64,000 nt of DNA from contig NC_080419.1 of assembly GCF_029873635.1 (NCBI RefSeq), positions 69,235,823-69,299,822 on the forward strand. The letters run 5' to 3'. Source of the stretch: Malania oleifera. Lineage: Eukaryota > Streptophyta > Magnoliopsida > Santalales > Ximeniaceae. A program made the position numbers and the translations under genes. The number at the start of each line of letters is the position of its first letter. Within the stretch, counting starts at the first letter, position 1. This document shows positions 1 to 64,000 of the stretch, in pieces. The notes under the pieces are model-generated. The model was given only the letters and a program-made list of their open reading frames with translations. It was not told the DNA's origin and did not search any database.

Positions 1-1
1 C

Positions 2-1219
2 ACATACATCATAAACTCACTGCATGCATTAGGAAAGACCTATCCCACATATGAGATGATTAGAAAGATCCTCAGAGGCTTACCTCCTGTTTGGGAAGCC
101 AAGGCTACGACCATTGCTGAGGGTAGAGACCTTAAGGCCATGACTTTAGATGAATTGATAAATTCCCTGATTACTTATGAATTGTCCATAAATGAGAGAC
201 TTAATGAGCATAATAGGGCTAAGAAAGTGACTGCACTGAAAGCATCTAATAACACATCTAGTGAGTGCAGTGAGTCTGACATTGATGATGAAATGGCTAT
301 GCTAACCAGCAAGTTTAGCAGATTTTTCAGGAAGAATAAGAAGCCATTTAAAAAATATAGAGACTCTACTAATGAGAAGGGAGAGTCCAGCAAAAGAAAA
401 GAAAAATCAAATGCCCCTACGTGCTATAACTGCAACAAGGTGGGACACATCAAACCCGACTGTCCACTGTTGAAAAAGGAGGCTAAGAAAAAGAAGAAAG
501 TCATGAAGGCTGGGACTTCATAGGACCAATTCAGCAACAGTGACTCGGATTCAGATCATAGTGACACGGAGGTCGTTAATCTGTGCTTGATGGCACACGA
601 GGATGAGGTATTGTCTTCTATTTCATCATCTTCTTATTATTCATCTGATGATTGTGATTCTGACAGCATGCCTACATTTAGAGAATTGCAATTTGAATAT
701 ATTCGTGTTTCAAAATTTTTAGGCAAAATGACCAAAGAGAATAATGATTTGAAAAAGAAATGTGAAAATTGGTCAAAATTATTTTATATGACAAAAACTT
801 CTCATGCCCCTATTTTCAAAGAAAAGGATGCTACTATTGTTGAGCTTGAGAGGAAATTGGAGGATAGCTCCAAAATCATTTTTAAATTCACTAAGGGTAA
901 AGAAAATTTTGAAAAACTACTTGATGCCCAAAGAAACTCCTTAAGTAAAGAGGGTCTTGGTTTTAATGGTATTGAAAATGTAAGACAACGTAATCTTTAC
1001 TTAGGACACTTTACACGTGAGTCAAAATCTTATATTCCTTCTAAAGAACCTAAGTGTAGATTAAGATGTTTTAAATGTAAACAGATTGGTCACATTCAAT
1101 TTGATTGTCCACTTAAGAATAAGCATGCTAGAATTAGGAAAGTATGGGTAGTTAAGGGAGATCCTGCTACTAACCCCTGTGGACCCAACAAAATTTGGGC
1201 ACCAACATCAGTCATTTAG
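2..1219 (+). pseudogene. Sirevirus A gag (5' cut by window edge)
   Basis: C-terminal two thirds of a Ty1/copia Sirevirus Gag, the RNA-binding capsid protein. The frame is already open at base 2, so the start lies outside the window. Two CCHC zinc knuckles are visible: CYNCNKVGHIKPDC (near 421-462) and CFKCKQIGHIQFDC (near 1069-1110). Both have all metal ligands. An acidic, serine-rich stretch and a coiled-coil-like segment lie between them. Two knuckles are typical of Sireviruses. One in-frame TAG at 521-523 breaks the frame where the relative at 28466-30162 has Trp, so TGG to TAG is likely. The frame ends with TAG at 1217-1219 and pol continues in the same frame. Family call is firm; function is lost. 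Confidence 0.88.
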
Positions 1220-1715
1220 CTTATTTTGCAGGTATGCCTAAGATCATCCTCCTCCAAGGACAGATGGTACTTGGATAGTGGGTGCTCACGACACATGACT
1301 GGCGACAGGGGCAAATTCACATCAATTGTTCCTAAGGATGGAGGCTACGTAACATTTGGGGACAATGCCAAAGGACGTATCATAGGGGTAGGTAAGGTTG
1401 GTAAGGATTCCTCTCTTACCATTGATAATGTTTTGCTGGTTGATGGACTGAAACATAATCTACTTAGCATAAGTCAGTTGTGTGACATAGGATATAAAGT
1501 ATCTTTTGAAAATGACAAATGCATAGTAGAAAATAAAACAAATCACAAAGTGCTTTTTACTACTGATAGACATGAAAATGTTTATACTATATCTCTTGAT
1601 AATTTAGTTTCACAACAAGCAACATGTTTTTCTGCTATAAATGAAGCCAGTTGGTTATGGCATAGGCGTTTAGGACATGCCAGCATGGATTTTTTGTCTA
1701 AACTTGTTAGAAAAG
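1220..1715 (+). pseudogene. Sirevirus A pol: aspartic protease and GAG-pre-integrase
   Basis: Follows gag in the same reading frame after a single TAG. The protease active site WYLDSGCSRHMTG is present (near 1265-1304), followed by VTFGDNAKG and the LLSISQLCD stretch, the usual order in copia proteases, which cut the Gag-Pol polyprotein. The pre-integrase zinc region starts with SWLWHRRLGHAS (near 1650-1684). The frame breaks near 1710, where one extra G in a run of A and G shifts into the frame used downstream. The intact active site and the single-base error suggest moderate age. Confidence 0.85.
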
Positions 1716-2780
1716 GAATTGGTTAAAGGTTTGCCTAAGATGTCTTTTGTAAAGGATAGAATATGTGATGCATGTCAAATGGGTAAGCAAACAAAATCTA
1801 ATTTTAAGAAAAAGAAATTCATATCTACTACTAGACTTTTGGAGATGCTTCACCTAGATCTATTTGGACCTAATTCTGTGCAAAATTTTGGTGGTAAATC
1901 TTATGCTTTTGTAATTGTGGATGACTTTTCTAGATTCACATGGGTTTCTTGCACATAAAAATGAATCATGTGAACAATTCACCAAATTGTGTAGGAGAAT
2001 TCAGAATGAAAAAAGATATAAAATCACTCATATAAGAAGTGATAGAGGCACGAAATTCAAAAATGAAAGCATAGAAAAATATTGTGACTTAAAGGGCATA
2101 TCACATAACTTCTCTGCACCTAGGACACCTCAACAAAATGGTGTAGTAGAAAGAAAAAATAGGTCATTGCAAGAAATGGGTAGAACTATGTTGAATGAGC
2201 ATAACTTACCTAAATATTTTTGGGTCGAGACCATTAAAACTGCATGCTATGTTATGAATAGAGTATTGATTAGACCATCAATTAATAAAACCCCTTATGA
2301 ATTATGGAACAACCATAAGCCTATATTTCCTATTTTCATGTGTTTGGTTGTAAATGCTTTGTGCTTAGAGATAATGAACATCTAGGGAAATTTGACTCCA
2401 AATCTGATGAAGGCATTTTCCTAAGATATGCGTTAAATAGCAAAACATATAGGGTTTTCAATAAAAGAACTTTAACTGTTATTGAATCTATTCATGTTGT
2501 GTTTGATGAGTCTAATCCATTTTTTAATAAAGATGATGAAGATGATATTGATATTAGAAAATGCTTAGAGAAAATGTCTATTGAAAACAATACAAGTGAA
2601 AATCAAGAAGCAAATGAAAAATCACTTGAAGACAATGAAAATGGAAATCAGGAGTTGCCTAGAGATTGGAAATACATTAGAAGTCATCATATAGATCAAA
2701 TTATAGGCGAACCATCCCGTGGTGTGGCCACAAAATCCTCCTTGAGAAATATAGTGAATCATTATGTTTTCTTATCCCAA
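1716..2780 (+). pseudogene. Sirevirus A pol: integrase, frameshifted
   Basis: Copia integrase, which joins cDNA to host DNA. The Cys pair of the HHCC zinc finger is at CDACQMGKQ (near 1768-1792). The catalytic core follows with LDLFGP and VIVDDFSR, then IRSDRGTKFKN, then TPQQNGVVERKNR, so the D, D and E positions are all recognisable. The frame changes near 1945 (a few bases lost before LAHKNESCEQF) and again near 2335 (before FGCKCFVL). A linker rich in Asn, Glu and Asp (2530-2650) leads into the reverse transcriptase. The element cannot make a full Pol. Confidence 0.85.
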
Positions 2781-4306
2781 GAAAAACCTAAAAATATTAA
2801 AGAAGCCATAGAGGATGAGTCTTGGGTGATGTCCATGCAAGAAGAACTTAACCAATTCGAAAGAAGAAAAGTGTGGACCTTAGTTCCTAGGCCTAATGAG
2901 CACACCATAATTGGAACTAAATGGGTATATAGAAATAAGAAAGATGAGATTGGGGTAGTAACTAGGAATAAAGTTAGACTAGTTGCCCAAAGGTAGAACC
3001 AACAAGAAGGGATTGACTTTGATGAAACATATGCTCATGATGAAACAATTTAAACTTTGCCGCTTTTAAAAATTTTAAATTGTTTCAAATGGATGTTAAA
3101 AGTACTTTTCTAAATGGCTACATTAATGAAGAGGTATACGTAGAACAACCATCCGATTTTGAAAATCATAAATATCCTGATCATGTTTACCGGTTATCTA
3201 AAGCTTTGTATGGATTGAAACAAGTTCCTAGAACTTGGTATGAGAGGCTTAGTGGTTATCTACTAGAAAATGAGTTTACCCGTGGCAAGATTGACACTAC
3301 ACTCTTCATCAAATCCAAAAATGATGATATGCTTGTTGTTCAAATTTATGTGGACGATATAATTTTTAGGGCAACTAATGATGAGTTGTGTAATAAGTTT
3401 GCCAAATGCATGCAAAATGAATTTGAAATGAGCATGATGGGTGAACTTAGTTTCTTCTTAGGGCTACAAATTAAGCAAGCTAATCATAGAACTTTCATAT
3501 GCCAATTTAAATACATTAGGGACTTGTTAAAGAAATTTAATATGGAAGATTGTAAAATTCTTGGTACACCTATGAACTCTTCCATTAAGCTTGATAAAGA
3601 TGAGCAAGGAATCCCTGTTGATGTAAAATTATATCGGGGCATGATTGTGAGTCTCCTATATCTCACTGCTAGTAGGCCTGATATTATGTTTAGTGTGTAT
3701 ATGTGTGCTAGATTTCAGGCTGCCCTAAAGGAATCTCATTTAAAAGCTGTTAAACGAATCCTTAGGTATCTAGTTAGGACTATTGAATTAGGATTGTGGT
3801 ACCCTCAGTATACTACTTTTGAGATTGTTAATTACACTGATGCTGACTTTGCTGGTAGTAAGGTTGATAGAAAAAGCACTAGCGGCACTTGTCATTACTT
3901 AGGACAATCTCTTGTTTCTTGGTTTTCCAAGAAACAAAACTCAGTTGCCTTATCCACAGCCGAAGCTGAATATATTGCAGCTGGAAGTTGTTGTGCCCAA
4001 ACTCTTTATATGAAACAACAACTTGTGGATTTTAGATTGCACTATGAAACAATACCGATTAAATGTGATAATACTAGTGCAATCAACATCTCTAAAAATC
4101 CTATCTCACATTCACGAACTAAACACATTGAGATTAGACATCATTTTCTTTGTGATCATGTACAAAAAGGAGATGTTGTACTTGAGTTTGTATGCACCAA
4201 TGAACAATGGGCTGATATATTCACTAAACCACTACCCGAGGGTAGGTTCATACAAATTAGACGTGAGTTAGGCTTAATGCATAGTAGAGAAGCTTCCTAC
4301 ACTTAA
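2781..4306 (+). pseudogene. Sirevirus A pol: reverse transcriptase and RNase H
   Basis: Copia reverse transcriptase plus RNase H. The N-terminal part (KEAIEDESWVMSMQEELNQF to VRLVAQR) ends in a TAG at 2994-2996. A deletion near 3035-3075 removes the usual stretch before FQMDVKSTFLNG. From 3080 a 408-codon frame is open to 4306, with LYGLKQVPRTWYERL, the catalytic YVDD (near 3349-3360), SLLYLTASRPDI, and the RNase H motifs YTDADFAGS, STAEAEYIA, KCDNTSAI and TKHIEIRHHF. It ends with the DIFTKPLPEGRF tail typical of copia. Upstream damage makes it a pseudogene although the catalytic residues survive. Confidence 0.88.
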
Positions 4307-4901
4307 ATGTCTCATAACTTGCATAAATTTAGGGGGAGCTCTCTTATGGAAAATTTCCAAGTTTTAGCAACTAATTCTATTGTTGACTTATCTTCTTGTT
4401 TTAGACTTTGTGAAAGTTGATTATTGATTGTGTGCACATGTCAAATATATATCTATTGCCTGATTATATTGGTTACCATTTGTGATGCACAACTTGTCCA
4501 CTTCATGATCATATTGAAACTTTATTTGCTTGATTGGACCATACTGGACTATTTGAGTAGTTGTGGATAAACTGTTAGGATATATTTAAACTCAAACAGG
4601 TTACATCTTATACAAGATTTATTTTGGAAAGTCCGATTTACAAAAGGCACTCTGCCGAAATTTTTTCAAAATATTTTCAAAATTCATCATGTATAAATGT
4701 AATACCTATCCATTGCCTAGGATTTTAACTCAAATGAACTTTTTTGCTGTTGCCAAAAAGGGAAGATGAAAAGAGGCAAAAATAATGGGTAAAAGGACTT
4801 GTGTTTAAAAATAAATTGGATGCATATTGTAAGGGGAGCTTTCTTGGGCTTAACCCTACACTTTTGTCAATCGTATTTGTCATCATCAAAAAGGGGGAGA
4901 A
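4307..4901 (+). promoter_or_regulatory. Sirevirus A 3' untranslated region with repeated polypurine tracts
   Basis: No env-like reading frame lies between pol and the LTR. Purine tracts repeat: AGGGGGAGCT at 4331-4340, a weaker AAAAAGGGAAGATG near 4754, AAGGGGAGCT at 4831-4840, and AAAAAGGGGGAGAA at 4888-4901 touching the LTR. The last is the functional polypurine tract position for plus-strand priming. Repeated tracts are a known hallmark of the Sirevirus genus. Confidence 0.75.
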
Positions 4902-5213
4902 TGTTGACCTTCACGCCCGGTTTTGATTATGACAAATACTCATTGTATCTAATGAGTGTTTGAAGTTATGTGCAGGAACTCAAATTAGCAAATCATAATG
5001 CACAAGGAGAAAGTGAAGTTGAAGACCTAATTTCTATTTGTATTGTATTTCATATTTATTCAAAGGTCTGTAATAGTAATTAGGGTCTTTGGCTTGTAAT
5101 AATCACACACCCCACATGTATGTTTCAAATATATAAGCTCACAATGCTCAAAGTGAAAATGACCTTAAAGTGACCTTAGGGTTCGGTCGACCGACACCGG
5201 ACTTTTTTGGTGT

Positions 5214-5218
5214 CTTTA
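5214..5218. repeat. Target-site duplication CTTTA of solo LTR L1 (left)
   Basis: CTTTA precedes the solo LTR here and recurs exactly at 7149-7153 on the other side. A perfect 5-bp match fits Ty3/gypsy integration and fixes both LTR ends. Confidence 0.9.
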
Positions 5219-7148
5219 TGTAACGACCTGCTTAATTAACAAGTTTTTTTTTTTTTTTTATGACATATAACATGCTCTGATACCGTATTGGGGAAAACCC
5301 AATCATTAACCTAAATAGCGAGAAGCAGAAATCACATAGACATAACCATATGAAAATATATATACAATACCAATACCAGAGTACTAACATGTTTCCCCAA
5401 AATATACACATATATCAGTTTCTCAAAATACCCTCAACTATACTAGGATATAGAAAAATCCTCCACAAACATACTCACTATCATTGACAGGGCACTACTG
5501 AAGCCTTTCTATCTACGAGCGTGGTCTCCTCGCCTACCTAGATCACCTGAAAAATGATTCAACACTAGTATGAGCCAACGCTCAGTAAGATGAAATATGT
5601 TATTACTAGTGTGTGACAATTGAGCTACAATACTGAGAAAAACTATTACTATATAGTCAGGTATCACTGAATCTGTAAAGCATAATACTAGAAATATAAT
5701 CTTCATCTTTTACCTGTTGCTTAACATTCCTATACTTTAGGTTTCTATTCAGAATATTGCTAATATATGTATATATTTTTTGTTTCTGTAAAGCTATATA
5801 AACATAATAATAATTGTAAACTTCCCTGTGGATAACTGTGTGTCATGATTTAACCACTCATGATAGGGTTGTGCGGCCCGTAGGTGGGATTTACCCTGGC
5901 TGGCCAACTAGGAATAAATCACTATACCCCATAGTCTAATCAGCCCTCCTCAACCCATATCTAATGGGGAGCCTGTCCACTTGTGGGCTCTATGCAATCG
6001 ACCTTTATACCACGTATTATCTGAATAAGTGGTTGCACTGTATAAACTGTATGTAGTTATGGTACCGTGCTCTGTAACTGTATGGTCTAACAGGGTCTGA
6101 TACTATATAATACACCTCTATATACAACTATTTGTTTTACCATGATTCTGTAATAATTGTACAAACCATGACGCTGTGGAAAACTGTATCTCTATATCAA
6201 CTATGTTTCTATAATTAACTATGAATCTGTATGTCATGGTATTGTAAAACTATATAATCATGGTATTTCTATAATTGCTGAAAAATACATTCACTATTTG
6301 TATATTTTGTAAAACACATCTCTGAAAAATAATGTAAAGCATGTTTCTATACTAGGTACATATTCTCAAGCCACACAGTAATTTTAAAACATATTAATCA
6401 TATTTGATAAACTGCACAAATCTCTGTTGTAGAACAATACTCTGGTAAAACATTTACAATTTTATACTGAAAACATTCTCAAATAACCTAGCATAGCATA
6501 TTTCTCTTACCTGTTTCCTGCTAAAAATTCCCTACTATAACAGGTCCAAAACCCGTAGGGTTCTCCACTCAACACCCTGAAAATCATAAGTCCTGGAACA
6601 AAACATCAATATTTCTTGGCCTACATCATTACCTATAACTGCCAGGAAGCCAAAAACTGAATAAAAGACCTTACCCTGAATTTGAGATGAATTCCAATTT
6701 CGTTTCACCAACGATCCGTTCTGACAGACTTGAAGAGAACTCTGCCAGAAATGTCGCGGTGGCCTTAGATCATCGATCAGGCGACTAACGGGGCCAAAAT
6801 CGACGGAAGAAGGAGGAGGAGGCGTAGAGGAGAGAGAGAGAGAGAGAGTTTGACTGAAATTCTGCGATTAAAAATCAGTTTAAGGCTATTTATATTGCGG
6901 GATTTGTCGACGAGCCATGTCATCTCGTTAACGAGTCCTTAAGGAAATTCATTGACGAACCTTACCCTTCTTCGATGAAATTCAGAGTAGCCTAAAATCC
7001 TCGCTCGGTATTTTCTCGTCGACGAAACGGGACCTTGTTGACGAGATCCTGAAGACATTTGTCGATGAAGCCTACTGCCTTATTATGTTCCTGTTTCCAT
7101 TTTCCTCCCTCTTATTTTTAAAATACTATTATTCTTCGGGTCACTACA
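5219..7148 (-). mobile_element. Solo gypsy LTR L1 (Tekay-like)
   Basis: A 1930-bp LTR reading on the minus strand, bounded on + by TGTAACGACC and GGGTCACTACA and flanked by perfect CTTTA repeats, with no internal region: a solo LTR left by LTR-LTR recombination. TATAAATA lies at 6887-6894 (-), preceded in sense by TCGTCGACGA-like palindromes (6905-7070) and followed by a GA/CT tract (6831-6849). Splice-like signals, in sense: donor 1 at 6673-6674 (CAGG|GTAAGG), acceptor 1 at 6577-6578 (TTTTCAG), donor 2 at 6509-6510 (ACAG|GTAAGAG), acceptor 2 at 5547-5548 (TTTTTCAG). A PBS-like GGTATCAGAGC sits inside the LTR at 5274-5284 (-). Confidence 0.9.
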
Positions 7149-8945
7149 CTTTAATTGGACATAAATGACCCTAGGACACACACATTGCACCTATAAATAT
7201 TAGGCACCTAAATAGGGTTTGTGTGATTCAAAACAGGACCGAAATGCACACTTGGTGCACTTTCGATCGACTGACCTTGGCTGTTCATTCTGCCCCGGTT
7301 GATCGAAATAAGCCTGGGTCAACAGTTGACCAAGGACTTGGTCGACCGAACCAGTGTAGTTCAAAAAGCCCAAGTTGACCGAAACCCTCTGAGGTCAACA
7401 AATTGACCATCTGGTCGACCGAGCCAAATTTGTATTGCAACTACCTGGTCGACTGAGGGTCCTTGAGAGAAATCCCAACTATTTGGTTGATCAAACCAAT
7501 CAGTTCAAAATGTCCTGGTCCATCAAACCTCAGTAAAGTGGAAATTGCCCACTTTCAGTCGACCGAGTCTTCAATTCAAAAATGTCCTGGTCGACCGAAC
7601 CATATGAACTATGGTCGACCGGACCTCTCGGGTTGCCCTAATTTTTACTGCGGTTAAATATTTTTTAAACAGGGTTAAAATATTTGAAATGTCATTAAAC
7701 TTTCCTAATAATTCCTAATAGGTCCCCAACGGTCATAATTCATGGGGTGTCTATATATACCCCTTCATTTGGGAAAATTAGCAATATTATTAAGTAAAAA
7801 GTGAAAAATCTCTCTCCAGCCAAAAATCTCTCTATTGTTCACGTACTCTAAGAAACCACTCATTCTTACTTTCTACATCTCTCCAAATCCTTTGTAAGTG
7901 TATTGAGTGTTTTGTGCAAAGAGGTTTGCTCTCCCATTCGTGTTTGAGTGATTCGTTTTTACGAGAGCAATACCTAAGTTCTCTTTGGGGGCTTTGCTAA
8001 TAAGCCTATCCTAAGAAGACTTGTATTAAACTTTCGAGTGTTGCATTTTCGTTGCAATAACTTAGGAAGTTTTGTATTTGTTTTTGGGTTGCAAAACCGT
8101 TTTCAAAACCTACTCAAATATCTTGTGGTATTCATATTGACATATTTGTGAAACGATATTTGTGTTTGTTATATTAATCTTTGTGGCAATATTTATTCAA
8201 GTATATATCATTTGCTGAATACAAAGATTGCATAGCTTTTGCAAACCCAGCATATACACTGTTTTGGTGATTGACATATTTTGCTATTTGGATTATTTGA
8301 AACTTGAGTGATATCTTTGTTTGAGCACCTTGATTGAGAACATATTGAAATACAAAGATTGCTTGCTGACACTCTCACGTACGCATTACACTGATAGAAA
8401 ATATCTTTGAGAGTTGAACTATTTAGACCACACTAAGCTTACATATTAAATCATTTGTGGTGTATGTGATTGAACGCATTTGGGTACAAATCTGCTTTGC
8501 GTGAAAACACTTTTATATTGTACCATTTGATTGTAAATCTAAGTAATTCTAGGCGTGGCCTGAGGGGGCGGTATTCCAGCCCGGTAAGGATTGTTGTAAA
8601 GGTTGAGGTCAGTCCTGTGCTAATTGACCTGGTTTGTATAGGTGTTGCTCCACCCGGTTAAGTGAGCAAGTGATAGTGGTAATCCTTGTGCTTGTTAGCT
8701 AAGGCGGGGACGTAGGCAATTGGCCGAACCTCGATAACATATCTGCGTGTCACCCTCTTTTTACTGCTTTCTGGTGCTTGTGTGATTGATTAAATTGCTT
8801 TATTTACTTTCTGGTATACATTTACTTTACCTGCACTAGATTGACCATAGGGTTGTGAATATACTAGTGTTAGGAGATTGACCTAGGGAATGAATTTTAA
8901 AAATACCCATTTACCCCCCCTTTTGGGATCACGGTAAAGCTAACA

Positions 8946-9692
8946 CATTTCATCTTCATCTTCATCTTCATCACTGGAGTTTTTGTTTGAAGTTTTACAA
9001 GCCATTGATATTTGGGCTTTAAATTTTCCACTTATTTCTTTCATAGACATTTCATATGTGACAAGGGATCCTATGAGTTCATCTAGGGATGTATTTTTAA
9101 GATTTCTTCCTTCCGTTATAGCTGTGGCTTTTGGTTCCCATATTGGAGGAAGTCCTCTAAGGATTTTACGGATCATCTCATAGGTTGAGTATGTTTCTCC
9201 TAAAGCATTGAGGGAGTTTATAATATGTGTGAACCTTGTATACATGTTTGTAATTGATTCATCTGAGTTCATCTTGAAGGCTTCATACTCGCTTGTGAGC
9301 ATGTCTATTCTTCTATCTCTAACATCAATGATTCCTTCATAAGTAACTTCTAATTTATCCCAAATCTCTTTGGCTGATTTACATGTCATTACCTTGTTAA
9401 ACTCATTTATATCAAGAGCACAATATAATACATTCATGGCACTAGAATTTACTTGCAACATCTTATGGTCATTGTCGGTCATGTCTTTTTCTTCTTTGGG
9501 AATTTCCTTACCATCTACGGTTTTAGTAGGAATTAAGTCACCATGTGTGACAACCTTCCAAGCCTTCCAATCCATTGTTTGAAGATAAATTCTTATCTTT
9601 TGTTTCCAAAATGTATAATTTAAACTACAAAAGATGGGTGACCTAGTTAAGGATTGACCCTCTCCAAAGGGAGCTACTCCTAGGTGTGCCAT
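8946..9692 (-). pseudogene. Sirevirus B gag, 3' cut by insertion of Sirevirus A
   Basis: N-terminal 249 codons of a Sirevirus Gag with no stop codon, starting MAHLGVAPFGEGQSLTR at 9692. The UBN2-type capsid region follows: YTFWKQKIRIYLQTMDWKAW, AKEIWDKLEVTYEG, ITNMYTRFTHIINSL and IRKILRGLPPIWEPKA. It stops in the acidic run EDEDEDEM exactly where the LTR of Sirevirus A ends (8945), before the zinc knuckles. The missing half should lie left of the window. The clean frame suggests this element was young when A inserted. It closely resembles the gag of Sirevirus C. Confidence 0.9.
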
Positions 9693-9735
9693 CTAGATCT
9701 TTACATAATTACTTGTTAGGATTTGTTATATGCCC

Positions 9736-9747
9736 GCTCTGATACCA
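9736..9747 (-). promoter_or_regulatory. Primer binding site of Sirevirus B
   Basis: On the minus strand TGGTATCAGAGC, complementary to the 3' end of initiator tRNA-Met, begins two bases after the LTR end. It lies about 45 bp before the gag start at 9692, as expected for minus-strand priming. Confidence 0.88.
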
Positions 9748-9749
9748 AT

Positions 9750-11300
9750 TGAAAGTTGAGGTGTAGTCCCAAGAGGGGGTAAATTGGGTTTTAAAATTTT
9801 CTTTTAATTCTTTGCAAGAATTCTTACCCCCTTCTTGATTTAACAATTACACGACAAAGTTTTATTCACTTATTCAATCCACAAATCAATACTTAACATA
9901 AGTAAATCAAATCTCAAACAATCCACCAAGTACTTTAAAGTAAACAACCAAAAAATACCAACTCAAGATATAATATACAACTCTATGGCAATTCTCAGCT
10001 TTTACAAGAATTCAAAGTATTTGTTTGTTTGCAGCCCTGTGTATATGAATTTGATTCAATCCTTGAATTAATGAATTTGATTCAAGCCCTGTAGATAATG
10101 AAATTGCTTTCTCAATATGATGCACAATTTAAACTTCAACACTCTTTCCAAAAGCTTATACTTTAAATAAACTTTTAGTTAAAGAGTCTTTGCGTGTTAA
10201 CCAATCAACATACTCCCTTATGGTTTCCGCAAATTATTGATCAACCAATGTACTCCCTTTTGGTTTCCGTAATCTCAAAAATAAATTAAAATTCAGTTTA
10301 TTTAATTTCCAAATTACGTAGTATTTATGATCAAGAAATTAAATCATCCACACAGTATATAAGTAAGCTGAAAAATAAAAAGAGTAAGGGTAAGAGAAGG
10401 AGACCAAGTTTTTACGAGGTTCGGCTTATCCCCAGCCTACGTCCTTGCCTTAGGCAAACCACGTAAGGATTCCACTATACCCGTTCCTTTCTGGGAGGAA
10501 CAAAACCTTACACACTTCTTCAATAGGCTGGAGTAATCACCTCTCCAAGCGATACCCCACGATTTGACACTCCTTCAATAAGCTAGAGTAATCACCTCTC
10601 CAAGCGATACCCCACGCTTGAAAAATGATCCAACAACCTGGAATCGTCCAAGAACTACAAGAAACAAATAATGAATGCTACGTACAATAACACTCTCACA
10701 TAGAGCAGATTAGTACAAATTCAAAATACTATGCTTTTCAATATTCAAATATCAATATAAAATAGAATTGAAGCTTAAGTTAGAATTCACCAATTCCTTC
10801 TCTTAATGGATATTAGCAGTAGGAACTAGATTTGAGATGATCAGTACTTTAGTTTCTTAGCAAAAGAGTATCGCAATGAGTGAGCAAGAGAGAGTTTTTC
10901 AAAAGCAAGTTGCTTTTAGCAGATTTTTCAATTCTTTATTTCTTGGTGTAAATTTGATTTGAAAAATCATGTATTTATAGGCTTAGAAAAGTGTTTTCGT
11001 AATGCCCAAGTTTACTTGGAGTATCTTTTAAAATTTTAAAAAATTTGGGGCACAAGCAACCTTAATTTGAAATTTAAAACATTTAAAATTTATGACCGTG
11101 AAAACTTTTAAATACGTACATAACCTTTTGAGTGTCATTTATTTAAATTTTAAGTGCCTATTATGTCCTAATTTGTAACATAATACCCAAAATACCCATT
11201 TTAATTTTTTTTCCCATGCAATACCCATTCTCAATCCTTTGTTTTTAGATTCTCGAGACATGACAATCATGGCATCTTCTCACATGCTTATCGACCTACG
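9750..11300 (-). mobile_element. Sirevirus B 5' LTR (outer end uncertain)
   Basis: The LTR ends at 9750 in sense direction (...ACTTTCA before the primer binding site). Going outward there is a CCCTCTTGGGACTACACC-like tail shared with Sirevirus C, the conserved GACGTAGGC/GCCGAACCTCG block at 10415-10453, and a TATAAATA box at 10972-10979 (-). Two direct copies of a CACCTCTCCAAGCGATACCC block lie near 10540 and 10590. U3 beyond the TATA box is AT-rich and I could not find its TG end. By analogy with C it could reach 11300-11800. Confidence 0.6.
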
Positions 11301-11742
11301 TGGTATTTTGATTATAAACTCATTACACAAAAAAACATTATTGACACATTAGACGAGGTAAACTCTTAGCAAACTTTTCTTTAATTCACTCTTATTTTCT
11401 CTTACTACTATATTGCATTCATTTTCATTACAAATGTGGATCAAACTCTCTTTCTCTCATTCCCTTTCTTTTGTTTATTTGGGTCAAAAAATAATGGATG
11501 GAACATTATTTAAAAGTTCTTTGAATGAAAATGGACTGAAGCTTTTTTGTGAGGTTAGTTGTTTACTCATATTTTAAAAATTGAATGTGTGATTGCCATT
11601 CTATAAGCATAACTCAAAATTCCAAATACCCATTTAGAAAATATAGGTTATGATAAATAATATGAGCATAAACTAGTAAGAATAACCCAATATGCATTCA
11701 ATTGGAGGGATCTAGGAAGTTGAGTTTTCAAGTTTTGTGAAT

Positions 11743-12010
11743 CATTTGGAACCACTTATAGAAAAGTACTTTTCTAGAAAAAAGTACTTATCTGCTTATT
11801 CACAAGTAGTATGAGATTACTTTATAAGTAATTTTTTTAGAAAAATACTTTTTCAAAAAATACTTAATTTTTCGTTTTAAAAAAAGTAGTTTGAAATAGT
11901 ACTTTTTGAAAAAAATACTTATTTAAGTCACCAAACGCTACTTATTGATACAAATACTTAAAATAAATATTTTTTTTGAAAAGTACTTATTTCTTAATAC
12001 GTTCCAAATA
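11743..12010. mobile_element. MITE-like element with imperfect terminal inverted repeats
   Basis: The left arm CATTTGGAACCACTTATAGA (from 11743) and the complement of the right arm (ending TTCCAAATAG at about 12010) match imperfectly. Both run into AAGTACTTTT-type repeats that point inward. The 270-bp stretch could fold into a long AT-rich hairpin. A CAAACGC motif lies inside. No transposase is encoded. It resembles the non-autonomous hAT-like elements common in plant intergenic DNA; no clear target duplication was identified. Confidence 0.4.
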
Positions 12011-15000
12011 GGGGCCTAGTCTAGCAAACGAAACAAAATATAGGGATCTTAGCATGGTATGGGTGTATTTGAAGTTTTGTAACAACTCAACCTTCGGTCT
12101 TCTATTGTGAAATTCACAAGGTGTAATGACGTTGTGCACCATATTTGGAACATCACTCAAGTTCTTTAAAACACAAATGATACAATGAGAGAGCAAATAG
12201 CCAACAAACAAGATATATTACTGGATAGTATTGTGTAACCTACCATTCCTAACATTCCCAATGAATCAAGACTCCATATAGGAGCAAAAATAAGAAGATC
12301 GAGTCATGGCAAGTCCTCTCCTAGTTTTATGCCACTCGAAGGCAATTCCTTGATTTATAAATAGTGAGTTGGTGGGTTGAAAAACATGCCAAAACCATCT
12401 AAAGAAATTCCCATCTTGATTAAAATATCAAAGCAAGATAGTGGGATCTAGTTGCCTTAAAACAATTTATTGGTGCCTGATAATTCAACAACTTGGAAGC
12501 AATATTTGTCAATTGCAAACAAACATGGCATGGTGGCATAAAATTATCAACATACCTACTTTATGATCAAATATGTCAGTAAACAATGTCGTGGAGTCTC
12601 AAAATTTATAAACTCAAATTGTTAGGCTTAGGCATCAAAATATCATTAGGTACAAAGTACAGCTAGCACAAGTAATAGCTCCTAACACGTCTGTCATTTA
12701 AAACAAATGTTACAATGTTTGCCACTCTTCAAAATTTTATTAGGTGAAGAGAAAGAGGACATAGGTTATTACATTTGAAATATAAAGTGTTTATAAAGTG
12801 AAATTTAGTATCATTTTGTAGGCTGTAATTCCCAATAGATTATTTCCCTCAAGTTACTTCCTTTAACAAATTATTTCTTTCTCTTTTTGGGATGTTTGAG
12901 CAATAATTTTTGACAATTTTACTGAATTCATGAAAAATTGTAATCTTAAATTGATTAACAATTCTTAATAAACACAAAATGAACCAACCTAATGCAACTA
13001 AACAATACCAAGCAGATTTTGAGCCAAGTTGCTGCTTTAGGTTTAGATCAAGCATTTTCTTGACTAGGTCCTTTGTGTTATCGATAACTTTATGTCAACG
13101 GTTATCTTAGAATCAATGATGGAAAAAAATAATAGCATATGCTTCATTTGTTTAGTTTTTAGAAGAAAAACAATGATAATTTTTGTAAGAAGATTCAAAA
13201 GAGGAATCTCATGGCACGCATTTGTGACTGTGCGAAGATCTCAATAAGAGATTGTTGAAATCTAGCAAAAGTTAATTAGATAATTGATAATCTTATTTTT
13301 ACCAAAATTATAGCTTTTATTTATTTTTAAATTTATCCTATCATATTCAAAACAACCATAATATCTATAACTCTTTCCATATTTGACATTGTAAAAATTG
13401 TGTATATATTATATTTATAATTGCAAGAAATAGACTAACACAATTGCCTAAAAATAGTGGAACGACGTAGAGTAAAATATACAAAATAACATCATTGCAA
13501 ATATCAACTTACAAGCCATAATTGCACTTTTTAACCTTTGGGGCCATATAATAAGGACTTCTCATAATCACGACAAATTGGTCACTTGAAATTAGAGTAT
13601 AGATGATTGATAACTCTATTTAAGATTATTCTTAAAATGTAATGCCTGCCCACAGTGCCACCCATAACAATGTTTACTTCCATTTTTATTAAATAATTTA
13701 CGCAAGCAAGAACCGTAACACCCACCATTTATGGCTTCTACTTGGTCGCACAACAAGCCACCAACAACCTTTACCGCAACAACACAACCAAGACTCAAAT
13801 ATGAGAGGGCACAAACATATTTAAAAATAAAATAAAATAAAAAAATATATCTATTAATAACTTAATTAATAATTTTATTAATCATTAATAATTGAATATT
13901 TTTTTATTTAAATTAGTAATTTAAATTTTCAACTACTATTAATAATGTATTATTAATTTAATGATGATTTAATTAGTAATTTCATTAATTGTTGTTAATA
14001 AATGAATTACTTTATGAGACAATAAATAAAATAATAAATATTTTGAAAAATATCCATAAATAAAAGGATTATTATTTTGAAACCTCATCATAATTTTATG
14101 ATTTAATTTTGCAACTGATGATAGTAATTGAAGTAATGTTTTTATAACCACTAATAATAATAGAATTAATAATTTTGCAGTTGCTAATAGTTCTTGAATT
14201 ACTTTATGGAATAATAATAGTATTAATATCTTAAAATCATGACAAAAATGAACTAACTAGCATTTAAAACCTTCTTATAAATTATAATGTTGTAATTCAA
14301 TTTTTTACTTGTAATTTTAGGTAATACTTTTTTTGTAATTGGTACTAATAATTAAATTAATAAATTTTTATAATGATATTTAACTTATGTGTAATAATGC
14401 ATATATTAATTATTGAAATATTTTTATTATATGATCCATAAACAAAATATTTTGAGTATTGTTGCGTAGCTATTTTTAAATATTCAATCATAAGAACTAC
14501 TTTAATTTTATACTTAATATATAATCACATTTTAATTTTAGTATATATTTTTTTAAAATTTTTGCATAATGTGTGGTCTTTGCTAGTAATCATAAATATA
14601 AAAACTAAAAATACGCTTTAATCCAAATAATCAAGTCTCCATTTTCTCACTTACTTAAATTACAAAAAAAAATTAAAATAAACAAAAATGCAATATCCAT
14701 TTCAATTTTCACATTGAGAAAGTTAAATAAAGAAAAATAATTATTTTAGTAAAATTAATCAAAATATCTAATAAATCAAATAAAAATTATGAAACAAAAC
14801 TAAATGGACTTAAAAATATAAAACAACAATCATCATAACAACATCTTGTGGAGAGACAAAGTAAAGTTTGGTCAAGTTGAAGTTGTCGGTAAGCCACCTT
14901 CTCAGCGATTCAATTAGCTGCATTGCACCACCTATTGCCTACTTCTTAGCAATCAATTGATTAAAATGTCTTCATTTTTAGCGCTTTTCATTTCCTTTTC

Positions 15001-15716
15001 TCCAAAATCTTTCAACAACACATTGCGTTTCCTTCAATTTTTTGTAGGGTACTACAAAAATTTTGGTTCTACTCTTTCACTTCATAATCTCACAATCAAC
15101 AATCATACAAATAATCTTTAACAAATCATCAGTCAATTAACAAGAATTAATCTTAATAACATGAGAACAAGTTAAAATGATATATATGTTACTTAGTTTT
15201 ATCAACAACATTGAAAATAGGAAAGTTATGGGTTCATATCAAAACCCAAAAACTTGTATTAATCAAAACTCCTATTTCAGGTATTGATAATTTTTGAATG
15301 TTAGAAAAAAGATATAGGATTTATGATCAAAACCTAGAAGTTAATTGTCAAAAAAAAAAAAAAACACATCTAATGAAACACAAAAGAACTCCTTTTTGGA
15401 GAGTTTGAGTTGTGATAGTTACACCAAAAAAAGAAAAACAATAAAAGGGATAAACGAGGAGAAAATGACATTTATAAAAAGAAAAAAAGTGGTGAAGAAG
15501 AGATGAATTATGTACATGTAACTTCATGGACTAGAGCAAGAGATCTATTGTGAATGATGTGTGTTTTGCTTTTGATAGTCTATGTTTATAGCCTATAGGG
15601 AAACACAAAGAAAAATTAACTATTTGAGGGAAGAAATTAATTGAATTGTTAAATGAGTTATTAAACACAAATGGTGAAAAATTGTGTATACTAACATTCT
15701 AATGGCATGAGTGATG

Positions 15717-15747
<31 letters not shown>

Positions 15748-16091
15748 AAATACAAAATAATGGAAGGAAGAGGAGTTTCCAAAATGCCAATCATAAATTT
15801 TGAGATCTTTTAAAATTTAAAAAATCTAGACTAAATACTTATTGGCTCTGATTTTATATTCTTCGATTTCACTAGTCAATTATAATTAAGTTATATTTTT
15901 TTAAAAACTTAATAACAATTTGAAAATTTTTATTTCCTTATTTCTCCACATCTCTAGGATTTCTATATATATTTGTTTCCTTCTACCATTAATCAACTAA
16001 TTTTCAAAAAATTAATAACAATTTAAAAAAAATTATATACCATTGGTTAGCTATAATTAAGTTGTATTTTTTTAAAAAATTAATAACAATT
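12011..16091. other. AT-rich intergenic stretch, no gene seen
   Basis: No reading frame here resembles a known protein on either strand; the longest frames are under 75 codons. 13800-14560 is especially AT-rich, with many short TAATAAT and AATTAAT words. A (TA)n tract followed by ACACACAC lies at 15718-15747. A stretch of As is at 15350-15363. It may hold decayed transposons beyond recognition. Confidence 0.6.
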
Positions 16092-16464
16092 TGTTGTGAA
16101 ATCAATCCCACATCGGCTGGGAGGTCAAGGGAGTTCTGCCATTTAAGATGGTTGGTTCTCCCCCTTATCCGACTTGTTTTAAAACCATGTGGGCCTAAAG
16201 CCTAAAGTGGACAATATTGGCTGGGCCCTGACGACTGATCCGCTCCTTTCTTGGTGGCCCATGCAGGTCCTGAAGACCTCACATGTGGGATTGATGGGGA
16301 GTGTTGTGAAAGCAATCCCACATCAACTGGGAGGTTGGGGGAGTTTTTCCATTTAAGATGGTTGTTTCTCCCCCTTGTCTGACACATTTTAAAATCGTGC
16401 AGGCCTAAAGCCCAAAGCGGACAATATTGGCTGGGCCCTAAAGGCCGACCCAATCTTTTCTTAG
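16092..16464. mobile_element. TRIM-like pair of short direct repeats
   Basis: Two direct copies begin TGTTGTGAAA with CAATCCCACATC shortly after, at 16092 and 16302. Both continue through CATTTAAGATGGTTG, TCTCCCCCTT, GGCCTAAAGCC and GGACAATATTGGCTGGGCCC. A purine tract GATGGGGAG (16293-16301) directly precedes the second copy and the interval between copies is only about 50 bp. That arrangement fits a miniature LTR element (TRIM) with no coding capacity. The second copy is cut at 16464 by a copia LTR. The outer ends are approximate. Confidence 0.5.
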
Positions 16465-16863
16465 TGTTATAAAAGATGCAGAAAATAAATAGAGATGAGA
16501 CAGAAATTTTACGTGGTTCGACTGCCTACTCCATGGGTGGATGAGATCAAAATTTCACTATCACGGGAGGAATTACAATGTGTTATAGAACCGACCTTGT
16601 ACAAGATATCTCAATATTCTCTTTATCACTCTCTCTTCTTTCTATATACCCTACTTACTTCAAGCATGCAAGTGAGTATTCAAGCATGCAATGTTTATAC
16701 AAGCATGTAAAGATATATCATCCAAATGAGAGGGGTAGGGTGCCCTTTTATAGAGCAATATGGATACCTATGCATTTATTGGGGTGGAAACCAAAGTGGT
16801 GGAAGATGGGGTGGTGAAACATGGGGTGACATCCACATTTTCCATAACCTATTTTTCATAACT
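16465..16863 (-). mobile_element. Copia 3' LTR, minus strand
   Basis: About 400 bp between TGTTATAAAA (16465) and CATAACT (16857-16863) on +, a near-perfect TGTTAT/ATAACA pair with one end mutated. In sense it starts beside a polypurine tract ACGGGGGAAAG (about 16861-16872) and holds a CTATAAAAGGG TATA region (near 16745) and a CGAACCACGTAAAA block near its 3' end. It is followed on the right by the matching RNase H relic, so this is the 3' LTR of a minus-strand element. Confidence 0.65.
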
Positions 16864-16879
16864 TTCCCCCGTGGATGTC

Positions 16880-17379
16880 ACCCATATATTAACTACTTAT
16901 ACTAAGATCTTTAAGATGCCTCATTCCGATAAGATGATGTAATTTCTTGAATATTGTAGTAGGCAAAACTTTGGTGAACAAATCTGTAAGATTATCACTT
17001 GATCAGATCTGCTAAACATCTAACTCGCCATTCTTCTAGAATTCATGTATATAAAAGAATTTTAGAGAAATATGTTTTGTTCTGTCACCCTTTATGTATC
17101 CTCTTCTTAGTTAAGCTATACATGTAGCATTGTCTTCATATAATATTGTTGGAATATCCTTGATTGATTGAAGATCACAATTTGTTTGGATATGAGAAAT
17201 CATTTATCTGAACCACATGCATTCTCTACTAGCTTCATGGATAGCAAGTATTTCAAAATGTTTGGAGGATGTTTTTATAATCGTCTGCTTTACTGATTTC
17301 CAAGATATAACAGTTTTTCCATAAAGAAATATATATCCTGTTTGAAATTTAGCATTGTAAGGATCATATAGATATCTAG
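16880..17379 (-). pseudogene. Copia RNase H relic, cut by Sirevirus C
   Basis: Minus-strand translation gives copia RNase H in order: DPYNAKFQTGYIF, VISWKSVKQTI, ILAIHEASRECMWF, PTILYEDNATCIA, GDRTKHISLKFFYIHE, and the tail DLFTKVLPTTIFKKL ending GMRHLKDL near 16907. Several stops interrupt it, so it is non-functional. Its start is removed at 17379 by insertion of Sirevirus C (left target copy TCTAG, 17375-17379). It belongs to the LTR at 16465-16863. Confidence 0.8.
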
Positions 17380-19312
17380 TGTTGGCCTAACTAGGTTTTT
17401 CAATCTTATTTTGATGATAACAAATGAAGAATGTTTTAACTTGTGTTGTTGAGTGACTTTATTTCAGGTCTAAGTAAAAGGACACTCATGGTTAATCATG
17501 GAAGTAAGCTAGAAATCAAAGTCAATCAAGTGAAAGCTTCTCAGTATATTGAAGCAATGAACGACAAATGAAGAGTTTAAAGGCTAAGCAGATCTTGAAA
17601 TAAAGACTGAACCTCAAGAGGCTGCAAGACTTAGTGATTAAGGAGATCATGCTTAGAAGGATATTTGTAAGTACTTCAAGTCATTACTATTTAGATATAT
17701 GAAACTCCTTAAGATACAAAGACTTAGAGACCAACACTTGAAAAACCCTTGAAAATGTTTTTGAAAAGTTGTACTTAAGTTTTTCAAGTAAACTAGATTT
17801 TTAAAAAATCAGAAATAAAAAATATTTGAAAAGAGAGGACTGCCCAGCCGACTGACTTGATGAACTGAAAACACCCAGCCGATTGACAGTGCCTAACCAA
17901 CTGACCATTTTGAACGTGGTTCAGTCAGCCGACTGACAGAAAACCTACAACAAAGTTAACTGTCTAGCCGATTGACTCGATGAACTGAAAACACCCAGCT
18001 AACTGACCATTTTGAACGTGGTTCAGTCAGCCGATTGACTAGTACAAAAAGTGACCCCATCGAGTTGGTCAACCGACTGAGTCTGCAGAGATTTTTGAAT
18101 TTCGAACTTACGGGAAGTTTTTTAAAATTGATTTTATGATTTAATATCTTTTGAAAAGTTACCTAAATACTCCATGTTAAATGAGGAAACTTTTCTTTAA
18201 GAAGTCTATAAATACCTCCCTTGCTCAATGAAAAAATACACTCAAGCAATACACGTTTCCTATGCTAAAGTTCTCCTAAAGATCATACTTGCTCACACTC
18301 TTACTAGGTGAAAACTCTATAAAATTGCTGGTTGATTAACAAGGTTTGGTTCTGATTTGCAACTAAAATCTCTATATCAATAAGAAAGAACCATTGGTGA
18401 CTTTTAAACCTTGAGCTTCACATTTTCTATTTAGTTTTGGTTTTGAAGTACAATTAGAGATTTAACTTGTACAACTTGTTCTGTGTTTGAGAGTGTTTTT
18501 GTACGCAGATATCCATTCCTTTCTACCAGATCTTTGACGGTTTAAGGTATAGTTGGATCGTTGCACAAAATATAGGTTGTTGCTTGGAGAGATTTCTCTT
18601 CCTAAAAAAGATGTTGGTTGTTGTAAAGGTTTTTGTTTCACCTGGAAGGAACAAGGTATAGTGAAATTCTTAGGTGGTTGACCTAAGGCGAGGACGTAGG
18701 CTGGGGTAAGCCGAACCTCGTAAATATAGCGGCATCACTCTCTTTCCCTTACTCTCTTTAAATTCTAGAAAAAAATGTAAACTGTGTGGATGTTGTAATT
18801 CTTTCAATCATAAAAAAACGCATGTTGGAAATTAAATAAACCAAAACCTAATTTGTTCTTAGGCTTGCGGAAACCGAAAGGGAGTACGCTGGTTAATCAA
18901 TATTTTGGGGAAACCGTAAGGGAGTATGTTGATTGGTTAACAACCCAAAACCTATTAGCTGAAGCTTTATTTGAATTCTTATTTTGGAAAGAGTGATTGA
19001 ATGTTATTTTAATCTTCAGTTCAAAGGCCAACCACAAGACTTGCACGTTCATATACAAGACTGCTGAATATTGCAAAACTAACATTGATTACTTGTATGG
19101 TGTTTGTTTGGTTTGAATAGTTTATCAATTGGTTGTGTATGTTGTGATTGCGAATTGAATAGAAGAATTAAGTGTTTGCGTGGATTGCCTAATCAACAAG
19201 AATATAAGAAGTCTTTTAAAAGATTGTAAAAAGTCAAGAACTTATAAAAAGACTCTAAGGAATTTTAAATAACCCAATTCACCCCCCTCTTGGGACTACA
19301 CCTTAGGTTTCA
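17380..19312 (+). mobile_element. Sirevirus C 5' LTR
   Basis: A 1933-bp LTR from TGTTGGCCTAACTAGG to ACCTTAGGTTTCA, followed two bases later by the primer binding site. U3 contains a tandem repeat built on AGCCGACTGAC and GAACGTGGTTCAGTCAGCC (about 17840-18080). TATAAATA is at 18207-18214. The Sirevirus block GACGTAGGC...GCCGAACCTCG is at 18684-18720. The tail ACCCCCCTCTTGGGACTACACC is shared with the LTR of Sirevirus B. The 3' LTR of C is not in the window. Confidence 0.88.
17840..18080 (+). repeat. Tandem repeat in U3 of Sirevirus C
   Basis: Two imperfect units of roughly 110-125 bp. Each holds GATGAACTGAAAACACCCAG, CCATTTTGAACGTGGTTCAG and several AGCCGACTGAC/AGCCGATTGAC boxes. The boxes lie 130-370 bp upstream of the TATA box, where copia enhancers usually lie. 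Confidence 0.7.
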
Positions 19313-19314
19313 AT

Positions 19315-19326
19315 TGGTATTAGAGT
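19315..19326 (+). promoter_or_regulatory. Primer binding site of Sirevirus C
   Basis: TGGTATTAGAGT starts two bases after the LTR end. It differs at two positions from the initiator tRNA-Met complement TGGTATCAGAGC, both C-to-T. Confidence 0.8.
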
Positions 19327-19369
19327 GCAATTATAACAAATCCTAACAAGTAGCTATATAAAGATTTAG

Positions 19370-19445
19370 ATGGCACAAATAGGAGTGGCTCCCTTTGGTG
19401 AGGGTCAATCCTTAACTAGACCACCCATTTTTTGTGGACTCAATT
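19370..19445 (+). pseudogene. Sirevirus C gag, first 25 codons before gypsy insertion
   Basis: ATG at 19370 opens MAQIGVAPFGEGQSLTR, the same N-terminus as Sirevirus B gag. The frame is cut after GLN by the gypsy LTR at 19446 and resumes at 28466. Across the junction the sequence agrees with the uninterrupted gag of B (LNY then FW), which supports one 5-bp duplication. Confidence 0.9.
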
Positions 19446-21390
19446 TGTAATGACCCGAAGAAAAATGGTATTTAAATAATAAAGAGTGAGGGAAATGGAA
19501 TCAGTAACAGAAGGAGGCAAGAGACTTCGTCGACGACGTTGCACTTTTGAGGAAATAACCCAAGAAATTTTTCAGGCCTCATCGACGAGGTCCTATCTCG
19601 TCGATGAGAAGATACCGAAAAGGATTTTTGGAAGTTTGAAATTCGTCGACGATGGTGCAAGTTCGTCGACGAACTTTCTACAGGACTCGTCGACGAGGTG
19701 ACGTGGCGACGAATTTCGTAGTATAAATAGTGCTTAAACTCATTTTTTACGCAAAAATTTTAGCAAAGACTCTCTCTTTCTCCTCTCTCTACGAATCCTC
19801 TCCCATTTTTCTTCGATTTTGGCTCTGTTAGCCTCTAGATCGACAATCTGAGGCCACCACGACGCTCCTGCGAAAGTTCTCTTCAAGTCTGCTGGAGCAG
19901 ATCATCGGTGGGACGGAGTTGGATTTCATCCCAGGTTCAGGGTAAAATCTTTTTAAGCAAAATTTGGCTTTCCAGCAGTTGTAGAAAATGTTGTAGGCGT
20001 AGAAATAGTAATATTTTATTCTGAGATATATGGTTTTCAGGATGTTGAGTGGAGAACCCTGCGGGTTTAGGACCCGTCATAGTAGGGGAATTTTAACAGG
20101 AAACAGGTAAGAGAAATATGCTTTGCTAGGCAGTTTTAAAATGATTTTCAGTATGAAATGTAAATTTTTACCAAATTAATATTCACATTAGAACTTTATA
20201 CAGTTTATCTAGTATGTTTAATATGTTTTAAAATTATTGTGTGGCTTGAGAATATATATATAGTACAAAAACATGTTTTACAGTATTTTTCAGATTTATG
20301 TTTTACAGAATATATAGACAGAGGAGATATTTTATAGTAATTACAGAATACCATGATTATACAGTTGATACAGATACAGTTTACAGTACCATGACATACA
20401 GTTTTACAGTTTATTTCAAAAATACAGTTGATACAGATTCAGTTTATCACAGCGTCATGGTTAATACAGTTATTACAGAATCATGGTAAAACAGATAGTT
20501 ATATACAAAAATGTATTATATAGTATTAGATCCTATTGGACCATTACAGTTTATAGAACACGGTACCGTTGCTACATACAGTATAGAGTGCAACCACCTA
20601 TTCAGATAATACGTGGTATAACAGTCAATCGGATGGATCCCAAGAGTGGTTAGGCTCCTCATTAGATATGGGTCGAGGAGGGCTGATCAGACTGATGGAG
20701 TATAGTGGTTTATCTTGGTTAGCCAGCCAGGGTAGATCTCGCCTACGGGCTGCACAACCCTGTCATGATGGGTTAAATCATGACACATAGTTATCCACAG
20801 GGAAGTTTTCAGTTATTATATGTATATACAGTTTTATAGTAGCATTGGGTGTACTTATGTATAGTAGAAGAATTATTAATGGAAAACCTATAAAAGTAAA
20901 TATGTTAAGCAACATGGGTACATGTGGTGGCTTTATATTTTATTTGTACTTGTATTCTCATATTCATTTATACATGACTATATATAGAAACAGATTTTCA
21001 TGGTATTGTAACTCATTTGCCACACACTAGCAATAGCATATTTCATTTTACTGAGCGTCGTCTCATCCCATTACTTTAACATTTTTCAGGTGATCCAGGT
21101 AGGCGAGCTGATTAGGCTCGCAGGTAGAGGGGCTTTAGTACTGCCCTATCAGTAGAGAGTGAGTATTTTTTTGGAGTATTTCTATATAGCCCTAGCCCAG
21201 TTAAGGGTATTTTGCAGAACAGTCGTACATGTATATTTTTGGGAATATTTTAGTACTCTGGTATTGTATATTTTGAATATGGTTATATGGATTCAGCTTC
21301 TTGCTGCTTAGGTTGACAGTTTGGTATTAGAGTATTATAAATCTCATAGTATATATATATACAACTTGAAATAAATAGCAGGTCGTTAAA
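19446..21390 (+). mobile_element. Gypsy 5' LTR (L2)
   Basis: 1945 bp from TGTAATGACCCG to GGTCGTTAAA (the CA end mutated to AA). U3 has six TCGTCGACGA-like palindromes (19525-19700). TATAAATA is at 19722-19729 with a CT-rich tract 40 bp on. Splice-like signals: donor 1 at 19942-19943 (CAGG|GTAAAA), acceptor 1 at 20039-20040 (GGTTTTCAG), donor 2 at 20107-20108 (ACAG|GTAAGAG), acceptor 2 at 21088-21089 (ATTTTTCAG). The core CCTACGGGCTGCACAACCC lies near 20741. A PBS-like TGGTATTAGAGT is buried at 21322-21333. Confidence 0.92.
20107..21089 (+). other. Candidate leader intron 2 inside gypsy LTR L2
   Basis: 983 bp between a strong plant-type donor (ACAG|GTAAGAG) and an acceptor (ATTTTTCAG|G). A smaller candidate intron (19942-20040) lies 66 bp upstream. 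The last 70 bp, with CACACACTAGCAATAGCAT and TTTTACTGAGCGTCG, are conserved among the LTRs and contain possible branch points. Splicing is inferred from position and conservation, not observed. Confidence 0.5.
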
Positions 21391-21392
21391 AT

Positions 21393-21405
21393 TTGGTATC
21401 AGAAC
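21393..21405 (+). promoter_or_regulatory. Primer binding site of the gypsy element
   Basis: TGGTATCAGAACC lies two bases after the 5' LTR. It matches the initiator tRNA-Met complement except for one G-to-A change. Confidence 0.88.
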
Positions 21406-21695
21406 CTAGGTATTTAGGTTAGGTAGACTTTAGAGTGCAGCGGAAGCAATACCAAAGTATAGGAAAGGATTTGAGGTTTGTTATGTTGTTTGGGTACAGG
21501 AATTTTCGTGGTGGTTTCTGTGCTTTTCCTGGGGTGTTGATTTTAGGAAAACCATAGTAAACTATTGTTAGGTCACGTGTCTAGGTGACAGAATTGGATA
21601 TTGAGTTAAGGTCAGGAAAGGTAGTTAATTTTTAATTGGTACAAGATAGCTCTGTGTAGAAGATAAGGTTCTTAAGTGTGTTTCTTTTTATCAGG

Positions 21696-22740
21696 ATGAA
21701 CCCGGGAAGCAGTGGTACAATTGTTGGAGGAGACAGGCTTGGACCTTCCAACATGGGTGGAGATACCGACGCAGTATTGCGCAGCGTCACCTAGCAGGTG
21801 ATGGTTGAGATGACCAGGAGCTCTGGGGAGTGTGACAGTTCGATCGAGCAGTTTATGCGGATGAAGCCCCCATCTTTTGCTGGAGGAGATGACCCGATTG
21901 TAGCTGAGAATTGGGTCTAGGACATCGAAGAGACGTTGGCAGTGCTTCCTTGTTCGGATGAGCAGAAGGTAGTATTTGTAGCATATAAGCTGATAGGGGA
22001 GGCGAAGCGCTAGTGGATATCAATGCTACTGATAGAGGAGTAAAGGCTGGTTCTAGTACCAGTGACGTGGGACTGATTCAAGGAGCTGTTCTTCGAGCGA
22101 TATTTCCCTGCTATCGTTCGGAGCACGAAGGCAGCAAAGTTTATGCATCTGGTACATGGGTAGATGTCGATATCCCAGTACGCGGCTCGGTTTATCGAGT
22201 TGTCACGTTTTGCTCCACATCTAGCACCTGATGAAGAGAAAAAAGTAAGGAAGTTTGAAGATGGATCGAGGTAGAACTTATTTGAGCAGGTGATTGGCTT
22301 CAGATCTCAGGCATTTACGGAGGTTGTAGATAGAGCTGTGATCATTGAGAACAATATACAGAGGGGTATAACGGCTCTGAGTCATAGGAAGAGGTCTGTG
22401 CCTCGGGGCTTTCAGGTTGGCTCTAGTAGGGGTCCATGAAGAGGAGGTCGTGATAGGGGAGATCAGAGGTAGATGGTAGGACCTCAGGGGAATCAGGGTG
22501 CGCCAATCATCCCAGTATGTCAGATGTGTGGGAGACGTCATTTGAGGGAGTACCGGGTAGGGAGAGATGCATGCTATCGATGTGGGAGACCTGACCACAT
22601 GGCATGTGCATTCCTAGGACTGCTAAACCAGGCCCCAACTCCCAGGCCCTATTGGGGAGGATATCAGGCGCATTGTGGAGGACAGCAGAGGAATGTAGCC
22701 TCGGCGAGGGTTTACGCATTGATGCAGGGTGATGCTGAGG
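21696..22740 (+). pseudogene. Gypsy gag with nine nonsense codons
   Basis: Retrotransposon Gag starting MNPGSSGTIVGGD. The capsid region is readable without frameshift: FMRMKPPSFAGG, EETLAVLPCSDEQKV, FKELFFERYFPAIV, YAARFIELSRFAPHLAPDEE, NLFEQVIGFRSQ. A basic Gly/Arg stretch and a CCHC knuckle CYRCGRPDHMACA (near 22575) follow, whose last Cys is displaced. In-frame stops are at 21792, 21918, 22011, 22041, 22074, 22161, 22272, 22437 and 22470. Most fall where related Gags have Gln, Arg or Trp. It packages genomic RNA in a live element; here it cannot be made. Confidence 0.88.
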
Positions 22741-23340
22741 CTGCCACGGATGTGGTGATAGGTACTTTTTTTGTTTTATCACATTCTGTTATTATTTTAT
22801 TTGATTCAGGTGCTACTCATTCCTTTGTCTCTACATTATATGTTAAATTATTTGGAAGTGAGACTCAATTATTAGATAGAGAACTGTCAGTAGCTACACC
22901 ATCTGGGTCAGTAATACGGTGTTAGAGGGTGCTTAGAAGTTATCCTATAGAAATTCAGGGAAGAGTGCTACCAGTGTACCTAATTGTGTTTGAGATGTGC
23001 GGGTTTGATATAATACTGGCTATGGATTGGTTGGCTGTTAATCATGCCAACATTGATTGTTCTCAGAAGGAAGTAGTTTTCAGACCCCCTAGTGAATAAG
23101 AATTCAGGTTTGTTGGTTCGCGTGTACATGCTCTGTTGCAAATAGTATCAGCTTTATAGGTAAGAAGATTACTTCGGGATGGAAGTCAGGGGTTTGTGGC
23201 TTTTGTAAAGGAAGCGTCAGAGAATGAATTGAAGCTTGATAGTACCCCAGTCGTATGAGAATTTCCAGATGTTTTTCTAGAGGAGCTACTAGGGTTGCCT
23301 CCCGAACGTGAGGTGGACTTTTCTGTAGTTTTTCCTCCAA
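22741..23340 (+). pseudogene. Gypsy aspartic protease
   Basis: Continues the gag frame. The active site LFDSGATHSFVS is intact (near 22800-22835), followed by LSVATPSGS, PVYLIVFEMCGFDIILAMDWL and the linker ending [19 protein letters not shown], which leads into reverse transcriptase. Stops are at 22923 (TAG), 23097 (TAA), 23157 (TAG) and 23256 (TGA). Confidence 0.88.
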
Positions 23341-23850
23341 AGACAGTACCGATTTCTAAGGTTCCCTATCGTATAGATCCAGCTGAATTAGGAGAATTGA
23401 AGAATCAGTTGTAAGACTTGTTGAATAGGGGATTTATACGACCCAGTGTATCGCCATAAGGAGCTCTAGTATTGTTTGTAAAGAAGAAAGATGGGTCTAT
23501 GAGGAAGTGTATTGATTATAGAGAAATCAACAAGGTTACTATTAAGAATAAATATCCTCTACCCTATATAGATGATCTGTTTGATCAGCTCCAGGGTACA
23601 CAGGTGTATTCCAATATTGACCTCAGATAAGGTTATTATCAGGTGAGAGTAAAGGCAAAGGATGTTGCAAAGACAACCTTCAGGACCAGGTACGGGCACT
23701 ATGAATTTCTCGTTATGCCTTTTGGTCTGATGAATGCTCCAACTGTGTTCACGGATTTGATGAATATAGTTTTTCACCAATATCTAGATCAGTTTATAGT
23801 AGTTTTTATTGATGATATACTGGTGTACTCGAGGAGTTTTTAGGATCATG
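23341..23850 (+). pseudogene. Gypsy reverse transcriptase
   Basis: RT core in order: [85 protein letters not shown] and the catalytic [10 protein letters not shown] (near 23802-23834). Stops at 23412, 23457, 23628 and 23841 (where relatives have Gln, Trp, Ser and Gln). The catalytic Asp pair is kept. Confidence 0.9.
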
Positions 23851-24620
23851 AGGTGCATTTGAGGCAGGTACTGCAGACACTCAGGGAAGAGCAACTCTAT
23901 GCCAATTTTAGCAAGTGCGATTTCTGGCTTGAGAAAGTTGCATTTTTAGGCCACGTGATCTTAGGAGATGGTATTTCAGTGGATCCCAGCAAGATCGTTA
24001 TAGTTGTGAATTGGGTCAGGCCGAAGAACATGCAAGAAGTTAGAAGTTTCTTAGGACTAACTGGTTATTACCATTGGTTTGTTGAGGGGTTTTTGGCTTT
24101 GTCAAGACCTCTCACGCGTTTGACTAAGAAGAATTCCAGATTTGTGTGGGATGAAGAATGTAAGCATAGTTTTAAGGAATTAAAGCAGTGGCTCATCACT
24201 ACACAAGTACTGATGATTCCATCAGGAGGTGATGGTTATATGATTTATAGTGATGCGTCTTTAAGAGGACTCGGTTGTGTATTAATGCAGCATGGTAGGG
24301 TGGTGGTGTATGCATCTAGGAAGTTGAAAGAATATGAAAATAACTACCTTACTCACGATCTAGGATTAGCTGCGGTTGTACATGCACTAAAGATCTGGAG
24401 ACATTACTTATATGGTGAGACATGTGAAATATTTTTTGATCACAAGAGCATAAAGTACATCTTCACACAGAAAGAGTTGAATATGTGTCAGAGGAGATGG
24501 TTAGAACTCATCAAGGATTACAACTGCACCATCAGTTACCACCTAGGTAAAGCAAATGTGGTAGCTGATGCACTGAGCAGTAAATAAAAGGATACAATGC
24601 AGTTAGCAGCAATAATTTAG
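23851..24620 (+). pseudogene. Gypsy RNase H
   Basis: 244 codons open from 23853. The RT thumb ([33 protein letters not shown]) is followed by RNase [56 protein letters not shown] and [19 protein letters not shown] catalytic Glu usually found in THDLELAA is Gly here (GGA at 24363-24365). A stop follows at 24585. Confidence 0.88.
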
Positions 24621-25720
24621 CACCCGATTCAGATGGACTTCTAAATACTCAACATGGAATTAGTAGCAGATGATCCTCTGGCGCTTATTTCCAGTCTAGT
24701 TGTACAACCTACACTATATGAAAGGATTAAAGCCACTTAGGGGAATGATCCATAATTGGCAGAAGTCATAGCTAAAATACAGGACGGTCAGGGAGAAGAA
24801 TTTAGCATTTTTGACGATGGGGCTTTGAGATTTCACCCCAGATTGTGTGTGCCTATAGATGACAACATCAGGAGGACGATTTTAGAGGAGGCACACAGAT
24901 CTCTATACAGTGTTCATCCTGGCAGTACGAAAATGTATAGGGATCTGCAGGAGTATTTCTGGTGGAGTGACATGAAGAGGGAAATAACAGAATTTGTGTG
25001 GTAGTGTTTGACGTGCCAGCAGGTTAAGGCTGAGCACCAGAGGTCAGCTAGTTAGTTGCAGCCACTTTTCATTCCTGAATGGAAGTGGGACCACGTATCC
25101 ATAGATTTTGTCATTGGGTTACCACCGACGCTGCATGGTTAGAATTTCGTCTGGGTAATTGTTGATAGGTTGACAAAGACAGCTCACTTTCTACCTATTA
25201 AGATTAGCTACCCTATGAACATGTTAGCAGAGATTTACATACAAGAAATTGTTCGACCCCATGGAGTGCCGATATCCATAGTCTCGGACCGTGATCCACG
25301 TTTCACATCGCGGTTATGGAGGAGTTTGTAGGAGGCACTAGGGACTCAACTAGCATTCAACACCGCTTTCCATCCTAAGAATGATGGTCGGACAAAGAGA
25401 ACTATTTAGGTACTCGAAGATATGTTGCAAGCGTATGTATTGGATTTTGGGGGTAGCTGGACTCAGTATATGTCATTAGTGGAATTTGCCTACAACAACA
25501 GCTATCGGGCTGGCATAGGTATGACTCCTTATGAAACATTTTATGGTAGGAAGTGTCGTTCCCCTCTATACTGGAGTGAGCTGGGTGAGAGGCGAGTTTT
25601 GAGGCCAGAAATAGTACAGCAGGCGTACGATAAAGTTTGACTCATTCGAGATAGGATCAGTGCAGCACAGAGTTGGCAGAAAAGTTATGCAGATACTTGC
25701 CATCGGGAACTGGAATTTGA
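24621..25720 (+). pseudogene. Gypsy integrase, catalytic Glu replaced
   Basis: HHCC zinc finger: EAHRSLYSVHPGSTKMYRDL and CLTCQQVK (near 25008). Core: WDHVSIDFVIGLPP (first Asp), [13 protein letters not shown] (second Asp), then HPKNDGRTKRTI, where the third catalytic residue is Lys (AAG, 25395-25397) instead of Glu. C-terminal VEFAYNNSYRAGIGMTPYE and FYGRKCRSPLYWSE follow. Stops at 24642, 24738, 24753, 25002, 25053, 25140, 25329, 25407 and 25638, mostly at expected Gln positions. Confidence 0.9.
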
Positions 25721-25721
25721 A

Positions 25722-26147
25722 GTGGGTGATCATGTATTTTTGAAGATAGCACCGCTGAAGGGAATCATGAGGTTTGGGAAGAAGGGTAAGTTGAGCCCTA
25801 GGTACATTGGCCCATTTAAGATACTCGAGAAGATTGGGTTAGTTGCCTATCGGTTGGCTTTACTGCCATCTCTATTTAGGATTCATGACATGTTTCATAT
25901 ATCTATGTTAAGGAAATATGTCCCAGATCCTTCCCATATTATTAGCTACACCGAATTGGAACTCGGTGATGCTTTGTCATATGAAGAAGCTCCAGTACAG
26001 ATTTTGGACAGAAAAGAACAGGAATTGTGCAGTAAGAAAATACCACTAGTCAAAGTCCTGTGGAGGAACCACACGATAGAAGAAGCTTCTTGGGAACTTG
26101 AAAATGAGATTAGACAGAAATACCCCCACCTATTTAGTGGGTCATAG
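25722..26147 (+). pseudogene. Gypsy integrase C-terminus with chromodomain
   Basis: 141 open codons. GDHVFLKIAPLKG and KLSPRYIGPFKILEKIG are the GPY/F module of integrase. PSLFRIHDMFHISMLRKYVPD leads to the chromodomain: EEAPVQILDRKEQEL, IPLVKVLWRNHTIEEASWEL and EIRQKYPHLF. The domain is thought to steer integration by reading histone marks. Aromatic residues (W in WRN, W in ASWEL) are present. Ends with TAG at 26145-26147. Confidence 0.9.
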
Positions 26148-26394
26148 CAGTGATGTGTAAATTGAAGTAGTGATAATTTTGTTTTGTACAATGTAATTGT
26201 AATGTAGAGTATAGGATAGGTAGTATTTTGGTTTTGGGGGAATTTTCTTTTATTCTTGTAATCTCCTAGAACTACCCATGTAACTATGGTATTCCTCCAC
26301 CATAAGTCAGGGCAGGTAATAAAATAAGTAGACCGTTTTGCCTTTAAGGGATGATGAGTTTTATGAATAGTAAATTTCAAGGACGAAATTTTAT

Positions 26395-26407
26395 AAGGAA
26401 GAGAGAA
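26395..26407 (+). promoter_or_regulatory. Polypurine tract of the gypsy element
   Basis: AAGGAAGAGAGAA immediately precedes the 3' LTR start TGTAATGACC. The upstream GGACGAAATTTTATAAGG is typical of Tekay-like elements. Confidence 0.85.
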
Positions 26408-28460
26408 TGTAATGACCCGAAGAATAATGGTATTTAAATAATAAAAAGGGAGGGAAATGGAATCGGTAATAGAAGGAGGCAGACAACTTCGTCGATGACA
26501 TTGCACTTTGGAGGAAATAACCTAAGAAATTTTTCAGGCCTCGTCGACGAACACAGGGGTTTCGTCGACAAGGGTTCTTCAGATCTCGGGGACGAGGTCC
26601 TGTCTTGTTGATGAGAAGATACCGAGAAGCATTTTTGGAAGTTTGAAATTCGTCGACGAGGGTGTAGGTTCGTCAGCGAAATTTCTATAGGACTCGTCGA
26701 CAAGGTGATGTGGCAACGAATCTCGCAGTATAAATAGTGCTTAAACTCATTTTTTACGCAAAAATTTCAGCGAAGACTCTCTCTCTCCTCTCTCTACGAA
26801 TCCTCTCCCATTTTTCTTCAATTTTGGCCCCGTTAGCCGCCGATCGACGATCTGAGGCCACCACGACGCTCCTGGGGAAGTTCTCTTCAAGTTTGCCCGA
26901 GTGGATCGTCAGTGGGACGGAGTTGGATTTAATCCCAGGTTCAGAGTAAGGTCTTTTAAAGCAAAATTTAGCTTTCCAGCAATTGTAGGAAATGTTGTAG
27001 ATGTAGAAATAGTAATATTTTATTATGAGATATATGGTTTTCAGGATGTTGAGTGGAGAACCCTACGGGTTTAGGACCCGTCATAGTAGGGGAATTTTAA
27101 CAGGAAACTGTATAGAGAAATATGCTTTGCTAGGCAGTTTTAAAATGATTTTCAGTATGAAATGTAAATTTTTGCTAAATTAATATTCACATTAGAACTT
27201 TATACAGTTTATCAAGTATGTTTAATATGTTTTAAAATTATTGTGTGGCTTGAGAATATAGATATAGTACAAAAACATGCTTTACAGTATTTTTCAGAGT
27301 TATGTTTTACAGAATATATAGACAGAGGAGATATTTTATAGTAATTACAGAATACTATGATTATACAGTTGATACAGATACAATTTACAGTACCATGACG
27401 TACTGTTTTATAGTTTATTTTAAAAATACAGTTGATACAGATTCAGTTTATCACAGCGTCATGGTTAATACAGTTATTACAGAATCATGATAAAACAGAT
27501 AGTTATATACAAAAATGTATTATATAGTATTAGACCCTATTGGACCATTACAGTTTACAGATTATAGTACCGTTGCTACATACATTATAGAGTGCAACCA
27601 CCTATTCAGATAATACGTGGTATAACAGTCAATCGGATGGATCCCAAGAGTGGTTAGGCTCCCCATCAGATATGGGTCGAGGAGGGCTGATCAGGCTAAT
27701 GGAGTATAATGGTTTATCTTGGTCAGCCAGCCAGGGTAGATCTTGCCTACGGGCTGCACAACCCTGTCATGATGGGTTAAATCATGGCACATAGTTATCC
27801 ACAGGGAAGTTTTCAGTTATTATACGTATATACAGTTTTATAGTAGCATTGGGTGTACTTATGTATAGTAGAAGAATTATTAATGGAAAACCTACAAAAG
27901 CAAATATGTTAAGCAACATGGGTACATGTGGTGGCTTTATATATTATTTGTACTTGTATTCTCATATTCATTTATACATGACTATATATAGAAACAGATT
28001 TTCATGGTATTGTAACTCATTTGCCACACACGGGCAATAGCATATTTCGTCTTACTGAGTGTCGTCTCATCCCATTACTTTAACATTTTTCAGGTGATCC
28101 AGATAGGCGAGCTGATCAGGCTCGCAGTTAGAGGGGCTTCAGTACTGCCCTATCAGTAGAGAGTGAGTATTTTTTTTGGAGTATTTCTGTATAGCCCTAG
28201 CCCAGTTAAGGGTATTTTGCGGAACAGTCGTACATGTATATTTTTGGGAATATTTTAGTACTCTGGTATTGTATATTTTGAATATGGTTATATGGATTCA
28301 GCTTCTTACTGCTTAGGTTGACAGTTTGGTATCAGAGCATTATAAATCTCATAGTATATATATAAAACTTGAAATAAATAGTAGGTCGTTACAACTTGGT
28401 ATGAGAGCATTATAAATCTCATAGTATATATAAACTGGAAATAAATAGCAGGTCATTACA
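26408..28460 (+). mobile_element. Gypsy 3' LTR (L3)
   Basis: 2053 bp, close partner of L2. It has about 45 bp more U3 (extra TCGTCGAC boxes near 26545-26590) and a tandem duplication of its last 70 bp (28329-28460). TATAAATA is at 26729-26736. Donor 1 GTAAGG at 26946-26947, acceptor 1 at 27043-27044, acceptor 2 at 28092-28093. Donor 2 is damaged (GTATAG at 27110). Two PBS-like boxes lie inside, TGGTATCAGAGC at 28327-28338 and TGGTATGAGAGC at 28397-28408. Confidence 0.92.
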
Positions 28461-28465
28461 CGATT

Positions 28466-30162
28466 ATTCCTTTTGGATGCAACGAATGAGATTCTACCTT
28501 CAAACAATGGATTGGAAGGCATGGAATGTTGTCACAAATTGAAATCTGATCCCTACTAAACTAGTATATGGAAAAGAAGTACCTAAAAAGGAAAAAGAAC
28601 TAATCGAATCAGATTACAAAATGTTGCGGATTAACTGAAGTGAAATAAATGCCTTATATAGTGCACTTGATGCAAATGAATTCAATAGAGTAATGACATG
28701 TAAAATAGTTAAGGAAATTTGGAGCAAATTAGAAGTAACCTATGAAGGCATAGTAGATGTTAGGGACAGTAGAATTGATATGTTAATTTGTGAATATGGA
28801 GCTTTTAGGATGAATTCCGATGAAACTATAATAAACATGTATACTAGGTTCACACATATCATAAACTCACTAAGTGCCTTAGGAAAAACATATTCCACCC
28901 ATGAGATGATTCGAAAAATTCTAAGAGCACTTCCATCTATGTGGGAACCGAAAGCCACTGCCATAACGGAAGGTAGAAACCTCAAAACAACTTCATTAGA
29001 TGAACTTATAGGATCACTTCTAACCTATGAAATGGTTTTGAAAGAAAGAAGCAAAGAAAATAAAAATAAGAAGTCTATAGCTCTAAAAGCCTCAAAAGAA
29101 CATTCAAATGAAGAAGATAACGAATCTAGTGAATTAGAAGATGAAGATTTAGCTTTCATAACTAAAAGACTTGGAAAATTCTTGTAAATAAACAAGAAAT
29201 TCACTAGAAAATTCAACGGATCAGAAACTGAAAAAGGTGAAAGTAATAAAAAGGAATACAAAAGCAAAAATGAATCTCCCACTTGCTATCACTGTAAAAA
29301 GGCTTGACACATCAAGCCGGACTACCCGTAACTCAAGAAGGAAAAGAGGAAAAAGAAGCTTGCAATGAATGCAACTTGGGATGACACAAGCTTGAGTGAA
29401 TCAGAGAGCGAATCAAGCGATCAAGAAGTAGCAAACATGTACTTCATGGCACACAATGAATAGGTAAACTCTTACTACTCTTTCTCAGAAGATTCGTGTG
29501 ATGAATCATGTGATAATTCATGTGAAAGCATGCCTTCTTATAAAGAACTTCAAGCTGAATTATTTTCTCTTCATAATAAGTTCATTAAGGTCTTAAAAAG
29601 GAACATAAGCTTGAAACAACCAAACGAAACACTTAGAAATCAGATTGAATCTTCAAAAATTGTTGAAAAAGAAGAAAACCTAAAGATTGAAGAGCTTGAG
29701 AAGAAAGTAGATAACATGTCTCAAAAATTAGCTAAGTCTCAAGTGAATGAAGATAGAAAAAGAGTGCTAGAAATAATTGATCTTAAAAACCAAATTTAAG
29801 ATAAGGAGAAGGTTATTTACAACTTTACCAAATGTAAAGATAACTTCGAAAAAATGCTAGGACAACAAAGGATGACTAACAATAAAGAAGGAATTGGTTA
29901 CAATGGAACACCAAACAAAAGAAAGAAAAACTTGTTTATGAGATATTTTGTAAATCAATCTAAACACTATGCAAGTACTTCATCGACAAACATTTATGAG
30001 CATACTACTTGCTACATGTATAAAAATAAAGGACATATAATGTTTAATTTTCCACTCAAGAAAAAGTACATGAAAGTAAAAAGTGAATGGAAGATAAACG
30101 CTAAAACTAGACAAGATTTAAAGAAAGTTAAGAAAGTTTGGATTCCAAAAGTAACAACATAA
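28466..30162 (+). pseudogene. Sirevirus C gag, remainder after gypsy insertion
   Basis: One reading frame from SFWMQRMRFYLQTMDW to the TAA at 30160, with seven nonsense codons (28540, 28636, 29185, 29305, 29329, 29461, 29797) and no frameshift. UBN2 capsid motifs (IWSKLEVTYEG, MYTRFTHIINSL, IRKILRALPSMWEP) are followed by an acidic region, zinc knuckle 1 (CYHCKKA, then a stop, and Cys to Tyr), a long coiled-coil-like stretch (29530-29799), and zinc knuckle 2 (CYMYKNKGHIMFNF) with two Cys lost. Both knuckles are therefore dead, unlike those of Sirevirus A. Confidence 0.88.
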
Positions 30163-30560
30163 ATCTTTTCTTGTAGGTTTGCTTTAGGACCACTCCGTCT
30201 AAAGATAAATGGTAATTGGATAGTGGATGTTCAAGACATATGACGAGATATAAATCTAAGTATACTTCTCTCACTAAAAAGGATGGAAGATATGTAACCT
30301 TCGGTGACAATGCAAAAGGCAAGATCATCGGAATTGGTAAAATAGGTAAAGACTCTTCACTCACTATAGATGATGTCTTGTTAGTTGATGGTCTAAAACA
30401 TAATATATTAAGCATTAGTCAACTTAGCGACAAAGGATTTGAAATAATGTTTAAGAAAGACAAATGCATAATTCAGAATTCTAAGGATCATAAGACATTA
30501 TTCACTACACATAGAATGAACAATGTGTATTGCATAAACCTTGGCAGCTTGATCTCTTAG
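30163..30560 (+). pseudogene. Sirevirus C protease
   Basis: The protease starts one frame away from gag: the active site reads MDSGCSRHMTRYKSK (30216-), where the Leu of WYLDSG is Met-like after a damaged WYL (TGGTAATTG). VTFGDNAKGKIIGIGKIG, LLVDGLKHNILSISQL and the CIIQNSKDHKTLF stretch follow. Ends in TAG at 30558-30560. Similar over its length to the protease of Sirevirus A. Confidence 0.85.
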
Positions 30561-30581
30561 GATATAACTTACTTAGCTGCT

Positions 30582-30980
30582 ATGAGTGAAAATAGTTGGT
30601 TTTGGCATAAAAGATTAGGACATGCCAGCATGGATCTCATATCTAAACTCTCCAAAAAGAATTTAGTTAAAGGTTTTCCTAACACCAAGTTTATCAAAGA
30701 TAAAATGTGTGATGTCTGTCAACTAAGAAAACAAATCAAGACAAGTTTCAAAAAGAAGAAACATATATCAACTAGTAGACCCCTAGAACTTATACACTTT
30801 GACTTGTTTGATCCTACTAGAACTCAAAGCTTAGGAGGAAAACAATACGCCTTTGTAATTGTTGATGATTACTCTGGATATATATGGGTATTGTTTTTAG
30901 CTAACAAAGAGGAAGCTTGTAATTCGTTAATCACTCTATGCAAGAAGCTTCAAAATGAGAAAGGGTACAATGTCTCAAGT
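30582..30980 (+). pseudogene. Sirevirus C integrase N-terminus, truncated
   Basis: HHCC finger SWFWHKRLGHASMD and CDVCQLRKQIKTSF, then HFDLFDPTRTQSLGGKQYAF and VIVDDYSGYIWVLFLANKEE, then KKLQNEKGYN. Homology stops at about 30980, before the second catalytic Asp. The sequence beyond resembles nothing in integrase, so a later insertion or deletion joined it to the minus-strand copia relic. Confidence 0.85.
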
Positions 30981-31139
30981 AATTTCATTAGTTTCATTTT
31001 GCTTGTGCACAAATACCCATTTGTATTCAACGAGTTGGATATCTTTTGTTGTTTGGATTACAGGTCCAAAAACTTCTCTTTTTGATAGAGAGTTTGTTGT
31101 GAAAATAATGCCTCTTCCAACAATGCACAACAGAATAAA

Positions 31140-31700
31140 CTTTGTAAATGTTCAAATAATACCATATGCAACAATCTAAAATGGTGAAATACATAATTAT
31201 TCCACAACCACAACAATATAAAGAGAGTAAAGATAAGAGCAACGACACTAGGAATTACGTGGTTCGGCAAAACCTACATCCACAGGAGCAATTGGCAAGA
31301 GATTTCACTATGAAAATCAAAGATACACACTCAATGATCTTCTCTCCTTCTCTTTCCCTTCTCTTACTCTCTTACTTATCAAAATATGCCCAGAAGACCA
31401 TATATAACAAACCCTTAGAGGCTTCCCTCTATCCCCAACTGTCACACCATTTACATTCAAAATTCAAATATTTTCTCGCAACCCAGGCACACTCGTCGAC
31501 AAGAAAAGGGGATTCATCGACGAGTCCAAAAAGCCCACTCATCGACTAGTCTATTATCTCGTCGATGATTCTTCTACTCTGATATTTTTTGGCTCTCGAT
31601 ATCTACTCATCGACAAGCATAGGGCACTCATCGACGTGTCTTCTGCTACTCTACACCAACATATGTTTTTCCTCTTTCCTTAGGAGAACCCGCAAAAACA
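31140..31700 (-). mobile_element. Copia LTR relic, minus strand, with GTCGAC cluster
   Basis: ATTACGTGGTTCGGCAAAACC (near 31255) matches the CGAACCACGTAA block near the 3' ends of copia LTRs, read on the minus strand. Six ATCGACGAG/CGTCGACAAG-like boxes (31495-31650) lie where U3 would be, with a TATATAACAAACCC region near 31400 ((-) GGGTTTGTTATATATG). Ends are not resolved. It probably belongs to the RT relic on its right. Confidence 0.5.
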
Positions 31701-31999
31701 TGTCTGACTGCTCCACTTTGAACTTAGAACGCTCGATTGGGACTGTCACCCTTCTAGCACTTGGAGAAATGTACCAAGTTCAAGCAATGCCGCTTGAACT
31801 TGTGATGTCAGCTTCAGCTTCTACCATTAACCTTGATATAGTTGTAAATTCAATAATCGAAGACTTTGCCTTAGTCTTCCAATAAGACCTTACCACAACA
31901 GTAAACACAAAAGTTACTGCAAGTCTTATATCACTAAAGCCCCCTACATAGTCTTCAACAAAACTAACAACTGACGGTCCACTCTATTGCCTGCTGAAA

Positions 32000-32430
32000 C
32001 ACTCCATTACACAATTATAGAGGACCTTTGACATATCCCGGACATCATAATTCGTCCTTGGGTACCGAACTGTAGACTTTTCACAACGATTCTCCACAGA
32101 ACCTCTCTAAGACAGCAAATAAAGTCTCCCTGAGGTTCTATCTACAAAGCCACCCAGAGATAACACCAATCTCCCTGCAGCTCTGGCCATGCGAATTAGC
32201 AAACCAGGACCCATCTTGGTAGTATCTAACACATACATGTCAAAAACTTTCAATATAGTTCCCAACTGATTAGACTCAGTTAAAGCATTTCTAGCTAATA
32301 ACATGTCATTCACCTACAATAGATACATCACTTCATACATCACTCTCACCTTCTTCCCAACTAGAAGCCTCACCAATTTATACCTGAATGGTGGTATGAT
32401 AGTGCATATGGGCCCACCGTGATCTTGCTG
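32000..32430 (-). pseudogene. Copia reverse transcriptase relic
   Basis: Minus-strand translation from about 32330 reads YV(N)DMLLARNALTE, FDMYVLDTTKMGPGLLIRM and RAAGRLVLS. This matches the copia RT stretch after the YVDD motif (YVDDMLIA, FEMKDLG, GMEI.RDRA.G.L.LS) with many changes; the catalytic first Asp is Asn. Short and heavily decayed. Confidence 0.5.
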
Positions 32431-32904
32431 GTCTCCTAAGTTGAAACTCCCTACAATATAACCAATTTCATCTTTGCCCTGAGTTTATTGCTCTACCTGC
32501 ATCACATGCCCATTCATATCATGATACTGTTGACCCGAGATGGAACTCCCTTCATTTCTGCCTCGAGTCCCAAACTCCACCTAAACCCACAAAGGGTTCA
32601 GAATCACTCTGAGACGGTCGACCAAATCTATAGTTCAAAGTTGCCTCGGTCGACCGAACTTATAAAAATGGTCGACGAAACCTTGTCCTTGGTCAACTGA
32701 ACCTCTCGGGTTGGTAAATTTTTTGACCGCAATTCACTAAGGTTAAAATTAATTAAACTCATTAATCTTTTTCGAAAAAGACCTCCATGTCCCCAATAAT
32801 TATTTTTTCATGAATATCTATATATACGCTCACATTTGTTTTAATTAGCTAGAGAATATAAAAAATCATTAAGAAAAATTCTCTAAAATTTTTAATACTC
32901 ATAC

Positions 32905-33798
32905 TGTAACGACCTGCTTAATTAACTGAGTTATATATATATATATATATATATACTCTACATACTCTGACACCATACTGGGGGGTAAACCCATTCATTA
33001 ACCTAAGCAGCAAGAAGCAGAAATTGAATAAACGTATCCATATGTAAATATATACAACACCATACCACACAATACCAGAGTGCTACATGTTTCCCAAAAA
33101 TATACACATATCTCTGTTCCCCAAAGCACCCTCAACTAGCTAGGGTATACAAAATCATTCCCAAAAATGTACTCACTCTCTGACAGGGCACCATTGAAGT
33201 CCCTTTACCTGCGAGCCTGATCTGCTCGCCTACCTGGATCACCTGAAAAATAATTCAATACTGGGATGAGCCAACGCTCAGTAAGAAGAAATATGCTATT
33301 ACTAGTGTGTGGCAAATGAGCTACAGTATCATGAAAACCTATTTTCAAATAAACATGTATAATTGAATATATAAATAAAGTATAAGTAATAAAATCCACT
33401 ATCCCCGTCCCTATTGCTTAACATAACAGTATTGGAGATTATTATTCAAAATACTTCTAGTATAAGTAAGCATGTTCCTTGTTTCTGTACATACGTAATA
33501 ATAATTGAAAATGTTCCCTGTGGCTATCTGTGTGTCATGACTTACCTCCTCATGACAGGGTTGTGCGGCCCGTAGGCGGGATTTACCCTAGCTGGCCAAC
33601 TAGGAATAAATCACTATACTCCATCGGTCAATCTGCCCACCTCAACCCATATCTGGATGGGGAGCCTAACCTCTTCAAGGGCCTAGGTGATTGACCTTAT
33701 CACGTATTATCTAAACACTCATAAAGTAACATAGTATCTGTAGCAACAAGACCGTGCTCTGTAGCTGCAAGTCCAACAGGGCCTGATATCATATAATA

Positions 33799-33835
<37 letters not shown>

Positions 33836-34938
33836 ATCTGATTTACCATGATTCTGAAGTACTGAATTAACCATGATGCTGCATAACTGCACTATAATTC
33901 ATATGTCGTAATACCGAAACTGTATAATCATAATACTAAAACTGCATAATCGTAAAACTAAAACTGTATAATCATAATACTGAAACTGTATAATCATACT
34001 AATATTCGTGTAATCATGGTACTGAGATTCATAAAATCATGGTACTAAAATTTATAAAATCATGGTATTAAAATATCGTAAAATTAGGATACTGGAATAT
34101 CATAAAACTTATATTCGTACTATATTCATATTCAAAAGCCACACGATACTGTAATACATAATTTTCATCATTAAATAAACTGTATAATATTTTAAAAATA
34201 CCTAGCATAGCATATTTCCCTTACCTGACTATTGGAAAGCCCCTATGGAATACTAGCCTAATACCCGCAGGGCCTCCTACAAAACACCCTGAAACCAACA
34301 TATGTCAGAACAAAATATCAGTATTTTTCTGCCTATATCGTTTCCTATAACTGTCATAAGGTCAAAAATAGGCTAAAAGGCCTTACCCTGAATTTGGGAT
34401 GAAATCCAACTTTGTTTTCCACCCGATCTGCTCCGACAGACTTGTAGAGAACTTTGCCAGGAGCGTCGTGGCAGCTTCGGATCGTCGATCCGGCGACTGG
34501 AGGGGTCGGAATAGAAGAGAGAAAGGAGAGAGTGACGTAGAGAGAGAGAGAGAGAGAGAGAGGAAAGAGGAAAGAGGAAAGAGAGAGGAGCGTGAAAAAT
34601 GGGTTTAAAATCCGGTTTTTAGCTGTTTATAGGGCCAGATTCATTGACGAGACACGTCACCTCGTTGACGAGTCCTTCATTAAATTCATCGACGAGACCC
34701 TGTATTCGTCGATGAAATTCAGAGTAGCCAAAATTCGTCTCTCTGTATTTTCTCGTTGACGAAGCCCTGTATTCGTCGATAAATTTTCTTCTGCACTCGT
34801 CGATGAGTCCTAGCAGTTTCCAAAAATAAAAATTATCCCCAAAATGCGATAACGAAGTCTACGGCCCCCTTCTGTTTTCGTATCTATTTTCTTCCCTCTT
34901 ATTATTATTAAAATGTTATTATTCTTCGGGTCACTACA
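32905..34938 (-). mobile_element. Solo gypsy LTR L4 (Tekay-like)
   Basis: 2034 bp on the minus strand between perfect CATAC duplications (32900-32904 and 34939-34943). No internal region. In sense: TCGTCGACGA-like palindromes (34640-34810), TATAAA at 34626-34631, a GA/CT tract (34541-34561), donor 1 at 34385-34386 (CAGG|GTAAGG), acceptor 1 at 34289-34290 (GGTTTCAG), donor 2 at 34223-34224 (TCAG|GTAAGGG), acceptor 2 at 33243-33244 (TTTTTCAG). PBS-like TGGTGTCAGAGT is trapped at 32964-32975. The core GCACAACCC is near 33560. Confidence 0.92.
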
Positions 34939-35394
34939 CATACTCCTTTTATTGCTCAAATTCTTTCAATCTTTTCAAAGAATACTACTCATACTCTCTT
35001 ACACTCTTTTGTTTTAAAATCATTTTGAAAAGAGCATTTTATTAATTCCTTTACTTCTTTCACTTGCAAGTTCTTTGCATTTGAAGGTTGTTGAATAAGG
35101 AACTTTTATTTTGGGCATTCGTTTTTTGTAAAGCTTTCTATTCTCACTTGTTTTTATTTGTTGAAAACCTTTTTGAGAATAAGCTTATTAGTTTCTCCAC
35201 ATATTTTCTTGGCAAATATTTTTGGAGAAATACTTTCTGATTTGGAAACCCTTTTTGCACATAGACTTCAAATGCTTGTATTTTGATTGTGCAAAATCAT
35301 TTGAAAAGCAAAAACCCTAGATTCTCCTACACTCCATTTGAAAAACATTTTTGGAGAAAAATAATTTATTAGGGTTAAATCTTTGAGTCATTAT

Positions 35395-35399
<5 letters not shown>

Positions 35400-35446
<47 letters not shown>
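35400..35446. repeat. (TA)n microsatellite
   Basis: About 23 uninterrupted TA units inside the Sirevirus D LTR. Confidence 0.95.
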
Positions 35447-35449
<3 letters not shown>

Positions 35450-36190
35450 CTTACTTAAAGATTGTAAAAGTTATTTTTGGGAAAATTTCATACTCACACT
35501 GAGCTTTACATTCATATCATCTGTGAGGGCATTGAGCTTATTGTTGTACACATCTGCTTAGTATAGAAGCATTCTTTGTTGTATGAAAAATATTTTATTT
35601 GATTATCTATTGAATTCTCGACGGGTTGTCAGAAGAGAGAGACTAGCCTTGTGATTAGTCCCGAATTGCTCAGACTCGGTTAGGAGAGCTCCAGTCAAAT
35701 CCAGTTAAGAGAACGAGGTGTACCATCTTGGTAAGATGTTGTAAAGGTTGGGGTCAACCCTGTTAATCTGACTTAGGGTATTTCCTTACCTAGTAAGGAG
35801 AGGGAGGTTGTAAACGGTGTCGCTCCACCCGCAAGTGAGCAAATTTAGTAAATGCTCTTACTTGTGAGCTTGAGGCGGGGATGTAGCCAGTATTGGCCAA
35901 ACCCCGATAACATATCGTGTGTGTACTTTATATATAAGCAATTTATTTTTCGCACCTATATATTATTGTTTAATGCTGTGATTATTTTACGTATGCACTT
36001 GAATGATTGTGAATTACTGAGAATAGCTTATTTGTTTTAATATTTGCTCAGCAATTTATCTGTTGAATTGGTATGTGTTTAGACAGACCCTACATTTGTG
36101 TAATATTGTTTGTGAAATTTGAATTGACTTAGGAGAAAACTTTTAAATATCCAATTCATCCCCCCTCTTGGGAATACACCAATTCCAACA

Positions 36191-36540
36191 CTAAGGCTAC
36201 CTGCTTAGCCCATGAGGCACGAAGACCTCCCAAGAGGAGGCCAGGTCGCCTAAAGACAACCTACGTATCCTAAAAGGCATAAAGGCCTCCCAAGAGGAGG
36301 CTAGGTCTATGTAAGGCAACCTACTCATCCCAAAGGGCACTAAGACCTCTTAAGAGGAGGCTAGGTCTACATAAGGCAACCTACTTAGCCTAGAAGATAG
36401 AAAGACCTCCCAAGAGGAGGCTAGGTTCGCCAAAGGCAACTTGCATGACCTAAAAGGCACCGAGATCTCCTTAGAGGAGACAAGTCTGCTAAAGACCACT
36501 TGCCAACTCCCAAGGAACATGGAGATTACCTAAAAAAGAA
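36191..36540. repeat. 60-bp tandem repeat, five to six units
   Basis: Units begin near 36193, 36256, 36317, 36376, 36437 and 36495 with GGCAACCTACTTAGCC-like words. Each carries a near-palindrome CCTCCCAAGAGGAGG and GGTC(T/C)(A/G)C. The first units are most alike and the last is degenerate. A CTATAAAATAGGAG TATA-like site follows at 36599-36612, so the array may be the U3 of another LTR whose remainder lies in the gap. Confidence 0.8.
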
Positions 36541-36683
36541 AAAGAAAGCGGTCAGAATAATCCAAGGCAACTTGGTGAGCCAATAAGGCTCAACACCTCT
36601 ATAAAATAGGAGAGCACACCAGCTAAGTGAGCCCTACAAAGAGTCAAAAGAAGAGAGCAAGTGGAAAATGACAAATAGTGAGA

Positions 36684-36783
36684 NNNNNNNNNNNNNNNNN
36701 NNNNNNNNNNNNNNNNNNNNNNNNNNNNNNNNNNNNNNNNNNNNNNNNNNNNNNNNNNNNNNNNNNNNNNNNNNNNNNNNNNN
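36684..36783. other. Assembly gap of 100 Ns
   Basis: Exactly 100 consecutive Ns, a conventional placeholder for a gap of unknown length. Reading frames that cross it are artefacts. Confidence 0.99.
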
Positions 36784-38212
36784 TCCATTCAAGCAATGTA
36801 ATAAGCGAGGTCGTGATGCTTTTTGTGACATAAGGGCCGAGATTCCAAGCACCCCTAAATACCATCCCAGAAATCCAAGCTTTTACTGTAGAGGGAGCCG
36901 ACTATGACGAAAAGGAAGATCCGTATGATGCAAAATGAAACCTTTGGGTGGCGGATTCTGTCAACCTATCGTGCGAATTGAGGATGAGATGGACATGTAC
37001 ACCCTCAATCTCGCTATTTGGCGGATAGAGAGTATTTGGTTGAAGAATCATGTCGATTCCTAGTCGCCAAGCCGCCGGCCTTGAAGATGACAACATTTGC
37101 GAAATGTCCTCGCAAACCTCTTAGCATTTTGCACAAAGCTAGAACACTGCTCTTCAAAATGAATTTCCTACAAGTCGGTTATACCATTTGGTTTATTCGC
37201 TAGGTGCTCCACTACACCTATGTATACTCCTTTTATTTTTCTTTTCTTTTAAAAAATTTAAATTGTTAGACATAAACTACCTAAAAATGGAACCCAGTAA
37301 GGATAAAAATGAACCTTTCATTAGAAGTCTTCAATTTTTTTTTTTTTTTATAATTGGTATCTCATTTCATGTCTAATTTATTCTATAATTTGGATTTGTA
37401 TTGGATTTTGATAAAATATAATATAAAATTATATTGAAAATTTATCCAAATCTACTTAAATTCAAATTCAATGTCCGAAATTCATGCTCCCGAATGCATT
37501 AACATATTCTGCTAGTGCAACATGATATTAAAATCTATAACACTTTACTTTTATTCATTAATCTTTCATATAACTAGCCATAAACATACACACTATGCGC
37601 ATGCTCTGCAACTTTTTTAGAGGTTTTTATTTATATGATGATATTCATAAGCTTCAAACTCTTCGTATGAAATTGGATGGTAATGGTAATATATGATTAT
37701 TGTGATTAATGGACATATAATTTGTCATGTAATCTAAAATATTTACATATAGAAACAATCATCAAAAAATTGATACGTCTACTATTAAGTATGCTAAGTG
37801 GTAATAGTTAAAAGATATTAAATATTTAAATATCATACAATCGAATAAAATTTCAAGACTTGGTTTCAACAATTATACAACATAAATATGAACAAATTTC
37901 TTTCCTATTAATCTTTGTAATGTTCCTATTAAAAAATATATACAAAAAATTATTATTAAAATGTGAATATAAATTTGTATTGTGTAATGTAGTGAAGAAA
38001 ATAATACCTTGTGATCATATTGTGTCATTCATTAATCACTTTAGTTCACCCTTGTTTATGATTTGAAGAACTCTATCATAAGAAGACATAGAAAATTATT
38101 TACAATTTAAGAGATGTAGTTAATTTAATTAGGCATATTGTCATACTATTGAAACATACCTATGATGTCAATATCTCAATTTAAGAATGTTTTGTTAGTA
38201 CCATCGCGTTCA
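36784..38212. other. Intergenic stretch, no gene seen
   Basis: 36784-37200 is less AT-rich than its surroundings and contains a 61-codon frame (37018-37203), but I recognise no domain. From 37240 the sequence is AT-rich with only short frames. Nothing here could be assigned. Confidence 0.5.
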
Positions 38213-38464
38213 TCAACAAAAAAAAAAAATATCTGATTTTTTATGTTGTCCAACTCTCATTATTGTGTCATAAGCAATTTTTTGATCATTATTCAGCAAT
38301 GAAACTACCATTAGGTCTTCATATATCATTGGAATCAAAAGTTCATCTTGTATGATTCTTGGTATATCTACATTTTTATTATAAAAATACACCAATATTG
38401 GTAGATCATAATCAACCACCCGCTTACCATACTGTAATAACAAAATATTTAGGTCATCTAAAAG
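38213..38464 (-). pseudogene. Pif1/Helitron-type helicase fragment
   Basis: The minus strand from 38464 reads LLDDLNILLLQYGKRVVDYD, IIQDELLIPM and SLLNNDQKIAYDTIM, ending HKKSDIFF. This matches the segment just before the Walker A motif of plant Pif1-like helicases, including those of Helitrons (N..Q..AYD.I and IFF.DGPGGTGKT). It stops before Walker A, where a run of As starts (38219), and its other end is cut by an LTR at 38465. No Rep domain or Helitron end is visible, so host Pif1 relic and Helitron relic cannot be told apart. Confidence 0.6.
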
Positions 38465-38489
38465 TGAAGAGACCCAGAGAGAGGGGGGG

Positions 38490-38527
<38 letters not shown>

Positions 38528-40158
38528 CGGCGACGGTTTTCTGAAATGAAGAGAAAATCGGCGATGGTTTTGTGCAATTACTGCATATCAGTAACGGGTT
38601 AAACGGTAAAAATAGGGCCGATTAAAGAGAAAACCAGTGATGGTTTTTTGGAGGGCTGAGAAAACCGGTGACAATTTTCTCTACAGAGGTGATATAAAGA
38701 AAAGATCCTACGACTGTTTCAAATGAAATAAAAAATTCTCCTTCCTTCTTTTTTCGAAAACCTACGTTTCCGCTCTTTATTTTCTTTGATTCCCATTTCC
38801 TTAAGGCTTATTTTGACGATCCGGAACCACTACAAGGTTTGGAGGATCATTCTCATTAAAGCTATTGGAGTAGATCATTGATTTGGGGTTTTGAGGCAGT
38901 ATCCCAAAATCAGGGTAAGTGAGATATTTTAAAGTTTTATTGTTAGATTGAAGTATATGGAACCTAGGAAATGTTAAATGAGTGTTGTTTTGAGATTTGA
39001 GTTGATAAATTAGGGCTTTTGAATCAGGGCTCGGGTGAGCGCCGCAAGTATCGTTTCGGGTTTCTTGCTGGCGTAGTTAAGGAAATCAGGTAAGGGGAAT
39101 ATATTAAATTAGGATTTTTGAGGAAATAACTTGAAAAAAATGGAAACTTTATGTATATGTGTATATGATTTTCAACTGGGTTCTGAAAAGCCAACCGTTT
39201 AAATTGTAAATTTTTGAGTCTGGGGTTGTGCCACTAGATATTATTTGCGAAAATGCAAAGTTAAAATAACAGATTTTCTATATAATTATGTAAGAAATTA
39301 AATGCTTATTTTCAGTATATTATTACAATGTATGGTTTGAGAACTCCGGTGGACCAAAAAAGGGCACAGTATTTGTTGCGGATATGTATGGTAATGCTAG
39401 TGCACCCACACGTCTTAGATAGAGTGTGGAGACGGGATGTTCGATTGTGCTAGGAAGGGTAGCGTCCCCCCTGGAGTCTAGACCAATATGGGAACAACTA
39501 ATTGGACCTACAAACTGTAGAATGTGGTTGATTTAACTCTGGTGGGCCAACTTGGATTAAGTCTAGCCTTCGGGCTGCACAACCCACCATGGGGCGGAAG
39601 CATGACTATGATTTTTCACCAGTATAAAGGGTTATAAACACATAATTGTAAGTTTAACCATGGATAAAATGAGAACAACAGATATGGAAATAGAAGGTAT
39701 GTGAACAATAGATATAAGAATAACAGACGATAATGATATGAAAGTAGAATATGTGAAAGCAAACATGAATACAGAAATGAGAAATATAGAATGTAATGAA
39801 TGACACGGAGATAACAGCATAAAGAGTAATGTAATAAAGTATTATCAGAGCAGAGGGGTGCTACTTGTATGGCGGGTAATCACCCATTTCCTTAGGAATT
39901 CTTATTGGTAAAAATACCTTGCATGTGTTTGAGAAGGAACAGAGAATGATTTTATAATTGTGGTTTCATTTGAAAATAATGAATATACATATATGTTGTA
40001 CTTAAACCTCATGATTGTCACACGCTGATTTATTGTATTCCATCCTTTCTGAGATACGTCTCACCTGATATAAATTTTATCTTTTCAGGACCTTCGCGTG
40101 ATCGAGCTTAGTGAGCTCGAGGCGGGTATAGAATTTTTGATGGAGAGAAAGGTATAAA
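38465..40158 (+). mobile_element. Gypsy-type LTR L5, 3' end cut
   Basis: Starts TGAAGAGACCC, like the solo LTR L8 (TGTAGAGACCC). It runs through a G run and (GA)n (38483-38524), then three CGGCGACGGTTTT-type palindromes (38526-38680), donor 1 at 38915-38916 (CAGG|GTAAGTG), acceptor 1 at 39026-39027, donor 2 at 39090-39091 (TCAG|GTAAGGG), the core CCTTCGGGCTGCACAACCC (about 39565) and acceptor 2 at 40087-40088 (CTTTTCAG). It is cut by L6 at 40159 before its terminal TACA. Confidence 0.75.
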
Positions 40159-42367
40159 TGTAATGACCCAAAAATTCATTTAATTTTTTTAATATGCCCT
40201 ATCATATATATATATATCAGATACCTTTGATCAATCCTACTAGATACACCTATGCAACGGAAAATATAAAATTGTATAACAATAATTACAATGCCAGAAT
40301 TTTGTATTTTTCCTAATTTATATATATATATACATAAATACACAACCCCCAACAACGACTACCAAAACTCTTGAAATCTAATCTACCCAAAAATGCATCT
40401 CCTTGAAAACACTTACCTTATAGATAGGGCAGTGCAAACGACCTCTCAGTAAGATAAAATATGCTATTACCAGTGTGAGGCAACTAAGTTTACATGAATA
40501 ATATAATGATAAGTAATTGAAACTGGGGTAACATGTAAAATAAAATACTGTGTAACTCACACCTATGTGGATTAAAATACAGCTGTTACTGAACTTACTG
40601 TTTAATTATACTTATATAATTTATAGGTACTTATATAATTTATAGGTCAATTTGCGGATTTATATATATATAACTGTAAAAACTTCCCTGAATGGCTGTA
40701 TACCATGATTTAACCCCTCATGACAAGGTTGTACGGCCCCGTAGGCAGGACTTAACACTAGATGGCCTACTAGGATAAGTCAATTGAATCTCTATCATCA
40801 GATCGAATGCCTCAACCTAGATTACTAAGGAGCCTGCAATCCCTCCAAGGCATGGTAACCGATACCTCCTACGTCAAACCGGCCGCCTCGACACAGAATA
40901 CTGGGCAGCCTGCATTCCCTCCCAAGGCATGGTTGACTACTCAAAAATCCACACACTATCTAAGATATGTGGTTGCACTCTTATCTGAATTAGCTACGGT
41001 ATCGTGCACTGAATACTGATCTGAATATGATCCATCAAGGTCTAATGCTGTATAATACTAATATATATAATTATCTTACTATTTTACCATGATTCTGATA
41101 CAACTAAAATAACCATAACATTGTATAAACTGATCTGAATAAACTGTAATAACTAAATATCTAAGATATCTGAATAATTGAATTATCTGAATGAATGAAA
41201 TATCTGATTAACTGAAACAACTGGATGTTATGGTTCTGAAATCTGTATGTCATGGTATTCTGAAAATGCTGTAAAATATAGGTTTTAGTACTTATACTAT
41301 AAATTATGGTATTTTGAAAACTGTATAAACTCTGTACAGATCTAATATTAACTCATGCCACACGACTAAATAAATGAAAACCCCTATACTGAAATCTGTA
41401 TTTACTAATAATAAAAGTAATTTATAATCTGTAGAATTGTCCCTGAAACATATATATTTTACTGATAAAATTTCTAAAATTACTAGCATAACATATTTCC
41501 CTTACCTAACTAACTAGGAGATCTGACTTCAATTTTATTCCTACGTCCACAGCGCACCAAACACAAAATCCTAAAATATATATGTATATTTTCCTAATTT
41601 AGTCAACTTAAACTCATAATAATAACTATACTCATATTTTTCCCAGCCTCACATATCCATAAAATTTTAAACTATTAATTTATTTATCAACATTACCTGA
41701 GTTCATGGGAGAATACCTACTTGAATCCTCAACCCATGCCTGCGGTGTTTGGAAACCCAAACCCTGAAATTACAAAACCGTAGTTTAATCAACTCAAACA
41801 CCAATATATTTTAATCTAATACAAAATATGGATTCAGAAAAACCTAAGAACTATAAAAACCCTACTTACCTTGATTTTAGGATAGTGTCTAAACTTCTCA
41901 AACCAAAATTTCACTTTGACTAAGTTGTAGAGAATCTCTCCAAGATCATCGTGGTAGCTTCTGATCATCGAACCGGGGAGAAATGGGGCCAGAATTTTGG
42001 AGAGAAGGCAGAGAACCCGAATTTTGGAGAGAGAAAGGTGAGAGAAACTGATTTTCTCGCTAAAATTTATCTTTTTGTGTATTTATAGGTGGCTGGCCAC
42101 GTGGCTTCGTCGACAAGTCACGTCAACTCGTTGACAAACCAAAGAAGGTAGTTCGTTGACGAGGGTGAAAAGCTCGTCGACGAGCTGATGGGTCTAAATT
42201 ACCCCCTCTCGGTTTCTCTTCATCGGCGAGATACTGAAACTCATCCACGAACACTGCATGGGAGTTTGTCAACAAAACCAGAGCATTCGTCGACGAACCC
42301 TGCTTTGATTCTTTTAAATTTTTCCTTCTCTCTATTATTTAATTATTATAATTTTTGGCTCTTTACA
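40159..42367 (-). mobile_element. Gypsy 3' LTR L6, minus strand
   Basis: 2209 bp between TGTAATGACCC and GGCTCTTTACA on +. The polypurine tract (42368-42382) and gypsy pol follow on the right, so it is the 3' LTR of a minus-strand element. In sense: TCGTCGACGA-like palindromes (42103-42295), TATAAATA at 42080-42087, donor 1 at 41868-41869 (AAG|GTAAG), acceptor 1 at 41764-41765 (ATTTCAG), a possible donor 2 at 41695-41696 (CAG|GTAATG) and a second GTAAGGG at 41504-41505. Acceptor 2 is weak near 40392. The core GTACAACC is near 40730. Confidence 0.82.
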
Positions 42368-42382
42368 TTCTCCTTTCCTTAT
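42368..42382 (-). promoter_or_regulatory. Polypurine tract next to L6
   Basis: Minus strand ATAAGGAAAGGAGAA touches the LTR start TGTAAAGAGCC and is preceded by CGAGGACGAAATTT, as in the complete element. Confidence 0.85.
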
Positions 42383-42654
42383 AAAATTTCGTCCTCGAAA
42401 TTTATCATCTCTGCTACACACCATCCTCTTGAGGAAAAATTTGTTACTTATTTTATTAATTACCCTCACTTATGGCAGAAGAATATCATGGTTACACTTT
42501 AGGGTTCTGGGAGATTACATGAATATACATAAAAGAAAATTCTCCCAAAACCAAAAATGCTATCTATCCTATAATCTAATATACAATTCATACTTTAATT
42601 ACTCTACACTGAAATAAAAATACTAATTTTATTTGAATTATTACTCCTGACTAC

Positions 42655-43100
42655 TACTATTCCCCACCAAACAGATGTGGGTATTGTTGTCATATCTCCT
42701 CCTCTAGCTCTCACGAGGCCTCATCCACTGCATGATTCCTCCACAAGACTTTTACTAGTGGAATTTTCTTAGTGCGTAACTCATATTCATTTTAATCTAT
42801 AATCTGCACTAGCATTTCCTCATATGTTAAAGTATTTTTGAGCCCTATCTCCTCAAATTTGATTACGTGGGAGAATTCTACGTATTTCCTCAGCATGGAA
42901 ACTTGAAATACATCATATATCCTGGATAAAGCTAGTGGTAAAGTTAGCCTGTAGGCGACTAGAGTCACTCTCTTAAGTATCTCGAATGGGCCAATAAATC
43001 TCGGGCTCAACTTACCTTTCTTCCTAATTCTCCTAGCTCCTCTTAGTGGTGCTACTTTCAAAAACACCTGATCTTCCATATCAAACTCCAACTTCTAGAT
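42655..43100 (-). pseudogene. Gypsy integrase C-terminus and chromodomain relic
   Basis: Minus strand from 43091: [51 protein letters not shown], then the chromodomain IPLVKVLWRNHAVDEAS and QQYPHLFGGE. Stops break the chromodomain (one at the Trp of ASWEL, one before QQYPHLF). It is the same family as the complete gypsy element. Confidence 0.85.
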
Positions 43101-43104
43101 CTAC

Positions 43105-43610
43105 ACTGAACCTCTCCAGGTCCATCTGAATTGGATACGGAATCTCCACTGCTGACAATGTTGCCCCCACTGATTTTCGGCTCAGCACATCAGCCACCGC
43201 ATTTTCTTTCCTTGGATGGTAGCTAATAGTTCAATTATATTCTTTAATGAGCTCCAACCATCTTCTCTGCCTCATATTCATTTATTTTTAGGTGAAGAAA
43301 TACTTCAAACTTTTATGGTCAGTGAAGATCTCACATCTTCCCCCATAAAGATAATGCCTCCAGATTTTTAGAGCATACACTACTACAGCTAACTCTAGAT
43401 CATGCACAGGGTAGTTCTTCAAAACACTGTATATAACAAATCCATCCTCTCCTGATGGAATAGATAGTATCGGTGCTGTGACCAGCCGCTGCTTCAACTC
43501 CTGGAAGCTCTACTCACAATCATCGGTCCATTCAAATCTTACATCCTTCCTCGTGAGTCGTGTTAGTGGACCTGATAATCTAGAAAAGCCATCTACAAAA
43601 TGCAAGTACT
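43105..43610 (-). pseudogene. Gypsy RNase H relic joined to integrase tail by deletion
   Basis: Minus strand gives [20 protein letters not shown], then a gap where the DASL..GLG stretch should be, then [19 protein letters not shown] text, [34 protein letters not shown] and ENAVADVLSRKS. The usual 350-codon integrase core is missing between 43105 and the GPY/F module at 43091: an internal deletion. The left side ends near 43610 at another LTR. Confidence 0.82.
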
Positions 43611-44545
43611 ATAACAACCTTCTTAATTTACTACATAATCAACCCTATTAAATACCCTGATACCACTAACTTATAACATAATAGGGTCAACCTGAACCCG
43701 TTGGTAACGGGGACACACCTGTTGTACACAGCGGACACCTAAGCAATAGTAAATATAAATTCCATCGACCCAACCATAAAATACAATACCAGAGTTACTT
43801 ACATTCCACCATAATCCTGTAGATGTATATATACAATCCTAAAAAATACCAAAAGATAAAACTAGAATCTTACATCAAAAACCTACTGACCCTAGTCCAA
43901 AAAATCACCCTTATAGGGGGGGGGGGTAGTAAAAACTGCCTTTAATAGCGCGGAGCTCGGTCCGTCTATCTATCTGGGTTTCCTGAAATAATTTTAAGTT
44001 GGGGTGAGACACCTTTCAGTAAGGGAAATAAACTGAATACAGTTGTGTGGCAACATGAGTGTTTGCGCGCTATAATAAATATACAATACATATTACTTGC
44101 CTGAAAATACTGATAATATCATAACTGAATAATCATACATTTTCATAGTTATACTGAATTATATTGTATCTTAGTATTCATAAAATCATTTGCCATAAAT
44201 AGTAGTACTGAAATATACCCAGGATGAATAGTTAGCGGGTGTCATGTATTACCTCTCATGACGGGTTGTGCAACCCGAAGGCGGGACCCGACAATGGTTG
44301 GCCGACCATTGTCGAGTCAAAAATGTTTGTAAGTACGATGGACACGCCACACCCTGGTCCGAACTTCCAGGTGGACGTCTACAACTCTACAATGAAAGCC
44401 ACATCAACTATCCATCTCCCACCCCCTCTACTGGCAGAGGTAGTTAGCATAAGTCTGAACTGAACTATATAACTACGATACCGTGCTCCTAAAAACTTAT
44501 CTGAACTATCATCCGGGTTCTGATAACATATAGTACATAATTATT
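43611..44545 (-). mobile_element. Truncated gypsy LTR L7
   Basis: Starts on + with TATAACAACCTTC (TG mutated). A PBS-like TGGTATCAGGGT is at 43654-43665 (-), acceptor 2 (TTATTTCAG) at 43983-43984, the TTACTGAAAGG block near 44015, and the core CCTTCGGGTTGCACAACCC near 44260. The U3 half is missing and sequence like the other LTRs fades near 44545. Confidence 0.6.
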
Positions 44546-45660
44546 GTCTTGTTCTTTTTACTATCTTTTATTATTAGTTTCTGCATTGCTTTAGTTTTTT
44601 AATATATTCAATAGCATTAGTTGTAGTATTGGTGTTTGGCACAAGTGGGGTGCCCAACACAACAGTATGCCCATAATCATTCCATCTTATTTTCTTTTTC
44701 CTTTTTTTCTATTTTACTATATTTTCCCTTTTTCTTTTTGAAGGGATCTTGGTTCCCTTTTTCACCTAGGCTTTCTTTGTTTTCTTCCTTGAGATTCTCC
44801 TAGGGGTTCATGTTAATATTTTTTCAATGGCCCTGATGTGAGGGGTTATCCTCTGATAATGTGTTTAAGAAATAATTTTCTATAGGTCAACGGGGCTAGC
44901 AAGGGAATTTTCATTTGATTTTTTTTTCTTTTGGGTAGTAAAAAGATGGTCTGTCATCCATTTGGAAGTAAGAATGCACCATACCCAACTTTACTATTGA
45001 AGTAGACCTTTACTAGACACCATTTGTTTTCCCTCAACATTCTTAATATTTTTAGAGGTAGGTCCACTTCTTCTTTTTAATGATTCTACCTTATTAATTG
45101 GATTCTCCAAGCCATTTATTAATTCCAAGTCTTTCATACTAGTAAAATCATTTCATTTATCCCTTTACGAAACACAAACAAAACAAGATAAGACTTGACG
45201 GAAGTGACAGGTAAAGGATGATGTAATGAGATGAGACAAATGAACTGAAATGCATTTTATATCATTCAAATTCAAAATGATCTAAATAGGAGGATTTTAT
45301 GGGGCACCACTCTTTTATGAAAAAAACAATAATGAGGAAATTTATAAACATTTCAGGATTACATTGATCTTGCCACCCCTAGATGCTTAAGTACATGCTA
45401 ATTATTCAATTCAATATTTGCCAAAGTAGGGTAAACCCAATTTTCCACCATCAAGTTAATCCACCACTGAAATTGACAGCTGGTTGATCTTTTGACCTAG
45501 CAAGGAACTCTACTAGCCGAGCATTCATTAGGTTCTTTAAAAAAATTTAGAATGTACTACATTCCTGCACTAAAAAGTCAAGTCATTCTTCGAAACACCA
45601 TCAATGCGATCTTGTATTTGTAGAGTGCCCCTTCTTTCAACATTCCCTCTTGGTGTAATT
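44546..45660 (-). pseudogene. Decayed downstream part of Tat-type element
   Basis: Lies where protease and pol of the minus-strand Tat element should be. Only scattered short stretches can be read on the minus strand, all with stops; I could not place a catalytic motif. Included because it is contiguous with the gag relic. Confidence 0.3.
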
Positions 45661-47340
45661 CTCTAAAGACCTCATCCAATGGGGTTCAGACTTGACCTAT
45701 CCTTTCTCTCATATCTTCACTGTTTTTTCTTTCTATAACATTCATTAACACCCTTCCATGGTTAGGTAATGGATTACCATGCACGTTTGGCTCCTTTTCG
45801 TCATAAAAATCCAACCACTTCACATCCCTCAAAGCTTGCATTTTGTATTTAAAGGTCCAACACTTTTCAATCAAATGGCTTGATGCCCCAACATGATATT
45901 CATATTAGGCATTAAGGTCGTACCCTTTTTAGTAAGGAGGTTGAAATGGTGCTCCTAGTATTGGGGCAACTAGCTGACTTTTAATTAGTTGCGGGAACAA
46001 TTTCACGTAAGTCATTGGGATGAGATGAATTTCCCTTCTTCTTCTCTCCTTTGGAGGTCTTCTTTCTGAGGCCTAAACGTTCTGCTATCTGAGAGTTAAC
46101 AACGAACCCAAAGAAATCATCTGCGATTGCACATTCTGCTGAACTACACTATTTACTATGGGGTTAAAAACTATGTTATCATTTGTCCATCTAGCACTAT
46201 TTTCTCTGTAAGGGTGATTTGTATTTATTGTACTTCTCTATCCTTCTTTTTTCCCATTCTTTTCTTTTTAACCCTCTACTTAGTACCAGAGTTGCCCATC
46301 CTTCCCTTATTGAATGTTCCTTCGATTCTTGCCCTAGTAGTTACCAAGTCTGAAAAACTTTGGGGAGTACTTTCAATGAGATAACTAAAGCATGGATCCT
46401 TGAGAATGTTGACAAATAAAGAGATTTCCTCTTTATTCTCAAGCGGAGGATGTACTTGTGCTGCTGCTTCCCTCTATCGATAGACATACTCTTTAAAAGA
46501 ATCATTTGTTTTCTTCTCCATGTCTTGTAAATTAGCTTGTCTGAAACCATTTTAATTACATGTGTAGACTGAACAATAAAGGCAAGAGCCAAATATTTCC
46601 ACTTGTGAATCCTTGTACGATCTAGCTAGATTCACCATCTTACGACTGCTCCAGTCAAGCTATTCGAGAAACAGTGGATAAACAAATTATCATCATTTGA
46701 ATATGCGACTATTTTTTGGGCAATACATCTTCAAATGGGTAATTAGATTCCTAGACATATTGAACTTTTTGAAATCTAGGACTTTAAATTTGAGTGGTAG
46801 AACAACATTAGGCACCAAGCACAAATCAAATGCATCTACTGATCTAAAATACATTTGTACCTTCCACAACTTACAAACGTTCTATTAACACCTCATATTT
46901 ACAATTCACCTCAAAGCTGCAAGCATGTTCTCCAGCAGTTTCTCTAGCTATCCCCCTTTCTTCACTGTCAGGAATTATGATTGGTGGTGATTGAGTATTT
47001 TCATTTCCAGTTTGTCTAAAACCTAGAGTTGCATGCAACCTTGAAACTGCCATTACAAATGGGTGTGAACTTGGGCCCTGACCCATCCTCACATTCATTG
47101 GCTGCGAGAGAGGGTGTCTATTGATCGGTGTGAACTCCAAAGAAAATAAAGGATCATCCTACTTAGCTACTGGTTCTGGTGGCTATATAACTTTCCCTTT
47201 ATTCATGATAGTGAGCATTTCCATTAATTTGTTCACCTAATCTTTTATCTCTTGGACATCTTAACCGACTTCCTTATAGCTTTGCCCAGGTCCTAACATT
47301 CGAATTTTTAGATGTTCCCCCATAATTTAGACTCTTTGAG
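45661..47340 (-). pseudogene. Tat-type Ty3/gypsy gag relic
   Basis: Minus-strand reading starts MGEHLKIRMLGPGQSYKEV near 47320, continues LCLVPNVVLPLKFKVLDFKK (about 46830), then DMEKKTNDSFKEYVY, REAAAQVHPPLENKEEISLF, FSDLVTTRARIEGTFNKGRM, and ends with EKCWTFKYKMQALRDVKWLD and NPLPNHGRVLMNVIE (45740-45870). This order is that of Gag in plant Tat/Retand elements. Many stops and frameshifts show old age. Confidence 0.8.
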
Positions 47341-48752
47341 TATTATATGGATGCAAGGAAATTGATTTGTTCTCCTCAATGTTGAAACCCTAAAATTACA
47401 ATTTAACTCAATGGTCTTCCTAGCATTGTAACTGTGATACACTGATTCTACATGCAACTGTATTATGTAAGCACGATCCCACCAGCAATGGTTATGTATG
47501 ATTATGCATGAAATACATGAATGTTTATAAGTGCAATGCAACCTAAAACAACCACTTTGCCAAAACTCTCCATGAAATACAAAGATGAATTCAAAAAGAA
47601 AGATTATATTTTAATTTTTTTAGAAAATTTTTTCAACTAATTTCATTACAAGAATTTAAAAACAAAAAACAAACAAACAAACACATATTCTTAATAGAAG
47701 CGTCTAAACCAACCCAACTTTTGGTGTACATCATGTATAATTTGTAGTTTTAGAATCGAATTGTCTGGGATGCACTCCATGCTCAACCTGCTTCATTTTA
47801 TCAGCCATGTTTCTTGCCCTATTAGCGGTTCCTTGTACTTAATGGGTCATCTCAAATGCTTGGTGATCTAGTGCCCGAAACTCGACCTCCTAATATTGTG
47901 TTTTTTATATAAGGCACTACTTTTTTTATGTTTGGCCTACAACTGTTTATACTCAATGTTCCAACTTTGCAGTCGGACTTCAAATTCTTGTAAGACTTGA
48001 GACTTTCCTTTGTTCTTGGTCTCGGTGGTTCTTAATAACTCTCTGTTCATGTCTACTTATGTTTGGAGTTCCTTTCCCTTATTTCAAAGCTACCATTTCT
48101 TCCTTTGCTTCTAGGAACATTTTCTTTTAATGTTGTTCCAATACTTGAAGATTATTCATTGATACTCTTGTTTCATCAACTGAACATTTAATTTGACCCT
48201 TATGGCTCTTTCTCCAGCTAAGCAAAGTTTTCCCTACATGTCTACCTTTTCCTATAACCATACTATTTCTTGATATTCCCTTCCCGTCCAAAATTGAGGT
48301 GAGGCCCTAGCAACCAAAGACCCTGTCTAAAGGGTAAAAAGTACTTGAGACCATGATGGTTAGAAGTTTGTGACCCGAAGATTAACCTGGTTAGTGCATC
48401 AACCTGACTAGATTACCCTAAACTCCTTCAAAAAATTTGATCAAATGTCAACTTTAATCCGAGTTGGCAACACCACATCAATTCCTTAAGTCAAATTGTC
48501 TCCTCGCTGACTCTACTTGCCTTCTAAATGTTGTTGCACTTATGTTTCCTATTCTTTGTACACCACTAATAAGCCATCCATGGGGTAGTTTAGGATTAAT
48601 CTATAATTTTGGCAAAGTAATGTGTACGACTAGAATGAATGCAACAAAATTTGGTGAAATATTAACAATGTTAAATATACAATGAAAGGGAACTCAAAAT
48701 AATATACAATAGAAGAATGGACTAAGTTTGCGAAGAAGGAAGAAACTCTTGT
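47341..48752 (-). pseudogene. Probable 5' coding part of the Tat element, decayed
   Basis: On the minus strand, lysine- and glutamate-rich stretches such as REYQEIVWL and KLCLAGERAIRVKLN suggest the coiled-coil region that precedes the gag core in this lineage, but stops are frequent and no domain is certain. It is cut at 48752 by solo LTR L8; the element leader resumes at 51361. Confidence 0.35.
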
Positions 48753-50838
48753 TGTAGAGACCCAAAAAATTAAATAATAAAATAAATAGGAAAAAAGAGG
48801 TTTTTGGCAGAGAGAGGAGAAAACCGGCGACGGTTTTCTGGAGTGTATAGGAAACCATCGCCAATTTTCTATTTAACCCGCCTGTTTTGTCGTTCACCTG
48901 TTACCGCTCCACAGTAAAACCCCTAAACCGTTGACGGTTTCCTATCCACTCTAGAAAACCGTCGCTGGTTTTTTCTACAGTGGGCGTATTAAAGAAGTCC
49001 TACAAGCTCATTTGGGTTAACAAATAAAAATCACTCACTCACTCTCTCTCTCTCTCTCTCTCCCAAACCCAACGAAGCTCCCTCCTTCTCTCTTCGATTC
49101 CAACTCTATTATAGCCCGAATTGACAATCAGAATCCACCACGAGGTTCTTGGGAAGATTCTCTGCAAACTACGTAGAGCAGATTTTCAATTTGGGGTTTC
49201 AAGGCACCATCCCAAAAACCAGGGTAAGTGGTGTATTTTAGAGTTTTTAAGCTCATTTGGAGTATACGAAAACTAGGAAATGTTAAATGGAAATTATTCT
49301 CGAGTTGAGTTGAATAATTTAGGGAAAATGTAAATTTTAGGTTTTTGGGCTATGAATGCTGAGGGGCGTAGAAATTGGGTGTTTTAGAAAAATCTAAATA
49401 AGGCAGGTAAGGGGAATAAATTATTACAGTCAATTTGAGAAATATTGATTGAGTTATTATGTGAAAATGGTATTATGATATTTTACCTGAAATTTATTAC
49501 TATATGAAATATCAGATGAAATTTTTTTGGTATATGATTTATATTGAAATGTTTTGGAAATTGAGTTAATTGATCCATACTGAGCATATGAGATTATGAA
49601 ATGTTAATTGAGATATGAGTTTTGAAATGGGGAAAAATGATGAAAGTGGAATGTATTGAAAAATGTATATCTTTTGAGAAATGATGAATATGAGATATGA
49701 GAATGTTTTATTGAGAAATGTGAATTACGTGAAATGAGGTATGTATATGTATTTATGAGATGAAATGAGTTGTGAATATTGAATTGTGAAAGCTAAATTG
49801 GGAATATTGCAATGTTAATATTGCAATGAAAATAATGAAATGTGAATACTCAAATGAGAGTGAGAATGCGAGTATTGTAATGTGAATACTACAATACAAA
49901 TATTGAAGTGTGAATGTAAGAAATGTGAATATGAGGAATATGAATATGAGAAATGTGAATATGAGAAATGTGAATATTACAATGTTAATTCTATAATATG
50001 AATATTGAATTGTGAGAATTGAAATGTGAAGTTCTAAAATATGAATATAGAAATGTGATTGATGAAATACTAATACCGCATAATGATTGCGGGTATGTGG
50101 TAGCGATAATCCTGATGGATGGATATGGAAACCCAAATAATGGGTTGTGATATTAAGCATGGTATCATTTCTAGTGGTGTTAGTGCAACCACACGGACTC
50201 GTGGAGCGTGTGGCGTGACAATCGACTGAGTTGTATAGTAGAGTTGTTGTACCCCCTAAGTTCAGATCAGGGTTATTGGCCGGCCAGTCGTACTACAGAT
50301 ACGGGATATATGGTATGATAATATGATCTAACCGAGTCGGCCAACCGCGGTTAGGTCCAGCCTTCGGGCCGCACAACCCTATTCATGGGAGGAAGCATGA
50401 CGTGGAGAGATATCCTCAGGGCAGCCATGTGTAGAGACACGGATGTATCGGTTACGATGACACTAATGAGCTAGATATGGAAATTGAAATGAAAAGAAAA
50501 TTGAAATGGAAATGAAATGAGAATGGAAATGAGAAAGAAAATGAGAAATGAAATAGCATGAGTTAATAATATAAATAATTAAAACGAAGTAAAACACACC
50601 GCCTGAGGGCTTGCTGTGTAAGGTGAGTGCTATGATAAGTATTAGTTGTAGCTGAACCTGACTAATCAGGTTAGGATGTAAATGATATCAAGGCAGCTAT
50701 TCTCAGGAAGGTAATTATGGGTTGCGTGTGTATGGTTTTAAAAATGAAAGTAAAAGCTTATGAAAGCTTGTGTTGTATATCTATATGATTGTAATTGTGG
50801 AAATGGTATATTTTCTTAGAAGATATTATCACTGATAT

Positions 50839-50885
<47 letters not shown>

Positions 50886-51141
50886 ATGATATAATGAATC
50901 TCATACTACCACACACTGTAGATAATTTATTTCGTCTTACTGAGATGTGTCTCACCCAATCATTTAAATATTTCAGGAAATCAAGATAGACCTGGTGATA
51001 GAGCTCCGAGATAGAGGGGAGCTAATACCCTGGTTAGATAGGGTGAGAATTTTAAGTTGAGGAGGTTTGATTCCTCTAGAGGTTTTGTGGTAGACTTGTA
51101 TGTATGAATGGTTGGTACTCTAGTATGTGTATTCACTGTGG

Positions 51142-51192
<51 letters not shown>

Positions 51193-51355
51193 ACTTTCAT
51201 TATTAGGTTTTTGTATATGAATATGATTGTGTACCCGGTACCCACTTTCAGGTTAAGTTATGTTTATGTGATATCAGAGGTGTTGATGTGGCCGATAGGT
51301 GATATATGTGTTATTTATATGGGAAAAAAATGGTATGAAAAATTGGGGCGTTACA
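48753..51355 (+). mobile_element. Solo gypsy-type LTR L8, 2.6 kb
   Basis: From TGTAGAGACCC to GGGGCGTTACA, flanked by perfect CTTGT repeats (48748-48752 and 51356-51360). U3 holds four CCGGCGACGG/CCGTCGC-type palindromes (48822-48975); a CT microsatellite is at 49041-49062. Donor 1 at 49224-49225 (CAGG|GTAAGTG), acceptor 1 near 49339-49340, donor 2 at 49407-49408 (GCAG|GTAAGGG), core CCTTCGGGCCGCACAACCC near 50363, acceptor 2 at 50975-50976 (TATTTCAG). Between 49480 and 50060 the sequence is a monotonous run of GTGAATATGAGAAAT-like words. (TA)n tracts lie at 50841-50882 and 51146-51186. Confidence 0.9.
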
Positions 51356-51360
51356 CTTGT

Positions 51361-51904
51361 CCCAACCATAGTGGATTCATTGATTATGGTTTTCTTTGAG
51401 ACTCTATCCTAGAAGAGAAAACTCGAGTTATCTATGTGTGGTTTAGGCTCTTTATCTATCAACAATAAGTTCCAAAATGACCCCTATCCTTCCACAATAA
51501 ATTTGGACAAAGTATCAACTAAGCGAAGTGATTCACACACCCTTGAAGACTTATGCCTTAAAGGTCCCAACACTACTACACCATTATCTAATTCTAAGAG
51601 AGTAAAGCCTAAGTATAAGGCATGTGAAAGTGTGTGTGCTCACATAAGGTTCAAAGTATAAACCCACATTCCATCACATCATCATACCCTACCTACACTT
51701 GTCCATTCATTCACAACATTCATAGAAAACATAAAAATTGAATAAACAGGTGAGATATTCATATATACATAGAAATTATTCATATATACATGTAAAATAT
51801 CATGGAGTAATAAAAATTACAATTAAATTCAAATTTGGGATAATTCATAGTTAGTTAATGGCTCGACTCTCTAGTGGTCCCCAGTAGAGTTGTCAAGTTA
51901 TCGT
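51361..51904 (-). other. Leader and primer-site region of the Tat element
   Basis: Minus strand at 51861-51900 reads ACAACTCTACTGGGGACCAC followed by TAGAGAGTCGAGCC, the sequence found just downstream of the 5' LTR in Tat-type elements (GGCGACTCTGCTGGGGA). It places the 5' LTR to the right and gag to the left, agreeing with the relic at 45661-47340. Which tRNA primes is not clear. Confidence 0.65.
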
Positions 51905-53880
51905 AACATCTAGGAGAAGGGTTCGGAATGGCGATGGTTGATAATAATATTAATGATTTGATGGAGTTGCCACTAACTTGTTATTTTCCTAGATGTGGTT
52001 AGTTCACCTAATTACTACTCATTGATTGGTCTCTAGACTAATCTTAAGGCCAAAGAACCAGTAGCCTCGATCTACTTTTAGCAAAGCTGTGATCGAGAGT
52101 ACAGTTATACGAGGAGAAGGTATTAGTAACCCCTTGCACATCCATTCAAAGAACGGTACTTAATTAATTATGAATTATCCTAACTTGAATCATATGATCC
52201 TTAATTAAGTCCGAAACAAGTCTAATAAATATTGAAAATTTAAAAGAAAATGCAAAATCAAGTGTTATTTAGGAATTTCTAATAAAACCTCCAAAGGAGG
52301 CGATCTTATAGATAAATCCCCTAGAACTGACATAAAAGAGGACTAAAACACCTCTTTACCCTTTGTTTTATCATTCAAACGCTGACGCACACAAAATAAG
52401 ATATATAAAAATACTATACATATAAAATGATCATATAGATACATCAAACTAAAGCAAAAAAGGATCTTTAAAACATTCTCAAATTTCCAAAAGAATTTCA
52501 AGATTTTTCTAGAATTTTCAATATTTTTTCTGCAATTTTCTATAAATTTTAAAGAATTTTCCCCCATTTTATTTATCTTTGAATTTTTTTTTTTGTTCCC
52601 TAAGTAAAAAATGACTGAACGAATTTTTATTGTTTTTTTATGATTTTTTTATGATTTCTACTAATTTTATTATATTATTTTTTCTAATTTTTTGAATTAA
52701 AAAGAAATTATTATTTTTTTAAAACCGGGTGATCCCGGGATGGGGCTATGTAAATGGATCATAGGTCTTTGATTTGACTTCAATTGAACCATGTTGGTTT
52801 GGGCTAGATCAGGCTTAGTTTAATTGGGATATGGGTCAATTGAATCTAAGCTTAGGTTGAGCTAGGGTTAAGCTCAATTGGGTCCGAGGAGGTCTGGGTT
52901 TAATTGGGTAATGAGCTTGGTTCAAATGGATTGAGTTAGTTTAGGATTTGGGTTGAATAGGTATTGAGCTCAACTTGGATTTGGGCTATTAGGCTAGGGG
53001 ATATTGGGTTGGTTAACTGGGCTAAGTTAGGACAAATGGGTCTAGGTTATGGGTTAAAGGGTCAGTTAACTTGAACCTGGTTCAAATTGACATGGGTCCC
53101 TTGGTCGGGTATGGGGTTTCATGGATTTAGGTTCTTGAACGTGGGTTCTTGGATCGGGGTCATTGGATTTGGGTCCTCAACTTGGGTTCTTAGATCAAAT
53201 GCTCGGGGTTTTGGGTTAAGTTTACCCAAATTTTTGTGTCTTTCATCTAAGGTTTGATTAGGGTATTTTGACTTAAAATTATGGGATTGTAAAAGGCTGG
53301 GTTGGGGTCTCTGATTCTGAGCTTTCAATTTTGGGTTCGAATTAGAGCTGAAGATTTTTTAAAAGATTGAATGGAGAATTAAGTCAGTACCCAAATCATT
53401 ATTGACCAATTTTCAGAAATCAATTCTAATTTTGTAAATAAAACATATTCTGAAATTCTACAAATTGATTTTATCACACAGTTCTCCCTATTCTCAACCA
53501 TTCTGCAACATTTGCTTAATTAAACCCAACTTTAATTAAAGTGATCATAACTACATGCATACAAGAAAAATTAAAGGTGCTTACCTCTTGGTCTTTTTCT
53601 CTCCGGCCACTATCATTATCAATAGAGCTCTTCCTTCTTTGAATATTTCTCCTTTGGCTTTCTTTTGCTCTCTTTGATGCTTCTTAGCAACTCCTAGCTA
53701 CTCCTTTTTATTTGAGGACTTTCGACTTTTCTTTCCTTTACCACTTGGTAAAACCTTGCCTCATTTTTTTTAACCTCTTAACCTCACCCTTAGCTTTTCT
53801 TTTCTCAAAATTTCCTCCCCCCTCACTTCCACTTCATTTTTTCAAGATTCTCAACACTATTATATAGCACGTCCATGACA
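51905..53880 (-). mobile_element. Tat-type 5' LTR (outer end uncertain)
   Basis: GGAGTTGCCACTAA (51964-51977) and GGTATTAGTAACCCCTTGCA (52119-52139) are words typical of this LTR end in Tat/Ogre-like elements. A strand-biased repeat region lies at 52740-53340. A TATATAA box sits at 53860-53866 (-), so U3 extends right toward 54150. No TG end or target duplication found. Confidence 0.55.
52740..53340. repeat. Degenerate GGGTT/GGGCT-rich repeat region
   Basis: Dozens of TTGGGTT, TTGGGCT and AATTGGGT words spaced 8-20 bp, with G far exceeding C on the + strand. No fixed period. Part of the Tat LTR; in sense it is CCCAA-rich. Confidence 0.7.
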
Positions 53881-54174
53881 ATACCTCCATAAGAATATTA
53901 TGATGGTAGAGTTAAAATAACTAAACATCTTCTCTTGCACATATGACACATTGAAAAGATCTAATATTATCAATTTGAAGAACTCTAAAAATTTAATATT
54001 CTCAGTAACACAATAATATGTCCTTCATAGAAACAATTATCATGGCAACGTTAAATTGCTACTTGATTACAATTAACGAGGAGTTAGGACTACTAGTGCT
54101 ACCGAATCTCAAAATAGACCACTTAAAATGTTGCATCTTAATTTCTTGACACTATTTTCAGCCATCTCCATGAA

Positions 54175-54933
54175 TCAAAACCTAAACAAAGCAAAGCAGA
54201 GTTGCCGATTGCGGCGAAAAGACCAAAGCTGAATTTCGTCATCTCTCCGAAGCATGTGATCCGTGACAACCTTATTCCAGGCGGAGACCAGCACGTAGGA
54301 GGAGCTTGTCTTCCCATTCCCCTTCTTCATATCCCACCTCTTCAAATTCACAGACACAAACTCACCCAGCACCGGGTGAACAATCATCGGCACCTCCATC
54401 CCCTTCAATTTCTTCCCGTCGTGGGAGCGTTCGAAGAGACTCTGCTTCTCTTGTGCCGTCAGGAACTCCGCCCTCGCCTGCCGGAAGGGTATGGAGAGGC
54501 GGTTGTGATTGGGATTAACGTCCGTCTCGGAAAGCCTCTTCCGAATGACCAGAACCATGTCGGTGCCGCTGATTCTTGATATGTAATTTCTCAAATAATA
54601 CGGCATCCCAATCGCATTTGAATGCACAGACGAAGGGTTAATTTGACGCAGGGCAGTCCGGTTGCTGGGTTCACCCTGTTCTTGATGCCGCCTCTGTTTC
54701 TTTTTCCAGCCTTGCTCTGTTTCGAGTCTACAACTGCTCTGCGTCTGGTGGGATGAGGAAGCAATACTGGGATCACTGACACAGCAAGGAAAGGGAGCAG
54801 GTCGCTTGAGGGACTTCTCGCGGACGACGGACGCGAGTCTGGCCACCGCTAGAAGCATCTCAAAAGGGTTCGTCGGAATATCGAAGCCGACAAAGTCTTC
54901 AGCACTGAGAAGCCTTAATTCCTTCTTCTCCAT
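54175..54933 (-). CDS. B3 domain-containing protein (DUF313-type)
   Basis: A 252-residue intact frame, ATG at 54933, TGA at 54175-54177, no intron needed. The N-terminus (residues 1-45, MEKKELRLLSAEDFVGFDIP...) may form a helical region. Residues 45-100 are Ser/Gln-rich with a basic KKKQRR (77-82) that could serve nuclear import. The B3 domain spans about 125-250: LVIRKRLSETDVNPNHNRLS, FLTAQEKQSL, MEVPMIVHP, VNLKRWDMKK, TSSSYVLVSAWN and IQLWSFR...LCFALF. These are hallmarks of the plant-specific B3 group with DUF313, a DNA-binding fold; most members have no known role. GC content is higher than around it. The only convincing host gene here. Confidence 0.88.
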   Translation of the reverse strand: MEKKELRLLSAEDFVGFDIPTNPFEMLLAVARLASVVREKSLKRPAPFPCCVSDPSIASSSHQTQSSCRLETEQGWKKKQRRHQEQGEPSNRTALRQINPSSVHSNAIGMPYYLRNYISRISGTDMVLVIRKRLSETDVNPNHNRLSIPFRQARAEFLTAQEKQSLFERSHDGKKLKGMEVPMIVHPVLGEFVSVNLKRWDMKKGNGKTSSSYVLVSAWNKVVTDHMLRRDDEIQLWSFRRNRQLCFALFRF

Positions 54934-54986
54934 AGCCCTGCTTCTTCTTGTGTTACTTTCACTTTGAATTAATTCAAAAGGCAGAG

Positions 54987-54992
54987 TTTATA
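54987..54992 (-). promoter_or_regulatory. Possible TATA box of the B3 gene
   Basis: Minus strand CTATAAACTC about 55 bp upstream of the ATG, leaving room for a 20-25 nt leader. A GC-rich stretch with CCCGGAG and CCGGCC words lies just upstream (55003-55035). Confidence 0.5.
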
Positions 54993-55121
54993 GTCGGTCA
55001 GTTTCTACGTCCGGCCGGGAGCGCCCGGAGAGAGAATTTACTAGCCGTTATGCATTTTACCCTTGAAGCCGGTGTAGTAACCTCGGAGGTGCCCGGAGAA
55101 AGTATATATACATATAAATAC

Positions 55122-55592
55122 AAATGAAATGCTAATTAAAGATTTTAATCATAAATTTTTAGTTAAAATTTAGTTATATATTGATTAGTAAATAATTAAA
55201 ATTTAATTATAAAATATTAAAACTGAAATTAAAATATTATTTAAAGTTATAATTTATTTAGAAATATTAAAAATGTTTATTACAAAGATTAACTAGAAAA
55301 TTTAAATTAATTTTAAATTATACAATATTTAAATTTTCTATTAAAAGTGTTATATATATATATAAATGAAATGCCAATTAAAGATTTTAATGATAAATTT
55401 TTAGTTAAAATTTAGTTAATTATTGATTAGTAAATAATTAAAATTTTAATTATAAAATATTAAAATTTAAATTAAAATATTATTAAAAATTAAAAATTAT
55501 TTAGAAATGTTAAAAATGTTTATTACAAAGATTAACTAGAAAATTTTAATTAATTTTAAATTATACAATATTTGAATTTTCTATTAAAAGTG

Positions 55593-55625
<33 letters not shown>

Positions 55626-55856
55626 AATGAAATGCTAATTAAAGATTTTATTGATAATTTTTTAGTTAAAATTTAGTTAATTATTGATTAGTAAATAATT
55701 AAAATTTTAATTATAAAATATTAAAATTGAAATTAAAATATTATTTAAATTTAAAATTTATTTCGAAATATTAAAAATGTTTATTAAATAGATTAGCTGG
55801 AAAATTTTAATTAATTTTAAATTGTACCATATTTAAATTTTCTATTAAAAGTGTGT

Positions 55857-55889
<33 letters not shown>

Positions 55890-56106
55890 GCTAATTAAAG
55901 ATTTTAATAATAAATTTTTTGTTAAAATTTAGTTAATTATTAATTAGTAAATAATTAAAATTTTAATTATAAAATATTGAAATTGAAATTAAAATATTTT
56001 TTAAAGTTTTAATTTATTTATAAATATTAAAATTGTTTAGTACAAAGATTAACTAGAAAATTTAAATTAATTTTAATTATACAATATTTAAATTTTCTAT
56101 TAAAAG

Positions 56107-56150
<44 letters not shown>

Positions 56151-56373
56151 GAAATGCTAATTAAATATTTTAATGATAATTTTTTATTTAAAATTTAGTT
56201 AGTTATAGACTAGTAAATAATTATAATTTTAATTATAAAATATTAAAATTGAAATTAAAATATTATTTAAAGTTAAAATTTATTTAGAAATATTAAAAAT
56301 ATTTATTACAAAGATTAACTAGAAAATTTTAATTAATTTTAAATTATACAATATTTAAATGAGTGTTATATAT

Positions 56374-56413
<40 letters not shown>

Positions 56414-56665
56414 TTGTGTGTGTGTGTGTGAGTGTGTGAAATGCTAATTAAAGATTTTAATGATAAGTTTTTAGTTAAAATTTAGTTAATTATTGATTAG
56501 TAACTAATTAAAATTTTAATTATAAAATATTAAAATTGAAATTAAAATATTAATTAAGGTTAAAATTTATTTAGAAATATTAAAAATGTTTATTACAAAG
56601 ATTAACTAGAAAATTTTAATTAATTTTAAATTATACAATATTTAAATTTTCTATTAAAAGTGTTA
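55122..56665. repeat. Six-copy AT-rich tandem array (about 260 bp per unit)
   Basis: Units start with (G)AAATG(A)AATGCTAATTAAAG-like words at 55122, 55364, 55625, 55888, 56147 and 56438. Each runs through TTAGTTAAAATTTAGTTAAT, ATTGATTAGTAAATAATT, TTATTACAAAGATTAACTAG and TTTCTATTAAAAGTG, and ends in a (TA)n tract of variable length. Units are 228-291 bp; most length change is in the (TA)n part. The fifth ends in (TG)n. AT content is extreme. It begins about 190 bp upstream of the B3 start codon. Confidence 0.92.
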
Positions 56666-57285
56666 TTATTTATGTTAATTAACATTTTAGTTGACATTTT
56701 TAATTTATTAAATAAAAAGAACATTATTGTTGTTTTATAAAAATTTAATATTATAGTTCACATTTAGAGCCTATATTGTCTCAATTATTTCAAATAATCG
56801 ATTATATGTCTTAAATTTATAATTTTTGAAGATTTTAAGATGTAAATTTAATTAAGTTCATATTCTTAATTGGTTTTTATATTAAAAAAATACAGTTGTT
56901 CTTCATATATTCGATACACATATGTCAAGGGTATATGGTCATTTTTTAAAAATACCTATCACGATTTCCATGTTGAACCCAACATTAAAATGGGAATCTT
57001 GTATACATTTTTGAGAATTTTACAACGTGAACCAAACATAAATTTTCCTATTAGGCTGACATCTTATTCCCTATTCCATGAAAATATTTTTAATCTCGTG
57101 AGCCAGACTCCCCTAATCTAAAGGTCATAAGATAAATAAAAATAAGATAGAATATATGAAATATAATTTCAGTCATGGTAAGAGAAATATTAGAGAAATG
57201 CTACTAGATTTGCATACCTTGCTTTATTATGGTAGCATAGGGAGAAATTGAAGAAGATGTTATATATAAAGTTAAAGCAAGAGGG
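56666..57285. other. AT-rich spacer, no gene seen
   Basis: Lies between the tandem array and the copia fragment. The one frame of 83 codons (56870-57121) has no recognisable domain. Confidence 0.5.
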
Positions 57286-58629
57286 ATGAAAAATGCTTTA
57301 GGTTTGCTGTGTGATTGTAGATTACACTTGAGACTAAAAGAAATGTTTTATATTATAGCAATAGAACCATCTATGCTACATCGGATGGATGTGAAAACAA
57401 CATTTTTAAATGAGGATCTTGAAGAAGATGTATACATGAAAGAACCTGAAGGATTTTGTTCTGATCAAGACAATAATTTGGTTTGCAAATTAAAGAAGTC
57501 AATATATGGACTAAAGCAAGCCTCCCGACAATGGTATCTAAAGTTTCATGATGTTATTACTTCATTTGGTTTTATGGAGAACATTGTGGATAATTGCATA
57601 TACCTCAAGATCAGTGGGAGTAAAATTATTTTCTTAGTCCTATATGTGGATGACATCCTACTTGCAACCAATGATTTGAGATTGCTATATGACACGAAAC
57701 AATTTCTCTCTAAGAATTTTGAAATGAAGGATTTGGGTGAAGCCTCTTATGTCATTGGCATAGAAATTCACAGAGATAGGTCTCAAAGGACATAAGGACT
57801 ATCTCATAAGGCCTACATTGAAAAAGTTCTTGAGAAATTTAGGATGAATGAATGTAAGCTGAATGCAGCACCCATTTTGAAGGGTGACAAATTCAGCTTA
57901 AGTCAGTGTCCGAAAAATATATTGGAAAAGGAAGAAATGGAAAACATTCCTTATGCGTCTGTAGTTGGCAGTTTGATGTATGCACAGGTTTGTATAAGAC
58001 CAGACATAGCATTTGCAGTAGGAATGCTTGGCAGATATCAAAGTAATCCTAAAATTGATCATTGGAAAGCTGCCAAAAAGGTTATGAGATATTTACAAGG
58101 AACCAAGGATTACATGCTTACTTATAAGCATGTAGACAATCTAGAAGTGGTTGGATATACAGATTCAGATTTTACCGAATGTCAAGATTCAAGAAATCCA
58201 CTTCAGGATATGTCTTTATGCTAGCAGGTGGTGTTATATCTTGGAAGAGCACCAAACAGACAATAGTTGCATCGTCTACTATGGAGGCAGAGTTTATAGC
58301 ATGCTTTGAAGCAACTTCACAGGCCAAACTGGTTGAAGAATTTTATCATAGGGCTTCAAATTATGGATTGAATATCAAAGCCATTAAGGATTTACTGTGA
58401 TAATTCGGCAGCTGTGTTCTTTTCAAAGAACAATAAGAGTGGGAGCAGAAGTAAACACATCGACTTAAAGTACCTTGCTGTCAGAGAAAGAATTAAAGAA
58501 CAAGAAGTGACCATTGAACATATAAGTAATGATTTAATGGTGGCAGACCCTTTGACGAAAGGGCTCTCAATCAAAGTATTTACAAAACATGTGGAAAACA
58601 TGGAATTGGTTAGTACACCTTGTTCTTGA
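57286..58629 (+). pseudogene. Copia reverse transcriptase and RNase H, 5' truncated
   Basis: Recognisable from MDVKTTFLNEDLEEDVYMKE (about 57386). KKSIYGLKQASRQWYLKF, the catalytic LYVDDILLATND (about 57640-57675), MKDLGEASYVIGIEI, then a TAA at 57793. The same frame resumes: [49 protein letters not shown]. RNase H follows after a frameshift near 58185 ([35 protein letters not shown]). A second shift near 58388 restores the first frame ([36 protein letters not shown]). Gag, protease and integrase are absent; 57286-57380 is too altered to assign. This is a different copia lineage from the Sireviruses. Confidence 0.88.
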
Positions 58630-58935
58630 TCTCTTATTTAATTCTCGATAAAATCAATTTATTTGTGCACATATAGTATATGTTCCTAAAAATGTCCATT
58701 GGGACATTAGACCCGCAATGACTTATAGGAAGTCATGCATAAAGAGTTACCACATAAAGTTTTATTAAGAAAGGTCGTACATTGTGATACATGGAAGTAA
58801 TTGTTTACTACATAAAGAAAAAAAACTGCCATGATTCATGTATTATCTTTCTATAAAAGTTAAAGTAGTTTTGAGGTCATATTCATTTTTAAACTTCTCA
58901 TCCCATAAAATTTTCAAGATGTATCATGTGAGCCA

Positions 58936-58945
58936 AGTGGGAGAA
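58936..58945 (+). promoter_or_regulatory. Polypurine tract of the copia fragment
   Basis: AGTGGGAGAA directly before the LTR start TGTTAGCG. It lies about 310 bp after the pol stop. Confidence 0.8.
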
Positions 58946-59610
58946 TGTTAGCGCGCGCATGTTTCCTTTTTGGTGGCACACATATCACATCTTGTTTTAT
59001 TTGAAAAATACTATTATCTAAATTATTATAATTATTATTTTATTCAAAAAATCAAATATGGGAGATGAGATTTTACAGTAAATATTTGATATACTAAGAC
59101 TAAATCTCCTAAGATTAAGTCATCGGCTTGAAATTCAAATGGAAGATTTGAATTTGATTTGAAATGGAAGATTTGAATTTGATTTGAAATTCAAATGAGA
59201 GATTTTGAAAACTCATAATCCCTTGATGGTAGGAAATGTGAGAGCAAATCTCTCAGTTGATGGGGTCTTGACTAGTCTATAAATAGGACCTGTGATTAAC
59301 CATTAAGTCATACATTGACTTATGGTGATACAAAACTGGCCAAAAATCCTACTCCTTCTACTCTTTTGAAACACAGTGAGAGTAAAGATAATTCTCAAAT
59401 CTCTTTCTCTATTTCTTATAGTTCTCTTTCTTATTTCAGATTCCTTTCTTGAAGACATGAGCAGTTATGGTTGGAGGTCAGATCACTGTTCTCTTCCGCT
59501 TGTAAATAGTTGTTGGTTTGTATTTTATGAAATTATGCTTTCAATCCAAACCAATTTTTACACCACCACAATAAATCTTCTACTTAAATTTTGATTTAGT
59601 GCACGTAACA
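58946..59610 (+). mobile_element. Copia 3' LTR
   Basis: 665 bp with perfect terminal TGTTA...TAACA. TATAAATA lies at 59278-59285. It belongs to the RT/RNase H fragment upstream. The next five bases are TGTTT (59611-59615), the expected right target copy; the left copy is lost with the 5' part of the element. Confidence 0.88.
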
Positions 59611-59615
59611 TGTTT

Positions 59616-60829
59616 TATTTATATAAACCCATCACCCAAAACTAATTGGGCATATACTATTGTGCAACTGTGAAGGTATTAAGCATATACAAATATGCTT
59701 TATTCAAATAATATACACATCATAAACATACATATATGAATTTGGTTTCAATGACCACCTGTTCATGAACTGTGTTCACTTGAAGGCTCTCCAAGCCTTT
59801 CCTACTAATCCCACTTCTTTCAATGGCTTGAAGCAGAGACCTCCAAATAAATATCATAATTTCAAGCTATTAGGTCATCCCATTGGAGACGAGGACTCTT
59901 TCCATTCTTCTCTCACCCAAAGTAGAATAGAAAGAAGCCCAAAATTTATAAAGCAAATAATCCAAACAAATTGCAACTGAACCACTTAAAGAATCCTTGA
60001 TAACTAATAACTACAAATAAAATTTCTAGGTCTTACTCCCAATTGTGGTAACAAAGTTGGCGAACCAAATTTAAGAAACTATATATGTTGCAAATTATGT
60101 CCCCCCAAAAAGAAAGAAATTAAAACAATACATTTAACTCTAAGCATCACATTCCTAACAAATAGTCATCAACCGTTTCAGACTGTGATCTTCTCACCCT
60201 TTAGCGATACTACAAAAGAAAAGGCAACAGGTATTAAAATCCATTTCAATGAATCAAAGGTAAATACAAATATAAACTACATACTAAAACTCTATAGCAA
60301 TAAAAATCCAATTCAAATGTCTAAAAAAAAATTTGCAATTTCAAAGGTTGGATTCACAGACTACATATTAAAATACCATAGCAATAAAACCTTGAAGAGA
60401 TATTATTAAGAAAAATTGGACAAACAGTATGGCAACAAAAACAATTCCTCCCTATGGGAAGAGTGTCAAAAGTAGGTCGCAGTGGACTTAGGACTGGACT
60501 GAAGCTATCTTCATAAAATACCAACCCCGGTGGCAATCTAAACATCCTAATTACACAAAGAAAAATCACTTTGTTAAATAAATAATCAATTACTGAGAGC
60601 CATAACTGATGAAGATTACCAAATCAATGCTAACGCACTAACAAATAATTCAAAGAAATCCCAAAAATATAAAGTTCAGAGTGAGAGAGGAAAAAAGGAA
60701 GAGACTATAAAGGTGAAAAAAAGACTTTCCAGTTAGTACCTATAGGATCTGCAATTCAACAATCAAATATTTATACCTTCAAATTTTTCTTTCAAAAAAA
60801 TAACAGAAAAATATAAGATCCTTTCATTT
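59616..60829. other. AT-rich stretch, no gene assigned
   Basis: A 72-codon frame at 59765-59980 (Asn-, Ser- and Pro-rich) has no recognised domain. The remainder has only short frames. Possibly decayed copia sequence belonging to the gag relic on the right. Confidence 0.45.
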
Positions 60830-61366
60830 TTTAGCCTTCTTGGTATCCTGTGCTGTCGCCGAAGCACTCCCACTCTTCGTCAATGCTCAGATCGACCTCC
60901 TGCTAGAGATGAGTCATCTCTGTGAAATACTCCGTGACTTCCCTATCACCTTGCCTCATCTACCACAACCAAGATTTGATGTCAAAGATTTGTGAATAGC
61001 TCTCAACATCGGAGTAGGTTTCACAACGGCATCCCAGACATCCTTCACCGTGGGTAAGAACAAGTATATTTTACCAATCGCTGGCTTCATTAAGTTAACA
61101 AGCCAAACCATGACCATGGTGTTTTCGGATCTCCAGGTTTGCAAGTGACAACATCTGTAAGGTCGGGTTTCCTCCTTTCTCCAGTAAGGTAACCTAGTTT
61201 CCCGTTTCCTTCAATCACCAACTTTATGGATTGAGCCCATTCTCAAAAGTTTTTCCCTTTTATAAGAGTGGAAAGGTTGTATTGTCCAGCCCAGTCAAAC
61301 CCCTAGCAGACGTAAGCTCGGAATCCCTGTCAGATTTTCCAAATGAGGTTGCCCCTTTGCTGGTGC
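60830..61366 (-). pseudogene. Copia gag relic, split by solo LTR L9
   Basis: Minus strand: LDNTTFPLLKGKNF (61260-61310), EWAQSIKLVIEGNGKLGYLTGE (about 61180-61230), WRSENTMVMVWLVNLMKPAIG, FLPTVKDVWDAV, then, after shifts and stops, SIDEEWEC-like remnants (to 60830). This is the N-terminal capsid region of a non-Sirevirus copia Gag (UBN2/DUF4219 type). Its upstream end is cut at 61366; the primer binding site reappears at 63467. Confidence 0.78.
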
Positions 61367-62525
61367 TGTAACAACCCGAGATTCTTACACAAGGCCTCGT
61401 CGAAAGATACATGGAATTCGTCAACGAGCGCATAAGGGGACCTTGTCGACGAAGCCACGTCTCGTCGACGAGAAGATACCGAGAAGGGTTTTTGGGACAG
61501 TCTGAAATTCGTCGACGAGGGAGGAAGTTCGTTGATGAAATTACTGAAGGACTCATCGATGAGGTGACGTGTCTCATCGATGAATCCAACCCTATAAATA
61601 GCTGAAACTCAGATTTTTTATCAAATTTTAGCGTAAAACCCTCCTCTCTCTCTCTCTCTTCTATGATTCCCTCCCCTTCTCTCTTCGATCCTGACCCCAT
61701 TTCTCCCCGGATTGAAGATTCAAGGCCATCACGACGCTCCTGGCGAAGTTCTCCGCAAGTCTGTCGGAGAAAATCGTGGGAAAAGTTGATTTGAAATTCA
61801 TCCCAAATCCAGGGTAAGGTATTTTGTTCGGATTATGCATTCCTTATAGTTGTAAGAAATGTTGTAGGTAAGGAAATACTGATGTTTTGTTCTAGGAGAT
61901 ATTGTTTTCAGGATGTTAAGTTAGGAATCCTGCGGATATAGAGCTAGAATTTTATAGGGACTTTTCAGAGTTAAGGTAAGGGAAACATGCTATGCTAGGA
62001 GATTTACTTACGTTATCTGAAATTTTATATATTTATGCATGTATACCAGATATTATACAGGATATGAATTTTTAAAGCATGTGTGGCCTGAGTCTATGAT
62101 ATTGATATAGAATTTTATGTAGTTTTTCAGTATTTCAAGTTATACAGATATAGTGAGATAATTGCAGATTTTATACAAACATAATTTGCATATATACATA
62201 TATACATATATATATATATATTTATTTATTTCAGATGATTATATAGATAGTTATATATATATCAGTATACAAATATTTATTCAGAACAGTATATATAGTG
62301 CATATAGAAAGTTATGTTTTCCTAAATGCCATAACACTTAGATTATACAGAAATGAAATACAGAAAGATTATATAGAAAGGAAGTACAGACAAATTATAT
62401 AGAAAGGAAGTATAGACAAATTACACAGTTATAACATCAAGATGTTACAGATATTACAGTATTTACAGTACAACAATATAGTGTTATGGTTATTTTGGAA
62501 ATATAATGAAAACAGTATAAAGAGC

Positions 62526-62572
<47 letters not shown>

Positions 62573-63435
62573 ATAGTATCATATCCTTGTGGAAAGATTA
62601 CAGACAGATACAGTACAAATATAGAATATAGAGCACGGTACCGTTGCTAGATATAGATAGAGTGCAACCACATATCTCAGATAGTGTGTGGGTACCATCA
62701 GCCATACTCGGAGAGTATGCAGCTCTCCAGTTCGCTGGGTTGAGGGGGTCGGTTTGACGAGATAGCAGCCAGTTCCGCGCCTAACAGAGTATGTAGTTTG
62801 GTTGGGCTGAGGTAGTGTAGAGTATAGTGACTTACCTGGAGGGCCGACCAGGTTAAGTCCCACCTACGGGCAGCACAACCCTGTCATGAGGTGTCAAATC
62901 ATGACATACAGAATCTCAGGGAAAGAACACAGTTATGTATATGTATACATTTTTAAAGCTTTTATTGTATATAGTATGATGTAACACTACGAATGATAGA
63001 AAGTTCAGATGATACAAATGTTTTAAGATATTATACATGTGTTGTACAGAATTTCCAGATTATGCAGTTTTTAAATACTATTGTTATAATTTTATGACTC
63101 GGTCGCCACACACTAGTAATAGCATATTTCCACTTACTGAGCGTCGACTCACCCCATTACTTTACCATTTTTCAGGCGAGACAGTTAGGCGAGCAGATTA
63201 GGCTCACGGATAGGAAGTTTACTTGATTACCTCAGTCGTAGGTTGAGTTATGACAGAGTTGTGTATTTTTGAGGTAGATGATGCTGGAGGATTTTATTTT
63301 GTATGGTCATGGCTTGTATATAATGGATTCTGGATGGTTATATGATTTGTATTTCCGCAGCTTAGGTATGGATGTAGATATACATATAAAATAAAAATAA
63401 AAATAAAAAATAGTAAGAATTTTGAGGATGTTACA
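61367..63435 (+). mobile_element. Solo gypsy LTR L9 (Tekay-like)
   Basis: 2069 bp from TGTAACAACCCG to GAGGATGTTACA, flanked by GGTGC (61362-61366) and CGTGC (63436-63440), a 4-of-5 match. U3 palindromes TCGTCGACGA (61396-61584), TATAAATA at 61593-61600, CT tract (61645-61660). Donor 1 at 61814-61815 (CAGG|GTAAGG), acceptor 1 at 61910-61911 (TGTTTTCAG), donor 2 at 61976-61977 (AAG|GTAAGGG), core CCTACGGGCAGCACAACCC near 62862, acceptor 2 at 63174-63175 (ATTTTTCAG). A (TA)n run is at 62528-62569. Confidence 0.9.
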
Positions 63436-63466
63436 CGTGCTTGTTAGCTAAGGTTAAGAAAACCTA

Positions 63467-63478
63467 GCTCTGATACCA
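63467..63478 (-). promoter_or_regulatory. Primer binding site of the minus-strand copia
   Basis: Minus strand TGGTATCAGAGC, a perfect initiator tRNA-Met complement. With the gag relic at 60830-61366 it defines one copia element interrupted by L9. Its 5' LTR fragment would be 63480-63577. Confidence 0.75.
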
Positions 63479-63577
63479 TTTAAGTGGAAGCCTTGAATTA
63501 CATTGAATTAATTTTTTCATATGTACATCCCAATCTTATATAATACAATCACCTATTCTAAGCAAGGAAACAACCCC

Positions 63578-64000
63578 TGTAACACCCCGACCCCGAGGGG
63601 CCTGGGATATTAACTTTTTACTACTAATTTACAGCGGAAGCAAAATAAACTCAATTTTATTCAAACCAGAGCGCTAATTATTCATGTTACAATCATTTAT
63701 TTCAAAAGAAGGAAAATTACACAAACATAAATATCTGAAACCATACTAATATTTCTAATCAATCTTTATTTTTCTAATCCCCCACCCGCATGCTTGCTAA
63801 GCCTGATTCCCGACATGTCCTTCAGAGTTATCTGAAATAAAATATGATTGGGATGAGACGACGCTCAGTAAGTAAATAAGATTATTATTAGTGTGTGGCC
63901 AAAATGAGTTTTTAAAGAATTTCGTAAAACAATAAAGAATACTATAACTTCAAGATTTCTTTTAGAATAAACATAAATTTAACAATTTCTGCATAAAACT
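63578..64000 (-). mobile_element. Gypsy-type LTR L10, cut by window edge
   Basis: Begins on + with TGTAACACCCCGACCCC. In sense the acceptor-like TTATTTCAG (63832-63833) and the conserved ACTAATAATAATC and TTACTGAGCGTCG block (63860-63895) match the 3' part of the other LTRs. The rest lies beyond the window. Confidence 0.7.

Follow-up and report, generated by a model that had tools for sequence, protein, structure and literature searches.

A putative spliced leader with three introns in the long terminal repeats of a Ty3/gypsy retrotransposon group of Malania oleifera

Plant LTR retrotransposons are generally without introns, Ogre and EVADE being named as exceptions in the available part of a 2025 review (PMC12786077); the available text of a paper on BARE adds Bagy2 and CRR as further spliced gypsy elements, CRR through removal of rt (PMC3735527). 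Diaspora, a Ty3/gypsy element of the Athila group, resembles the locus described here in that five splice donors are predicted in its LTR and two acceptors flanking its gag start, and its authors stated in 2005, in the portion of the paper available, that introns upstream of gag were as yet unreported for retroviruses and LTR retrotransposons alike (PMC1142308). In sunflower, nanopore data revealed splicing in two copia elements, and the expressed set in the accessible sections of that study holds no Tekay element (PMC7730604); a term search of the available text of a paper on LTR structure finds no mention of splicing (PMC3601003). None of the matches listed from the open-licence full-text literature, judged by their titles and the opening of their abstracts, describes introns within the LTRs of plant gypsy elements. 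In plants, the way in which a retrotransposon shares out a single transcript to translation and to replication is an open question.

The stretch of DNA analyzed here (the window) comprises 64,000 nucleotides of M. oleifera, positions 69235823-69299822 of its contig; the genome searched has 1.494 Gb in 510 contigs. Seven LTRs of one gypsy group in the window, remnants included (L1, L2, L3, L4, L5, L8, and L9), were aligned. L2 and L3 are the LTRs of one Ty3/gypsy element of ~9 kb (19446-28460); the pair, beginning at 19446 and 26408, bounds an internal region carrying protease, RT-RNase H, and integrase, with Pfam matches to RVP_2, RT_RNaseH, Integrase_H2C2, and SH3_Tf2-1 that place the element in Ty3/gypsy. 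Its coding region is broken up into short open frames. The C terminus of pol reads LVKVLWRN...EEASWE, which has no Pfam Chromo match at E 0.001 and which we take to resemble a type II chromodomain, a trait of chromoviruses of the Tekay/Del clade; the group may be chromovirus-type Ty3/gypsy. Elsewhere the window contains copia-type gag/pol pieces (3044-4303, 8943-9692, and 28639-31082), a minus-strand open frame matching a B3-domain protein (54178-54987; At2g31720-like) that is likely a host gene or fragment, and a 261-nt unit in six tandem copies (55108-56681).

An earlier note on this DNA had proposed that a spliced leader is built into these LTRs. Consensus signals conserved between families, steps in G+C content, constant exon lengths, and a contrast in ATG content support the proposal, which had missed a third intron. 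From its sequence, the LTR probably carries a leader that is non-coding, consists of three short exons with three spliceosomal introns, and would give rise to a spliced gag-pol messenger without the primer binding site (PBS). More tentatively, such a leader could be an RNA switch in a large plant retrotransposon lineage, in which the RNAs for translation and replication would be separate by construction. The features are listed in Table 1.

Table 1. Leader features and LTRs in the window. A slash marks an exon-intron boundary; lengths in the form 99/65/984 are those of intron 1, exon 2, and intron 2 in nt.
Feature	Position	Strand	Basis
L2, 5' LTR of Ty3/gypsy element (TGTAATGACC...), PBS directly after	19446..21390	+	sequence
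TATA box (TATAAATA) in L2	19722..19729	+	sequence; function inferred
Leader exon 1, CT-rich at its start (5' end inferred), without ATG in L2	19750..19941	+	
Candidate intron 1 (GTAA...TTTTCAG), 99 nt, 29% G+C	19942..20040	+	
Leader exon 2, 66 nt in L2	20041..20106	+	
Candidate intron 2 (GTAAGAG...TTTTTCAG), 983 nt, 27 ATGs in L2	20107..21089	+	
Conserved block in intron 2, 32-72 nt upstream of acceptor 2 (CACACACTAG.AATA...TTTTACTGAGCG)	21017..21057	+	pieces among most conserved 12-mers
Leader exon 3, 69 nt in L2	21090..21158	+	
Candidate intron 3 (GTGAGTATTT...TTTTTATCAG), 536 nt: LTR tail, PBS, internal leader	21159..21694	+	
Primer binding site (TGGTATCAGAACC) within intron 3	21394..21406	+	
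gag start codon, 1 nt past acceptor 3	21696..21698	+	
L3, 3' LTR of L2 element, 99/65/984, donor 2 destroyed	26408..28460	+	alignment
L1: 98/66/964; intron 1 6674-6577, intron 2 6510-5547, donor 3 at 5478	5547..6674	-	
L4: 98/64/982; intron 1 34386-34289, intron 2 34224-33243, donor 3 at 33176	33243..34386	-	
L5: degraded, deviating layout 299/65/1104	40402..41869	-	alignment
L8: 117/66/1570; intron 1 49224-49340, intron 2 49407-50976, donor 3 at 51043 (AGG/GTGAGA)	49224..50976	+	
L9: 98/64/1200; intron 1 61814-61911, intron 2 61976-63175; own donor 3 mutated	61814..63175	+	

The presence of two donor/acceptor pairs in the LTRs is confirmed. Donor 1, acceptor 1, donor 2, and acceptor 2 lie where they had been reported in L2, L1, L4, L8, and L9, with coordinates and lengths re-measured, and their order recurs on both strands and in diverged LTRs (L1 and L4 on the minus strand; L2, L8, and L9 on the plus strand). 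L3 has the reported 99-nt intron 1 and 65-nt exon 2, but its donor 2 is ruined (CT/GTATAG). The lengths claimed for L5 (113/62/999) are replaced by those of the alignment, and L5 has a weak acceptor 2 (TTTTCAAG/G). The interval from donor 1 of L5 to its aligned acceptor 1 (41571-41869, minus strand) contains an acceptor-like TTTCAG/GG and a donor-like CTCAG/GTAAT, and an extra small exon may lie within it. Transcription of L2 would begin ~25-30 nt beyond the TATA box.

Exon 2 is 64-66 nt long in all seven window LTRs, and intron 2 varies from 964 to 1570 nt; exon 3 has 66-69 nt in six of the seven (L1, L2, L3, L4, L8, and L9) and 55 nt, by alignment, in L5, which is degraded. A coding role for the exons was considered and rejected, as the shortness of exon 2 and its lack of a shared ATG in the L2 family mean that it is not a conserved frame. 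A search of 19400-21800 for known RNA families gave three matches, all far under the gathering scores.

Conservation between families was assessed in L1, L2, L4, L5, L8, and L9, using GT and AG columns aligned in at least five of the six; splice sites were scored with a table of the general plant splice-site consensus. By this table, donors 2 and 1 take the top two places among the 14 aligned GT columns (means 7.2 and 5.4; next 0.9), as acceptors 2 and 1 do among the 24 aligned AG columns (4.3 and 3.5; next 2.0). Among windows of the same length, core conservation across the six LTRs lies at percentile 98.5 for donor 1, 97.4 for acceptor 1, 99.8 for donor 2, and 94.6 for acceptor 2; when four windows were placed at random 20,000 times, their joint conservation was never reached, and all four cores are found among the top nine 12-mers of the LTR by conservation, overlaps excluded. 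Two blocks of intron 2 are conserved to a like degree: one (20736-20759; GCCTAC.GGGCTGCACAACC) is, like the splice sites, among the best conserved 12-mers, and the other (21017-21057; CACACACTAG.AATA...TTACTGAG) ranks beside the splice sites in the same measure. The latter is a possible branch-point region, and both blocks are candidates for the control of splicing balance. The conserved-block pattern was also tried as a route to relatives elsewhere and rejected: it matched 19 IMG/VR contigs, all one unrelated sequence, and a longer version had no match in the viral and genome contig collections searched.

Within one family, two sets of copies were compared. The first comprises 42 copies chosen by overall similarity (38 matches apart from L2 and L3, together with the window's L1-L4), for which 40 of 16,408 candidate loci were scored; the second comprises 20 copies picked by donor 2 alone, among the matches listed for a 35-nt pattern spanning that site. 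GT or AG is intact in 37 (donor 1), 36 (acceptor 1), 41 (donor 2), and 34 (acceptor 2) of the 42 copies, where the intact sites have median ranks of 2, 2, 1, and 1, respectively, among all GT and AG of the LTR downstream of 19740. In the 20 copies donor 1, acceptor 1, and acceptor 2 are intact in 16, 18, and 15, against baseline means of 13.2 over 98 majority-GT columns and 13.6 over 128 majority-AG columns. Compared within the family, as the earlier note had proposed, the cores are only mildly better conserved than other windows: in the 42 copies donor 1 lies at the 60th percentile, acceptor 1 at the 92nd, donor 2 at the 76th, and acceptor 2 at the 87th. The corresponding values in the 20 copies are 94.5 for donor 1, 92.5 for acceptor 1, and 67 for acceptor 2. 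This weak contrast presumably arises because most copies are dead and decaying neutrally, leaving constraint visible mainly between families.

Conservation was also compared between whole segments. In the 42 copies intron 2 (0.91) exceeds the exons (0.83-0.87), an excess due at least in part to ascertainment, since the query that picked these copies was mostly intron 2; in the 20 copies exon 2 leads (0.892), followed by intron 1 (0.828), exon 1 (0.796), intron 2 (0.783), and exon 3 (0.779); and between the six LTRs exon 2 is less conserved than intron 2. Because exons are not consistently better kept than introns, plain exon-intron conservation decides nothing.

The exons of L2 have 47, 48, and 54% G+C (exon 1 taken as 19740-19941) and its introns 29, 32, and 34%; over the 42 copies the means are 0.48-0.51 for exons and 0.30-0.32 for introns 1 and 2. 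The candidate introns show the sequence properties of the U2 type: GT-AG ends with the plant consensus, a T-rich make-up, and flanking exons richer in G+C. Counted from 19740, the unspliced L2 leader has 1,956 nt and 34 ATGs; full splicing would take out 1,618 nt and leave 338 nt with one ATG (20042, in exon 2), which occurs in 3 of the 42 copies. ATG sites common to at least 21 of the 42 copies number two in intron 1, 25 in intron 2, four in the LTR tail, and none in exons 1, 2, or 3, that is, 0 in 337 nt of exon versus 31 in 1,314 nt of LTR intron (Fisher P 0.002); base composition predicts ~5.3 shared exon ATGs (Poisson P 0.005 for none). Exon 1 is free of ATG in nine of the 42 copies, with a mean of 1.5 per copy versus 2.6 expected, and these ATGs of single copies, mostly at a few sites, are ascribed to decay of ACG. 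Applied to individual copies, the ATG test is weak, as removing random stretches of the same lengths does as well in 3,968 of 20,000 trials in L2 and in 115 to 1,967 of 5,000 in six other copies. In exon 2 the L9 family shares a single ATG, whose frame ends after three codons in a copy with ATGTTGAGTTAG. Full splicing would thus strip the leader of nearly all upstream ATGs, so that ribosomes could scan to gag-pol.

Removal of introns 1 and 2 would leave the PBS in the messenger, so the separation of RNAs would fall to intron 3, whose removal would take the PBS with it. Donor 3 (21158/21159) directly follows the 69-nt exon 3 of L2 and reads GTGAGTATTT; beyond it, in copies that continue into the internal region, come the LTR tail, the PBS (TGGTATCAGA...; in L2 at 21394-21406, which we take to be identified by its tRNA match), and a leader of ~300 nt ending in a T-rich stretch and an AG at the gag start (for example TTTGTTTTCAG/GATGGACC). 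Judged by sequence alone, a splice from this donor in the LTR to the acceptor at 21694 would remove the PBS. Introns 1 and 2 and donor 3 would thus be provided by the LTR downstream of its TATA box and acceptor 3 by the internal region. With the PBS inside intron 3, the messenger could not be primed by tRNA, and RNA destined for copying would have to stay unspliced, escaping at least intron 3. If replication follows the usual cycle of LTR elements, strong-stop DNA copied from unspliced RNA would bring back the entire repeated region together with its introns. PBS-like copies (TTTGGTATCAGAGCATTATAAAT) are also found in the LTR tail (21320-21342) and in L2-family copies; with a single motif they were located ahead of the LTR end, as determined, in 23 of the 38 fetched copies, and in L3 (26408-28460) such a copy sits within a ~70-nt tandem duplication, as if the LTR had outgrown an older PBS.

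Acceptor 3 was read in 13 copies (L2, eight of the 38 fetched loci, and four 5' members of LTR pairs ~7 kb apart), two of which, L045, which ends before gag, and L037, which is without a gag start, were left out of the count. Of the 11 readable L2-family copies, 10 have an AG whose end lies 0-1 nt ahead of the gag ATG (L2, L010, L015, L028, L034, L036, L040, L106, L108, and L109; L107 has lost the acceptor), three of the ten reading CAAG rather than CAG or TAG. The L9 family was represented by the 10 best matches after L9, of 40 candidates scored; these loci were fetched in part, and the gag start is present in no more than two of them, L079 and L085 (L081 runs into gag but lacks the leader). 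In these two the acceptor is TTTGCAG/GATGGACC, at the same position as in the L2 family and different in sequence, and intron 3, of 484 and 485 nt, has the PBS inside in both.

These data bear on the foremost alternative, that the introns are real and serve expression only (transcription, export, translation, or removal of upstream ATGs), any separation of RNA pools being a by-product. Leader introns are common in plant genes, introns 1 and 2 leave the PBS untouched, and the ATG contrast by itself fits a role in translation, so that this reading is a possible one; we consider it less likely, as it does not account for an intron 3 that runs from the LTR to the gag ATG in two families with differing acceptor sequences, an arrangement by which PBS removal goes with intron 3.

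It is also conceivable, and rather unlikely, that only introns 1 and 2 are used and that donor 3 and the T-rich AG ahead of gag either arose by chance or are used in rare isoforms. Donor 3 is the weaker match: it lies at the 85th percentile over the six LTRs and is absent from the top aligned GT columns, is not intact in L5 and L9, and in the L2 family has A rather than G at -1, with a median rank of 14 (42 copies, same consensus table). Read by alignment column it is poor (7th percentile in the 42 copies; GT in 4 of 20), for which an adjoining 2-nt indel is blamed, and it was therefore counted by motif. So counted, GTGAGT stands 65-69 nt past acceptor 2 in 34 of the 42 copies and 67-72 nt past it in 15 of the 20 (background 0.19 per kb per strand in the 38 fetched loci, donor-3 sites included). 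Such constancy of place argues against coincidence, as do the intact GT of donor 3 in all 10 L9-family copies (donor 1 being intact in 9, acceptor 1 in 6, donor 2 in 9, and acceptor 2 in 8) and an acceptor AG at the gag start in 12 of the 13 readable copies, the L2 and L9 families taken together. A further acceptor-like site within intron 3, upstream of acceptor 3, GATTTYAG/GAAAACC at 21539-21547, is conserved in both families (L079 and L085 too) and counts toward use of two introns only; it could be an alternative acceptor.

Processed copies were sought with sequence patterns. The 35-nt pattern spanning donor 2 matched 3,250 places with up to three mismatches, and a like 35-nt pattern for exon 2 joined to exon 3 matched none. 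LTRs without intron 2 would exist if RNA that had lost this intron and still carried the PBS were copied; the absence of joined copies fits spliced RNA never being copied and equally fits no splicing at all. A 30-nt junction pattern was tried and rejected, as those of its 834 matches that were listed are unspliced acceptor 2 sites resembling the end of exon 2. That no splicing occurs, the conserved blocks being other DNA or RNA elements (transcription-factor sites or packaging/dimer signals) that mimic splice sites, would agree with the lack of joined copies and with the position of some top conserved 12-mers within intron 2 away from splice sites; we regard it as improbable, because such functions would not jointly predict the order of donors and acceptors, the composition steps, the constant exon lengths, and the exons free of shared ATGs. 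That the leader was captured from a host gene whose 5' UTR held introns, and now lies inert, would match its likeness to an ordinary plant leader and is very improbable, since an inert relic would not show sites conserved between LTRs (L4, L5, L8, and L9) that are otherwise ~60-68% identical to L2.

If the three-intron leader is spliced, the split between translation and replication would, for this family, be decided in the LTR, with upstream ATGs and the primer site cut out; its purpose could be the separation of messenger from genome or higher expression. Splicing might also explain the ~2 kb length of the LTR, and many of the thousands of copies could be portable promoters with a spliced leader.

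Among retroviruses, foamy viruses and the HTLV group have their major splice donor in the R region of the LTR and produce spliced RNAs without the PBS, a likeness to the leader proposed here; their Gag is made from unspliced RNA, whereas in the elements of the window splicing would affect the gag messenger itself. A review describes, in its available part, only spliced Pol and Env messengers (PMC7828637). Penelope-like elements likewise retain introns through replication, according to the accessible text of a report on them (PMC3846280), and differ in reverse transcriptase, replication mode, and terminal repeats. The splice signals predicted in Diaspora are of medium confidence and from one element, their relevance was left open by its authors, and a conserved exon series is not part of the description in the portion available (PMC1142308). 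Ogre (Ty3/gypsy, Tat), also a plant element, has according to the available text an intron that is partly spliced and thereby regulates how much protein is made (PMC6317226). In BARE1 and EVD/ATCOPIA93 (Ty1/copia) splicing gives a separate Gag RNA, a further likeness; as far as the available sections of those papers go, the intron lies inside gag-pol and yields a short Gag RNA, and leader introns are not described (PMC3735527, PMC12786077). Unlike elements of the Ogre or BARE/EVD type, whose intron lies within or between the gag-pol frames, the elements in the window would have the introns described here upstream of gag.
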